Shown: piece by piece, positions 1-43,580 of the stretch
Position numbering within the stretch: position 1 is the first letter of the stretch
Layout of the letters: the number at the start of each line of letters is the position of its first letter
Source of the DNA: a virus
Length of the DNA stretch: 43,580 bases
Strand: one strand, 5' to 3'
Virus record (IMG/VR): IMGVR_UViG_3300031539_000090
Location: 1 to 43,580 of that record
The notes under the pieces: generated by a model
The model's input: the letters and a program-made list of their open reading frames with translations, nothing else
Told to the model about the DNA's origin: nothing
The model's database searches: none
Translations under genes and position numbers: made by a program

Positions 1-105
1 AATTTTGGCTATTATTTCGCCGGCGAATCCGAGAAAGACGGCCAAAGGATATTTGAGTTTCGTTCTTCTGAAGCTCCAAGAATGGAAGTGAGAATTGATA
101 TTTAG
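1..105 (+). CDS. C-terminal end of an unidentified protein (partial)
   Basis: An open frame runs from the first base to a TAG at 103-105 and gives the last 34 residues of a protein whose start lies outside the window. The visible tail is mixed in composition (FGYYFAGESEKDGQRIFEF, then EVRIDI) and I recognise no motif. The next gene follows after 10 bp in the same direction with a Shine-Dalgarno-like AGAGGA between them, so this is probably the preceding gene of the same early operon. Confidence 0.5.
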   Translation, partial: NFGYYFAGESEKDGQRIFEFRSSEAPRMEVRIDI

Positions 106-115
106 AGGACAAGCA

Positions 116-265
116 ATGACAGATAATAGATGCAATTACAAAGTATGGACTGGTAGTTATATAAATCCACAGCGCAGATGTTCACGCAAAAACGGACATG
201 GCAATAAAGGTTTATATTGTAAGCAACATGCAAAGATAATGAAAAAGCGAAAGGATAAGCAATGA
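116..265 (+). CDS. Small Cys/His basic protein, 49 aa
   Basis: This small ORF starts at an ATG after AGAGGACAAGCA and encodes 49 residues with three cysteines and a CKQH element, in a strongly basic context. It looks like a small phage zinc-binding protein, but no family is recognised. Its stop overlaps the next start (ATGA, 262-265). The first four residues (MTDN) and the upstream GGAYAAGCAATGACAGATAA are repeated at the start of the next gene, so both genes use copies of the same initiation segment. The function is unknown. Confidence 0.55.
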   Translation: MTDNRCNYKVWTGSYINPQRRCSRKNGHGNKGLYCKQHAKIMKKRKDKQ

Positions 266-1101
266 CAGATAACGCCAATTTAATACAAGGTTCTCCCGAA
301 TGGCATGAAGCCAGGATGGGGAAGATAACTGGAACGGGATTTCATAAAGTCTTATCAAAGAAAGGCAATACCCGCAAACACTATATGAGAGAGCTAATCC
401 TTGAAAGAAAGACTGGCATATCAACAGAGTCTTTCACTAACGCCGAAATGGAGTGGGGAACACAAAATGAACCTATGGCACGGGAATATTATGAGAAGGT
501 CAATTATGGCCGTGTCAAGATTAAGCAAGTGGGATTTATCAATTACCAACCTGAGTCTCAAGCTGAACGAGTAGAGTTTGCCGAGTATGTAGGTGTTTCT
601 CCAGACGGTTTGGTTGAAACCTTAGAGGCAGATGATGGAGTTATCGAAATCAAATGCCCGAATACCAGTACGCATCTTGGATATATGGCTTCACGTATTT
701 TGCCTTCAAAGTACAAATCTCAAGTGCAGGGAATACTCTGGGTAACTAAAAGAAAATGGTGTGACTTTATCAGCTTTGACCCCCGTGTTGAGAAACAGCC
801 TTTTTGTTGTATTAACGTCAAACGAGATGAGGAATATATCAACAATCTCAAGCAAGAAGTATCCAAATTCATAGATGAGATGGTAAAAATGCAGAATGAA
901 ATAAAAGACGTTGACCCTCAACTTTTGATAGATGTTACGGGTGGGTGTTCTGAGGAGGAATGGTTAGAATCAAGACAAATGGAGATTCGGGGCAAAGTCC
1001 GTCATGGTGTGGTCTGTGCAATAATTTCAACAGGAAATTTTGAGGATTTGAATAAAGATTTTATCAACAAGTGGGTCGATTTCATAGTGACGGGAGAATG
1101 A
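262..1101 (+). CDS. YqaJ-family (lambda Exo-like) 5'-3' exonuclease
   Basis: The 279-aa protein has the ordered signature of the YqaJ viral recombinase nuclease family. Near the N-terminus is GSPEWHEARMGKITGTGF; around residue 69 is WGTQNEP with the first acidic residue; around residue 114 is GVSPDGL with the metal-binding Asp; then comes IEIKCP (the E-x-K of the PD-(D/E)XK fold), followed by SQVQGILWV with the conserved glutamines. The family resects double-stranded DNA to leave 3' single strands for annealing-type recombination. An SSB-like gene lies 2 kb downstream, but I see no RecT/Erf/Beta annealase in this window. The last residues (TGE) are encoded by the junction repeat shared with later genes. 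Length is normal for the family. Confidence 0.93.
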   Translation: MTDNANLIQGSPEWHEARMGKITGTGFHKVLSKKGNTRKHYMRELILERKTGISTESFTNAEMEWGTQNEPMAREYYEKVNYGRVKIKQVGFINYQPESQAERVEFAEYVGVSPDGLVETLEADDGVIEIKCPNTSTHLGYMASRILPSKYKSQVQGILWVTKRKWCDFISFDPRVEKQPFCCINVKRDEEYINNLKQEVSKFIDEMVKMQNEIKDVDPQLLIDVTGGCSEEEWLESRQMEIRGKVRHGVVCAIISTGNFEDLNKDFINKWVDFIVTGE

Positions 1102-1103
1102 CA

Positions 1104-1370
1104 ATGGAAATAGTCAGAAATCAAACATTATATAAATGTTCTTATTGCAACCGTCGCAAACTAACAAAACGTGGCTGTATCCAACATGAAAACAATTATT
1201 GTTCATCACCGAATTCTCCACACAAAATTAGGATGGAAAAAGAACGAATCGAAAAACAAAGCAAATGCAAACATGCTCGGAAAGAAACCATTTATTCATA
1301 CATCCCCGGCGAGTGCGTGAAACAGCCAGACCATGATTTGTGTATAGATTGCAATAAGATTTTAGGATGA
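1104..1370 (+). CDS. Small zinc-finger-like protein, 88 aa
   Basis: The ORF begins at the ATG inside the junction repeat TGACGGGAGAATGACAATG, seven bases after GGGAG. Upstream in-frame starts at 1071 and 1098 are worse placed. The protein carries CSYCNRRKLTKRGC near residue 13 and a C-terminal CIDC, so it probably binds zinc. The middle is highly charged and Lys/Glu rich. No family is recognised. It is the first of five small genes separated by the same repeat; its stop codon is the first TGA of the next copy. Confidence 0.65.
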   Translation: MEIVRNQTLYKCSYCNRRKLTKRGCIQHENNYCSSPNSPHKIRMEKERIEKQSKCKHARKETIYSYIPGECVKQPDHDLCIDCNKILG

Positions 1371-1383
1371 CGGGAGAATGACA

Positions 1384-1758
1384 ATGAGCAAACATACTTG
1401 TGGTCAATGCGAATATTATATGAACAAAGAGTGTCCATTTTCAGATAGAACGGCATTATCTGAGGGATGTGGAAAATTCAAATATACAAATCCAGAAGGT
1501 CGTATAGATTTCCTCCAAGCTGAGAACGAACACCTGAGTAATACGGTGGAATCTACACGCCAAGATTACGCAGACTTATTAGATGGAACTATGGAAGCCA
1601 AACTCCAAGCCGAGAACGCTTCCTTAAAAGAAATCGCTGACCTCGCTCTCAATATTCATACAAGAGACGGATTGTATGTAAAAGAGAAGTGGGGTGTTAT
1701 GGGCATAGATGCAGAGAAGCTTTTAGTCAGTAAGATTGAAGCACTGACGGGAGAATGA
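1384..1758 (+). CDS. Cys-rich N-terminus plus coiled-coil protein, 124 aa
   Basis: The start is the ATG of the second junction repeat (SD GGGAG, 7-nt spacing). Residues 5-35 hold CGQCEYYMNKECPF and a further Cys, like the short Cys-rich domain common in phage early proteins. From about residue 45 the protein becomes a predicted coiled coil with two LQAEN heptads. The same LQAEN-coding DNA recurs in the gene at 2153. The C-terminal TGE comes from the following junction repeat. The cellular role is unknown; the architecture suggests a small oligomerising zinc protein. Confidence 0.65.
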   Translation: MSKHTCGQCEYYMNKECPFSDRTALSEGCGKFKYTNPEGRIDFLQAENEHLSNTVESTRQDYADLLDGTMEAKLQAENASLKEIADLALNIHTRDGLYVKEKWGVMGIDAEKLLVSKIEALTGE

Positions 1759-1759
1759 C

Positions 1760-1972
1760 ATGAATAAAATATTACCAAAACACATGAACCAAACACTTAG
1801 GCAGTTCAAAAAACAAAAACGAAAAGAGTTTAGAGCTATCAGACAAGCCAGTCGTAAATTGAACTTTGCCTCTGCATATCTTCCAAGGGAAGCCTTTCGT
1901 AAATTCTCAAAAGCAGAAAAGCTCATTGAAGATGCTTATGAAATCTGCAAACCGTGGTGGAAGAAAGCCTGA
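1760..1972 (+). CDS. Small basic protein, 70 aa
   Basis: This 70-aa, very basic ORF (FKKQKRKEFRAIRQASRK near residue 16) ends in a Trp-Trp-Lys-Lys tail. It starts in a junction-repeat copy that lacks one A (GACATG instead of GACAATG). Start and stop both fall in repeat copies. The charge suggests nucleic-acid or membrane-surface contact, but no family is recognised. Confidence 0.55.
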   Translation: MNKILPKHMNQTLRQFKKQKRKEFRAIRQASRKLNFASAYLPREAFRKFSKAEKLIEDAYEICKPWWKKA

Positions 1973-1979
1973 CGGGAGA

Positions 1980-2150
1980 ATGACAATTATTACAAAAAGA
2001 AAACTATCGGCACAAATTGTTCATTATCGGTTGATGATAAAGAAAGGTTATCATCCTAAATTTTTCCAAAAATTAGTAAATAAGGCTTTAGAGAAGCAAA
2101 GAAAATTGTTTGAAGAAGAACGGAAATTTCGGAACGTGACGGGAGAATGA
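1980..2150 (+). CDS. Small basic protein, 56 aa, with an altered start site
   Basis: The frame opens at 1980 (ATG directly after GGGAGA) and ends in TGE at 2150. In the other repeat copies translation would start at the second ATG of ATGACAATG; here that codon is ATT (1986-1988). Translation must therefore use the badly spaced 1980 ATG or a rare ATT start, and expression may be weak. The product is Lys/Arg rich with no recognised motif. An upstream in-frame ATG at 1866 lies inside the previous gene and is less likely. Confidence 0.45.
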   Translation: MTIITKRKLSAQIVHYRLMIKKGYHPKFFQKLVNKALEKQRKLFEEERKFRNVTGE

Positions 2151-2152
2151 CA

Positions 2153-2608
2153 ATGGACGAATTTGAAAAATGGTTCGATAGAGTATTCGGAGATCCAAAC
2201 CACAAGGAAATTATCAAAAGAAAAATTGAAAGATTGACAACCGAGAACGCCAAGCTGATGGAACGGGCAAATAATGCGGAAGCTGTTCTTGTTAAATTTG
2301 AACAGTTGGCCGGTGAAGAAGTTGCGGGATTTAATGTCCTCCAAGCCGAGAACGCAAAAATTCTGACTCGATTGAGCAATGCTTTTGATGAAATCGCCAA
2401 GCTGAGAGATACATTGGAACGCATTGATATTTGGGTAAAAGCATATCCACTTGACGTTTTCCCGAAACCAGACCTAAACAGAGCCGCTGAGGTTTTGAGA
2501 GCTTCGGGAATAACACTTGATGCCATTTCAGCAGATGCTATGCGTCAAGTTTTGGACGGTATTAAGAATATAGTTGAGCAAGCCCTGAAAGAAGACTCCG
2601 ATGGATAA
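2153..2608 (+). CDS. Coiled-coil protein, 151 aa
   Basis: Translation starts at the ATG of the fifth junction-repeat copy (2137-2155) with GGGAG seven bases upstream. Residues 20-90 form a probable coiled coil with LTTENAKL and LQAENAKIL heptads that are near-copies of DNA in the gene at 1384. The C-terminal half is helical and acidic. The stop lies inside the start region of the next gene (2601). No family is recognised; it may pair with the product of 1384, since both share the heptad segment. Confidence 0.65.
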   Translation: MDEFEKWFDRVFGDPNHKEIIKRKIERLTTENAKLMERANNAEAVLVKFEQLAGEEVAGFNVLQAENAKILTRLSNAFDEIAKLRDTLERIDIWVKAYPLDVFPKPDLNRAAEVLRASGITLDAISADAMRQVLDGIKNIVEQALKEDSDG

Positions 2609-2789
2609 CGGCTGCCCAAAATGCGAGCAGTTACCGGAATTTGCTATATGTCTCGATTGCCAACTGGCTCAAGCAGAATGGGAAGCTATAAAATGGCAGC
2701 AAGAAATTCAAAGAATAAAAATACTTAGAGTACAAGTAGAAAAACTCAAAAAGGAGCAAGAACATGCTGACGATTATAATTCCAATTGA
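2601..2789 (+). CDS. Zinc-ribbon plus helical small protein, 62 aa
   Basis: CPKC near residue 5 and CLDC near residue 18 form a four-Cys knuckle, followed by a charged helix rich in Lys/Glu/Gln. The gene overlaps its neighbours at both ends (2601-2608 and 2764-2789), which is typical of compact phage early operons. It is probably a small zinc-binding protein; the function is unknown. Confidence 0.6.
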   Translation: MDNGCPKCEQLPEFAICLDCQLAQAEWEAIKWQQEIQRIKILRVQVEKLKKEQEHADDYNSN

Positions 2790-3063
2790 TTCTAATGGTT
2801 ATTTTCATGTAACAAACAATGGGCGTGACGAATTATTCTCATGTTACAATCACGAACCGAAAAATGTTGATTTAGCTATAGATATAATCAATATCTATAA
2901 CATGAAAGGAGGGGAAAAAGTAATCACACCACAGGAAGCGTTGATTATCAAACTTGATTTGCAAATCAGATGTGACACATCACAACTCGAAATCAAAAAA
3001 TTTAATCTAAAGAGACTCAGAGAAGAAAAGGAGCAAATGAATGTTTCACACAGCGTACAATAA
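2764..3063 (+). CDS. Hypothetical phage protein, 99 aa
   Basis: A good AAGGAG Shine-Dalgarno sits seven bases before the ATG at 2764. The N-terminal half is a mixed alpha/beta sequence and the last 45 residues are a charged helix. A second in-frame ATG near 2903, beside AAAGGAGG, could give a shorter helical product. The 3' end overlaps the SSB-like gene by 23 bases. No family is recognised. Confidence 0.55.
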   Translation: MLTIIIPIDSNGYFHVTNNGRDELFSCYNHEPKNVDLAIDIINIYNMKGGEKVITPQEALIIKLDLQIRCDTSQLEIKKFNLKRLREEKEQMNVSHSVQ

Positions 3064-3565
3064 TCTCGGTAAATTCGAGCCGGGTACTAATTACAATCTT
3101 AAAGTCGAAATGCCCGCTATAGTTAGAGCGGTTAAACCGATAGAGTATTCCAAGCAATCCGGCAAGCCGGGACAATCTATTTTTCTTGAGGACAATACCG
3201 GCGTTAAACAATGGGTAAAGCTGACAGGCACTTTTGAACCCCTCGATGACAGCTATATCGGCAAGACCTTCACTTTCAAGATATGGCCTTTCAAGCCCGA
3301 CCAGTCACCCAAGACTTTTCTCTATTGTTGGATACAACGTCAAGTCCCTCAGAACGCCCAACAGAGTAACACTCAGACGCCTCAGACGCCGCCGCAGCAT
3401 CCTAACCAGTCACAGGGCATAGATATTACGGCTCAGTTCATAGCCTTAGCAGAACGGCTTATACAGGCTGTGGAGTACGTAGTGCACGGCCACATAGAAA
3501 CTGGTGGGAATCCCAATTATGTAGGAGACCATCCCGAAAAACCAACAGACGAAATACCATTTTGA
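3041..3565 (+). CDS. SSB-like single-stranded DNA-binding protein
   Basis: The 174-aa protein has an N-terminal region of about 100 residues compatible with an OB fold (FLEDNTGVKQWVKLTG, then YIGKTFTFKIWPF). A Pro/Gln/Thr-rich flexible linker follows (about residues 106-126). The protein ends in DEIPF, the same kind of acidic Asp/Glu-Ile-Pro-Phe tail that bacterial SSB uses to recruit replication and repair partners. Known SSBs end in DDIPF-type tails, so the call rests mainly on this tail plus domain order and the nearby YqaJ nuclease. Its likely job is protecting the single strands made by that nuclease. The start at 3041 uses AAGGAG from the end of the previous gene. Confidence 0.72.
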   Translation: MFHTAYNNLGKFEPGTNYNLKVEMPAIVRAVKPIEYSKQSGKPGQSIFLEDNTGVKQWVKLTGTFEPLDDSYIGKTFTFKIWPFKPDQSPKTFLYCWIQRQVPQNAQQSNTQTPQTPPQHPNQSQGIDITAQFIALAERLIQAVEYVVHGHIETGGNPNYVGDHPEKPTDEIPF

Positions 3566-3573
3566 GGTAAATC

Positions 3574-3942
3574 ATGGAAGTAATGAAAGTAGCAGACCAG
3601 ATAAATGACAGAATCAAGCGACTTGAGGAACTTTGTGGTGAAATTGACGATATTGGTGAAGAGAAAGCCAATGCTATCGCCAATTACGATGTTTCCTTAG
3701 CCGTTGCGATGGCTAAACTGGCAAGAGGTAAAATCAACCAAGTCGAGGGAGAAGCGTTACCTGACAATATACCTGCAACTGTCGCCAAAGACTACGCTAA
3801 AGGTTTATGCAGAGAAGAAAGATTCAAGTTGGAGAATGCCACGAACAAATATAAGGGACTTCTCACGAAAATCGAAGCCTTAGAAGCAAGTCTTAATGGC
3901 AAGCAGAGCATATTCAGGCACTTGAGTCACGAGGTTAAGTGA
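3574..3942 (+). CDS. Helical phage early protein, 122 aa
   Basis: This protein is almost entirely alpha-helical and charged, with coiled-coil potential at residues 5-35 and 85-115 (LEELCGEIDDIGEEKANAI). It resembles small phage proteins often found beside SSB and recombination genes, but I cannot name the family. The C-terminal SHEVK is encoded by a 27-bp sequence that is exactly repeated, non-coding, after the next gene. A weak GAGGTAAATC precedes the start. Confidence 0.6.
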   Translation: MEVMKVADQINDRIKRLEELCGEIDDIGEEKANAIANYDVSLAVAMAKLARGKINQVEGEALPDNIPATVAKDYAKGLCREERFKLENATNKYKGLLTKIEALEASLNGKQSIFRHLSHEVK

Positions 3943-4195
3943 CCCGAACTGGAAGGACAAGTAATGAGTATTGTACGAGTTTTTAAGATAAAAAAGGATG
4001 CAACTGATGAGCAATGTAAAGCCATTTCGGACAAGTTGGATTATCACGGCAAATTGCTATGTGACAATGAAAGGCGAAAAGAAATAGTTGCTTGTTTCGA
4101 TGATGAGCTTGATTTGTTGGCATTTATGGTAGCGATAGGCGGAGCTAAAATAATCATAAAATAAGCATTTGAGTCACGAGGTTAAGTGACCCGAA
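3922..4195 (+). repeat. 27-bp exact direct repeat around a small gene
   Basis: The sequence beginning TTGAGTCACGAGG and ending GTGACCCGAA occurs at 3922-3948 and 4169-4195, flanking the 66-aa gene at 3964. The first copy encodes the end of the upstream protein (SHEVK), the second is non-coding. Both are followed by a GGA(A/C)-rich ribosome-binding site; a related AACTGGAAGGAYAAG element recurs at 3948 and 4339. Confidence 0.9.
3964..4164 (+). CDS. Hypothetical small protein, 66 aa
   Basis: The ORF is preceded by GGAAGGACAAGTA, a good ribosome-binding site that recurs in variants before the next two genes. The product looks like a small alpha/beta domain (VRVFKIKKDAT, then FDDELDLLAFMVAIGGAKIII), possibly a ferredoxin-like fold. 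No family is recognised. Confidence 0.6.
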   Translation: MSIVRVFKIKKDATDEQCKAISDKLDYHGKLLCDNERRKEIVACFDDELDLLAFMVAIGGAKIIIK

Positions 4196-4207
4196 AGGAC
4201 AAGGACA

Positions 4208-4339
4208 ATGAACGACCCTAATATAATCAAAGCTATAGAACAAATAGCCTCTAATGTAAATGTTTTGTCTATAGTTATTCCATTAGTTATTTCATTGATT
4301 GGATTAGCCATAGTTATCGCTATTTTATCAAAACGCTAA
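4208..4339 (+). CDS. Single-pass membrane peptide, 43 aa
   Basis: The 43-residue ORF has a polar N-terminus of about 19 residues, then a continuous hydrophobic segment (LSIVIPLVISLIGLAIVIAI) and a short basic SKR end, so it should sit in the inner membrane as a single helix. AAAGGACAAGGACA precedes the ATG. Small membrane proteins like this are common early phage products (superinfection exclusion, inhibitors or holin-like); nothing in the sequence decides among them. Confidence 0.6.
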   Translation: MNDPNIIKAIEQIASNVNVLSIVIPLVISLIGLAIVIAILSKR

Positions 4340-4356
4340 CTGGAAGGATAAGGACA

Positions 4357-4833
4357 ATGAATGAAATTATCGAAAAACTAAAAGACAAGAATTATGTTCG
4401 TCCGTTCGGGCTTATGACGCCGGAGGAGCAGGAATGTTTCAGGAAGGTCGGAATAAAAAGCTGCGAAACATATAATCAGGCTTATTGGCAACAAGCAGTA
4501 GGAGGATGCATGTTCGAATATGATCAAGATTGTACCTACGCCATCAAGCCCGACTACCAGCCTGAGCCGGAGTATGTGGATTGGGAGATTGTAAAAGGCA
4601 ATGATAACTTTTTAGGAATCCATAGGCGAATTTTTAATGATCCTCCTATACCCTTCTCGTTCACCCACCTACATTGTGTGCCGTCCCTGTCGGGATTTAA
4701 TTGCTTTTGGCATGATGAAGGGCCGGGTATTGCTGGAAAAGGATACATGCACAAAAATTCGTTTTGGTCCATCGGATTGGTATCACCAAAAAAAGCCGAA
4801 GGCAAGAAAGTTTACGCAAGGTTTAGAAAATGA
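4357..4833 (+). CDS. Hypothetical phage protein, 158 aa
   Basis: The protein is rich in aromatic residues and Cys (CETYNQAYWQQAVGGCMFEY; HCVPSLSGFNCFWHDEGP) and appears to be a compact beta-rich domain. The N-terminus LMTPEEQECFRKVG is a motif seen in phage proteins of unknown role. GGAAGGATAAGGACA precedes the ATG and the stop overlaps the next ATG (ATGA). No function can be assigned. Confidence 0.6.
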   Translation: MNEIIEKLKDKNYVRPFGLMTPEEQECFRKVGIKSCETYNQAYWQQAVGGCMFEYDQDCTYAIKPDYQPEPEYVDWEIVKGNDNFLGIHRRIFNDPPIPFSFTHLHCVPSLSGFNCFWHDEGPGIAGKGYMHKNSFWSIGLVSPKKAEGKKVYARFRK

Positions 4834-5549
4834 GAGAACTGCCAATAATATTCAGTACAGATATGGTCAAGGCTATTCTCGATGGCCGAAAGACGGTGAC
4901 TCGGAGAGTGATTAAACCACAACCAGTATTTGATGGTAAATATTGGTCATGGAAAAAATCAGAAAAGGATTGGTTTTCTGGTGTGACTTATGAACAACTC
5001 ATAAGTGATAAAGGACTTTTATATCCCGAAAGAACACCCTACCAAAAAGGCGATTTGCTATGGGTGAGGGAGACATGGTGGGACTTGGGACACATGGAGA
5101 ATGGAAAATGGCAAGGCCGTATCGAAAGCCACACAATCAAGCCCCGCTATGTTGCCAGTTGTCCCGACCCGTTTTCCGAAGGGATAGGCGGTATAATACA
5201 GCCAGTAAATATTCCATGGCGCCAAACCTCTTTTCTTAATAGTACATGGCGAAAAAGACCATCAATCCACATGCCCAAATGGGCAGCCCGTATATGGCTT
5301 GAAGTTCTCGATGTTCGGGTGGAGAGGTTGCAGGAGATAACAGAAAAAGATGCTATTAAGGAAGGAATGTATCAAGAAGGCTTTGAAATAGAAATTAGTA
5401 AGTATGTTGATAATCCAGTGGAACAATTTGCTCAATTATGGGATTCCCTCAATGCCAAGCGCGGCTACGGATGGGACGTAAATCCTTGGGTATTGAGATA
5501 TGAGTTTAATGTAAAGCAGGGAAGCGATGAAAAAGCCGAAGACATCTGA
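4830..5549 (+). CDS. ASCH (PUA-like) domain phage protein
   Basis: The 239-aa protein opens with PIIFSTDMVKAILDGRKTVTRR, the characteristic start of phage ASCH-type proteins, where the GRKTVTRR loop is the nucleic-acid-binding edge. Later conserved elements are GDLLWVRETWW, HMPKWAARIWLEVLDVRVERLQEI and WDSLNAKRGYGWDVNPWVLRYEF, all typical of the family. ASCH domains resemble PUA RNA-binding domains; the phage members have no firmly established function. The start overlaps the previous stop by four bases. Family membership is clear, biochemical role is not. Confidence 0.87.
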   Translation: MRELPIIFSTDMVKAILDGRKTVTRRVIKPQPVFDGKYWSWKKSEKDWFSGVTYEQLISDKGLLYPERTPYQKGDLLWVRETWWDLGHMENGKWQGRIESHTIKPRYVASCPDPFSEGIGGIIQPVNIPWRQTSFLNSTWRKRPSIHMPKWAARIWLEVLDVRVERLQEITEKDAIKEGMYQEGFEIEISKYVDNPVEQFAQLWDSLNAKRGYGWDVNPWVLRYEFNVKQGSDEKAEDI

Positions 5550-6006
5550 AATAGAAACTTTTGATATTGCAAGAAAAGCATATCCGAGCGTTAAGCGGGG
5601 TCTTAATACCGAGTTTGATTATTTCTGCAAGCACAAAGACTGGAAGCAAGCTCTACCGCTATTAAAACCAGCTATTGATGAACAAATAGAAAGGCGGAGG
5701 CTCGATGCCCAAGCTAATCGCTTTGTCCCCCCGTGGAAACACTTAAAGACTTGGCTATACAACCGATGCTGGGAAGAGACAGAGGGCGTGACAGAATCAC
5801 CGGAAGAAAAGGCAGTCAAAGAGAAACAGGAACGGGAAAGAAAGAAACAAAAAGACAGAGATGATTTTCAAAGATATTTAGAAAGCAAATCAACTCCCGC
5901 ATTATTGGATATAAAAAAAGATGGTGGTTACTTACCAGGTCTTTGTGGCTGGCTTATAGATGAAATCCTGCAGAATCGGCAGAGAAGGGAATTAGGAGTG
6001 AAATAA
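5527..6006 (+). CDS. Replication-associated-like phage protein, 159 aa
   Basis: The middle of the protein (YPSVKRGLNTEFDYF, DWKQALPLLKPAI, then VPPWKHLKTWLYNRCWEE at residues 75-93) resembles a phage domain found alone or at the C-terminus of helicase-loader and replication-organiser proteins, where a W-K-x-L-x-T-W-L-x-x-R-x-W-E pattern is common. A strongly charged helix follows. The gene starts inside the end of the ASCH gene. The last residues (NRQRRELGVK) are shared with the next gene through a 26-bp repeat. Assignment to replication is inference from similarity. Confidence 0.6.
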   Translation: MKKPKTSEIETFDIARKAYPSVKRGLNTEFDYFCKHKDWKQALPLLKPAIDEQIERRRLDAQANRFVPPWKHLKTWLYNRCWEETEGVTESPEEKAVKEKQERERKKQKDRDDFQRYLESKSTPALLDIKKDGGYLPGLCGWLIDEILQNRQRRELGVK

Positions 6007-6514
6007 GAATGTCAATCGTTTATGTTAAACCTGTTATTGAATTGTCAATGCGACAAATTTGCAAAAAGCCATATTTCAATCATAAACATGGCTGTCCTAA
6101 TTATGGCAAAAGGCCAACCTGCCCTCCATTCGCACCTTTGGTATATGATTTTTTTGATATGTCGAAACCTATACTTGCTGTGTGGGTAGCGTTGGATTTG
6201 GAATTACACCGGGAAAAAATAAGAATTAAACATAAAGATTGGAGCAAACGTCAACTCGATTGCTGTTTGTATTGGCAGGGAACATTACTTAAAAGACTTC
6301 GCAGAGATGTAGAATACAATTTACATCGCCACTTATTCAATAATGCCGAACATTTAATCGTTACTTATGTACCAGAGGCAATGGGTGTTAATGTCACTGC
6401 TACTATGATGGAGGTTGGTGTGGTGTTGGAATGGCCACCCGAAAAAACAGTTATAAAAGTTGCTTTTATTGGTGTAAAGAAAATCAAAAATCGGCAGAGA
6501 AAGGAATTAGGAGT
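5974..6514 (+). repeat. 26-bp direct repeat encoding a shared C-terminus
   Basis: AATCGGCAGAGAA, one variable base, then GGAATTAGGAGT occurs at 5974-5999 and 6489-6514 (one mismatch). It encodes NRQR(R/K)ELGV at the ends of two unrelated proteins and contains the ribosome-binding site for the following gene. Confidence 0.9.
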
Positions 6515-6518
6515 ATAA
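6009..6518 (+). CDS. DUF2284-like Cys-motif protein
   Basis: Residues 18-42 contain C-x9-GCPNYGKRPTCPPFAP, the metal-binding motif of DUF2284-type proteins (C..CP.YG...CPP). A further cysteine pair (CC near residue 75) and a helical, basic middle follow. In cellular members the cysteines are predicted to bind a metal or Fe-S cluster; no reaction is known. The C-terminal NRQRKELGV is nearly identical to that of the preceding gene because both are encoded by the same 26-bp junction sequence, which also supplies the GGAATTAGGAG ribosome-binding site for the next gene. Confidence 0.7.
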   Translation: MSIVYVKPVIELSMRQICKKPYFNHKHGCPNYGKRPTCPPFAPLVYDFFDMSKPILAVWVALDLELHREKIRIKHKDWSKRQLDCCLYWQGTLLKRLRRDVEYNLHRHLFNNAEHLIVTYVPEAMGVNVTATMMEVGVVLEWPPEKTVIKVAFIGVKKIKNRQRKELGV

Positions 6519-6530
6519 AGGAATCCACGG

Positions 6531-7007
6531 ATGGGTAATTTCGGCCACGTTGAAAAAATAACAAGAGAAGTTGGCGGCAAGATTTGTACTTTCCGCTCTA
6601 AGCTTGAGTACAGGTGGTCTGTCTGGTGTCAGCTAAGGAAAGAGCAGGGCATTATTGTGGAGTGGTGGTATGAGGCACACGATACCTTGCTTGAACTGGA
6701 AACTGCTTATTTCAAGAATCGCAAACTATACTTGCCCGATTTTACTATCAAGATAATAGACGGCTATGAGTTTGAGGAGACTAAAGGCTATTTCCCGCCG
6801 AAGGACTACACCAAAATCAAGTTAGCTGCACAGCAGTACGAAAACCCAATTACCCTGATATTTGCCAGCCTTCCTTCTAATAGCAAAAACTCAAAGACAA
6901 GAAAACAATACGGTAGGGCAAAGCGGTTAGAGCCTTTTCTCAAAAGAGTAATCTATAATGCAAATCGTGATATATTCAAAAAAATAAAACATTTATTTAC
7001 TGCATGA
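6531..7007 (+). CDS. DUF1064-like PD-(D/E)XK phage endonuclease
   Basis: The 158-aa protein has the ordered features of DUF1064/T7-endonuclease-I-like nucleases: FRSKLEYRWSVWCQ with the helix Glu (about residue 25), YLPDFTI with the first metal Asp (about residue 67), and FEETKGYFPP with the E-x-K catalytic pair (about residue 82). A strand with a hydrophobic core (ITLIFA) follows. Such enzymes cut branched DNA or resolve recombination junctions, which fits its place after YqaJ nuclease and SSB. The start follows the repeated GGAATTAGGAG site. Confidence 0.78.
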   Translation: MGNFGHVEKITREVGGKICTFRSKLEYRWSVWCQLRKEQGIIVEWWYEAHDTLLELETAYFKNRKLYLPDFTIKIIDGYEFEETKGYFPPKDYTKIKLAAQQYENPITLIFASLPSNSKNSKTRKQYGRAKRLEPFLKRVIYNANRDIFKKIKHLFTA

Positions 7008-7018
7008 GGCGGTGACTG

Positions 7019-7147
7019 ATGGATGAAGAAGAAATAGAAGACGACTACGAACCGGAGGTTTTTGGCTCTTTTGAGAAAAGGGCTATGGCAGACCGAATGC
7101 GCCGATTAAAAGAACCTATTGTGTCAATTTATCAGGAGATTTCGTGA
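7019..7147 (+). CDS. Small acidic protein, 42 aa
   Basis: The short ORF (GAGGCGGTGACTG before the ATG) encodes a 42-residue peptide with a very acidic N-terminus (DEEEIEDDYEPE) and a basic helical second half. It fills the gap between the nuclease and the methyltransferase. The function is unknown. Confidence 0.5.
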   Translation: MDEEEIEDDYEPEVFGSFEKRAMADRMRRLKEPIVSIYQEIS

Positions 7148-8123
7148 CCGAGAACGAAATAATATGCGGGGATTGGCGGTGTGGATAATCCCGAACAACT
7201 TAGATGTATCAGCCTGTGTACGGGATACGCTGGGCTCGAATTGGGACTCAAACGAGCTTGGCCGAACGTGCGAACGGTCGCTTATGTGGAGATCGAAGCC
7301 TTCGCGGTGGCGAACCTGGTTAGCAAGATGGAAGCGGGTAAGTTGGATGTCGCTCCTGTCTGGACGGATGTTAAAACCTTCGATGGCTCGCCATTTCGTA
7401 AAAGGGTACACATCGTCACTGCCGGTTATCCTTGCCAACCGTTCAGCGTTGCCGGCAAGAGGAAAGGGACTAAAGACTCTCGACACCTTTGGCCGCATAT
7501 TGCTCGAATCATTGAGGCAGTTAGACCTGTTTGGTTCATCGGAGAGAACGTCCCCGGACACCTTAGCATTGGATTCCCCGAAGTTTACAGAAACCTACGA
7601 AATATGGGTTACTCAGTTGAGGCTGGACTGTTTACGGCGGCAGAGGTCGGCGCTCCCCACAAACGGCAAAGATTGTTCATCCTATCCTACGCCAGCAATG
7701 GTGGACGGGGGCAGTTATTTCAACAAAAGCAAAAGTGCAGGAGCAGCAATACGGCCGACTTTGGGGGCAATGGCAAAATACAACATCTGGCCGACGCCGA
7801 ACAGCAACTGCGTAACGGGATCCGGACGGCAAGGACGGGAGGGCGGAATGAATATTCAGACTGCCGCTGGCCTGCCCGCCCCGGACAGACTCAGTACGAA
7901 TGGGAAGAGCCGAGAGTTGTTGTGGAAAACTCCAGCAAACGAAGAAGGATTCAACAGAAGACGAGCGAAAAAAGGCGTGAGGACAGACGGTCTATCGACG
8001 CAAGCGGGCAAGGGCAAGCTCAATCCAGCGTGGGTCGAGCAGTTGATGGGACTTCCTGTCGGGTGGACAGAATGCGATTACTCGGCAACGGAGTCATCCG
8101 ACAGCAGGCGGAGAAAGCGATAA
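7119..8123 (+). other. Overlapping +1-frame ORF inside the methyltransferase gene
   Basis: A 334-codon frame without stops runs through almost the whole methyltransferase gene. Its second half reads like a recognisable phage protein: TYEIWVTQLRLDCLRRQ, SYPTPAMVDGG, NIWPTP, GREGGMNIQTAAG, then GKLNPAWVEQLMGLPVGWT and a Ser/Arg-rich end. I recall this WPTP...LNPxWVEWLMGxPxGWT pattern from many database proteins annotated as methyltransferase-related. Translation could come from an internal start (for example the ATG at 7164) or a +1 shift near motif VIII. It may instead be a by-product of constrained DNA. Not counted as a certain gene. Confidence 0.35.
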
Positions 8124-8149
8124 GGATGTTAACAACGTTATTTGAATGA
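7181..8149 (+). CDS. DNA (cytosine-5) methyltransferase
   Basis: The 322-aa protein has C5-methyltransferase motifs in order: I (CISLCTGYAGLELGL, SAM binding, about residue 9), IV (GYPCQPFSVAG with the catalytic Cys), VI (GENV), VIII (KRQRLFIL) and IX/X (VDRMRLLGNGVIRQQ) near the C-terminus. It methylates cytosine in a short DNA target, most likely to protect phage DNA from host restriction; no cognate nuclease is seen nearby. Translation must begin at GTG 7181, because in-frame stops at 7145 and 7160 exclude anything further upstream. The region between motifs VIII and X also encodes a conserved-looking protein in the +1 frame (see separate entry). Length is typical for a phage enzyme. Confidence 0.95.
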   Translation: MDNPEQLRCISLCTGYAGLELGLKRAWPNVRTVAYVEIEAFAVANLVSKMEAGKLDVAPVWTDVKTFDGSPFRKRVHIVTAGYPCQPFSVAGKRKGTKDSRHLWPHIARIIEAVRPVWFIGENVPGHLSIGFPEVYRNLRNMGYSVEAGLFTAAEVGAPHKRQRLFILSYASNGGRGQLFQQKQKCRSSNTADFGGNGKIQHLADAEQQLRNGIRTARTGGRNEYSDCRWPARPGQTQYEWEEPRVVVENSSKRRRIQQKTSEKRREDRRSIDASGQGQAQSSVGRAVDGTSCRVDRMRLLGNGVIRQQAEKAIRMLTTLFE

Positions 8150-8252
8150 TGGCAGCACAAGTGCCGAGAGGCGGAAAGGAGGTAGCTGAATGAATACATA
8201 AATTGGTTCTTGTAAGGAAAAAAGAGAATTTATTTTAAGGGGTAAAGTAAAA

Positions 8253-8723
8253 ATGAATAAGTTAATTGTTATGTTGGTGCTCATTTGTTTTTGTTACGGT
8301 TGTTCAGAGCAAATGGCAGTAACACTACTCAGCAGTCCGAACGAATTCGAGGATGCTACAACTGAGGATGCTATCAGGGTTGGCACACGGATCGAGCAGA
8401 CTGAAGTCGGCTTGGCAAGCTATTGGTGGCCGGAAGGAGATTCGGATATAGACCAAACTTACGGAGCTTATATTTTACAGTCTCTTACAGACCCAAACGG
8501 TTTAGGAATATTGGGAAGGCCATACATCGGCGGCCAGGCAACTTTAGACATCGACAATGACGGTGGTATGTATGCTTTCATTGCAGGAACGGTCTACGAG
8601 ATAGGGGGCGTAGAAATCCTCACTGAGTTTTCTTTGCGGTCGTACAGCGAATATCTGAAATTAGCAAATGACTCAGGCACTGATAGGTACAAAGTTGCTA
8701 TTGGGACTCGTTTCAGGTTTTGA
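8253..8723 (+). CDS. Exported lipoprotein with beta-rich domain, 156 aa
   Basis: The N-terminus is a lipoprotein-type signal: basic MNK, hydrophobic core LIVMLVLICF, then CYGC as the probable lipobox with Cys 17 lipidated. The mature part is beta-rich with alternating aromatic residues and ends in a strand closing on Phe, reminiscent of a small outer-membrane-associated barrel or sandwich. AAGGGG lies about 10 bases upstream of the ATG. Its place after the methyltransferase and before the integrase operon is where moron-type lysogenic-conversion genes often sit, so a role at the host surface (for example superinfection exclusion) is possible but inferred. Confidence 0.7.
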   Translation: MNKLIVMLVLICFCYGCSEQMAVTLLSSPNEFEDATTEDAIRVGTRIEQTEVGLASYWWPEGDSDIDQTYGAYILQSLTDPNGLGILGRPYIGGQATLDIDNDGGMYAFIAGTVYEIGGVEILTEFSLRSYSEYLKLANDSGTDRYKVAIGTRFRF

Positions 8724-8728
8724 GGATA

Positions 8729-8770
8729 TGTCGGCGAAGGGCGGTAAAAGCACTGCCGCCCTCGCCGGCA
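8729..8770 (+). terminator. Long GC-rich hairpin after the lipoprotein gene
   Basis: A near-perfect inverted repeat pairs 8729-8744 with 8756-8770 (one bulged A, one G-U pair) around an 11-nt loop, starting six bases after the lipoprotein stop. No T-run follows, so it is either a weak or Rho-assisted terminator, or an mRNA-stability element. It ends eight bases before the next ATG, which has no clear Shine-Dalgarno, so it could also limit initiation of that gene. Confidence 0.6.
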
Positions 8771-8777
8771 TTAGAAA

Positions 8778-9236
8778 ATGAAGAAGGAATGCACAACATG
8801 TAATAAAAGAAAGCCTCTCGGCGAATTCTACAACCAGACAAAAGGAAAATATGGTTTAAGGTCTTCTTGTAAGGAATGCGAAAAAGTATATCACAAAATA
8901 TATTATCGCTCAAAACATCCGCTTCAGCCGAAACAAAAGCATTTTTGGAGGCCGGAAAAAGGCCAACAGTTCGACGCTTACGGAAGTTTTGACGGTAAAA
9001 AAAAGAATGATTCTATATACTCAAAAAAACACCACAAACACCCGGCGTCACCATTTATTTGTATTCATAATGAAAATAATTACATCTTAGCCAAAAGCCA
9101 AGATGGGAATGAATATGAATTGTATACGAACTTATTTTACTTCACAAAAAGCCCCCCGGCACAACGGCACAGGGGGCGGGTTGGAAATTACTATTGTTCT
9201 ATTTCATCGCCGGTGTATATCTTCACGAGCCTTTAA
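8778..9236 (+). CDS. Zinc-ribbon protein (HNH-type N-terminal domain), 152 aa
   Basis: Residues 5-34 (CTTCNKRKPLGEFY then SCKEC) match the Cys4 zinc domain that precedes many phage HNH endonucleases. The His/Asn catalytic HNH core is not evident downstream, so this may be a nuclease remnant or a DNA-binding protein. The middle is Lys/His rich. No Shine-Dalgarno is visible before 8778. The last 30 codons run through the minus-strand terminator at 9146-9177 and overlap the convergent gene at 9204, so the C-terminal part may not be functional. Confidence 0.55.
   Translation: MKKECTTCNKRKPLGEFYNQTKGKYGLRSSCKECEKVYHKIYYRSKHPLQPKQKHFWRPEKGQQFDAYGSFDGKKKNDSIYSKKHHKHPASPFICIHNENNYILAKSQDGNEYELYTNLFYFTKSPPAQRHRGRVGNYYCSISSPVYIFTSL
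9146..9177 (-). terminator. Intrinsic terminator of the minus-strand integrase operon
   Basis: On the minus strand GCCCCC (9177-9172) pairs with GGGGGC (9156-9151), with a 15-nt loop, and is followed by five T residues (9150-9146). On the plus strand no T-run follows, so it acts on minus-strand transcripts. It lies 27 bp after the last minus-strand stop. Confidence 0.75.
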
Positions 9237-9401
9237 CCAATCTCGATTAGTCAATGGTTTTGGACAGCACTCAAGAGGTACACGTTTTGTTATGCCTATT
9301 ATAATACTTTTTGTTGTGGTCTTATATTTAAGTTGACAACCAAATGTTTCCGAGCATTTGCAACCAAGACAATCTTTACGTATACGTTTACTTACTTTCA
9401 T
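9204..9401 (-). CDS. Small Cys-rich protein, 65 aa
   Basis: The start is the ATG overlapping the stop of the upstream minus-strand gene (ATGA); a TTG at 9413 is less likely. The product has CLGCKC near residue 9, a further Cys, then ECCP, so it probably binds zinc. It ends 27 bp before the operon terminator and its 3' end overlaps the convergent plus-strand ORF. No family is recognised. Confidence 0.55.
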   Translation of the reverse strand: MKVSKRIRKDCLGCKCSETFGCQLKYKTTTKSIIIGITKRVPLECCPKPLTNRDWLKAREDIHRR

Positions 9402-9688
9402 AAAGACCAACAATCTTTGCCGGAAACACTTCTTTCAGGGTCAACGGCTTGCGTAGCTATTTCAGTTTTACTCCAACCTTGTTCTTTCGCACAATATCGG
9501 CAGATAAGTTCATCTGCTTCTCCACAAAAATAAACATTGACGGCGACATATTTACACATTCTACGTGAACAGCTATCACATTTATCAGTTTCTGGGCATT
9601 TTCTACAGTCAGCCAAACTTCTCCATCCAGAACAACCTTCATCTGGCATATCAAAATCGGGATTTCCTAAAATATCTGCTTTTTTCAT
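9398..9688 (-). CDS. Cys-rich zinc-binding protein, 96 aa
   Basis: The protein contains ten cysteines, including CRKCPETDKCDSCSRRMC and CRYC, arranged like a double zinc ribbon or cross-brace. The N-terminus is acidic and the C-terminus polar. It overlaps the integrase stop and the next start by four bases each (ATGA), so it is translationally coupled to the integrase. The function is unknown; small Cys-rich partners next to integrases are sometimes excisionase-like, but nothing here proves that. Confidence 0.6.
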   Translation of the reverse strand: MKKADILGNPDFDMPDEGCSGWRSLADCRKCPETDKCDSCSRRMCKYVAVNVYFCGEADELICRYCAKEQGWSKTEIATQAVDPERSVSGKDCWSL

Positions 9689-10251
9689 TGGTAAAGCCCA
9701 TTAAGTCCATCCTGCATATCCTCAAAGCTGACATCGGCGTACATATTGGCAGTAGTGGCTGGTGAAGCGTGACCTAATTGCTTCTGGACTTGTCTTAGAT
9801 TTCCGGTTTTCTTTAACAGGTGAACGGCTATTGTATGACGTGCTGAATGAATTGATAGCTCTTTCGGTAGGCCGGCCAGTCGAACCGACTTATACCATAT
9901 CCTTTGCAGGCCCTGCGCGGTCAGTGGGCCTCTTTCTCCGATGAATAGAGAGCCAGAGTCTCGACTGCCGATAAAACTCCTTAAATGGGCGGCAAACTCC
10001 ACGCTGATAGCCAATATATCATCGCCGTCGCCGTTACGTTTCTTGAGTCGATGGATGTGGATTAAGGAACGGTCAAAATCTATATCTTCAATCTTAACAG
10101 AAGCAATCTCCGAGACCCTCAGACCTGTTAGCAAAGCAAAGTCAACCAGCATCCAAGCCAACACTCCCGTCTTTGTGGTCCGGGCTTTAGTTACTTCCCG
10201 CAGACGGCCTACTTCTTTACTATTCAGGTATTTGGTGCGGTCAATACTCAT
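9685..10251 (-). CDS. Tyrosine recombinase/integrase (catalytic domain only)
   Basis: The 188-aa protein has the full tyrosine-recombinase active site: Arg in GLRVSEI (about residue 44), a beta-hairpin Lys in HRLKKRNG, HSARH (H-x-x-R, about residue 136), LGHAS (second His) and the nucleophile Tyr in TANMYADV (about residue 170). It lacks the N-terminal core-binding domain of phage integrases (usually 300 aa or more), resembling compact Xer-like catalytic forms. It would catalyse integration/excision or dimer resolution by strand exchange through a 3'-phosphotyrosine. It is the middle gene of a minus-strand operon with four-base overlaps on both sides. No att site can be identified from this window alone. 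Confidence 0.88.
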   Translation of the reverse strand: MSIDRTKYLNSKEVGRLREVTKARTTKTGVLAWMLVDFALLTGLRVSEIASVKIEDIDFDRSLIHIHRLKKRNGDGDDILAISVEFAAHLRSFIGSRDSGSLFIGERGPLTAQGLQRIWYKSVRLAGLPKELSIHSARHTIAVHLLKKTGNLRQVQKQLGHASPATTANMYADVSFEDMQDGLNGLYQ

Positions 10252-10544
10252 GGTTTCTCCGCCAGAGCGATGGCGGCTTTAATCTTTCTTTTATTTTCCG
10301 TTGTGCCACAATAAGCCTTAATAGCTATCTTGCACGCATCCAGCAGGGCATAGTGGCTGTTGCAAGCCTTGACAATAAAACAGGCATTGGCATCTATTTG
10401 TTTTATAGGAACACCATTATCTTGAGGCAGTCGCATATCACAAATACACTTTGCTTTAGATAAGCCTTCTGTTGCTTTTATTGCATAACTTCGAGGCCCA
10501 GCATCTATTTTCCACGGCCCTGGTGTATGTTTACCTTCCATCAT
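10248..10544 (-). CDS. HTPGPW-type phage protein, 98 aa
   Basis: The protein starts with KHTPGPWKID, a hallmark of a common small phage family, and continues with the typical DANACFIVKACNSHYALLDACK segment and a C-terminal AAIALAE. The family has no known function. Its C-terminal part is related to that of the next upstream gene (10544-10798), in protein and DNA. The stop overlaps the integrase start (ATGA). Confidence 0.75.
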   Translation of the reverse strand: MMEGKHTPGPWKIDAGPRSYAIKATEGLSKAKCICDMRLPQDNGVPIKQIDANACFIVKACNSHYALLDACKIAIKAYCGTTENKRKIKAAIALAEKP

Positions 10545-10798
10545 TATTCCCCTTTCTGCGCCAGAACGATGGCGGCTATCAACATTTGCTTACATTTAGC
10601 ATCTGTTGGAGATAATTCTAATTCATCATCCCCGTTTTCATCGACTGTGTAATTTATCAATAAAGCAAGCTTAGACGCTTCCAGCAAATTAGCCTTATCT
10701 GCCGCGTCCTTTGTCACTTCATATCCGCACTTTTGGCAGATAACCATTCCACATTTTTCAATGCAGACTTCGCCACATTTTTTGCAGTAATAATCCAT
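10544..10798 (-). CDS. Zinc-ribbon protein with HTPGPW-family-like C-terminus, 84 aa
   Basis: The chosen start (10798) follows the minus-strand site AAAGGGGTTGGAA that also precedes two other genes in this operon. Residues 5-23 carry CKKCGEVCIEKCG and CQKCG, a zinc ribbon. The second half (NLLEASKLALL, then MLIAAIVLAQKGE) matches the C-terminal layout of the following gene. This looks like the same helical module fused to a different N-terminal domain. Stop and next start overlap (TAATG). Confidence 0.6.
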   Translation of the reverse strand: MDYYCKKCGEVCIEKCGMVICQKCGYEVTKDAADKANLLEASKLALLINYTVDENGDDELELSPTDAKCKQMLIAAIVLAQKGE

Positions 10799-10894
10799 TT
10801 CCAACCCCTTTCTGCGTCTTGAGACGCCGTACAAGCCACGATCTCGGTTCGAGGCATAGTTAGTGCCACCAACAACTCTTATATATTTGAGCTA

Positions 10895-11113
10895 TTAGAT
10901 ATGGCCAATCAATTTATCAGCCATTCCAAGAGCTGCTGATTTTGTGCCACGATAAGCCTGCTCAGTCGGCTGACTATCAATTGCGCCAATTGTGGCGCAT
11001 AAGTTAATCACCTCTTGTTCTTGTGGTAAAAGCCGACAGTCTTGTTGGGCATCCGAGAATTTGTCGTCCTCGATAAGTATGATAATTCCCTGTAGTATTT
11101 TTGTGGAGTCCAT
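10895..11113 (-). CDS. Hypothetical small protein, 72 aa
   Basis: The start follows the repeated minus-strand AAAGGGTTGGAAAATGG. The product is mostly helical (TKILQGIIILIEDDKFSDAQ) with one motif-free polar C-terminal half. It lies in the integrase operon, but no family or function is recognised. Confidence 0.5.
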   Translation of the reverse strand: MDSTKILQGIIILIEDDKFSDAQQDCRLLPQEQEVINLCATIGAIDSQPTEQAYRGTKSAALGMADKLIGHI

Positions 11114-11195
11114 TTTCCAACCCTTTCATAAAAGTTATAGTTTACATCCTACACGTCGCCGCCTACGCGCACGCAGAGGGCAGTGGGGAGGATGG

Positions 11196-11366
11196 TTAAG
11201 ATTCGTCAAAAACAGCATTAAATTCTCCACACTTAGGACAATTAGAGCCATGTAATTCATTTATGCAGGTCGAACATAAGACAAATACTTCGCCGCAACT
11301 ATTACACTGGACGCCTTCGCCTTCAAGTTTATTCAACTGTTTTTTACATTGTGAGCAAGCTTTCAT
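11196..11366 (-). CDS. Double zinc-ribbon small protein, 56 aa
   Basis: The start at 11366 is placed by the repeated AAGGGTTGGAAAATG site; an upstream in-frame ATG at 11405 lacks one. The peptide is dominated by four CxxC-type knuckles (CSQCKK, CNSCGE, CSTC, CPKCGE), so it should bind two zinc ions. It is the first recognisable gene of the minus-strand operon after the promoter at 11501-11529. It may be a DNA-binding or adaptor protein, but its role is unknown. Confidence 0.6.
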   Translation of the reverse strand: MKACSQCKKQLNKLEGEGVQCNSCGEVFVLCSTCINELHGSNCPKCGEFNAVFDES

Positions 11367-11500
11367 TTTCCAACCCTTAAATAGACGCCCGGCCAGTGTT
11401 GTCATGGATACAGACCAAAAGAAGGAGTGTAGCCCACCGGCCAGGCATATTGTTGATAATTGAATTGTTTTTATCTATATCCATATCCATGACGTCTATT

Positions 11501-11529
11501 ATTAAAGGATAAAATACCCGGAAAGTCAA
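11501..11529 (-). promoter_or_regulatory. Minus-strand sigma70-like promoter of the integrase operon
   Basis: On the minus strand TTGACT (11529-11524) and TTTAAT (11506-11501) are separated by 17 bp, close to the sigma70 consensus. Predicted transcription starts near 11494, about 130 bp upstream of the first good ribosome-binding site at 11366. An ATG at 11490 would start a near-leaderless 37-codon ORF whose reality I cannot judge. Confidence 0.55.
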
Positions 11530-11644
11530 GCAAATAATGAGAAATCTTTGAAAGTTTTTGTAAATGTAGCATAAATAAAGGCTTATAAGCCTTAAAATTT
11601 GAGACGGTGACATATACTTGCTTGAAACTTAAAGCAATTTGTCC

Positions 11645-11672
11645 TTGACTTCCGATGCGTTTGTGATATAAT
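11645..11672 (+). promoter_or_regulatory. Strong plus-strand sigma70-like promoter
   Basis: TTGACT (11645-11650) and a perfect TATAAT (11667-11672) are separated by 16 bp. It is divergent from the minus-strand promoter 120 bp away. The predicted start is near 11679. The first feature downstream is not a gene but a strong terminator at 11724-11775. Confidence 0.75.
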
Positions 11673-11678
11673 ACCGGT

Positions 11679-11775
11679 TGATATGATGCAAGGATGCGAT
11701 AATAATTTGATAGTAGGATTAACCCGGCAAGGGCAGTCTTTACCAAAAAGATCACTGCTCTTCGCCGGTTTTTTT
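11679..11775 (+). ncRNA. Candidate small RNA of about 97 nt (promoter plus terminator unit)
   Basis: The predicted transcript runs from about 11679 to the end of the T-run at 11775. It has about 45 nt of weakly structured 5' sequence and then a 14-bp terminator stem. A possible ORF starting at 11683 would read straight through the terminator and is unlikely to be the point of this transcript. The element CGGCAAG in the terminator arm (11725-11731) is complementary to CTTGCCG at 11786-11792 just downstream, so the RNA could pair with a read-through or neighbouring transcript. The RNA is inferred from signals only. Confidence 0.55.
11724..11775 (+). terminator. Intrinsic terminator of the small-RNA unit
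   Basis: CCGGC-AAGGGCAGT (11724-11737) pairs with ACTGCTCTT-C-GCCGG (11754-11768), giving 14 base pairs with one bulged C and one G-U pair. Seven T residues follow (11769-11775). This is the most convincing plus-strand intrinsic terminator in the window. Confidence 0.85.
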
Positions 11776-11857
11776 ATGTATGTTACTTGCCGAGGGTTCG
11801 CCGGTAGGCAAGATAATATAAAAGACATAAGTGATTATTTTGGTAAAGGCGGGAGCA

Positions 11858-12025
11858 ATGTCTGAAAGCTTGACAACTCCACAACTGGCAGGATGCTCGG
11901 ACGGTTTTAACCTGCCAGGAGCGCTATCAAAAAAAGGCACAAATGCATATAACCAGCATAGCCTATATGCAATATTTGTCCGTCCGACCATAAGCAACAC
12001 CCTCTCCGCTAACGGGAATGGATAG
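11858..12025 (+). CDS. Doubtful ORF, 55 aa
   Basis: GGCGGGAGCA precedes the ATG at 11858. The product (SESLTTPQLAGCSDGFNLPG near the start, Asn/Gly-rich end) has no recognised motif. It lies between the small-RNA terminator and the next good gene, in a 370-bp stretch that otherwise holds only a CTTGCC/GGCAAG hairpin (11786-11812). It may be non-coding leader sequence. Confidence 0.25.
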   Translation: MSESLTTPQLAGCSDGFNLPGALSKKGTNAYNQHSLYAIFVRPTISNTLSANGNG

Positions 12026-12144
12026 TTTTTTAAGCTAGCGCCAAAATGATTACGAAACTGATAGTTAAGCATTTTCTTCTGTTTAACAACAGCTAAAAGC
12101 CATTGCGCTTCCACCATCCGCACTGGGAATGGATAAGGGGAAAT

Positions 12145-12393
12145 ATGATAGTAACAAAAAAAAGATTAGATAACTTATTGGCGCAAGGTATGAGTTTAAA
12201 AGGCGCATGGAATTCAGCGCAGATAAAAGCTTTAGTTAAAGATGAAGAGTTTATTGGTGGATTCCCTCGTCCAGGTTGGAAGATTAGGTTAATTGGTAAG
12301 AAAATATCTCAAGCTCAGATTGATGAGTTTTTAAGACTAAAAAATAAACATTTAAGTCAAAAAATGCCCTTATTTGTAGGAATACAAGCATAA
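12145..12393 (+). CDS. Hypothetical small protein, 82 aa
   Basis: The start is the ATG after GGATAAGGGGAAAT; an in-frame ATG at 12103 lacks a ribosome-binding site. The protein is basic, with a possible N-terminal helix-turn-helix (KKRLDNLLAQGMSLKGAWNS), a GFPRPGWKIRLIGK loop and a helical end. It lies between the divergent control region and the packaging genes, so a small regulatory role is possible, but no family is recognised. Confidence 0.55.
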   Translation: MIVTKKRLDNLLAQGMSLKGAWNSAQIKALVKDEEFIGGFPRPGWKIRLIGKKISQAQIDEFLRLKNKHLSQKMPLFVGIQA

Positions 12394-12433
12394 GCAAGAA
12401 GTGAAAAACCAATAAATTAAGGAGTAACAAGAA

Positions 12434-12799
12434 ATGGCTGAAACAGAAGGAAGAGCAAAGCAAGACATTGGGCAGGATGAAGCCTATATTGTCAATCTTA
12501 AAAAGGTTGTCGAGCTCGCAGCAGACAGGGATGACCGCAATCGCTTGTGGTTTGACATGATTATATCTCAAGCGGTTGCCTTGAATAACAACATGACTAC
12601 TGCGATAAGCGGCATCAATTCGCAGATGTTGGGAATGGTCAAACAATCGAGAGTTCCGGCTGATAAGACGGCAGAAAATACCATTGGCGTCAATGAGACT
12701 GACCACATCGTAGGCCAAATTCTCAATTCTCCCTGGGCTGAAGCGATGAAGACTTTGATGGCTCAAGTAATGACAGCAGAATCGGATAAAAAGAAGTAA
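12434..12799 (+). CDS. Hypothetical protein before the small terminase, 121 aa
   Basis: AAGGAG lies 10 bases before the ATG. The product is acidic and helical, with a weakly hydrophobic middle (DMIISQAVALNNNMTTAISG) and a C-terminal helix (SPWAEAMKTLMAQVMTAES). It sits directly upstream of the terminase small subunit, where accessory packaging or regulatory proteins are common. I do not recognise the family. Confidence 0.65.
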   Translation: MAETEGRAKQDIGQDEAYIVNLKKVVELAADRDDRNRLWFDMIISQAVALNNNMTTAISGINSQMLGMVKQSRVPADKTAENTIGVNETDHIVGQILNSPWAEAMKTLMAQVMTAESDKKK

Positions 12800-12846
12800 C
12801 AGCATCCATTCTAAGCCACGATCTCAACATGAGGGGACTATAAAGT

Positions 12847-12871
12847 CGGCCAGAACAAGAGAATATGGCCG
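12847..12871 (+). promoter_or_regulatory. Short hairpin before the small terminase gene
   Basis: CGGCCA (12847-12852) pairs with TGGCCG (12866-12871) around a 13-nt loop, 15 bases before the terminase small-subunit ATG. There is no T-run. It could affect translation of that gene, which has no obvious Shine-Dalgarno, or it may be incidental. Confidence 0.3.
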
Positions 12872-12886
12872 TAATAGTCTAAATCT

Positions 12887-13369
12887 ATGAAAGAAAAAGA
12901 AAATCATCAAGGCGAAGGAGGAGGAAGACCAACAAAGTATCGAGATGAATACTGTGATAGATTAGTAAAGTTCTTCGACCAAGACATATATGAAGAAATC
13001 AAAACAGATAAGCTTAAAAATGGTGTGAAGGTTGGAACTGATGTAAAGAGATTTCCTCGTAAACTACCTACATTAGTAGGTTTTGCCAAAGAAATAGGCA
13101 TAGGATACAGTACGCTAAAAGACTGGTGTAATGAGAATCACCCCTCATATCATGGCGAGTTTTCGGCTACAGTCACGCGCGTAAAGGATTTACAAAGGGA
13201 TTTTCTCATCCAAAGTGGCCTTTTAGGGCTATTTAACCCACAAGCATTCAAATTTGTCGCAGTCAACATCACAGACATGGTAGATAAGAGGGACGTAGGC
13301 ATTGAACCAAGCCAGGAGGCTAAGAAGTTTATGGAGTGGCTTGCCGGCAGATCAGAAGACCAAGATTAA
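12887..13369 (+). CDS. terS: Terminase small subunit
   Basis: The 160-aa protein follows the pattern of P22 gp3-like small terminases: GRPTKYRDEYCDRLVKFF at the start, LPTLVGFAKEIGIGYSTLKDW (a helix-turn-helix-like region, residues 60-82), then HGEFSATVTRVKDLQRDF, GLFNPQAFKFVAVNITDM and a short acidic tail. The protein recognises phage DNA and feeds it to the large subunit. The large subunit lies 1.75 kb downstream rather than adjacent; a terminator and a cluster of tiny genes separate them. Confidence 0.9.
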   Translation: MKEKENHQGEGGGRPTKYRDEYCDRLVKFFDQDIYEEIKTDKLKNGVKVGTDVKRFPRKLPTLVGFAKEIGIGYSTLKDWCNENHPSYHGEFSATVTRVKDLQRDFLIQSGLLGLFNPQAFKFVAVNITDMVDKRDVGIEPSQEAKKFMEWLAGRSEDQD

Positions 13370-13475
13370 TTACTGGACACAGTATAGCAATAAGGCGTAC
13401 AGTTTGGGCTATTTGAGAGTGAATGGGTGACATCAATGCCCATTATTGGGCCAATAATGAGGATAAGTATAAGCA

Positions 13476-13607
13476 ATGGTGATAAAGGTAATAGGGGCTA
13501 TATTGGCAGTATTATATATTATTGTGGCTACAAGACAGAGCTACTTAGCGGAGGAACGCGACAAACAACGCACTGTGAGACTATTGAAAGGTGATAATGA
13601 TGAATAA
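13476..13607 (+). CDS. Single-pass membrane protein, 43 aa
   Basis: The peptide has an N-terminal hydrophobic helix (IKVIGAILAVLYIIVA) followed by a charged amphipathic tail with many Arg/Glu residues. This shape is shared by small holin-like, spanin-like and exclusion proteins. A GAGGATAAGTATAAGCA segment precedes the ATG, with rather long spacing. It lies just before the terminator at 13635-13709 and its stop overlaps a further 25-codon ORF. Confidence 0.5.
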   Translation: MVIKVIGAILAVLYIIVATRQSYLAEERDKQRTVRLLKGDNDE

Positions 13608-13677
13608 GCATGCTTTTGTGTCCGGGATGGTCGATGGGGGTAGGGCCGGGTTTTGGTCTTCGGTCTTGTATATATGA
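13600..13677 (+). CDS. Possible 25-aa peptide ending in the terminator
   Basis: A short frame starts at the ATG overlapping the previous gene's end and runs into the terminator hairpin. The preceding GAAAGGTGATAATG is a good ribosome-binding site. The peptide (KHAFVSGMVDGGRAGFW) has no known relative. The hairpin constrains the DNA, so coding is doubtful. Confidence 0.25.
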   Translation: MNKHAFVSGMVDGGRAGFWSSVLYI

Positions 13678-13709
13678 GAAGCCCTCCCCCCACCAGTATA
13701 TTTTTTTTT
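13635..13709 (+). terminator. Intrinsic terminator after the small-terminase block
   Basis: TGGGGGTAGGGC (13635-13646) pairs with GCCCTCCCCCCA (13681-13692) with one mismatch, around a 34-nt loop. A run of T residues follows at 13701-13709. It should end plus-strand transcripts coming from the small terminase gene. The 130 bp that follow (to 13837) contain no gene; GTTAAGATAGG occurs twice there (near 13729 and 13813). Confidence 0.75.
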
Positions 13710-13837
13710 CACATAAGAGGCATGATGTTAAGATAGGCAAGCTATTTGAAGGTTAAAAAAGGCGAAAGTATCGGAATTTACGGGGGTAGTAATTTTTTGG
13801 TATTTTCGGGGTGTTAAGATAGGTAGGTAGTCTCGTA

Positions 13838-14077
13838 ATGGCAAAATCTTTGAGAGTTCATCCGGGCCAGAGATGGATTAGGGAGAAACCTGACGGAAAG
13901 CATATAATTGTACCATTGTCGCAAGAGCCGGGCCACGAATGGTTATGTGCGCAATTCCAAGTATGCGAGCATGGCGAAGGTTTCTTGTTAGGCGCTCAAA
14001 TTATTCCTTATTCAGATGACGAGATTATGAAATATTTTGAGTATCAAGGTGATATATGGCATGAGGTAGCGGAGTAA
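13838..14077 (+). CDS. Hypothetical small protein, 79 aa
   Basis: This is the first gene of the GGTAGTCTCGTAATG cassette group. The protein is a compact beta-rich domain (HPGQRWIREKPDGKHIIVPL, then HEWLCAQFQVCEHGEGFLLGAQII) ending in an acidic helix. No family is recognised. The stop overlaps the next start (TAATG). Confidence 0.6.
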   Translation: MAKSLRVHPGQRWIREKPDGKHIIVPLSQEPGHEWLCAQFQVCEHGEGFLLGAQIIPYSDDEIMKYFEYQGDIWHEVAE

Positions 14078-14157
14078 TGGCATGGCTTAGAAAGATATAT
14101 CGTTTATACATGAGGGGCGCGAGAAATAACTATTTTCCGTTGTGGAGACGAAAATGA
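14077..14157 (+). CDS. Small basic peptide, 26 aa
   Basis: The 26-codon ORF starts in a TAATG overlap with the preceding stop and ends in an ATGA overlap with the SEC-C gene. It is rich in Arg and aromatic residues ([17 protein letters not shown]). The double overlap supports translation by coupling. The function is unknown. Confidence 0.45.
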
Positions 14158-14381
14158 TAGAAACAACAGTAGAAAGTTCATTGGGTATTAGTCGATTGCG
14201 GGAATTTGTTGACGAGCAGCATCTTGAGCCGAAGGTAACGGCGGCGGTTCGTGATTCCCAAACCAAGGAAGTTCGCGTTGTCAAGGTTGGCAGGAATGAA
14301 AAATGCCCGTGCGGTAGTGGGGAGAAGTTCAAGAAGTGTTGTTTTTGGAAGGTTGGTTGTGGTGCTGAGGTAGTCTCGTAA
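14154..14381 (+). CDS. SEC-C motif protein, 75 aa
   Basis: Residues 47-63 ([18 protein letters not shown]) are a textbook SEC-C metal-binding motif, as found at the C-terminus of SecA, where it binds zinc and contacts SecB and ribosomes. Here it sits on a small protein with a helical N-terminus and no SecA part. The last four residues (EVVS) come from the junction repeat and the stop overlaps the next ATG. In this window it lies upstream of many genes with Sec signal peptides, but any link to secretion is speculative. Confidence 0.8.
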
Positions 14382-14593
14382 TGGAAGAAGTAATGATTAA
14401 CGATTTAATATCGGATGGCATTTTGCCTGCTATCCACGCTCACAGAGAGGATGATGATTCGATAATAATTGAGTGGATATTTCCAGATATTCGGTTTGGG
14501 CTTAACATTGAAAAAGACAAAAAGGAGTCTGGTTGGCACGTAGTAAGTAAACAAATAGCTGCATCCGGCCCTTTGTATGAGGTAGTCTCGTAA
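14381..14593 (+). CDS. Hypothetical small acidic protein, 70 aa
   Basis: The start lies in the TAATG of the junction repeat and the C-terminus YEVVS is encoded by the next copy. The protein is a probable small beta domain (DDSIIIEWIFPDIRFGLNIE, GWHVVSKQ), reminiscent of immunity- or Imm-like small folds, but no family can be assigned. Confidence 0.6.
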   Translation: MEEVMINDLISDGILPAIHAHREDDDSIIIEWIFPDIRFGLNIEKDKKESGWHVVSKQIAASGPLYEVVS

Positions 14594-14655
14594 TGGGAAA
14601 ACCCAACTTCAATAAAACATAACAAATTAGGGATATGGCAAAGGTAATCTCGTAA
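14593..14655 (+). other. Two micro-ORFs between junction repeats
   Basis: After the third repeat copy the ATG at 14593 opens a nine-codon frame (MGKPNFNKT). After 12 bases another ATG at 14635 opens a six-codon frame (MAKVIS) that ends in the fourth repeat copy with TAATG. Both have the same start context as the longer genes. They may be remnants of deleted cassettes or leader-like couplers that pass ribosomes on. Confidence 0.3.
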
Positions 14656-14729
14656 TGTTCAATATTTCGGCAATATTATTACTTATGATATGTTTTGACA
14701 TTTGGCCTTTTGATGGTTGGCTTGAATGA
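14655..14729 (+). CDS. Hydrophobic peptide, 24 aa
   Basis: The ORF starts in the TAATG of the fourth repeat and encodes a short hydrophobic peptide (ISAILLLMICFDIWPFDGW) that could insert in a membrane. It ends 12 bases before the next gene's start. Evidence is limited to the repeated start signal and coupling. Confidence 0.35.
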   Translation: MFNISAILLLMICFDIWPFDGWLE

Positions 14730-14741
14730 GAAAGTCTCGTA

Positions 14742-15059
14742 ATGATTAGAGTGAAGTCTCGCAAAAATGGAATATGTCAGGATATGTGTGATTTCGGTTT
14801 TCATAGTTATATGCGGGTTCCTTTTTATGTGTGGCATGAAGACCCGGATTGTGAAGATACTCCAAGGGATATACCCAGCAACTTACGTAAGTATTTTGCC
14901 AGTCTTGCCGAACAGGGTGTAATTCTCAGTGATAGGCAGAAGGCGTGGTATGTGAATATGCTTGCACGCAGACTTAATGACGTTGAGTTAATGAAGTTTG
15001 AGTACCCGTCAACAGAGGAGGAATTTATATTTTTTGGTCGAGATTATAGGGAAGCATAA
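14742..15059 (+). CDS. Stand-alone terminase linker-like fragment, 105 aa
   Basis: From residue 20 onward this protein aligns with the internal region between ATPase and nuclease of the large terminase just downstream. It has FYVWHEDP versus FYAWHQDP, YFASLAEQG versus YFEELAEKG, QKAWY versus QRAWY, then LMKFEYPSTEEEF versus LMKQEHPSTVDEAF. It has no Walker motifs and no nuclease residues. It starts in the fifth GTCTCGTAATG repeat. Either it is a remnant of a second, divergent terminase or a domain kept for a role of its own (assembly or regulation of packaging). The homology is visible by eye; the function is inference. Confidence 0.75.
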   Translation: MIRVKSRKNGICQDMCDFGFHSYMRVPFYVWHEDPDCEDTPRDIPSNLRKYFASLAEQGVILSDRQKAWYVNMLARRLNDVELMKFEYPSTEEEFIFFGRDYREA

Positions 15060-15119
15060 ATGAAAATTCGAGGCATATTAGTCTCGATAATAATTGGGTT
15101 ACTTTTGCCTGGGGGGGCA

Positions 15120-16727
15120 ATGTTACCGAAGACGAAGGCACAATTGAAGAAATGTTTAAACACGAAGACGTGGCGTAAAAACCATCTTTACACCATAGTC
15201 GATGAGGGCGGTACGAAGATGCCTTACCGTCAGAGGCCGGTTCAAAAGGAATTTGCCGCCGACACTCATCCCCTCAAAGTCGTTTTGAAGTCGCGTCAGC
15301 ACGGATTTTCAACCGAGACCGATATTGACATGCTCGATGATTGTCTTTTCATTCCGAATTTAGTATGTGGTATTATAGCTCATACCAAGATAGATGCCGA
15401 GGAGATATTCAATTCCAAGGTTAAGTTGCCTTATCATGCATTGCCCGATTTTATAAAGTTACAAAACAAGGCATTGAAAGATGATGCCTGCACTTTAAGG
15501 TTAGCAAACGGTTCGAGTATAAGGGTAGCGGTGGGATTCAGATCGGCGACGACTCATCGTCTTCACGTTTCGGAGTTAGGCAAGATATGCGCCAAGTACC
15601 CCAAGCGTGCGGAGGAGATAAAGACGGGAACAATGCCGTCTTTGCACCCCCAATTTGGCAGTAAGGCCGTAATAGAGGGAACTGCCGAAGGTGCGGCGGG
15701 CGACTTTTACGATTTATGCACCCACGCCCAGGCCGAGACCGCCCAAGCCGAGAAGGAAGGTCGAAAATTAAGTCCTTTACAGTACAAGTTCCACTTTTAC
15801 GCATGGCATCAGGACCCCAAGAACTCGATTGAGCCGTTAGGTATAACGATTAGCGATGAATTGAATGGTTATTTCGAGGAATTGGCGGAGAAGGGTATAG
15901 TCACGAATTTAGAACAGCGTGCGTGGTATGCGGCCAAGAGGGATGGTGCCGGCGGTTTGGGTAAGTTAATGAAGCAGGAGCATCCATCTACGGTAGATGA
16001 AGCCTTTGAGACTTCGGTTAGCGGCGCGGTTTACGGCGATGAGATGGAAAGGGCGCGGGCGGAAGGCCGGATAGGATTTTACCCGTGGGTAAGAAATATT
16101 CCGGTACATACATTCTGGGACTTGGGATACAGGAACTCGACTTGTGTCGGGTTCGTTCAGTTTATTAAGGAACAAATCAGGATAATAGACTATTATTGTG
16201 AGAGGGGCCGGGGCGCGCCTTATCACGCCTCTCAGGTCAATAAGAAGGACTACAACTACTGCGAACATCACATGCCCCACGATGTAATGAGCCATGAGAA
16301 GGGTACGGGCATCATCTTAAAAGACACCTACCAGTCTTTATTAAAAGAACCTATTCGCACCGTCCAGCGTCCGAGGTTGAAAAAGGACTCCATAGAGGCT
16401 TTATCGGACATCTACGATTCGATATGTTTCAATAGCAAAACGTGCTGCGTTGTCGTCGAGGGTCACCCTGAGAAAAACTTAATCAAGTCTTTAGCTTATT
16501 ACAGGTACAAGTGGGATGAGGACCTTAAAGTCTATAGTAAAGACCCGATGGGCGATTGGGCGGCCGACCCTTCGGATATGATGCAGACTTTAGCGTTACA
16601 GTACAGGTGGGGAAATATAAACGGCGAGCGTTTAGGTTATCCGAAGGCCATTCCCATCGAAATAGATGACGATGATTACGATCCTTACGCTCATAAGGTG
16701 CTGGAATTCGGGAGGCGCAGGGTATGA
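15120..16727 (+). CDS. terL: Terminase large subunit (ATPase-nuclease)
   Basis: The protein (535 aa from this start) shows a Walker-A-like KSRQHGFST (about residue 77 from 15060), a Walker-B-type LHVSELGK and the coupling motif GTAEG in the N-terminal ATPase. After the linker the RNase-H-like nuclease follows with WDLGYRNSTC (first Asp) and the final acidic site DWAADPSDMMQT. It pumps DNA into the prohead and cuts concatemers. The start at 15120 (MLPKTKAQ) follows a G-run and matches the usual start of such proteins. An in-frame ATG at 15060 would add a hydrophobic, signal-like stretch of about 20 residues that overlaps a degenerate junction repeat; I consider it less likely but cannot exclude it. 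Confidence 0.93.
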   Translation: MLPKTKAQLKKCLNTKTWRKNHLYTIVDEGGTKMPYRQRPVQKEFAADTHPLKVVLKSRQHGFSTETDIDMLDDCLFIPNLVCGIIAHTKIDAEEIFNSKVKLPYHALPDFIKLQNKALKDDACTLRLANGSSIRVAVGFRSATTHRLHVSELGKICAKYPKRAEEIKTGTMPSLHPQFGSKAVIEGTAEGAAGDFYDLCTHAQAETAQAEKEGRKLSPLQYKFHFYAWHQDPKNSIEPLGITISDELNGYFEELAEKGIVTNLEQRAWYAAKRDGAGGLGKLMKQEHPSTVDEAFETSVSGAVYGDEMERARAEGRIGFYPWVRNIPVHTFWDLGYRNSTCVGFVQFIKEQIRIIDYYCERGRGAPYHASQVNKKDYNYCEHHMPHDVMSHEKGTGIILKDTYQSLLKEPIRTVQRPRLKKDSIEALSDIYDSICFNSKTCCVVVEGHPEKNLIKSLAYYRYKWDEDLKVYSKDPMGDWAADPSDMMQTLALQYRWGNINGERLGYPKAIPIEIDDDDYDPYAHKVLEFGRRRV

Positions 16728-16894
16728 GTTTATTCGATACACCTCCCAAACCGATAAGTCCGAGTCCTCCGGTGATAATACCGGGCGAATCTCAAACCAA
16801 GCCGAAGACGAAGAAGAAATACCGGCAACTAATGGCTATGGATAAGGAGTTACAATTAGGAGTGGCGGGCAAGACATTGGGGAGCGGTAGTTAA
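16724..16894 (+). CDS. Small Pro/Lys-rich protein before portal, 56 aa
   Basis: The ORF overlaps the terminase stop by four bases (ATGA). It has a Pro-rich N-terminus (DTPPKPISPSPPVIIPG), a basic middle and a short helical end (ELQLGVAGKTLGSGS). Small proteins with this layout lie between terminase and portal in many podoviruses. No function is known. Confidence 0.6.
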   Translation: MSLFDTPPKPISPSPPVIIPGESQTKPKTKKKYRQLMAMDKELQLGVAGKTLGSGS

Positions 16895-16909
16895 GAGGTT
16901 TGATATATA

Positions 16910-17014
16910 ATGCCTAAGAAGACAGTAAACGGAATAACGTACCACAAGACAGGTGGCAAATGGAGACGTGTAGGGAAGAAGAAACGTCGCAAAGGGAGTC
17001 TGATGGGCAAATGA
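16910..17014 (+). CDS. Very small basic protein, 34 aa
   Basis: AAGAGGTTTGATATATA precedes the ATG. The peptide is extremely basic (KTGGKWRRVGKKKRRKG) and could bind nucleic acid. It is followed by a GAGAGGTTAAGGAATG junction. No family is recognised. Confidence 0.5.
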   Translation: MPKKTVNGITYHKTGGKWRRVGKKKRRKGSLMGK

Positions 17015-17025
17015 GAGGTTAAGGA

Positions 17026-17145
17026 ATGACACCATTTCAAGCTCTACTTTATGGACTGTTGTGTTTTACGGTAGGTTATTTATTTAGAGAATTTGAAAAA
17101 TGGCTATTAAAAAAACCAGAAGAACCGAACGAGGTTAAGGAATGA
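17026..17145 (+). CDS. Single-pass membrane peptide, 39 aa
   Basis: A hydrophobic N-terminal helix (ALLYGLLCFTVGYLF) is followed by a charged tail. The C-terminal EPNEVKE is encoded by the GAGGTTAAGGAATG junction, and the stop overlaps the next start (ATGA). It is a probable inner-membrane peptide; the role is unknown. Confidence 0.55.
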   Translation: MTPFQALLYGLLCFTVGYLFREFEKWLLKKPEEPNEVKE

Positions 17146-17247
17146 TAATTAAGACACTTATCAAAATATCTTTTGTTTTGTTTATCGCCTGCCTTTTATT
17201 TTGGTTAGTTTATTTCATTGGTTTGGATTCCGAGCCAAACGAACCGA
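17129..17247 (+). repeat. 119-bp direct repeat, copy 1 (shared membrane anchor)
   Basis: This segment is identical, base for base, to 17885-18003. It includes the junction, the start codon and the 35-residue signal anchor plus NEP linker. The distance between copies is 756 bp. Confidence 0.95.
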
Positions 17248-17633
17248 TGTTTACGAATTGTACGTTTACTGAGTCGAATGAGCCTATCAATGAAACATTT
17301 TTTGATACGAATGGTGTGTCAAGGTCGATAGAAGTTAAACACGGTGATCATGTCGATTTTATGACAAGCGGTACGTGGACTGGATGCTTAATTTTCGAGT
17401 ATTCCACTGATGAAATAACGTGGATAATGGAAGAACATCCAATATTTCTGAGTTGCAATAATAGGAATTATCAATACTCAGATTCTGCAAATGAAAGCAA
17501 TTATGGAGAGGGTATGGCTCTCGGTTTTTATCGTTGGAACATGATTGCCATGTTAAGTGGTAGATGTAATTATAGTTGGAACAAACGAATAGGTTCTATG
17601 ATTACTACCGATCCGAACGAGGTTAAGAAATGA
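17142..17633 (+). CDS. Membrane-anchored exported domain (copy 1 of shared anchor), 163 aa
   Basis: An N-terminal hydrophobic segment (residues 7-27) after a Lys-containing start acts as signal anchor; a Ser/Glu/Pro/Asn linker follows. The remaining 125 residues are beta-rich with several Cys (MFTNCTFTES, GTWTGCLIFEYS, FLSCNN) and probably lie outside the cytoplasm. The first 35 residues and their upstream DNA are identical at nucleotide level to those of the gene at 17898, while the rest is unrelated. The C-terminal DPNEVKK is junction-encoded. The function is unknown. Confidence 0.65.
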   Translation: MIIKTLIKISFVLFIACLLFWLVYFIGLDSEPNEPMFTNCTFTESNEPINETFFDTNGVSRSIEVKHGDHVDFMTSGTWTGCLIFEYSTDEITWIMEEHPIFLSCNNRNYQYSDSANESNYGEGMALGFYRWNMIAMLSGRCNYSWNKRIGSMITTDPNEVKK

Positions 17634-17908
17634 AGAAAGAACAAAAAGCGAGCTTATATATCTTATTTTACTTACTATTCTTGGGATTATGGTTCTTCGG
17701 AGTTTACGACTATATTTGGGAAAAATACCAAATTCATCGACTAACACCAGATTTAAGAATAAATATCATCGGCCTTGATAAACCGGAACTTGATAAGAGA
17801 TATTATCATTTCGTTACAGATTACACCGAAAGCGGATTGCCGTTAAAAGGCGGAGTTGGCTTTACTAAGGAAGAATATGATGCTACGAGGTTAAGGAATG
17901 ATAATTAA
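17630..17908 (+). CDS. Membrane protein, 92 aa
   Basis: After a basic KKEQK start a long hydrophobic segment (SLYILFYLLFLGLWFFGVY) spans the membrane once; the rest is polar with a beta-like end. It overlaps both neighbours by a few bases and lies between the two copies of the 119-bp repeat, so it would be lost by recombination between them. No family is recognised. Confidence 0.6.
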   Translation: MKKEQKASLYILFYLLFLGLWFFGVYDYIWEKYQIHRLTPDLRINIIGLDKPELDKRYYHFVTDYTESGLPLKGGVGFTKEEYDATRLRNDN

Positions 17909-18003
17909 GACACTTATCAAAATATCTTTTGTTTTGTTTATCGCCTGCCTTTTATTTTGGTTAGTTTATTTCATTGGTTTGGATTCCGAGCCAAACGAAC
18001 CGA
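17885..18003 (+). repeat. 119-bp direct repeat, copy 2 (shared membrane anchor)
   Basis: This is the second identical copy of 17129-17247. The upstream flank differs (CT versus GA), and the downstream coding sequence is unrelated to that after copy 1. Perfect identity indicates a recent duplication or ongoing homogenisation. Confidence 0.95.
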
Positions 18004-18440
18004 ACGAAACAAAGATTCATGGCAAGCCCGGTTGGTATGGCGAACCAAATCTTAGCCAAGACATGAGATTTAATTGTTATTGTGGCCAAAAAGTATGGAT
18101 AAATTCTATGTGTATTTATCCTATTGATCGCGATTACCCCCTAAATTCTGAACCATATTTATATAAATGTCCTAAATGTGGACGGATTTGGATATTAAAC
18201 AAAAGCATGATCTGGTGGTTGGACACAACTTCGCCAGGTCTATTGAACAGAGCGAGAACGGACGAAAATTTGAAAAAAGCATTATTGATAGTCAATCCTA
18301 ACATTAAGTGTTTTCACGAATTGCTCGAAACAGATTATAGTGTGACACCGGGGGAAAATAAGTGTATTAAATGTGGTAAAGTTTACAGTGATGGCGATGG
18401 AAGGTTACTACGTGTCGACCCGAACAAGGTTAAGGAATGA
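17898..18440 (+). CDS. Membrane-anchored zinc-ribbon protein (copy 2 of shared anchor), 180 aa
   Basis: The N-terminal anchor and NEPNE linker are the same as in the gene at 17142. The exported part contains CYCGQ, then CPKCGRIW and CIKCGKVY, suggesting two zinc ribbons or disulfide knuckles outside the membrane, with an intervening helical part. The C-terminal DPNKVKE is junction-encoded. This pairing of one anchor with two different external domains suggests domain shuffling. The function is unknown. Confidence 0.65.
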   Translation: MIIKTLIKISFVLFIACLLFWLVYFIGLDSEPNEPNETKIHGKPGWYGEPNLSQDMRFNCYCGQKVWINSMCIYPIDRDYPLNSEPYLYKCPKCGRIWILNKSMIWWLDTTSPGLLNRARTDENLKKALLIVNPNIKCFHELLETDYSVTPGENKCIKCGKVYSDGDGRLLRVDPNKVKE

Positions 18441-18521
18441 ATGAGAATTTTCAGATTACTTAGGGCTATTCTCGTTGAGTTAATAAATGATATAGAGGAT
18501 TTTACGAGACACATGGGATGA
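18441..18521 (+). CDS. Small helical peptide, 26 aa
   Basis: The start is the ATG after the last AAGGTTAAGGAATGA junction. The peptide is an amphipathic basic helix turning acidic (RIFRLLRAILVELINDIEDF). Its stop overlaps the next start (ATGA). Coding is supported only by coupling and spacing. Confidence 0.4.
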   Translation: MRIFRLLRAILVELINDIEDFTRHMG

Positions 18522-18715
18522 GACGAAGAGACTATGGATATAGTTTGATTGATTTTCGCATGTTGAACCGGTTAAATAGATTGGAGAGATTGCGATTAGA
18601 ATGGGAATCAAAAAGACAAGAGATATGTGGATTCTTTGGGTTCCTTGCAGACTTATATTGGAGAAATGTAAGAGTGCCGGACTATAAGGAATTCAGGATA
18701 TGAGACGAAGAGACT
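18517..18715 (+). repeat. Start-region repeat GATGAGACGAAGAGACT, two copies
   Basis: The 17-bp sequence covers the first codons MRRRD of the 61-aa gene (18517-18533) and recurs at 18699-18715 (first base T), where it opens only a ten-codon frame. It behaves like the other start-associated repeats. Confidence 0.8.
18518..18703 (+). CDS. Small basic protein, 61 aa
   Basis: The ORF starts in an ATGA overlap and its first codons (MRRRDY) and DNA (GATGAGACGAAGAGACT) are repeated at 18699-18715. The protein is Arg/Leu rich and helical (MLNRLNRLERLRLEWESKRQ). No family is recognised. Confidence 0.5.
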   Translation: MRRRDYGYSLIDFRMLNRLNRLERLRLEWESKRQEICGFFGFLADLYWRNVRVPDYKEFRI

Positions 18716-18728
18716 TTAGGTGTGGGCA

Positions 18729-18890
18729 ATGAAGAAGAATGATAAAAATGAATTTATTAAATCTTATCCAACAGAAGTTTCAATAATTTGTGCCCCTTTG
18801 AACAGAAACTTTTGTTCAGGGTGTACTACTTGGCATGGGCCGCATTGCAAATATGCAAATTATTATAAAGGAAAATGGCATCCTCGGTAA
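18729..18890 (+). CDS. Small Cys/His protein, 53 aa
   Basis: The start overlaps the stop of a ten-codon micro-ORF (18700-18732, beginning MRRRD like the gene before). Residues 21-41 (CAPLNRNFCSGCTTWHGPHC) contain four Cys and a His, probably a zinc site. The gene ends 76 bp before the portal start; a six-codon MENKLI frame in that gap is ignored. Confidence 0.5.
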   Translation: MKKNDKNEFIKSYPTEVSIICAPLNRNFCSGCTTWHGPHCKYANYYKGKWHPR

Positions 18891-18966
18891 CAAAAAGTTC
18901 AGGAGTATATGGAAAATAAATTAATTTAAGGCCGGTAGGTTCTCAAATGGGGGGGATTTACCGGCT

Positions 18967-20742
18967 ATGGGGGGCCTAATGGGGGCCGAGTATAAGGACA
19001 AGACGTTCTACGAGCGTGTAATGATGCGCCACGTTGAAATGGCGGAGGACCGGAAAAACTGGGATTCTCAGCGTGAGGTAATTGTCGAATATTACCGTCC
19101 CGACATTACGATATATTCAGCCAAATCATCTTCGGAGACCGGCAAGTTCCTTCACGAAGATTTAGTTGAGGGTACGGGTTCGTGGTCGGCTGCGGTAATG
19201 GCGAGGGGCTTTCAGGGTTCTATGGTCGGCCCGACCCTTCAGTGGCGTCAAAGCCAGATGAAGCAGATGCGGTTCCGCGGCAACGACTCTCTAAACGCAT
19301 GGCTTCAGCGGGGCGATGATTACATGCTCGAAGTCTACCGGCAGAGCAATTTTTACGAGATAATCGGCCCTGATGTCCTCGATGGTATCACCGTGGGTTC
19401 CCCCGTAATGTTAATAGAGGAAGATGAGGCCACCGGCAAGATAATATGCAAGTTGCCCCATTACAAGGAGAATTACCTCAAGCGCGACTGGTTCGGTAAC
19501 GACATTGCTTATCACAGATTATTTGAAGTTACCGGCATGAACGCGATGATGGAGTTCGGGATTGACAATCTTCCACCTGATATTCAGCAGAAATTAAGGA
19601 GCGGCGACCACAAGACAAAAGACAAGTACCTTATGGTAGTCTACCATGAGGACGACCCCATCTTTAAGGATTTGAAAGAACCCGAATTAGACAGGCCGGA
19701 CAATTCAAATCTTCTATACACTCCGAAGCGCGTTCCGGGCAGGCCGTGGCAGATGTACTATCTTCCCTATACCTGTACCGATGACCGATACAAAGGCGCA
19801 CTGCCCCACGGAGTACCCGCCTATTGGTACAAACCTTTCGCCGCATGGCATTATTTCAGGAATCCCCACGAGACCTACGCCCGTACTCCCGCGTGGTCGG
19901 CGATATACGATGAGAAGGCCGGTCAAGCGGCGTGGACGGCTCTTTATGATGTAGCGGAGTATTCGGCCCGGCCCCCGATGATAGCTCTTCAGGAGGCCAA
20001 GAGACGTACAAAAGCCGTACCCGGTAAGTTCTCATGGGCTATGTCGGATAACGAATGGGACAGGGCACCGAAGCCCCTTATAACGGGCATAAAATATCCT
20101 GATACCACAAACTTTGTGGATAGGATAGATGCGAACCGCAAAAGGCATTTTCACATTGATTTATTCAGAATGTTAGATGAATACCACCGCGAGCACAAAC
20201 AGCCTCCCACCGCTTACGAAGTTGCCCAGATGTTAGCCGAAAAGAACGTCCAGATAGGCCCGGCGATAGAGTCTTTCGACAGGGGTCTTTTGACCCCGGT
20301 GGACGAGCGGTTCATGGAGATAGAGATAAGGTCGGGAAGGTTCTGGAATCAGACCGATCCGCCCGATGAGATATACGAGACGGACGGCGAGACTATCCCT
20401 CAGTTCACCGGACCTTTGGCTCAGGCCCAGAAACTGTCGGTGGTAATGAGAAGGGTGACAGACAATCTTAGTATGGTCGCCCCGATATTTGAATTATGGC
20501 CCGATGCAAGGGACAAAATCAACGCCGGTATTTTAGTCGAACGGATACTTGAGGAAGGCGGATTCTTCCAGGATGCCATCGTACCGCAGGAGAAATTCGA
20601 GAAGATACAAGAGGACAAAAACGCCATGCGTCAGCGCCAATTGCAACTCGAACAGATGTCTATGATGGCCGATGCCGTTCCGAAGTTGCAGGGCGCAACT
20701 CAATCCGGCAGTCCCATGAAGATATTGGAGTCGGCGGCATGA
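18967..20742 (+). CDS. Portal (head-tail connector) protein
   Basis: The 591-aa protein matches the T7 gp8-like head-tail connector family. It has an N-terminal helical region with MMRHVEMAEDRKNWDSQR, then VARGF-type MARGFQGSMVGPTLQW, the SNFYEIIGPDVLDGITVGS clip/wing region, and the stem-like FHIDLFRMLDEYHREHKQPPTAYEV with the usual VAQMLAEKN. Twelve copies form the DNA-entry ring of the head. Start 18967 has a G-run 13 bases upstream; 18979 (MGAEYKD) is an equally plausible start with closer G-rich spacing. The stop overlaps the next gene. Length is normal for the family. Confidence 0.93.
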   Translation: MGGLMGAEYKDKTFYERVMMRHVEMAEDRKNWDSQREVIVEYYRPDITIYSAKSSSETGKFLHEDLVEGTGSWSAAVMARGFQGSMVGPTLQWRQSQMKQMRFRGNDSLNAWLQRGDDYMLEVYRQSNFYEIIGPDVLDGITVGSPVMLIEEDEATGKIICKLPHYKENYLKRDWFGNDIAYHRLFEVTGMNAMMEFGIDNLPPDIQQKLRSGDHKTKDKYLMVVYHEDDPIFKDLKEPELDRPDNSNLLYTPKRVPGRPWQMYYLPYTCTDDRYKGALPHGVPAYWYKPFAAWHYFRNPHETYARTPAWSAIYDEKAGQAAWTALYDVAEYSARPPMIALQEAKRRTKAVPGKFSWAMSDNEWDRAPKPLITGIKYPDTTNFVDRIDANRKRHFHIDLFRMLDEYHREHKQPPTAYEVAQMLAEKNVQIGPAIESFDRGLLTPVDERFMEIEIRSGRFWNQTDPPDEIYETDGETIPQFTGPLAQAQKLSVVMRRVTDNLSMVAPIFELWPDARDKINAGILVERILEEGGFFQDAIVPQEKFEKIQEDKNAMRQRQLQLEQMSMMADAVPKLQGATQSGSPMKILESAA

Positions 20743-21008
20743 GTGACGAGAAGAAAATAGAATCTGAAAAAAGGTACAGGCGGAAACTTATAGAAGGTTT
20801 TACCAAATCGCCTGAATTATTGAGCCGGATAATTGCAAGGCTCTTCTGGCGGGTCGGCCAGCCCGACCACTTGATTTGTGTAGAGCAGTTCATTACGGAT
20901 GTGAATATTCTTGCAGGTGACAACATAATGTGTCTTTGTGACGATATAGCGAAAGTTATTTTGGAGAATGTAAAAGATGTCAGTAATGCCGATGATACAG
21001 ATTCCTAA
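20739..21008 (+). CDS. Hypothetical protein between portal and scaffold, 89 aa
   Basis: The start overlaps the portal stop (ATGA). The protein is helical, with a basic start and an acidic end (DVSNADDTDS). No family is recognised; its position suggests a role in head assembly, but this is inference. Confidence 0.6.
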   Translation: MSDEKKIESEKRYRRKLIEGFTKSPELLSRIIARLFWRVGQPDHLICVEQFITDVNILAGDNIMCLCDDIAKVILENVKDVSNADDTDS

Positions 21009-21180
21009 AGTGCATTTTTTCGGAAGAAGGATATTTTGTGAGTTAAAACCTACAGATAACCCTGATATGCTCGGAATCGAATTAAGCAAGGTACTTATGA
21101 AGGCAATAACGAACGAAACAACCAAAAAAACAAAAGAGTTACTCAATCCGAAAGGTGCGAAGATAATCCAACCCAATTAA
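20977..21180 (+). CDS. Hypothetical small protein, 67 aa
   Basis: The start lies within the last 32 bases of the previous gene, with GGAGAATGTAAAAG upstream. The peptide combines a beta-rich N-terminus (IPKVHFFGRRIFCELK) and a helical Lys/Thr-rich C-terminus. No recognised family. Confidence 0.55.
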   Translation: MSVMPMIQIPKVHFFGRRIFCELKPTDNPDMLGIELSKVLMKAITNETTKKTKELLNPKGAKIIQPN

Positions 21181-21190
21181 GGAAAGACTA

Positions 21191-21769
21191 ATGAACGAAG
21201 AAAGAATTAAAGAACTGAAAAACGAATGTCTCCGAAAGGATGGTAAGCCAAGAGCGAATTGCGACCGTGAAAAGTTGATAGAATTAGTGACTCTTCAGGC
21301 GGAGAAGCCCGATGGCCCGATAGTTGAGGCCGCCCCGGACAAAATAGAAAAGCTTCAGGCCGAATATGACAAGCTCGTAAACATAATTTTCGACCGTACC
21401 GACGAGGATAACCCGAAGCTCAGGGAGGGTGTTACCGAAAAACAACTTGCCCGCTGGCTTTCATTAAGGGATATGATACGCCAGAAGGAGCCGGAGCCGG
21501 AGAGGATAGAGACGAAAGTTCTCAAGGACGGCAGGACCGAGGTAAAGGTCAGGAAAGGCCCGCCCGTTTTCCTCGAAGGAAAAAATGAAAAGGGATGGAA
21601 GGTATTGGCCCAGATAATGCCCGCCGGCGGGAAAGTGAAAGTCAGGGGTTACACGGCATTTCGCATCGCGAGGGGAACTGAAAGGACGCCTTACATAGCA
21701 CCCCCGGCCAGTAACGCCAATCCGAACGCGAAAGTAATGCGGAAGGGCAAACCTAAATATGACATTTAA
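21191..21769 (+). CDS. Hypothetical head-region protein, 192 aa
   Basis: TTAAGGAAAGACTA precedes the ATG. The first third is a helical, charged region with a CLRKDGKPRANCDREKLIELV element resembling SAP-like or lysine-rich helix pairs; the middle is helical. The C-terminal third is beta-rich (WKVLAQIMPAGGKVKVRGY) with a basic end. It lies between portal and scaffold genes, where head-assembly factors usually sit. The family is unknown. Confidence 0.6.
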   Translation: MNEERIKELKNECLRKDGKPRANCDREKLIELVTLQAEKPDGPIVEAAPDKIEKLQAEYDKLVNIIFDRTDEDNPKLREGVTEKQLARWLSLRDMIRQKEPEPERIETKVLKDGRTEVKVRKGPPVFLEGKNEKGWKVLAQIMPAGGKVKVRGYTAFRIARGTERTPYIAPPASNANPNAKVMRKGKPKYDI

Positions 21770-21780
21770 GGAAGAAGACT

Positions 21781-22674
21781 ATGAAGAAAAGATTTAGAAG
21801 TTGCTGGTCATTTGGCAATCCGTTCAGTTTACGTTTTCTCGAAGGTGAAGGCGGTGAAGAGGGTGGAGGCGACCCGCCCGTTCTTTCAGTTGACCTTGAC
21901 GGTCTCAAAAGTCACAAGGGCGCGGATGGTCTTAACTTTTTTAGTGACGAGCATCTTGAGAAATTAAACCTGTGGGGTTCGGACGACCCGACGAAGGCGA
22001 AGTTCCGCACGGAAGACGGTAAGTTGGACGTTCCGAAGATAGTAAAAAGTCTTTTGGAGCGTGATAAGCAGATAACCAAGATGGCAAGTCCCTTACCGGA
22101 AGATGCCACGGAATCTGAAAGATTTGAGTACCGCAAGAATCTTTCGAGGATGTTGGGAGTGCCGGACACACCGGGTGATTACAAGCCAATCATACCCGAA
22201 GGCGTTGATATTGACCAGGATGCTCTTAATGAATATTTGATAGGGGCACACAAGCATAATCAGTCCCGCGAGTCTGTTCAGTTTGCCGTAGATACCCAAC
22301 TCAAAATGTTAGCAAAACGGGAGGAAAAGCACCAGCAGAATCTCGGCAAACAAAACGAAGAGTCCGAGATAAAGATTAAGGCCCACCTGGGCGGTGCCGA
22401 CAAATTCGCTGCCAATGACCAACTCTTGCAGAGGTACATCCACGACTTTACCGAGACCGATGAGCAGTTCGATATAGTCTTTGAAGGTATCAAAAATACT
22501 CTCTTTTCCGGTGGTGAACCTGTAAAGACGGCCATTATGAAGGCTTTATGTCACGCCGCCGAACAGTTCAAAGGCGAGGCCAAGACTATTTACTCGGACG
22601 CCAAAGAACGAATAACCGAAGAGCAGTCTCTTAAAGAGGAATTTCCTAAATCACACGAAGACTTAAAAGATTAA
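21781..22674 (+). CDS. Scaffolding protein
   Basis: The 297-aa protein is acidic and mostly helical. It carries the phage-scaffold signature: WGSDDPTKAKF, a segment VPKIVKSLLERDKQI, then MLGVPDTPGDYKPIIPEGVDID and a long helical C-terminus with many Glu/Lys. In podoviruses such proteins line the inside of the prohead and leave on maturation. Its place directly before the major capsid gene supports the call. The first 25 residues are unusually basic and aromatic. AAGGAAGAAGACT precedes the ATG. Confidence 0.82.
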   Translation: MKKRFRSCWSFGNPFSLRFLEGEGGEEGGGDPPVLSVDLDGLKSHKGADGLNFFSDEHLEKLNLWGSDDPTKAKFRTEDGKLDVPKIVKSLLERDKQITKMASPLPEDATESERFEYRKNLSRMLGVPDTPGDYKPIIPEGVDIDQDALNEYLIGAHKHNQSRESVQFAVDTQLKMLAKREEKHQQNLGKQNEESEIKIKAHLGGADKFAANDQLLQRYIHDFTETDEQFDIVFEGIKNTLFSGGEPVKTAIMKALCHAAEQFKGEAKTIYSDAKERITEEQSLKEEFPKSHEDLKD

Positions 22675-22691
22675 AAACCTGATTCAGACAA

Positions 22692-22773
22692 CTCGCGCAA
22701 GCGAGCCTGATGCTTAGAGGCTAAAGCGGCCTCCGCGAAGCACGCGTTAAGTGTCAGGGGAGCCTGAAAGCTC
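22692..22773 (+). ncRNA. Structured leader RNA before the major capsid gene
   Basis: The 149-bp gap holds several strong helices: CTCGC-GCAA-GCGAG (22692-22705, GNRA loop); a 12-bp stem 22706-22717 with 22747-22758 (three G-U pairs) closing a three-way junction with hairpins 22718-22732 (AGGC/GCCT) and 22734-22746 (CGCG/CGCG); and GAGC/GCTC at 22760-22773. The capsid ATG follows 50 bases later with GGAGAATT as ribosome site. A three-way junction with a GNRA hairpin suggests a functional RNA (translation control, RNA processing or stability). I cannot match it to a known class. Confidence 0.55.
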
Positions 22774-22823
22774 AGATAACTCTCCGAAACGTGAAGTAAG
22801 TAAATACGAATTGGAGAATTATT

Positions 22824-23825
22824 ATGAGCGACCACGATTTTGGTACAAGATACCATTTAATCCAGTTGGCGAAGCTCGACGACAAGAGTCCTCTCAGTCG
22901 TTTCGCCAAAGTGCTCAGTGAATCCAATCCCATACTCGGTGACATGCCGATATACCCCTCCAATGAAATTCTGGGCTATACCGGTACGCGCGAGACCAGC
23001 CTTCCGACCCCTGTGATTATCAATGTCGGGGAAGGATGGGACGCCAGCAAGATGGAATGGGACAGCTTCACTGAGGTAATTTCAATGTTCAAAGACCGGA
23101 TAGACGTTCCGCGTGATGTTCTTCGTATCCAGAAGAATAAAGCGCAAAAGATGCGTCTTATCCGCCAAAGGCATCAGGAAGGTTTTTCGCAGGGCGTTGC
23201 CAACCATCTTATCAACGGTTCGAGCGTAGCCAGTCCGCGTAAGTTCGACGGTTTGGGCATAAGGTATAAAACACCCGACGCCTCGGATGTTCTCAGTCCG
23301 ACCAACGGCGATTACGGCGTCTACGATATGGGAGGCACGGGCGACGATACAACGAGTATCTGGCTCATCCAATGGGCCGAGGACAAGATTTGCGGTATCT
23401 GTCCGCAGAACGACCCTCATAAAGGTATTCGCATCGAGGACATGGGCAGGCAGTATTACACCGCCGAGAATTCCAAATCCAATATCTGTTTAAGAACGGA
23501 GTTGGAATGGGATTTGGGACTTTGTGTAAGCGACTATACGGCCTGTGCGAGGATAAGGAATGTTGAGGTATCTATTGATTCGATGGATACTACCCTTTGG
23601 AAAAAAGTCATCGAAGCGAGGAACAACTTCAAGGGTTCCGAACCAGTGTGGATGTACTGCTCTCGAACCATCCTCACTCAACTCGACATCATGTCGGTGG
23701 AGAAACAGAACGTCTTTTACGACAAGAACAACCCGTGGGGCACCCTGCGCCTGCGATTCCGTGACATGCCGATAGGCAAATGCGATTGCATCAGTGAGTC
23801 TGAGACTGCGGTTGCCGCGGCATAA
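22824..23825 (+). CDS. Major capsid protein (epsilon15 GP7-like)
   Basis: The 333-aa protein resembles the epsilon15/BPP-1-type major head protein with an HK97 fold: LIQLAKLDDKSPLSRFAKVLSESNPILGDMP at the N-terminus, WDSFTEVISMFKDRIDVPRDV, GVANHLINGSS-type helix, FDGLGIRY, then TELEWDLGLCVSDYTACARIRN and a C-terminal MPIGKCDCI. The protein forms the icosahedral shell. It lies between scaffold and cement genes, as in relatives. Translation is probably high: GGAG precedes the ATG and a structured leader lies upstream. Confidence 0.88.
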   Translation: MSDHDFGTRYHLIQLAKLDDKSPLSRFAKVLSESNPILGDMPIYPSNEILGYTGTRETSLPTPVIINVGEGWDASKMEWDSFTEVISMFKDRIDVPRDVLRIQKNKAQKMRLIRQRHQEGFSQGVANHLINGSSVASPRKFDGLGIRYKTPDASDVLSPTNGDYGVYDMGGTGDDTTSIWLIQWAEDKICGICPQNDPHKGIRIEDMGRQYYTAENSKSNICLRTELEWDLGLCVSDYTACARIRNVEVSIDSMDTTLWKKVIEARNNFKGSEPVWMYCSRTILTQLDIMSVEKQNVFYDKNNPWGTLRLRFRDMPIGKCDCISESETAVAAA

Positions 23826-23842
23826 AGAAAGGAGGCACTCTT

Positions 23843-24304
23843 ATGGGTGCAGAGACTAATTTAGGCGTATTCAGTGAAAGTCAGGTCATTAACAGCACTG
23901 AAGCGTCCACAAAAGATATAGATTTGGCAATGACTCGCCATCAAATCGGCGTTGGCGTTCCAATCTATATTTGTGTTCGTGTTGCGATAGCTTTTACAGG
24001 CGCTACGAGTGTGGCTATCGCAATGGAAAACGACACCGATTCTGCTTACGGAAGCGCTGTCACGTTCCCCCTTCGGGCTGCTATCGAGTTGGCCGACGGA
24101 CTTTCAACGCTTGGCCAATGGCTTTACAGGGGAACGCTGCCGTATGAATTAACAGAGACGTATTTACAGCTCAAATATACTTTGGTCGGTGCCGAAACTG
24201 TCGGCGCGGTCGATGCGTGGCTGAGTTTACTGCCGCCTTCGGATATTGGCGCTAACGCTCAGGTATGGGCTTCCAATGTAGGCGATCCGGCGGCCCCGGC
24301 ATAA
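23843..24304 (+). CDS. Capsid cement protein (Bbp16-like)
   Basis: The 153-aa beta-rich protein has the pattern of Bbp16-family cement proteins: N-terminal FSESQVINSTEASTKDIDL, then VAIAFTGATSVAIAMENDTDSAYGSA, and a C-terminal LPYELTETYLQLKYTLVGAETVGAVDAWLSL. Such proteins bind the capsid surface at the local axes and strengthen the shell. AAAGGAGG lies nine bases before the ATG. Directly downstream comes the giant solenoid gene. Confidence 0.85.
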   Translation: MGAETNLGVFSESQVINSTEASTKDIDLAMTRHQIGVGVPIYICVRVAIAFTGATSVAIAMENDTDSAYGSAVTFPLRAAIELADGLSTLGQWLYRGTLPYELTETYLQLKYTLVGAETVGAVDAWLSLLPPSDIGANAQVWASNVGDPAAPA

Positions 24305-24318
24305 GAAAGGAGATAAGC

Positions 24319-27300
24319 ATGAAAAAGTTAATACTAATAACGATTATGGCCGTTCTTGCCTTCTCTACTCTTGCCGGTGCGGCCTTGACGTACGGCCCTG
24401 AATACTACAGGAAGCGCATTTCAAATGCGGGTTCGGGCTATGCGGACAGCGACCCCGTTTATCTTTTTATGAATGAGGTCGATGAGAACTTAATAAGTTC
24501 GGGCGGGGCGGCGAGTGTCTTGTTCACGCCCGGCACAGCACCTACCGGCGCAGAGGGTCTGGTCTATTACGATGATGCTTCGGACACCTTGATGCTCTAT
24601 TCAGGCGCATCCGGGCCTTGGAAGACTATAGACCTTGCTGGTGCATCAAATCTGGATACGGCCTACAACAACGGAAACACTATAACTGTCGATGGAGACG
24701 CCTTAACTTTTACGGCGGGTGCCGGTACGAATAACGGCGTACTTACGTTAGTCCAGTCGAATACGGGAGCTTATGAAGGTTTGAAGATTACCAATGCCGG
24801 AACTGACCCATCCATTGAGATTGACGGTTCGGGTACTGGTGACGACATTACAGGGACTGGTGATACCTGGACTATTTCAGAGGCAGGTGTCGGTAGTTTT
24901 GTCGGTTTAATCTCAGGTGCTTCCGATATTGTCATGGAGAACTCCGACATCTTCTCGAACGGCACCAATAATACCTTTACGTTCGCCGGTAACGAAGCAA
25001 CTGTCGAAGATTTAAGTATCGGACTTGGTGTAAATACTAATATTGTTACGCTTTCGTCCAGTACCGGTGCTACAACCATAGACTGGGGTGCGATGACGAC
25101 CGCTTCCGGTATGACGACTATCACCGGCGACGCCGCTATCTTTACAATCGGCTCGACGGGCACTTCTGCCGGACATGATGTGATTATTCAACAGGCGGGA
25201 GTTACGGATCAACAGTTGGTTCTCCAGTCATCGGGTAATGCGACAAATGCTCTGAGACTTCTCGCTTCTGCTGCCGGTATTGATATAGACGCTACGGGCA
25301 GTACACTGACTATCACCAATACAGCCGACGGTGCCGACGACGATATTACTATCGAGCAGGACGGAGATCAAAACGCTTCTATCATCTTAACTTCCGATGG
25401 TACGGGCGGCGATGCTATCAGTCTTATCTCATCGTCTGCCACGGGTGATATTAAAGTGGCTTCCGCCGACGAGATAGACATTGACGCTGCATCCACTATT
25501 GATATTGCCATAGCGGGTTTAGCTACTCAGGACTTTATAGTCACCAATACCGGCGGCTCTATTATTATGACCGCCACTGAGGATATTGCGGATGGTATCT
25601 ATCTTCATTCTACTACCGGTGGAATAGATATTGTTGCCGACGGCGCAGCAGCCAAAGACCTTGACCTGACCTGTACGAACGGTTCGGTCATCGTTACGGC
25701 AGGCGAGGCTAATTCCGATGCAATTAAACTCAACGCGAGTGCCGGAGGCGTCAATATAGATGCCCTTGCCGCTTACGATGTGGATATTGCAGGCGGTCAG
25801 GTCTTGATTTCTTCCTTAGACAATGCCGCAAGTGCAATTGCTCTGACAACGAATGTGAATACCTTGGAGACTATTGTCGTCACCAATACCAAAGGAACGG
25901 CAGCAGGCGCAATTACCCTTACCGCAACGGCGGGAGGTGTCGATATTGATGCTGCCGCTGCTAAGGAAATCAATATTGCCGGCGGTAACGTGGCGATTGT
26001 CAATAAGACGGCTGGCGCAACGGCTATTACGGCGATAACCAACGTAGATACTACCGACCAGATAGTCGTTACCAATACCAAAGGCACTAATGAAGCGGCC
26101 ATTGATATTACCGCAACGGCTGGCGGTATCGACATTGACGCCGCTGCCGGTAAAAACGTAGCAATTAACGGCGGTCAAATTCTCATCGAATCGGAAGATG
26201 ATGGAGCAAGTTCCATTCAGTTAAAGACCAACACAGGCAATACCGAGACTATCGTAATTCTCAATAGTCAGGGCGCCGGTGACGACTCTATTAATATTGA
26301 CTCTACCGCAGGCGGTTTGGACGTCGATGTTGCCAAAAGTTTGGCACTTACTTCAAGTGAAGGCGCTCTCGATTCGGTAGTTATCACATCGACCAACGGC
26401 GGTATTGACTTAATTACTACCGGAGCCGTTGCCACGGAAGACATTGACATTACAAGTAGTGCGAGTGTCAATATCACTTCTGCGGAAAACATTGCTGCTG
26501 CGATTGTAATTGCAACAACAGGCGGCGGAGGAGCGGCCGAAACGATTGATATTACCAATAATCAGGGTATTACTTCTTCATTAACGACTGAGACGGATGC
26601 TGCGATTCAACTCGAAGCTACTGTCGGCGGTATTGGTTTGTATTCGGGTTTGAGCGGCGCCGATGCTATCCGCTTAGAGACCGCCGGTGCGGCCGCGCAA
26701 ATGACTTTGCAGGCCATTGCCGGTGTAGGCGCTTCCGCTACCGGAGAAGAAGATGCCGCCATTCAACTTTATGCCCAGGCCGGTGGTATTGGTCTGGCTT
26801 CGGGTCTTGCTGCTGCTGATGCTATTCGCATCGAAGCCCAAGGTGCTAACGGTCAAATAACGATACAGAACAAGTTAGGTATAACCGCTTCTTCTGCAAC
26901 GCAGTTCGACGCATCTATTCAGCTTTACAGCGAGGCAGGCGGTATTGGCTTGCATTCAAAACTGAACGGGGCGGATGCTATCCGTATCGAGGAAGGCGGT
27001 GGTACTGGAGGTACTATCAATATCCACGCCAATACGGGTAACGCCGTTGCCGATGGAGCCGCTTCTATCAATCTTTTGAGCGATGTTGGCGGTATCGGTC
27101 TTAAAGCGACGGGACTGGCAAGTGCTAATGCAATCTGGATTCAGGCTGCCGCAGGCGGTGTTAATATTGACGCTCAGGCAGCTTACGATGTCGATATTGA
27201 CGGGGGTCAGATTTTCCTTACCTCATCTCATAACGTACCGGATGCCATCAAGATTCATTCTGATTCAGGTGCGAATGCGAACATAAACATTCTCAACGAT

Positions 27301-29658
27301 GAATGTACGGGCACGGAAGCAATTACGATTACATCAACTCTTGGCGGTATTGACGTTGACGCCCATGAAGATATAAATATTACTCTTCACGCCGAGAGCG
27401 CCGATGAGGATATTATCCTTTTGACAACCGGAACATCGGATAGTCATATCTCGATTACAGCAGACGGTTCTGACGACAATGCCTTGGCGCTTATTGCAAG
27501 TGTGGCGGGTATCGACATAGACGCTGCCGGCGTACTGACGATGGATGCCGACGACGATATGACGATTACCGTAGCGGCAGAGTCCGATGAGGACTTGACT
27601 ATCCAGTTGCAGAACAATGTCGATGCAAGCATTTTAATTAGCTCTGCGGGAAGCGGAACGGATTCGCTCAGTCTTACAACGGTGACAAACGGCGGCGATA
27701 TTGTTATCAGCTCCAACGACAAAATAGATATGGATTCGACGGGTACGTTTGCCCTGAATGCGGCCGGAGATACCTTGCTGATTCAGGTGGATTCCGACGG
27801 CGCAGACGATGATTTAACTATCAAAGTCGATGGCGATGATGATTCCTCTATCATTCTTGACAGCGACGGTTCCGGCGCCGATGCGATTAGTTTACAGGCT
27901 TCTCATGCAACGACAGGCGGTATTGACGTTGATTTCAAGTCGGGTAACTTTACTCTTACCGGCTCAGGAGCAAGCGCCGATGTAATCGTAGACTGCGACC
28001 TTTTCAGTATAGACGGTACAGGTTCGGCTAATATCACTGTTGCCGCAACTGAAGCCGGTGAAGACCTTACTATCAGTCAAACCGGTACGAATGCTTCGAG
28101 TGTTGAAATTGTATCATCGGGCCGATGTGCGGATGGGATTAAATTGCATTCCAATGGTGATGCAACTTCCGGTATTTACATACATTCTCAAACCGGAACC
28201 GCTGCATCGACAGCGACTGAATCTGATGCCGCTATTCAGCTTTATAGTCAAGTCGGTGGTATAGGTCTTCTGTCGGCTCTTAACGCCGATGATTCTATCA
28301 GGATTGAGACAAACGGCGGCGACGATGAGAATATCACGATACGCGCCAATCAGGGAACCGGAACCGACTCGATTTATATATTGAGCGATGAAGGCGGTAT
28401 CGAGATTGAGGCGACCGCAAGTACGGCGGCAGGCGCAGGGGCATCTGCCGTTCAATTGACCGCTTCGTTGGGTGCTATTGAATTGACTTCGGGATTAGAT
28501 GCTACCAATGCGATTAAGTTGACTGCCAATGGTAATACAAACTCTGATATTAACATCTGGAACGATACCGGTAGTACATCAGATTCGATTAAAATATTAA
28601 GCGACCTTGGCGGTATTGCCGTTACAGCGAGTGACGATGCGATTGTGTTGACGGCAGACGGCGCTACTGTAGGCGATATTACTATTGACGGCGAGAATAA
28701 GGTCACGATTGTTTCAGCCGACCTCGATGCCGAAGGTATTTACATCCACGAGAATTCGACAAGCGGTACGGCCGGCTCGATAAAGATTCATGCCGATAAA
28801 GGTATTGCTGAAGCTACCGGAGCATCTTCGGTAACGCTTCTTAGCGACGTTGGCGGTATCAATTTGAAAGCGGCGGCCTTAACGAGCGAGAGTTCGATTT
28901 GGATTGAGTCCATTGCCGGTGGTGTTAATATAGATGCCGCCGCCGGTAAAGACGTCGATATTGACGGCGGGCAGATTCTTCTCGAAGCCAACCACGATAT
29001 AGCCAGTGCAATTTCCTTAATTACCAATACCGGTACATCCGAGACCATTGTAATTACTAATACTTTAGGCAATGCGACGGGTGCAATCACCTTAGAAGCG
29101 ACTGCCGGAGGTATTTCACTTAGTGCTTTATCTGGAATGGACTTCGGAGAAGGTGCCGTTGTCAATGTTGGCGATATTTCGGTTGATGATGTTATCGCCG
29201 ATGCCAACGACAACGTAGTTCTCAGTGCGGTCAAGATGCTTGTGGTTTCGATTTCCGTCGATGACGATCCCGCTACCGATTTCCAGTATGACAATACTCA
29301 GGAGAACAAAGTAGAACAAGGTATAAGGGTTGGCAGAATTCCAGCCAATTGCATGATTAACTCTGTATTTGTTTTATGTACCGAGACTATTACGGCTGGA
29401 GGTCAATTTGCCACTGAGATTGGTACTGCTACTGGAGGCGATCAGATTTTAACTACTTCGGATTGTGATACCGCTGATGACATTATGGGCACGGCAGCCG
29501 CAGAGATACCGGAAATAGCTGTTACCGGCTCCATTATAGATGTTTACGTTAGTGGCACTCCGACTACAAATGACTTTGATGAAATAACGGCAGGTAGTTG
29601 GGACGTTTGCATCGTCTACACGGATTACGCCGCTGCATTAGCGCAGACGGGTACTTAA
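24319..29658 (+). CDS. Giant secreted beta-solenoid repeat protein, 1779 aa
   Basis: AAGGAGATAAGC precedes the ATG at 24319. A classical signal peptide (Lys-Lys start, hydrophobic core, TLAGA cleavage site near residue 21) is followed by a 100-residue entry domain. Then come about 1500 residues of Asp/Ile/Thr/Gly/Ala repeats with recurring units such as TAGGVDIDAAA, AINGGQILIE, TIVVTNTKG and AAIQLYAQAGGIGL. This is a long right-handed beta-solenoid with turns dominated by Asn/Asp/Gly. The last 160 residues form a separate non-repetitive domain (from NVVLSAVKMLVVSI). The gene lies in the head/tail region, so it is probably a virion surface or fibre-like protein, yet it has an export signal. 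A long fibre, decoration or host-surface protein are all possible. Confidence 0.8.
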   Translation: MKKLILITIMAVLAFSTLAGAALTYGPEYYRKRISNAGSGYADSDPVYLFMNEVDENLISSGGAASVLFTPGTAPTGAEGLVYYDDASDTLMLYSGASGPWKTIDLAGASNLDTAYNNGNTITVDGDALTFTAGAGTNNGVLTLVQSNTGAYEGLKITNAGTDPSIEIDGSGTGDDITGTGDTWTISEAGVGSFVGLISGASDIVMENSDIFSNGTNNTFTFAGNEATVEDLSIGLGVNTNIVTLSSSTGATTIDWGAMTTASGMTTITGDAAIFTIGSTGTSAGHDVIIQQAGVTDQQLVLQSSGNATNALRLLASAAGIDIDATGSTLTITNTADGADDDITIEQDGDQNASIILTSDGTGGDAISLISSSATGDIKVASADEIDIDAASTIDIAIAGLATQDFIVTNTGGSIIMTATEDIADGIYLHSTTGGIDIVADGAAAKDLDLTCTNGSVIVTAGEANSDAIKLNASAGGVNIDALAAYDVDIAGGQVLISSLDNAASAIALTTNVNTLETIVVTNTKGTAAGAITLTATAGGVDIDAAAAKEINIAGGNVAIVNKTAGATAITAITNVDTTDQIVVTNTKGTNEAAIDITATAGGIDIDAAAGKNVAINGGQILIESEDDGASSIQLKTNTGNTETIVILNSQGAGDDSINIDSTAGGLDVDVAKSLALTSSEGALDSVVITSTNGGIDLITTGAVATEDIDITSSASVNITSAENIAAAIVIATTGGGGAAETIDITNNQGITSSLTTETDAAIQLEATVGGIGLYSGLSGADAIRLETAGAAAQMTLQAIAGVGASATGEEDAAIQLYAQAGGIGLASGLAAADAIRIEAQGANGQITIQNKLGITASSATQFDASIQLYSEAGGIGLHSKLNGADAIRIEEGGGTGGTINIHANTGNAVADGAASINLLSDVGGIGLKATGLASANAIWIQAAAGGVNIDAQAAYDVDIDGGQIFLTSSHNVPDAIKIHSDSGANANINILNDECTGTEAITITSTLGGIDVDAHEDINITLHAESADEDIILLTTGTSDSHISITADGSDDNALALIASVAGIDIDAAGVLTMDADDDMTITVAAESDEDLTIQLQNNVDASILISSAGSGTDSLSLTTVTNGGDIVISSNDKIDMDSTGTFALNAAGDTLLIQVDSDGADDDLTIKVDGDDDSSIILDSDGSGADAISLQASHATTGGIDVDFKSGNFTLTGSGASADVIVDCDLFSIDGTGSANITVAATEAGEDLTISQTGTNASSVEIVSSGRCADGIKLHSNGDATSGIYIHSQTGTAASTATESDAAIQLYSQVGGIGLLSALNADDSIRIETNGGDDENITIRANQGTGTDSIYILSDEGGIEIEATASTAAGAGASAVQLTASLGAIELTSGLDATNAIKLTANGNTNSDINIWNDTGSTSDSIKILSDLGGIAVTASDDAIVLTADGATVGDITIDGENKVTIVSADLDAEGIYIHENSTSGTAGSIKIHADKGIAEATGASSVTLLSDVGGINLKAAALTSESSIWIESIAGGVNIDAAAGKDVDIDGGQILLEANHDIASAISLITNTGTSETIVITNTLGNATGAITLEATAGGISLSALSGMDFGEGAVVNVGDISVDDVIADANDNVVLSAVKMLVVSISVDDDPATDFQYDNTQENKVEQGIRVGRIPANCMINSVFVLCTETITAGGQFATEIGTATGGDQILTTSDCDTADDIMGTAAAEIPEIAVTGSIIDVYVSGTPTTNDFDEITAGSWDVCIVYTDYAAALAQTGT

Positions 29659-29673
29659 TAGAAAGGAAAGACT

Positions 29674-29955
29674 ATGAAAGAATGGAAAACTATTGTGGTA
29701 GTGGTTCTTATCGCACTGCTCGTTGCAGCATTGGTCTTTATGGCCGCAGACAAGAACCAGACGAACGCAGCGCCTGAAGAAGTGGCGTTGTCTAATTTGA
29801 AAGAACGAATAGGGCAGTTGAAAGTCCTGAAAGAAGAACAGACTTTGACGCGGGACATTATGGTGATTCAGCAGCAAATAAGAGACCTTAGCGCCGTTGC
29901 TCCGATTCAATCTGTAATTCCGAAAGAGCGACTGCCGGAAGAATTACAGGAATGA
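29674..29955 (+). CDS. Membrane-anchored coiled-coil protein, 93 aa
   Basis: After MKEWK a hydrophobic helix (TIVVVVLIALLVAALVFMAA) spans the inner membrane; the exported remainder is a coiled coil (LSNLKERIGQLKVLKEEQ) with a Pro-rich end. This is the layout of an i-spanin or of a membrane tether. It directly follows the giant exported solenoid gene (15 bp gap), so a membrane partner for it is conceivable. AGAAAGGAAAGACT precedes the ATG. The function is inferred from shape only. Confidence 0.65.
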   Translation: MKEWKTIVVVVLIALLVAALVFMAADKNQTNAAPEEVALSNLKERIGQLKVLKEEQTLTRDIMVIQQQIRDLSAVAPIQSVIPKERLPEELQE

Positions 29956-30020
29956 CTATGGATACATGGTTTTCCTTCGGGATGGGAGGGGGTCGAAAGA
30001 CCCTCCCTATCCTTATTTAA
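29952..30020 (+). CDS. Possible 22-aa peptide
   Basis: The ORF starts in an ATGA overlap with the preceding stop and encodes MTMDTWFSFGMGGGRKTLPI plus two residues. Short Gly-rich peptides are found between virion genes of podoviruses. Its second half is encoded by a strong hairpin, which weakens the case. Confidence 0.35.
   Translation: MTMDTWFSFGMGGGRKTLPILI
29984..30007 (+). terminator. GAAA-tetraloop hairpin between tail genes
   Basis: GGGAGGGGGTC, GAAA and GACCCTCCC form a strong stem with a GNRA-type loop and a two-base bulge. A short T-containing stretch (TATCCTTATTT) follows, so it may be a weak terminator or an mRNA processing/stability element. The next gene starts 22 bases later with TTAAGGAG. 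Confidence 0.5.
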
Positions 30021-30029
30021 GGAGTAAAG

Positions 30030-30389
30030 ATGCAGACTGTAAGAAAAGTCAGTTTAGACCAGCAGAGTTGGGATTCGGGCGCGAGCGAAAAGGCTACGAC
30101 TTACAGGAAAGTCAATGGTAAGTGCGAGCAGATAGCGGTCAAAATCAGTGTGAACACGAACACCGTAGCTGGCAAAGTTTCTATATATGATTCCAACGGC
30201 GGTAAGCTCTACGAAAAGACGAGCATCCCGACCGGAACGACTACTATCTATTACGGCAATAGTTTAGGCTCGACTGACTGTGACTTCAAATCCTTCCTCT
30301 GCGACGGCAAATTGACGGTAGAAATAACACCTGACGGCGATCCCGGCACTACGGGCGTGAAGATAGATGTTGACCTTTATGTGAGGTAA
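30030..30389 (+). CDS. Probable virion beta-sandwich protein, 119 aa
   Basis: AAGGAGTAAAG precedes the ATG. The 119-residue protein is beta-rich with no signal peptide (KVSIYDSNGGKLYEKTSIPTG; KLTVEITPDGDPGTTGVKIDVDLYV). It resembles small phage structural or decoration proteins. Located among tail/fibre genes, it may be a tail or fibre component. No named family. Confidence 0.6.
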   Translation: MQTVRKVSLDQQSWDSGASEKATTYRKVNGKCEQIAVKISVNTNTVAGKVSIYDSNGGKLYEKTSIPTGTTTIYYGNSLGSTDCDFKSFLCDGKLTVEITPDGDPGTTGVKIDVDLYVR

Positions 30390-30392
30390 AAG

Positions 30393-30800
30393 ATGAGACG
30401 CTTTACGTGCTTTTTACTTTTATGCGCCTTGAGCGGAACGGCTTTAGGCGGGTCGATATGTCCGTTTACGACAATCTTCATGCGTACTTTGTTAGATGAT
30501 GCAACGGCTTCGGCGGCGAGAACGACTTTGGGACTTGGTACGACTGATTCTCCGACGTTTGTGAAAGTCACGTTATCCGGCAATGAAATCAACGTAGCTA
30601 CGTCGCAGATACCGAGTTCGGCAACTGCGGCGGGAAATGCCGGTGATATTGCGTGGGGGTCGGATTATATCTATATATGCGTGGCCGGTAATACGTGGAA
30701 ACGGTCGGCCTTGACTACATGGGGCGGTCTACCGGAAAACGTAATCTTTGCCGGAGAAAACGTCATTTTTGCCGGAGAACAAGTTATATATTATCCATAA
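30393..30800 (+). CDS. Secreted tail-fibre-like protein, 135 aa
   Basis: A signal peptide (basic MRRF, hydrophobic core, ALGG) is followed by MRTLLDDATASAARTTLGLG, a sequence typical of phage tail-fibre shafts, and by GDIAWGSDYIYICVAGNTWKR, another recurrent fibre segment. The C-terminus holds a short tandem repeat (ENVIFAG, ENVIFAG, EQVIYY) made by duplicated DNA near 30737-30785. Tail-fibre homologues are normally cytoplasmic, so the signal is unexpected. Confidence 0.65.
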   Translation: MRRFTCFLLLCALSGTALGGSICPFTTIFMRTLLDDATASAARTTLGLGTTDSPTFVKVTLSGNEINVATSQIPSSATAAGNAGDIAWGSDYIYICVAGNTWKRSALTTWGGLPENVIFAGENVIFAGEQVIYYP

Positions 30801-30809
30801 GGAACGATT

Positions 30810-31784
30810 ATGAAAAAGCTATTGATTTTACTCATATTGTTAATGTTTTCAGCAACAGTCTTAGCAGACCTTACAGGAACGGAAGGTCTTGCGATTGACC
30901 TTTCAAGCGCAGGAGCCGGGACTGATATTACTATTGCCTTCGACCCTACCGAGCTTTTAGGAAACCGTACATGGGGTGACGCTTCTACCGATACGATAGT
31001 CTGGACGTGGAACAAGGCCACGGGGACAGACCCTACGATTACCTTTAACAGCGGTTCGATAGCCTTACCGGCCTTGACATTAGTTACGCCATTGGCCCTG
31101 AATTACGGCGGGGCCGGGGCGGACATTTCAGGCTGGTCGGGGATTGTTGCTGTTTCCGGTGGGTCTGCCGTAGAAGTAGACACATTTGCGGAGATTGATA
31201 CGCAAATTGCCGACAAAGCCCTTGTGAATAAAGCCGATGGTGCGGTGTGGCTCGGCATACATGATTACGGAGGGGCGGATTTGGAACTACCTCAAGCATC
31301 ACCCGCCGTTCCCGGCGTGGATGGTGGCATTGAGATTGACTTCACAGACGGCACGGTAGTCATTCAGCACGGAGCGGCACATGCCGAATTAGCGGCTTCC
31401 ACTGACGTTGTGATAGGTAAGCTCATAAAGTCATGGTCTGGTACAATCTTCGAGCCTGATAATGTGAACGATGTACTGACCGTCAAGGCAATCAATTCTA
31501 TCCAGTATCCTCACGGTGTTGTTATTACAGCCGTTTATCTCGGCGTCTCATCGGATACGGGATACGTATTAACAGTCCAGAATTTCGACGACTTTGATAC
31601 GATAAACGCTGCGAACGGGACGATAGACACAGTGACTTATTCCGCCGATACGACGGGAGAAATCATAGATACGACACCAACATACGCAACGATAGCGGCG
31701 GGGCAGATAATTATGATTAGCATTCCGGCTACAGATGTGGACTGGATACATTTTGAGATTTATTACTACGAACCGGCGGCATAA
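30810..31784 (+). CDS. Secreted tail/fibre-like protein, 324 aa
   Basis: The start follows AAGGAACGATT. Residues 1-19 are a clear signal peptide (Lys-Lys, Leu/Ile core, cleavage near VLA-D). Then come a Gly/Thr/Ala/Asp-rich beta part with phage-fibre-like phrases (TWNKATGTDPTITFNSGSIA, LNYGGAGADISGW) and a C-terminal beta-sandwich (KLIKSWSGTIFEPDNVN, then DVDWIHFEIYYYE). It is probably a distal tail or fibre component. The family is not named. Confidence 0.65.
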   Translation: MKKLLILLILLMFSATVLADLTGTEGLAIDLSSAGAGTDITIAFDPTELLGNRTWGDASTDTIVWTWNKATGTDPTITFNSGSIALPALTLVTPLALNYGGAGADISGWSGIVAVSGGSAVEVDTFAEIDTQIADKALVNKADGAVWLGIHDYGGADLELPQASPAVPGVDGGIEIDFTDGTVVIQHGAAHAELAASTDVVIGKLIKSWSGTIFEPDNVNDVLTVKAINSIQYPHGVVITAVYLGVSSDTGYVLTVQNFDDFDTINAANGTIDTVTYSADTTGEIIDTTPTYATIAAGQIIMISIPATDVDWIHFEIYYYEPAA

Positions 31785-31799
31785 ATGGGGGTTATTAAA

Positions 31800-32606
31800 A
31801 TGAAACGATTACTGATTCTTTATTTTGTATTTTGTATTCTGTGTTCTGTTTCTTTGGGCGATAACGACTTTGGGGATGTTAACTGTGTCGCTCTTTGGAG
31901 ACTTGAGAACGGAGCGCTTACGGTCGATTCAAAAGGCGGCAACACCCTTACAAATGACGCAGTTGTGGCAGATGCAGTAAATTATAAAGAAGGGGAAGCG
32001 TCTGGAGACTTTGAGTGGAGTTCGTCGGCCTTTATGACCATAGCTGACGCTGATCTTGATGCCGGATTTCCTCTCAAGGATGGCGATTCAACAAAAAAAA
32101 TATCTGTATGTGCTTGGATTATGCCGGAAAGTTTACCTACCGAAGGTTGCTTTTTTGCAAAATGGGACCATGCTGGTTTGAAAAGGCAATTGCAAATACT
32201 ACAACTTGGAAGCCCTAGCGATATAAGAGTTTATATAGGTTATAATGGCGGTGTATCCTATGAAGAAGTAGTTACACTCAATACGAACATGGTCGTTAAC
32301 CAGTGGTATCACATCGGTTTTACATTTCAAGATTCAGACAAATCATGGCGTCTTCGCGTTTGGGACGAGTCTGGCGAAAGTGTGATGGAGGATACTGGCA
32401 ATACGATAAATAATATAAACATAGAAGATTCATTTTTTACGTTAGGTTGTGTATCGGATGGGATAAATCATTTTGATGGCCGCATAGATGAGGTGGTGGT
32501 TTTTAATGATATTCTAACTTCTGATGAAATCGACCAGATAAGGGTAGGCACTTACGGAGTTGCTGCCGGTGGCGGTGGTCAGGTGATAATCATATATGAA
32601 GACTAA
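31800..32606 (+). CDS. Secreted LamG/concanavalin-like protein, 268 aa
   Basis: The start at 31800 has a G-run nine bases upstream (an earlier in-frame ATG at 31785 is that G-run's own codon). A signal peptide (MKRLLILYFVF core, cleavage near SLG-D) is followed by a LamG-type jelly roll: VALWRLENGALTVDSKGGNTLT, KKISVCAWIMPES, WYHIGFTFQDSDKSWRLRVW and FDGRIDEVVVFNDILTSDEI. LamG domains bind glycans or proteins at cell surfaces, so a receptor-binding role is reasonable. Confidence 0.82.
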   Translation: MKRLLILYFVFCILCSVSLGDNDFGDVNCVALWRLENGALTVDSKGGNTLTNDAVVADAVNYKEGEASGDFEWSSSAFMTIADADLDAGFPLKDGDSTKKISVCAWIMPESLPTEGCFFAKWDHAGLKRQLQILQLGSPSDIRVYIGYNGGVSYEEVVTLNTNMVVNQWYHIGFTFQDSDKSWRLRVWDESGESVMEDTGNTINNINIEDSFFTLGCVSDGINHFDGRIDEVVVFNDILTSDEIDQIRVGTYGVAAGGGGQVIIIYED

Positions 32607-33591
32607 AATTATAATGTGTTCTATATTCTTCGTTTTGTGTTCTGCTGTGCAGGGAGCTAATGAAATCTGCGCCGTCGCGCCGGGCATTACAAACGCTTAT
32701 GGCGTCGTAAGAGAACCGGATGGCGATGTCTGGTACGTCACAGGGCAGGTTTTCGAGGTGTGGGGAACGGGTGCTCGAACGGCTGCGGATTACGACATTG
32801 CATTGGTGGACAAGTCGGGCGGTATGTTAGTTGGGGATATGGATACGAGTATTTCAGCCGGATACTATCACATAATAACACATTATCGGGTGGGTGCTAA
32901 TCCCGCCGATACCGACCCTGCCGTGTGGCAGGAATACGGATACTGGAGCGGAACGGTTTGGCAACCCTATACACTAAAGACTATCGAAGATAAAGTTGAT
33001 GATTTACCAACCGCTGCCGGGACAGCCGATGCCGTATGGGACGAGGCTATGGCCGGACATACTGGCGAGGCCACTTTCGGCGGTGAATTACAAACACTCG
33101 ACCCGAACCTTACTTTGGTATTGGCGGATACGGCCGAGCTTCAAACCGACTGGCACGATGGCGGGCGGCTCGACCTTCTAATAGACGCTATTAAGGCGGA
33201 GACCGACCTAATAACTATCCATTCGACTACGGTAGCCGAGGCCAACGATGCCAACGAATTCATTCTGACTGATGGTATAGGTACAGATGTTAACGATTCC
33301 TGGAACTATTCGGTGATTATCATTCAGGACGCCGACGACGGCCACTGGGAATCGAGATTCATTTACGAATGGGACAGCGATAAGGAAGTTGAAGTCGATG
33401 AGACTCTTGGCTTCATTCCGGCGGCGGGTGACGTTGTTCATATCATGGGGACTGGATACGGGGGATTTTTGTACCGGATACTTTCGACCATTCAGCAGGC
33501 AAGAGGCGTTCTGAATGTTATTGATACTACGGGAACTTCAAGAGCGGTTGGGGGCGTAACTCGAATAGACGCTATGGGTGACGACCCGTGA
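32596..33591 (+). CDS. Secreted tail-fibre/baseplate-like protein, 331 aa
   Basis: The protein starts with a signal peptide (KTKIIMCSIFFVLCSAVQG). After a beta domain it has AVWDEAMAGHTGEATFGGEL and DWHDGGRLDLLIDAI, a pattern I know from phage fibre and adaptor proteins where a helical segment trimerises. The C-terminal region (YSVIIIQDADDGHWESRFI, GYGGFLYRILSTIQQARG) is typical of phage structural proteins that carry beta domains. The start overlaps the previous gene's end, with only a weak ribosome site. Confidence 0.7.
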   Translation: MKTKIIMCSIFFVLCSAVQGANEICAVAPGITNAYGVVREPDGDVWYVTGQVFEVWGTGARTAADYDIALVDKSGGMLVGDMDTSISAGYYHIITHYRVGANPADTDPAVWQEYGYWSGTVWQPYTLKTIEDKVDDLPTAAGTADAVWDEAMAGHTGEATFGGELQTLDPNLTLVLADTAELQTDWHDGGRLDLLIDAIKAETDLITIHSTTVAEANDANEFILTDGIGTDVNDSWNYSVIIIQDADDGHWESRFIYEWDSDKEVEVDETLGFIPAAGDVVHIMGTGYGGFLYRILSTIQQARGVLNVIDTTGTSRAVGGVTRIDAMGDDP

Positions 33592-33610
33592 CACAATTCC
33601 TGGGGGGATT

Positions 33611-34486
33611 ATGGCGGATAATGAAGAAAAACGGGCCTTATGCAACAGGGCGATAACAATTCTAACTGCCGGTATGACCGCTCAGGCGGGGATTCTCCAT
33701 ACAGAGATAACCGATGAGCAGTTCGCCGACTATACTTCGGTAACGACCGACCAACAGATAAAGCTTTTATGCTTTTTGTACGAGCCGGTCTTATTGAAGG
33801 TCATTCTCGATATTCAGCCGGACTTCGCTAAACAGTTCGCAGACTTGGGGAATGAGATTTGTATCAATAAAGAGGTAGGCGACTGGGGACTTCTATTCGA
33901 GTTGCCGAGTAACTTTATAGAAGATGAAAATGCGTTAATTGCCCAAATCAGTCAGGCCAATAGGAAAACTAAATATGACTGCAAGATTCTGACTTTCGAC
34001 GGTTACGCCCATGTCGTTAAGGGTACGGACGAACAGTCGTGGTATTGTAAGACCGACCATACGGCGGCGGCGGCCAATAAACCGATTACCGGTGCAGATT
34101 ACGCAACCTATTGGACTCTCTATAATACCGACGACTCTTACGGTGCTGATTGGGTATCTGGATGGTCTTACAAAGCCTCTCAGGACGGCAAATTATTAGC
34201 GGCCAATTCCTATTCCAATCTTGATGGTGACAGTGCGTATATAGAGTATCTCGCCTACATTCAGGCCGGTATTTCCGACAAGCCCGCGTATTATCCCAAT
34301 GCCTTTAAGAACGCCTTCTGTACGAGACTTGCAGCTGAGATGGCGGAGGATGGTCACGATTACGAGCGCAGAAGAAAACTTATGGAGGAATACGAGTTAA
34401 TTGCCAAGCCGCGGGTGTGGCAGGTTCAGAACAGGAACGATTTCGAGGAAACAAGACCGACATTTTTAGAGTCAAGGACGATATGA
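33611..34486 (+). CDS. Tail tubular protein A-like (gp11-type) with inserted domain
   Basis: GGGGGG lies just before the ATG at 33611 (a GTG at 33578 is inside the previous gene). The first 120 residues follow the tail-tube A pattern (LCNRAITILTAG, LCFLYEPVLLKVILDIQPDFAKQF, WGLLFELPSNFI) that forms the ring below the portal. Residues 130-190 are an inserted segment with YAHVVKGTDEQSWYCKTDH, similar to carbohydrate-binding-like inserts in phage proteins. The C-terminal helix (NAFKNAFCTRLAAEMAEDG) is conserved in the family. It has no signal peptide, unlike its neighbours. Confidence 0.78.
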   Translation: MADNEEKRALCNRAITILTAGMTAQAGILHTEITDEQFADYTSVTTDQQIKLLCFLYEPVLLKVILDIQPDFAKQFADLGNEICINKEVGDWGLLFELPSNFIEDENALIAQISQANRKTKYDCKILTFDGYAHVVKGTDEQSWYCKTDHTAAAANKPITGADYATYWTLYNTDDSYGADWVSGWSYKASQDGKLLAANSYSNLDGDSAYIEYLAYIQAGISDKPAYYPNAFKNAFCTRLAAEMAEDGHDYERRRKLMEEYELIAKPRVWQVQNRNDFEETRPTFLESRTI

Positions 34487-37011
34487 TGAAAAGGTTCATA
34501 CTTATATTTATATTCTGTACGGCAGCGATGGGCGCGAGCCTTACGCAAACAATTTCTCTCAATAGTTTCAACGCCGGTGAACTCTCGCCTCTTATGAACG
34601 CACGGGTGGACTATCCGAAATATAAACTCGGCGCAAAGACTTTAGAGAACATGATAGTAAGGGCGCAAGGGCCAATATCGAGGAGGCCGGGCACTAAATA
34701 CATCGCTTCGGTAAAAGACGATACGGACGCTACAAGACTGATTCCCTTCGAGTATTCGACTATCTACGCCTATATTGAAGAAGTAGGCGACAAATACGCG
34801 AGGTTCTACCGTACCGTTGATGGTGTAGCCGGTCCGATTGTAACTACTTATTCTGCATGGGCCACATCCACGGCTTACAGTGTAGGTGCGTTAGTGACAC
34901 ACAGCGGTTACTATCGGTGTTTGGTAGCCCATACATCAGATGATTGGGATACCGATTTAACTGCCGTCAAATGGGCAGTAACCGCCGGGGCTACCGATCT
35001 TGCCTACGAGATAGTCACACCGTGGGACGAAAGCGACGTCTTTGAGCTTCAATTCTGTCAGGATGCCGAGACGATGAGAATTGTCCATCCCGACTACGAA
35101 CCCTACAAACTCACGAGGACTGGTCATACCTCATGGACGTGCACGCCGATAAACTCTACCACCGGCCCTTTTCTCGATGAGAATAACGATACTACGTGGA
35201 CTCTGACATCAAATAAGACTACGGGTACGGGCGCTACTATTACTTCAACGGACGACCTTTTCTTGCCCGACCCAAACTACGTAGGTGCGTTGTTTCAAAT
35301 AAGTCATTCCCTTGCCGCCGGTTCGGTAACGAAGTTATTTTGGTCGTCTGGTGATTCAACTTCGGATTCGATTACAGTCCAGAAGTACCGGTACTACGAT
35401 GTCATTACAAGCGGTTCATGGGCGGGCACTTTCAAAATACAAAGGTCTTACGGTGACGATGTTTGGGAGGATGTCTACAGTATCCGCTATACGTATAACG
35501 GGAATATCCAATATTCCGGGCAGGAACTTGAAAAGACCTGCCTTTACCGAATGAAAATGGTAGACCAGTATTTAACAAGCCACAACCTACGGCATTACGA
35601 GGGTATGTGCTACGGCAATTTTAACGCTCGCGGCTTTATGAATAACGGAGTGGTCGAGATAACCAGTGTTACGAATACGAAGGTCGCTACTGCCGATATA
35701 AAGATAGCTATAGGAGCGGCCGATACTACTACTTATCACTGGTCGGAGGGTGCATGGAGCAATTACCGGGGCTGGCCGAGGACGGTCGAGCATCACGAGC
35801 AGAGAGTCATTTACGGCGGCTCAGCATCTTATCCCCAGGCTATATGGGCCTCTATTATAGCGACTCAGGACTCCGATTACGATGACTTCACTGCCAATAC
35901 CGAATCCGATTCCACAGGGAATTTAGGAGGCCCGGATGATATTGCGTGGACATATACATTGCCGGGCATGAATCCAATTCAATGGATGAAGTCAACCGAA
36001 TATTTAATGATAGGCACGACTTCGGGGGTAGGGAAATTAGGCCAGCCGGACAAACCAATTACTCCCAACTTCCCCCCGACTTTTCGTATCCAGAACCATA
36101 ACGGGTGCGCTTATATTCAGCCGAAAGGCGCGGTTGACGCCCTTCTCTACATAGAGAGGGGCGGTCAGAAAGTCAGGGAACTCGCCTTTGCATACTCTTC
36201 AGATAAATACGAAGCGCCTGATATGACCGTCTTGGCCGAGCACATAACAGGCGATGGCATAGTCGAGATAGATTTTCAGAACCGGCCGGAACCTATCTTA
36301 TGGTGCATCAGGGAAGATGGTCAGTTGCTTTCATTCACCTATCACAGAAAGCACGATGTCCTTGCGTGGTCGAGGAACGATACGGGCATTGCAGACAAGT
36401 TCAAATCGGTAGCGGTGATACCCGGTACTAACGAGGACGAACTTTGGGCGATAGTTGACAGGACGGTAGATACTTACGTTGAGCAGTTCCAGCCGTGGGA
36501 CTGGGGGACAGACCAGAACGACTGCTACTTTGTGGATTGTGCGGTCGATGATATAACGAATTTGATTCATATCGAGGGCGAGACGGTCGCTCTATTTGCG
36601 GACGGCCGGCCGATAGGCACTTACACGGTCTCAGGAGGCGAGATAAGTCCATCGGGTAGTTATACCTATACTACAGTGGGGCTTCCTTATACATCCGTTT
36701 TCGAGACAATGCCGCTTACAGCCTCATCGAGTCATGGTTATATAAACGCAGAATATACAAGGATAGCATCTCTCATTGTTGACTTTTACAAGACTTTAGG
36801 CTGTCACATAGGCCCGGATGCAACCAATACCCACGATTTCAAGTTCTCCAACGATTCTTTCGCCACGACTTTGGATGTTGTAACAGACTTTAAGGTGTCA
36901 CCGTATCTGTGGGGAACGAAACGGTCGCCGACAATCTATTTTCAGGAATCCGATCCTATCCCTCTGACTATCAGGGGCGTTTATCCGAGAGTTATAGTAA
37001 GTTATGATTAA
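34483..37011 (+). CDS. Tail tubular protein B-like with N-terminal signal peptide, 842 aa
   Basis: AAGGA lies five bases before the ATG at 34483, whose codons begin a signal-like peptide (MKRFILIFIFCTAAMGA). Directly after it comes the usual beginning of this tail-tube/nozzle family: ISLNSFNAGELSPLMNARVDYPKYKLGAKTLENM and QGPISRRPGTKYIA. Near residue 130 there is a carbohydrate-binding-like insert (AYSVGALVTHSGYYRCLVAH). The centre has LGGPDDIAWTYTLPGMNPIQWM and the conserved YLMIGTTSG. Residues about 624-842 are duplicated in the next gene. The protein forms the lower part of the tail tube. The family assignment is good; the signal peptide is the odd part. Confidence 0.85.
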   Translation: MMKRFILIFIFCTAAMGASLTQTISLNSFNAGELSPLMNARVDYPKYKLGAKTLENMIVRAQGPISRRPGTKYIASVKDDTDATRLIPFEYSTIYAYIEEVGDKYARFYRTVDGVAGPIVTTYSAWATSTAYSVGALVTHSGYYRCLVAHTSDDWDTDLTAVKWAVTAGATDLAYEIVTPWDESDVFELQFCQDAETMRIVHPDYEPYKLTRTGHTSWTCTPINSTTGPFLDENNDTTWTLTSNKTTGTGATITSTDDLFLPDPNYVGALFQISHSLAAGSVTKLFWSSGDSTSDSITVQKYRYYDVITSGSWAGTFKIQRSYGDDVWEDVYSIRYTYNGNIQYSGQELEKTCLYRMKMVDQYLTSHNLRHYEGMCYGNFNARGFMNNGVVEITSVTNTKVATADIKIAIGAADTTTYHWSEGAWSNYRGWPRTVEHHEQRVIYGGSASYPQAIWASIIATQDSDYDDFTANTESDSTGNLGGPDDIAWTYTLPGMNPIQWMKSTEYLMIGTTSGVGKLGQPDKPITPNFPPTFRIQNHNGCAYIQPKGAVDALLYIERGGQKVRELAFAYSSDKYEAPDMTVLAEHITGDGIVEIDFQNRPEPILWCIREDGQLLSFTYHRKHDVLAWSRNDTGIADKFKSVAVIPGTNEDELWAIVDRTVDTYVEQFQPWDWGTDQNDCYFVDCAVDDITNLIHIEGETVALFADGRPIGTYTVSGGEISPSGSYTYTTVGLPYTSVFETMPLTASSSHGYINAEYTRIASLIVDFYKTLGCHIGPDATNTHDFKFSNDSFATTLDVVTDFKVSPYLWGTKRSPTIYFQESDPIPLTIRGVYPRVIVSYD

Positions 37012-39502
37012 ACTACTTATAATATTATTTTTATGCCTAACACCTGAGCAGAAAGCGTGGGAAAACATTCAGTTACCTAACGATTCCGTTCTTGCATGGT
37101 CGCGCCATAAGACGGGATACAATCAGGATGATAAGTTTCTTTCCGTAGCGACTATTCCCGGATCAGGTGGAGAGGATGAGGTCTGGGTGATAGTCGAAAG
37201 GACTATAGATGGTGTAAAGCAAGTCAATGTCGAGCAATTCCAGCCCCGCGACTTCGGAGACCAGAACAATGCTTGGTTTGTCGATTGTGGCTTAGTGGGA
37301 TGGAGCGATGGCGGTGGTGGGTTAATTAACATAATTGAACCTACCGATGATGTTACGGTGGGCGAATATCCGACTTTGCAGGAACTTACTGACGATGAGA
37401 TACCTGATACCCCGGCAGAGCCGGAAGATACGGCGCTTGTCGGAGCAACGAACGTCAATGATTACGCCGGATTACAGGCTATGACCGGATCAGGTCATTA
37501 TAATATCACTGGCGATATAGATTTGGAAGGTGAAACGTGGATTCCGATAGATGATTTCAGTGGGGTTATAGAAGGTAATGGTTTTACAATTTCAAATTTA
37601 ACTCATACCGCAGAAGCATCGGCATTCGATACCGGCATGTTCAATAATCTACTTTCCGGCGCGGAAATACGCAATTTGACATTGAAAGATTTTGCCATTA
37701 CAGGTGATTTTGGGACGGGTGCTTTGGCAGGTAACGGAGTTGGGGATATTGTAATTAAAGATGTTAATGTAACAGGTTGCACAATTGAGGGTTATTGCTA
37801 TCTTGGTGCACTCGTTGGTTTTCTGGAAGAAATAACTTCCGGTGGTATTTATGATTGTGATGCAATTGATTGTACTATATCGGGTACGGACTGGTCAGGC
37901 GGCTTGTGTGGATATATTGAAATTGATAACGATGCAACAGATGACTTTAATATTGTCAACTGTAGTGTTGCTGACGGCACTCTTACAGTATTGGATGGTA
38001 CTTATTGCGGTGGCTTGGTCGGTTCGGGAGAGGGAACAATCCATACTACCCCGGATAGATATATCACTTTTCATACATGCAGTTCCTCTATGAACATAAT
38101 AGTAGGGGACACAGATGAAGCGCAGTCTCTTGGCGGATTTATTGGCCTTGCAGACTGGTGCGATTTCATCAGTTGTTCCGCAACAGGTAATATAGATTAT
38201 ATAGGTTCAGATAGTGGCGGCATTCCTTATGGAATAGGCGGTTTTGTCGGATTTGAAACAGGCGTAGGCACGTATATAAATTGCTATTCAACCGGCGATA
38301 TAACAATGGACGCAGAAAACTTTTCTCTAATGCAGCTCATTGGAGGCTTTGTCGGAAAATGCGACCAGACAGCAACTCAGATATTTACTCGATGCTATTC
38401 AACTGGTGATATTACTATGACAAATGTTGGCAGTATGTCATGGCATGGAGTTGGTGGTTTTATGGGAGGCTATCTTGGTACTGGCGGAACAATTAGAAGA
38501 TGCTGGTCTGAAGGCGATATTAGTTTAGACGACGAAGGAGTGCCGGGAGTAACATACAAAGGCGGACTTGGAAGTTTTATAGGCATGATATGGCATAGCG
38601 ATACCGGGGCAGGAACAATCGAAAATTGCTATGCCTGGGGCAGTATAACAATCGAGACACTGAACGAGAACGATGATGATTTGGGCGTTAGCGGCTTTTT
38701 GGGAAGTATAGCAAAATTAGGGACATACACATTGACGAATTGCTACGATGCCCAGACCGATACGGCGACAGGTTCGGGATATACAAGTCAAATCCCAACG
38801 GGAGATTATTCCAAAGGTTTGGTCGGATGGCTTACGACGTCTGTTACTGTAACCGATACTGCAATATTCTGGGATACAGAGACATCAGGTATAGACGAAG
38901 ATGATTATGCCGTTGGCCATATAACGACATGGATGCAGACACAGGCGAACTACGAGGCCGCCGGTTGGGACTTCGATACGATATGGGTTTTGGATGAAGT
39001 GACTACCCCTGGCGAGCCTGGCGACAGCGAACCTAATACATGGAGCGGCATGGATCATGCTATTGGTATGGAAGTATGTGTTTACGCCGATGGCCGACCG
39101 ATAGGAGTTTATACTGTAGATGCCAACGGTGTCTTGGATTTAGGTGCGGAATACGAGACTGTAATAGCCGGTATAAACTATTATTCAACTTATGAGTCTT
39201 TTCCCTTAGTCACGGAGACCAACTTCGGTTTGAGTACCGGCCAGCAGGCGAGGATAATGGATATTACAATAGACTTCTACGAGTCTTTAGGCTGTCACGT
39301 GGGGGTTGACAGGACTAACAGTACCGACTGGATTTTTAGTAAAGACGATTTCGCAACGAGGATCGACCTTGTGACCGAATACAAAAAAGGTTCTTTCCTG
39401 TGGGGCACTACGCGCGAGCCGATAGTCTATTTGTGGGAATGGGAGCCTGTGCCTCTAACCGTGAGGGCAATATATCCGAAAATGGGGGTAACAAGTGATT
39501 AA
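37004..39502 (+). CDS. Tail-tube B C-terminal paralogue with inserted GLUG-repeat adhesin domain, 832 aa
   Basis: After a short hydrophobic start (IKLLIILFLCL) residues 28-103 align with the C-terminal part of the preceding protein (VLAWSRHKTGY, KFLSVATIPG, VNVEQFQPRDF, FVDCG). Residues about 683-832 match its end (YADGRPIGVYTV, ITIDFYESLGCHVG, WGTTREPIVYL, PLTVRAIYP). Between them lies a region of about 580 residues of repeated GGFVG-type and CYSTGDIT units, which is the GLUG-motif beta-helix of bacterial adhesins. The gene looks like a duplicate of the tail-tube tip that captured an adhesin module; receptor binding is likely. It overlaps both neighbours by eight bases. Confidence 0.8.
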   Translation: MIKLLIILFLCLTPEQKAWENIQLPNDSVLAWSRHKTGYNQDDKFLSVATIPGSGGEDEVWVIVERTIDGVKQVNVEQFQPRDFGDQNNAWFVDCGLVGWSDGGGGLINIIEPTDDVTVGEYPTLQELTDDEIPDTPAEPEDTALVGATNVNDYAGLQAMTGSGHYNITGDIDLEGETWIPIDDFSGVIEGNGFTISNLTHTAEASAFDTGMFNNLLSGAEIRNLTLKDFAITGDFGTGALAGNGVGDIVIKDVNVTGCTIEGYCYLGALVGFLEEITSGGIYDCDAIDCTISGTDWSGGLCGYIEIDNDATDDFNIVNCSVADGTLTVLDGTYCGGLVGSGEGTIHTTPDRYITFHTCSSSMNIIVGDTDEAQSLGGFIGLADWCDFISCSATGNIDYIGSDSGGIPYGIGGFVGFETGVGTYINCYSTGDITMDAENFSLMQLIGGFVGKCDQTATQIFTRCYSTGDITMTNVGSMSWHGVGGFMGGYLGTGGTIRRCWSEGDISLDDEGVPGVTYKGGLGSFIGMIWHSDTGAGTIENCYAWGSITIETLNENDDDLGVSGFLGSIAKLGTYTLTNCYDAQTDTATGSGYTSQIPTGDYSKGLVGWLTTSVTVTDTAIFWDTETSGIDEDDYAVGHITTWMQTQANYEAAGWDFDTIWVLDEVTTPGEPGDSEPNTWSGMDHAIGMEVCVYADGRPIGVYTVDANGVLDLGAEYETVIAGINYYSTYESFPLVTETNFGLSTGQQARIMDITIDFYESLGCHVGVDRTNSTDWIFSKDDFATRIDLVTEYKKGSFLWGTTREPIVYLWEWEPVPLTVRAIYPKMGVTSD

Positions 39503-39851
39503 ATTAAAACCATATCTACCGACAGACGCCGTGATTTTGACCGGCGACAGGATGTGCGCCGAATTAGCCCAATTGAATCAAATATCAGGGCCGGGCTTTA
39601 CCTTATGTGACGGTAACAGGCCTTTGGCTTCAGGCGGTGTGAGGATATACGGGGTAGCCGAGGCGTGGTTCGTACTCGGCGATGAGGCTAAGGAAAAGTA
39701 CCTTTTGATGGTAATGCGTAAGATTAAAAAAGAGTTAGAGAAAATCCAGCGTCGAGAGAAACTTTATAAAATCTACGCCGAGGATACGAAGAGCGAGAAT
39801 TTCCTTCAGCATCTGAGATTCGTAAAGAAGAACAATATATTCGTGAGGTAA
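39495..39851 (+). CDS. Internal virion protein gp13-like (acetyltransferase-like fold)
   Basis: The 118-aa protein has the layout of T7 gp13-like internal virion proteins: PTDAVILTGDRMCAELAQLN, then FTLCDGNRPLASGGVRIY, GVAEAWFVLGDEAKE and a long helix. The strands and AWFVLG segment recall a GNAT acetyltransferase fold, but a clear catalytic site is not visible. In relatives the protein helps assembly of the internal core. It overlaps the previous stop by eight bases. Confidence 0.75.
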   Translation: MIKLKPYLPTDAVILTGDRMCAELAQLNQISGPGFTLCDGNRPLASGGVRIYGVAEAWFVLGDEAKEKYLLMVMRKIKKELEKIQRREKLYKIYAEDTKSENFLQHLRFVKKNNIFVR

Positions 39852-39855
39852 TAAG

Positions 39856-40332
39856 ATGGCGTTAGCAACAGCCGGAATGATGATCGCCGGTACGGGCATG
39901 GGCGTGGCGGGTTCTATCATGCAGGGCAGGGAAGTCAACAGGCAGGCCAGAGACGCCGCCCGTGAGAGGCTATATGAGGCCGCCGTACTTAAAACAGCGG
40001 CGGGCGAAAAAGCACACGGACTCGCACAGGAGCGGTCTTATGCAATGGGTTCGGCAAGGGCCACTGCTGCAAAAGCCGGTGTCAAAGGTACGGGTTCTGT
40101 AAAGACCCAAAGGAATCGAATATCCGCGATGTACACACAGAAAATAGCGAATATGGGTTTGGAGACGGGCCATAGGATAGGCTTTTTGGAACGGGAGGCC
40201 GAAGAACTCAAACGCAGGGGCAGGAGTGCAAAAAGGGCTGGTTATTGGGGTGCGGGTGCAAGTCTATTAAGCGGTGGTGCTCAATTCGGAAGTACATTTA
40301 AATCCGGCGGCGGCAAACTATTATTCCGGTAA
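39856..40332 (+). CDS. Internal virion protein gp14-like
   Basis: The 158-aa protein has an N-terminal Gly/Ala/Met-rich helix (ATAGMMIAGTGMGVAGSIMQ) followed by a helical Arg/Ala-rich body (REVNRQARDAARERLYEAAV) and a Gly-rich end (GYWGAGASLLSGGAQFGS). This matches gp14-type core/ejection proteins that insert into the outer membrane on infection. Position after the gp13-like gene and before the gp15-like gene supports it. A start at 39856 follows GAGGTAATAAG. Confidence 0.8.
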   Translation: MALATAGMMIAGTGMGVAGSIMQGREVNRQARDAARERLYEAAVLKTAAGEKAHGLAQERSYAMGSARATAAKAGVKGTGSVKTQRNRISAMYTQKIANMGLETGHRIGFLEREAEELKRRGRSAKRAGYWGAGASLLSGGAQFGSTFKSGGGKLLFR

Positions 40333-40336
40333 GATT

Positions 40337-41848
40337 ATGGCAAACGTATTTAGTGGACGTACATATCGAAGTGAAGGCGCGGCGATGGCGGGTTTTGGCC
40401 GGTCGATGATGCAGGCTGCCGGGGCGATGGCGGCTATCGGCAGGGAAGAACAGCAAGAGGAAGAGAACATACAATTCAAAAACGAGATAGCAAGAGCCGG
40501 TGCGCAGGAAATATCGGGGTGGGAAGGTTTTAAACTCCGCCTTTCGGAGTTTCAGGACAATCCAGAGAAGGCACTTGAGGCTTTTGATAACGAATATCCC
40601 AATATAGAAAAGAGCGTTCTTACCGAGACTTCACTTGACCGCGCCCAATCGGCAATGACTAACGACCTTATCGTTAAAAAAGCGGAATGGCGGGCATGGG
40701 TAGCGGATTGGGCACAGGATGAGAACAAAAGGAACGTAGGCGTCAATTACGAGGCCGGACGCAAGAACGCGATGACCTCTAAAGTCTGGATAAATACAGA
40801 TGACCTCGCCGACAGTCTTGCATATAATTACGGCAATGCTCAGGACGCTTACGAAGGCGGATACCTCACCGATGAGCAATTACAATTCAATACAAGACAA
40901 TTATTCCAATACCAGATAAAAGACTACCTTCTCCAGTTGGGCGATGAGAAGTATATCAATAATCCCAATTCATTCGTAGAGGAAACCGGCCTTAATATCC
41001 CCGATGCCGAACGGGAGCTTTACGGGTCGGAAGATATAGCGAAGCTGAAGCAAGACTTTGAGATCAGGAAGAACATAAACGAATATGAGGCCAAAGTTCT
41101 AAGAGAAAAACGGGAGGCCGAAGTCGAATCAGAGGCACGTGACTTTGCAGTTGCCAATGATTTTAAGTCCGGTATAGACAAGATTAACTCCGCCCGTCAC
41201 GAACTCGGCGCAGACTGGCATACGAACGCCCTTAATAAATATAAGAACGCTTTTAGTATTATAAACACTACGGGCGAGAATCCGTTTACGAAGACCCAGA
41301 GTTGGGACAGGTTCGGCGAAATCAGGCAGAAGATATTAGACAGGGAAGTAAGGAGCGAAAAAGAGATACGAGATTACACCGGCAAGAAAGACGGCTACGC
41401 AATAGCTCAGGAAAAATATCTGCTTGATTTATATAACGGCAATGAGAGTTCCGCCAAAGCCTTCGAGGACTCGGCGGCTGCCCAGAATCTCAAGGCTTTA
41501 ATAAATTATAATATAGCCGAAGAAAAAGACGAACCCGATATTTACCAATTCGCCACACAGAGGGGTTTGGGACTTCTGCAGGATACCATTACAAACAATC
41601 CCGATTGGACAGACCGGGAAAAGAAGGAAGCCGCTTTACGGATAGGGCGTCAACTCGAACGGGAGTACGAAGACGGGACGTTGGAAACAGCTTTAGAGAA
41701 TGTCATCAAAGGCCCGCTATATAGTAAGTTAAAACCGAGCGGATTTATTAAGCCGGGGGGAAAGAAGAGTATTCTAAGAACGGCAACTAATCCCAAAACG
41801 GGCGAAAGGATAGGTTGGAACGGTACGGAATGGATACCAATACAATAA
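40337..41848 (+). CDS. Internal virion protein gp15-like
   Basis: The start is set at 40337 (MANVFSGRTYRS); an in-frame start at 40274 lies in the previous gene. The 503-aa protein is almost fully helical and charged (IGREEQQEEENIQFKNEIARAG; RDFAVANDFKSGIDKINSA), like gp15-type ejection core proteins. The C-terminus (NPKTGERIGWNGTEWIPI) is a motif also seen at ends of phage core proteins. It works with gp14- and gp16-like neighbours to build the periplasmic DNA-delivery channel. The stop overlaps the next gene's start by 19 bases. Confidence 0.77.
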   Translation: MANVFSGRTYRSEGAAMAGFGRSMMQAAGAMAAIGREEQQEEENIQFKNEIARAGAQEISGWEGFKLRLSEFQDNPEKALEAFDNEYPNIEKSVLTETSLDRAQSAMTNDLIVKKAEWRAWVADWAQDENKRNVGVNYEAGRKNAMTSKVWINTDDLADSLAYNYGNAQDAYEGGYLTDEQLQFNTRQLFQYQIKDYLLQLGDEKYINNPNSFVEETGLNIPDAERELYGSEDIAKLKQDFEIRKNINEYEAKVLREKREAEVESEARDFAVANDFKSGIDKINSARHELGADWHTNALNKYKNAFSIINTTGENPFTKTQSWDRFGEIRQKILDREVRSEKEIRDYTGKKDGYAIAQEKYLLDLYNGNESSAKAFEDSAAAQNLKALINYNIAEEKDEPDIYQFATQRGLGLLQDTITNNPDWTDREKKEAALRIGRQLEREYEDGTLETALENVIKGPLYSKLKPSGFIKPGGKKSILRTATNPKTGERIGWNGTEWIPIQ

Positions 41849-43580
41849 CATTGCCAGAAGGATTTGTCCTTGACGAGCCTGAATTACCCGAAGGCTTTGT
41901 TCTTGACGAACCTGCAATTCCCGATCCTCGCGAAGAAGAGAAACAGATAAAGGAGACGGTAGATATTTCCTATGATTTGGGAGTTCCGGTATTTGAAGTT
42001 GATACCAATTACAAACAGTTGGCAGATAAGCCGGAAAAGAGACCGCCAAGTAAAGCTCCAATGAGTCTTGTTGCATACACGCCGAGTCGGTGGGAAAAGT
42101 TTAAGGACTTTTTTGTAAGCAAACGGGAACCATTGCCCCCTAACGCCGATAGGATAGAAAAGATTACTCGCGCATTCGATATTGGCATGAGTGCTCCTCT
42201 GCGGGCTTTTATGAAATTCAGTAAGGGCATGACTCTTGGCGCTCCCGATTTGATGTGGGCGGCGATAAAGAGAATTACCCCCGATGATATGTGGGTCGAT
42301 GAAGTAAAGAATATGACTCTTGATGAGGCTATGGATTGGGCGGGTGGATATGACCCATCGGGATTTCAAAAGTCAGTTGGAGAGATTGCGGAGTTTGTAG
42401 GTCGATTAAGAACAGTAGCTCCAATAGCCCAAAAGATAGGAATAATTGGTAATACCCCAAAAGACATTACAGTTTTAGATAAAGCCTTTGAAAGTGCTAA
42501 ATTATTTGGTGCGGCAGCCGTAGGTGAACAGGTTGCTAAATATGCTTCTACTAAAATAGACCCGACAGAAGCGGAATATGGTTACGAAGGACCAAAGGCT
42601 GTCTTGAGGGATATGGCAATCGGGGCGATATTTAGTCTCGTTCATTCAGGAGTTAAGGGCGCATGGTCGAAACTAACGCCTACGGAACATCAAAGAGCGT
42701 TAAAGTTGCTCGGATTAAAAGAAGGGGCTTCCACAAATGAGATAAAGTCTGCGGCTCGTGATTTGTTTAGAAAGTATCACCCGGACAAAGCTAAAGGATT
42801 TCAAGCAGAATTTGAGCGTGTTGTTAAGGCAAGAGATACTCTTATTAAGGGCGAACCGCAGGACATAGTTTTTCGAGGCCAGAAGATTGTATTTAAGCCA
42901 AAGTTGCTTCCGGGCGAAACGGTAGAACAGCAAGCCATAAGATTAGCTAAGAAACCCACAGAGGTTGTTAAAGCAGCCCCCACAAAGCCCATTCCAGCCC
43001 CTACCAAGCCCGTAGAGCCGATAAAAGTACCAGAGCCGACCGTAGAGGGGGAAGTGGTAGCGCAAACACCAGAAGATGCCCAAAGAGCCTTACGAATTTG
43101 GCAGGAATACCTCAGAACGGGAGATGATGCTATTCTTGAAGATATGCCGCCGGGCGCAGAAATCCCTATAAGTCCAGAAGACGTTAGTTTGAGTTTAGCG
43201 GAATCATTAGATACTTCTGAAAAAAGAGTAGAATTCAAGAAAAATATGGCGGATGCTATCAATCTTGTAGAACGTGGGGGCGCGGAATTTAGAGATTTAA
43301 CGGCAGAAGTAATAGCATACCAAAAAGTATGGGGCAAAACAGACCCATTACCAACAGATATGCTCAGATATATTGGTATGGCTCCATCAGAACTCACCCC
43401 CACCCCTCCCGCAGAGCCGATAAAAGAGGCAGCCCCGACCGTAGAGGCCAAGCAAGCCCCCGCCGAGGCGAAGGGGAAGGTAAGAGACATTCTTGGTGGA
43501 GTTGAACCTATCACTCAGATAAATAAGGCTTTGAAAGATGCCGTTGAAATCCGGCCTAAAGTCGAAGCGGAGCGCAAGGC
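41830..43580 (+). CDS. Internal virion (gp16-like) protein with J-domain, partial
   Basis: The frame runs from the ATG at 41830 off the end of the window (583 residues seen). The N-terminus repeats LPEGFVLDEP, an element typical of large phage ejection proteins. Residues about 120-280 hold helical/membrane-like segments. Residues about 288-337 form a DnaJ-type J-domain: LLGLKEGASTNEIKSAARDL, then the diagnostic HPD at 317-319, and a closing helix. After it come Pro/Ala/Lys-rich linkers and a helical domain. It probably enters the host with the DNA; the J-domain could recruit host DnaK. The remainder is missing. Confidence 0.78.
   Translation, partial: MDTNTITLPEGFVLDEPELPEGFVLDEPAIPDPREEEKQIKETVDISYDLGVPVFEVDTNYKQLADKPEKRPPSKAPMSLVAYTPSRWEKFKDFFVSKREPLPPNADRIEKITRAFDIGMSAPLRAFMKFSKGMTLGAPDLMWAAIKRITPDDMWVDEVKNMTLDEAMDWAGGYDPSGFQKSVGEIAEFVGRLRTVAPIAQKIGIIGNTPKDITVLDKAFESAKLFGAAAVGEQVAKYASTKIDPTEAEYGYEGPKAVLRDMAIGAIFSLVHSGVKGAWSKLTPTEHQRALKLLGLKEGASTNEIKSAARDLFRKYHPDKAKGFQAEFERVVKARDTLIKGEPQDIVFRGQKIVFKPKLLPGETVEQQAIRLAKKPTEVVKAAPTKPIPAPTKPVEPIKVPEPTVEGEVVAQTPEDAQRALRIWQEYLRTGDDAILEDMPPGAEIPISPEDVSLSLAESLDTSEKRVEFKKNMADAINLVERGGAEFRDLTAEVIAYQKVWGKTDPLPTDMLRYIGMAPSELTPTPPAEPIKEAAPTVEAKQAPAEAKGKVRDILGGVEPITQINKALKDAVEIRPKVEAERK

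Follow-up and report, generated by a model that had tools for sequence, protein, structure and literature searches.

Predicted cleavable Sec signals were identified on the nozzle and fibre-type proteins encoded in the late operon of virus record G000 (43,580 bp; hereafter the window, meaning the whole stretch of DNA analysed), and it is probable that the parts of this virion are sorted to two compartments, with the distal tail exported through Sec, trimmed, and joined to DNA-filled heads after the membrane has been breached. What the sequence shows directly is that the signals exist, are conserved and are limited to distal virion parts, and that their cleavage sites fit. The signals persist past more than 40 % amino-acid divergence and large changes in G+C content and co-occur within genomes, and these comparative tests support the original prediction that distal parts of the tail are first secreted or retained at the inner membrane and assembled afterwards; from them we infer the order of export followed by assembly.

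Signal peptides in the late operon

The late operon runs in the order terminase, portal, capsid, Bbp16, fibre-type block, adaptor, nozzle, nozzle paralogue and head/ejection-side genes, and an IMG/VR contig of 56 kb (L004) encodes late-region proteins identical to those of the window. Large terminase, portal and capsid are all encoded in the window, which is not that of a filamentous (membrane-extruded) phage. We called signal peptides with a transparent rule-based score calibrated on annotated E. coli K-12 genes, taking gene starts from our own caller. In this calibration 13 of 15 Sec substrates were detected (OmpA scores 12.7), together with 3/3 lipoproteins, 0/2 Tat substrates and 3/12 inner-membrane proteins; two of the 40 cytoplasmic proteins were called, both below 7.5, and none at a score of 10.

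Six window proteins, at 24319, 30393, 30810, 31800, 32596 and 34483, score between 11.8 and 15.2, about the range of OmpA and FimH, and their leaders all combine a basic n-region with a hydrophobic core free of charges and a small-x-small (A/V-x-A-type) cleavage site. That these six, which the original prediction had named, carry real Sec/SPase I signals is well supported by the calibrated scores. All of the starts named there are present, with plausible ribosome-binding sites at most of them. Reading the six leaders and 31 nozzle leaders revealed no lipobox of the form L-[ASTVI]-[GAS]-C. Lipobox-like sites were seen elsewhere, at window position 8253 and at 1912 in the related contig L243.

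Five of the six signals fall in the block of fibre-type genes (24319-33591), all on the plus strand. The first gene (24319..29658; score 14.1) encodes a repetitive fibre-like protein of 1779 aa with the signal MKKLILITIMAVLAFSTLAGA, predicted to be cleaved before ALTYGPEYYRKR, after which comes a Y..xYY-type mature N-terminal motif that is also found in the related contigs L005, L007 and L041. This protein is built of GGVNIDAAAAYDVDIDGGQI-type repeats and its length varies strongly, positional counterparts having 447, 278 and 241 aa. It is followed by a small protein (29674..29955, +) with the N-terminal membrane anchor MKEWKTIVVVVLIALLVAALVFMA that had been predicted (the L243 protein in the equivalent position has a lipobox-like VAGC), and by a small tail-cluster protein (30030..30389, +) that lacks a signal, as do its counterparts by position in L005 (4935) and L030 (1254, 1605). 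The remaining signals belong to a tail-fibre related protein (30393..30800; phrog_17312, 1.5e-10; score 11.8; MRRFTCFLLLCALSGTALG before GS), a fibre-region protein (30810..31784; score 15.2; MKKLLILLILLMFSATVLA before DL), a LamG/concanavalin-like lectin (31800..32606; PF13385, 5e-17; score 13.2; MKRLLILYFVFCILCSVSLG before DN) and the protein immediately 5′ of the adaptor gene (32596..33591; score 13.0; MKTKIIMCSIFFVLCSAVQG before AN). Counterparts of the last carry signals in L005, L007 and L243, and also in L030 via a downstream ATG.

No signals were found on the plus-strand genes from portal to Bbp16, intervening genes included (18967..24304), which encode the portal (18967; PF12236), the capsid (22824; PF20911 GP7) and Bbp16 (23843; PF21190), on the head-proximal adaptor or tail tube A (33611..34486, +), or on a head/ejection-side trio (39495..41848, +) made up of a protein in the GNAT position (39495), a gp14-like protein (39856; phrog_418) and one in the gp15 position (40337). 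The claim that head-side proteins lack signals therefore stands for these genes, although the labels 'scaffold' and 'gp13-15-like' used in it were partly positional guesses. A candidate signal on the terminase ORF (15060-16727; start at 15060 or 15120) was rejected, being absent from L005 and L041 and the true start likely being 15120; the 15060 start probably adds a 20-residue hydrophobic in-frame extension ahead of it. Upstream of the portal gene, two membrane proteins with the identical N-terminus MIIKTLIKISFVLFIACLLFWLVYFIGLDSEPNEP (17142-17633 and 17898-18440) lie on either side of another membrane protein; no clear match was seen in databases, and the arrangement is possibly a duplicated lysis cassette.

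A tail nozzle with an added signal

The protein at 34483..37011 (+) is firmly identified as a podovirus tail nozzle (tail tube B, gp12-like) by its full-length family and fold match and its operon position. It matches phrog_376 at 2.8e-154, and the nozzle of Cobetia phage Carin-1 (8ck1_A) is its best match both by Foldseek on an AlphaFold2 model with a pLDDT of 85 (E 7.7e-53) and by profile (1.2e-207), with LME-1 (9efk) next and T7 gp12 further down. The gene lies directly 3′ of the adaptor gene in the portal-capsid-adaptor operon. Nozzles usually start at SFNxGELSP and have no export signal, a trait that is not strictly defining and from which 34483 departs; its signal MMKRFILIFIFCTAAMGA, ahead of SLTQTISLNSFNAGELSP, scores 13.0, and the SD sequence AAGGA stands 4 bases 5′ of the ATG. 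Together these bear out the proposal of a tail-tube family member with a signal and ribosome-binding site added upstream, the signal being 18 residues long.

An internal start could in principle give two products per gene, a signal-bearing form exported for another role (e.g. superinfection block or cell-surface binding) and a shorter form for the virion. There is an in-frame ATG at 34528, the only one closer to SFNAGELSP, and the nozzle of L028 has an ATG at the mature start, but both lack an SD sequence, and no ATG, GTG or TTG is present there in L027 or L043, nor between signal and motif in L005. We consider this reading improbable.

Residues 125-157 of the window nozzle form a CBM5/12 module, a lectin-type insert; the L041 nozzle (10004-12943) has a LamG domain at residues 631-773, and the L109 nozzle has a long insert at a different place. 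The next gene (37004..39502, +) encodes a paralogue of the C-terminal part of the nozzle with a Glug-type insert and a weak hydrophobic leader. This leader has a basic and hydrophobic start and no predicted cleavage site, so its earlier description as a weaker signal was correct; its orthologues score 10.4 (L005) and 12.0 (L243). In the window, L005 and L243 the paralogue is encoded separately and has its own leader, whereas in L030 it is part of a single polypeptide of 1,450 residues with one N-terminal signal, a natural experiment that agrees with a signal replacing the start Met.

Conservation of the signals in related contigs

The arrangement in the window recurs in L005 (G+C 0.61, 51 % identity) and L007 (G+C 0.59, 53 % identity), in which fibre-type proteins and nozzle carry signals and the capsid, the protein in the Bbp16 position and the adaptor do not. 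Orthologues at about 50-57 % identity and different G+C content keep their signal peptides as the letters of these drift. An initial scan for relatives, with the window, L005 and L007 as queries, yielded 80 relatives; nozzle signals were found in about 18 loci, versus 79 with a plain start, typically M(A/P)KxSxxQxSFNAGE. An initial scan of genome contigs gave no match. A second round with two further alignments added 19 signal-bearing nozzles and five more whose signal apparently starts at AUU (L181 ~851, L185 ~6001 and L229 ~6001, where the 3′ end of the adaptor gene overlaps an AGGAGG-like SD sequence) or at AUA (L183 ~2702 and L179 5983), making a non-AUG start on a structural gene possible in these five. 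The comparison with related contigs that the original prediction had proposed thus returned about 40 diverged contigs with a signal-bearing nozzle, one of them from a Planctomycetota MAG. Mistaken start codons were rejected as an explanation, since alternative ATG, GTG or TTG starts gave no plain-nozzle relative a signal. A disulphide motive was likewise set aside as not convincing (cysteine 0.78 vs 0.59 % in signal-bearing and plain nozzles, two columns enriched).

Fibre genes might also have been captured from host secreted proteins and have retained signals without present function. Domains often seen in secreted proteins of bacteria (LamG, CBM and Glug) do occur in the fibre and nozzle region. 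Gene capture alone, however, cannot account for the nozzle and the phrog_1640 tailspike of related phages, virion families whose ordinary relatives have no signal and to which one has been added exactly at the start, and the signals persist while their letters drift; we regard it as very unlikely.

Signals are sorted by gene class and genome

Counting plus-strand genes other than the nozzle that score at least 10 and have no second membrane helix, signals were present in 38 of 202 genes in phages with a signal-bearing nozzle versus 9 of 902 in plain-nozzle relatives (odds ratio 23, p 1e-21, for rows that are not independent of one another). Among the new loci, 17 of 19 contigs with a signal-bearing nozzle had another signal-bearing gene versus 6 of 98 plain ones, and four of these six belong to the AUU/AUA-start cases. 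Within the signal-bearing phages the distal parts carry signals (nozzle 19/21, tailspike domain 4/4), and the head side (portal 0/12, capsid 0/14, Bbp16 0/9, adaptor 0/15) and ejection side (GNAT 0/11, gp14 1/12, gp15 0/8, gp16 0/8) together yield one signal in 89. In plain phages no nozzle (0/111) and one spike in 35 has a signal.

This spike belongs to L068, which has signals on its fibre genes and spike and none on its nozzle, showing that signals on the fibres do not entail one on the nozzle. L079 and L108 (Omnitrophota MAG) have a plain nozzle with two signal-bearing proteins upstream (about 5800-8780). L068, L079, L108 and L082 appear to represent an intermediate state. A genome-wide spread of signals was rejected, as none of the remaining genes called in the L005 contig, beyond the tail module, had one.

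Predicted cleavage restores the mature N-terminus

A cleavage site could be assigned in 30 of 31 distinct signal-bearing nozzles, with A (23), G (6) or S (1) at position -1 and mostly A or V at -3. Predicted mature nozzles have a mean of 9.5 residues before the F..GE motif, compared with 10.0 including Met in plain nozzles, an agreement that is not fully independent because distance to the motif was one of the criteria in choosing the site. Signal-bearing phrog_1640 spikes are found in L041, L044, L073 and L093, located after the large ejection protein, and none lies inside the window. In these, position 3 of the profile corresponds to residue 22 in L044 and residue 21 in L093, and cleavage is predicted, without reference to the profile, after residues 20 and 19 respectively. 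The mature length of the nozzle and the profile position of the spike indicate that, in phrog_376 nozzles as in phrog_1640 tailspikes, which are unrelated families, the signal takes the position of the start Met.

The signals could instead take these proteins to the inner membrane where, uncleaved or slowly cleaved, they stay anchored and organise tail assembly on its cytoplasmic or periplasmic face. The protein at 29674 is a real anchor in the same cluster, and some leaders are long or weak (37004 and L005 7237). Against this, a cleavage motif can be placed in nearly every nozzle, the mature length equals the N-terminus of signal-less relatives, and an uncleaved leader would sit on N-terminal domains that bind the virion. 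Anchoring is accordingly unlikely, though it is the strongest of the alternatives to export followed by trimming.

Phylogeny and hosts

In a quick-method tree of nozzles trimmed of their N-termini, signal-bearing sequences form two groups, one of L027, L028, L050 and L073 and a larger one that includes the window; the starred branches of this tree require at least two gains or losses of the signal. The signal-bearing nozzle in the Planctomycetota MAG contig JABMRO010000035.1 (L109) is sister to that of the viral contig L054. It adjoins a Cache-HAMP-HisKA kinase and an IS110-like transposase fragment, and no other phage gene was recognised in the 7.4 kb, from which the nozzle appears to be a remnant or domesticated. 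Because it lies in a Planctomycetota MAG, the L109/L054 branch probably infects Planctomycetota. Nozzle relatives were found in 10 of 392 Planctomycetota genomes, and among those with a readable start only L109 has a signal, which suggests that the trait belongs to the phage lineage and does not simply come with the host. A simple host effect was rejected on these grounds and also because both nozzle and spike are plain in zth2-2, a phage from a Lentisphaerae strain in which non-lytic phage release has been reported (PMC11361711).

Particles might also leave by a non-lytic or envelope-associated route, with the distal tail added as they cross the envelope and not at lysis. Five common endolysin families gave no match in 12 signal-bearing contigs of 38-62 kb, but only three of 12 signal-less control contigs matched three of those families, and contigs may be incomplete. 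The control set is thus not different enough for the missing endolysin to be informative, and it was rejected as a sign of non-lytic exit. Nor was any exit machinery seen, and we consider such a route to have little likelihood.

Assembly in two compartments

In the textbook view, tailed-phage assembly is cytoplasmic and the finished particle awaits lysis. Our preferred model is instead a likely two-compartment virion, with a cytoplasmic core of head, adaptor and ejection proteins and periplasmic nozzle, fibres and spikes, joined after loss of the membrane barrier or across it. The cytoplasm would be the site of synthesis and assembly for head, portal, adaptor (tail tube A) and ejection proteins, while the nozzle, its paralogue and the fibre-like proteins, with the tailspike in relatives, would be made with cleavable Sec signals and cross the inner membrane. 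Signal peptidase I would trim the exported parts to the N-terminus of their signal-less relatives, and they would fold outside the cytoplasm. When the inner membrane opens at lysis, the distal tail would meet DNA-filled, adaptor-bearing heads at the adaptor/nozzle joint. Translocation, cleavage and the time and place of joining, after the breach rather than at the membrane, are what we infer from the sequence.

The boundary between signal-bearing and signal-free proteins falls between adaptor and nozzle. The adaptor of podophage PhiM1 is attached to the portal, and by-product heads have portal and adaptor but no nozzle or fibres, some of them being DNA-filled (PMC11440229). Taken together, these suggest that heads with adaptor would mature in the cytoplasm and that the two halves would join at the breach. 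Difficulties for the model are how filled heads would stay closed until an exported nozzle is added, the leader at 37004, which has no clear cleavage site, and L068, whose nozzle lacks the signal that its fibre genes and spike carry. The lysis step is unsupported, since no known endolysin family was found in the 12 signal-bearing contigs. If secretion of nozzle and spikes comes first, virion assembly would be completed outside the cytoplasm; a basic rule of phage morphogenesis would become testable, the lineage would be a naturally occurring example of tail parts that are secreted, and infectivity would be predicted to require both the Sec machinery and the signal peptidase of the host.

Comparison with known systems

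We know of no tailed phage with Sec signals on structural proteins, and a search of open-access full text returned no report of any. The original prediction that no standard podovirus does this agrees with that search and with the 111 plain nozzles outside the signal-bearing set. Sec signals have been reported as absent from studied phage proteins (PMC6199706; PMC10698182), and the absence of a signal peptide has been taken as support for a phage origin (PMC6199706). If the present reading is correct, a signal peptide is no evidence against a role in the virion.

The window nozzle resembles podovirus nozzles (phrog_376; Carin-1 8ck1, LME-1 9efk and T7 gp12) in whole-length profile, predicted fold and the order portal-capsid-Bbp16-adaptor-nozzle, and differs from them in its predicted cleavable Sec signal, its lectin-type insert and the separate gene for a C-terminal paralogue. 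Likewise, the signal-bearing relatives share the phrog_1640 tailspike/fibre anchoring domain and its genomic place with ordinary phages, whose proteins start at the domain (MT(V/I)SS... type) where the relatives have exchanged the start Met for a signal. Coat proteins of filamentous phages (M13 pIII and pVIII) have cleavable Sec signals and are assembled from the membrane or periplasm; in contrast, the present phage is tailed and icosahedral, encodes terminase, portal and capsid, and has signals only on the distal tail. Tailed phages do export lipoproteins, SAR endolysins and spanins, which are not structural parts of the virion; these have the use of Sec in common with the window proteins but, unlike them, are non-virion proteins.

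Follow-up and report, generated by a model that had tools for sequence, protein, structure and literature searches.

A partial nozzle paralog with an adhesin-like GLUG insert in a T7-like phage locus

In the T7 nozzle, the fibre dock joins the propeller to the platform and lies on the outer surface, and the N-terminus of the protein supplies three strands of the platform (PMC6702177). Changes of host recognition in phages are generally ascribed to the exchange of fibres, spikes or their tips; here we describe a locus in which the nozzle itself would serve as the mount, since a partial paralog of it, encoded directly behind the full-length gene, bears a large adhesin-like domain in one loop. 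The locus lies in the 43,580-base IMG/VR virus record IMGVR_UViG_3300031539_000090, which was analysed at its full length and is called the window below; the studied region is 100% identical within the 56,108-base record IMGVR_UViG_3300031565_000040.

The nozzle gene A and its partial paralog B

The genes follow a T7-like order, running from a 302-aa protein in the adaptor position (33578-34486) through the nozzle (A) and its partial paralog (B) to a gene with a weak phrog_308 match and a gp14-like gene of phrog_418. B overlaps its neighbors by 8 nt at both ends (37004-37011 for the A/B overlap), and no B-like gene is found between the nozzle and the next virion gene in T7 and phage vir555. 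The features of the region are:

34483..37011, + strand: gene A, full-length T7-gp12-like tail nozzle (tail tubular protein B), by phrog_376, 8CK1_A and T7 gp12 fold
36352..36549, + strand: A, end of the propeller up to FVDC, counterpart of the B N-terminal flank
36562..37008, + strand: A, C-terminal platform module, counterpart of the B C-terminal flank
37004..39502, + strand: gene B, 832 aa, partial nozzle paralog with adhesin-like insert, its start overlapping the A end
37004..37081, + strand: B, hydrophobic leader of ~26 residues (MIKLLIILFLCL...), from the sequence
37082..37291, + strand: B, N-terminal flank, end-of-propeller module ending WFVDCG, by homology to A
37292..39055, + strand: B, insert of ~587 residues (linker, predicted GLUG beta-helix, linker), by comparison with A
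~37361..37390, + strand: N-side linker motif (EYPTLQELTDDEIP...) shared with L007, L010 and L011
37391..38758, + strand: predicted GLUG right-handed beta-helix, B residues ~130-585 (PF07581; AF2 pLDDT mostly 80-98)
38930..38986, + strand: C-side motif WMQTQANYEAAGWDFDTIW of the GLUG cassette, nearly identical in L005 and similar in L114 and L116
39056..39499, + strand: B, C-terminal flank, platform module, by homology and structure match
39495..39851, + strand: post-B gene, weak match to the phrog_308 internal virion protein, overlapping the B end
39856..40332, + strand: gp14-like internal virion protein (phrog_418), flanking marker of the T7-like order (cf. T7, vir555)

Gene A matches phrog_376 over positions 6-708 of 712 (E=3e-154), that is, over its full length including the propeller and both parts of the platform. 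Its solved sequence relatives are the nozzles of Carin1 (8CK1_A, E=2.6e-174) and LME-1 (9EFK); T7 gp12 is matched at the level of the fold, and a profile-to-profile comparison of A with T7 gp12 yielded no alignment. The AF2 model of A is poor (pLDDT 52) and was used for the overall fold only. The true start is probably the ATG at 34483, with 34417 being an in-frame upstream GTG. The A protein further contains a CBM_5_12-like stretch (window 34855-34953, residues 147-179 of the ORF from 34417; 2.7e-6) that corresponds to a gap in the alignment of the L007 nozzle and is present in that of L028; it is another insertion point of the nozzle.

The original prediction, that the flanks of the 832-aa protein derive from the C-terminus of the preceding protein split after FVDC, is borne out. 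A 70-residue piece, B29-97, aligns with A648-711 (E=3e-17, ~60% identity in tblastn) and a 148-residue piece, B685-832, with A718-864 (43% identity, E=2e-38; BLASTP of B 37004-39502 against A 34417-37011), reaching z=32 and z=53, respectively, against 200 shuffles each. The insert, whose junction lies directly after FVDC/G, displays no similarity to A in the same kind of comparison (200 shuffles, z=-0.5). The flanks are hence homologous to A's last ~217 residues rather than copies of them: they are diverged paralogs (43-60% identity) whose DNA is alignable only in short stretches, which qualifies the earlier wording of two pieces of the preceding protein. Searched with phrog_376, B gives no match for the nozzle body, only for the end-of-propeller and platform modules. 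In the AF2 model of B (mean pLDDT 75), the C-terminal module is matched by Foldseek to 9EFK_M and 8CK1_A (E ~1e-6, rmsd 3.5 over ~160 columns) and to T7 (E ~5e-4).

Judged by homology to the solved nozzles and by the published description of T7 (PMC6702177), the module retained in B is the end of the propeller together with the adaptor-adjacent platform. Missing from B are the tip of the nozzle, almost the whole propeller and the platform strands contributed by the N-terminus; the notion that it keeps an assembly-competent tip had thus picked the wrong end. Lacking the N-terminal strands that complete the platform barrel of T7, B may not fold as an independent platform. Given the T7 topology, the FVDC loop would therefore lie at the propeller exit, in or beside the position of the fibre dock, a mapping from A to T7 that uses published topology and homology.

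The insert scores 26.3 bits against PF07581 (GLUG), above the curated cut-off of 20.5, and 19.3 bits against PF05342 (M26 IgA1 protease N-terminal region), below the curated cut-off of 27.7. AF2 confidently predicts a beta-helix within it, in keeping with the proposed loop insertion of an adhesin-type beta-helix. The ~580 residues of GLUG-like repeats first ascribed to it were correct as to GLUG and too generous as to extent, for the helix proper covers only ~455 of the ~587 residues, the remaining insert being linker.

Elsewhere in the window, positions 24265-29658 in the tail region encode a 1797-aa repetitive structural protein with ASGGVDIDA-like repeats and a signal-peptide-like leader, and positions 31785-32606 a 273-aa protein with a Laminin_G_3/ConA-like lectin domain (5.3e-17), possibly another host-binding part. 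A 119-nt perfect direct repeat (17129-17247 and 17885-18003) places the same membrane-anchor-like N-terminus, MIIKTLIKISFVLFIACLLFWLVYFIGLDSEPNEP, on the otherwise different ORFs 17142-17633 and 17898-18440.

Relatives of B and of its GLUG insert

We found B-type modules in four loci, L217 included, plus a fragment in L011; all loci are metagenomic. In L007 and L012, as in the window, nozzle A is followed immediately by a B-type gene, and hydrophobic leaders also start these other B-type proteins. The B modules fall into a single clade (100/99) whose sister group is the A modules, which would reflect one ancestral duplication or an equivalent exchange. Since identity among B modules (51-60%) is close to that among A modules (57-60%), the constraint on B is about the same as on the structural copy. 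The insert is of the GLUG type in the window and L007. In L012, an unrelated 343-348-aa repeat domain sits between flanks 60% identical to those of the window B; it has no credible match among PDB sequences, and we read it, from its sequence repeats only, as perhaps beta-propeller-like. L217 encodes a single 1457-aa nozzle. Its body is close to the A bodies, and its C-terminus is a B-type module whose 467-aa insert distantly resembles the one in L012 (E=1e-9). As this nozzle ends in its own B-type module, the module works in a nozzle chain, and the tandem A/B modules and the L217 state would be connected by a deletion between the modules, or the reverse. The L007 B protein (12433-15174) has an extra ~70-residue insert within the platform module, after FLMKSG..., that is absent from the other B proteins; a similar stretch occurs inside the large insert of L217.

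A search for other inserts at the same loop, which the original prediction had suggested, proved productive. Among 73 non-redundant nozzle modules, the FVDC loop is shorter than 30 residues in 56, spans 93-105 residues in 14 and exceeds 120 residues only in the three B-type proteins. The large inserts of L012 and L217 are other than GLUG. Some of the 93-105-aa inserts are E1_FCCH domains and others are unrelated; 8CK1 has an insert of ~80 residues at the same loop. On these alignments, the FVDC loop is a real insertion site that holds other inserts in relatives.

GLUG domains likewise recur in other tail proteins. L010 has one within an earlier loop of its single full nozzle; L114 and L117 have it in a protein of phrog_31 (central tail fibre J), and L116 in a tail protein assigned to phrog_1101. 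L005 encodes a 601-aa protein in which the two parts of the 181-aa protein encoded next (62% and 71% identity) flank GLUG; as far as the sequences tell, this is the duplication-plus-GLUG logic of B in an unrelated tail gene. Aligned, the cassettes have recurring edges, YPTL(Q/H) on the N-side and WMQTQxNYEAAGWDF-like motifs on the C-side, and L005, L113, L114 and L116 display a shorter YPTL/YPIL version of the N-side linker motif of B. In a tree, the phage cassettes are separated from the bacterial GLUG domains that were sampled, with moderate support (93/81); support is better for each of the two phage groups, the nozzle type (99/99) and the L005/hub type (98/94). A GLUG search of 50,697 phage records returned weak matches only, the L116 cassette hitting one hypothetical protein of a gut phage, and the open-access literature searched contains no description of GLUG domains as recurrent phage tail parts. 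Genome contigs scanned in the search for a host gave no relative of the B insert; the GLUG alignment picked up generic GLUG proteins of bacteria and archaea only (24-39% identity). A host from the phylum of a planctomycete locus was considered and rejected: nozzle A has only six distant matches (30-42% identity) in 392 genomes.

Mounting of B and competing explanations

We consider it fairly probable that B is a virion-associated adhesin or receptor-binding subunit mounted via the duplicated platform module of the nozzle. Here, A would form the standard nozzle ring, and B would arise through translational coupling from the gene that overlaps the end of A. The nozzle-derived halves of B would refold together into an end-of-propeller plus platform module on the outer, adaptor-proximal part of the tail, with the 587-aa insert projecting from the loop at the place of the T7 fibre dock and the GLUG beta-helix facing the cell surface sideways. 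B would be mounted at the junction of nozzle and adaptor, either beside the A platform or replacing it in some protomers; between phages, the scaffold would be kept and the head exchanged. The sequences show the duplication, the point of insertion and its conservation, and the change of insert, with the GLUG fold as a prediction; the incorporation of B into the virion, its exact mounting and orientation and its binding to the host surface are what we infer. The new receptor-binding organ envisaged at the outset might be a fitting description, going by the sequence and the model.

A possible, if doubtful, variant is that B provides an alternative C-terminus: its module would replace that of A in some of the six nozzle protomers by trans complementation, so that the ring would be mixed and contain a fixed number of adhesins. 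Split nozzles speak for it, as they do for the main reading. In L028, the nozzle ORF stops after FVDC and an FCCH-like stretch, and the C-module is found only on the next ORF, a separate lectin-like polypeptide, behind the lectin-like part and an SPSAS linker; an assembly slip is less likely, as a separate small frame occupies the interval between the two ORFs. (L029 is nearly identical, a copy from the same population, and gives no independent support.) In L113, one ORF joins the first ~60 residues of the nozzle to a GLUG domain, and the remainder of the nozzle is encoded by the following ORF, with an ATGA overlap; a third ORF bears another copy of the N-terminal nozzle piece with a different extension, placing the N-terminal strands on two separate ORFs. 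The one without GLUG (6430-6888) is short, lies upstream of the GLUG-bearing N-piece and has a short repeated extension (CYxN/YEN-type). The sequences of L028 and L113 suggest that nozzle pieces can assemble in trans, and in L217 the B module occurs in cis. Against the variant, A in the window has an intact C-module, and swapping is hence not required.

A broader reading, which we put forward only tentatively, is that GLUG cassettes, with their recurring edge motifs, act as mobile plug-ins for host recognition in unrelated short- and long-tailed phages alike and are spliced into surface loops of tail-tip proteins: several nozzle loops, J-like hubs and a small duplicated tail protein. Nozzles would be duplicated in part or split at these points, and adhesin-bearing and plain pieces would join in mixed rings with an adjustable number of adhesins.

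Alternatively, B might be exported by the host Sec system and act at the cell surface or in the periplasm, e.g., in lysis or in superinfection exclusion, and not as part of the virion. Apart from the hydrophobic leader on B and its relatives, signal-peptide-like starts occur on consecutive tail or structural genes, the nozzle included, in the window (24265-39502), L007, L012 and L217. The window ORFs with such starts are those at 24265, 30393, 30810, 32596 and 34483 and, by eye, 31785 and 37004. A simple predictor of our own assigns such leaders to 17 of the 43 genes in the window, L007 and L012, compared with 39 of the 907 genes in 95 further nozzle loci. Leaders of this kind are very unusual on podovirus tail proteins, and a literature search for signal peptides on phage tail proteins found nothing relevant. 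Those on A and B could mean export. However, nozzle A and other tail genes have them as well, so that they do not set B apart; the module kept in B is a nozzle module and in L217 belongs to the nozzle; and structural genes typically occupy the position that B has between the nozzle and the internal virion genes. We thus judge a role outside the virion unlikely.

We hold it to be equally improbable that B is a tailspike-like enzyme degrading surface polysaccharide, with the beta-helix as a lyase or hydrolase. The GLUG part of the B model does match the Sf6, HK620 and Pam1 tailspikes, with which it shares the beta-helix fold (VIA Z 17-19), and also alginate lyases and epimerases. However, beta-helices match one another generically, the best match is the IgA1-protease GLUG beta-helix (Z 24), a noncatalytic part of that enzyme, and in relatives a different domain forms the insert. 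Finally, that B is a decaying duplicate or an assembly artefact, as the metagenomic contig and the absence of most of the nozzle from B might hint, is very improbable given an open frame free of stops with start/stop overlaps at both ends and the same gene, under A-like constraint, in two further independent contigs.

Comparison with described systems

If B is indeed a virion-associated adhesin, a partial nozzle copy would keep the interface and bear an exchangeable head, which in relatives is a different one, is fused into the main nozzle or is split off. These relatives amount to natural experiments that can tell which loops of a nozzle tolerate large domains and whether its pieces assemble in trans. 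Moreover, GLUG domains, known from bacterial surface proteins, emerge as recurrent phage tail parts.

The GLUG adhesins and the N-terminal beta-helix of M26 IgA1 proteases (PF07581, PF05342; 6XJA, 7UVK) share the GLUG motif and the beta-helix fold with B; unlike them, B is without a protease domain and is embedded in a phage tail module. The Sf6, HK620 and Pam1 tailspikes place a beta-helix on a podovirus tail, as proposed for B, attaching via a dedicated head-binding domain where B would use a nozzle module. In the nozzle fibre docks and fibres of T7 and SU10 (PMC6702177, PMC9509320), a surface element near the propeller/platform junction carries the host-recognition parts, whereas here, in place of a docked fibre, a separate chain paralogous to the nozzle has the adhesin-like domain built into its nozzle module. 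Among the T7 gp12-type nozzles (PDB 7EY7/6R21; Carin1 8CK1; LME-1 9EFK; PHROG 376), A is a full member; the flanks of B are homologous to the end-of-propeller and platform parts only, and to these B adds its 587-aa insert with the predicted beta-helix.
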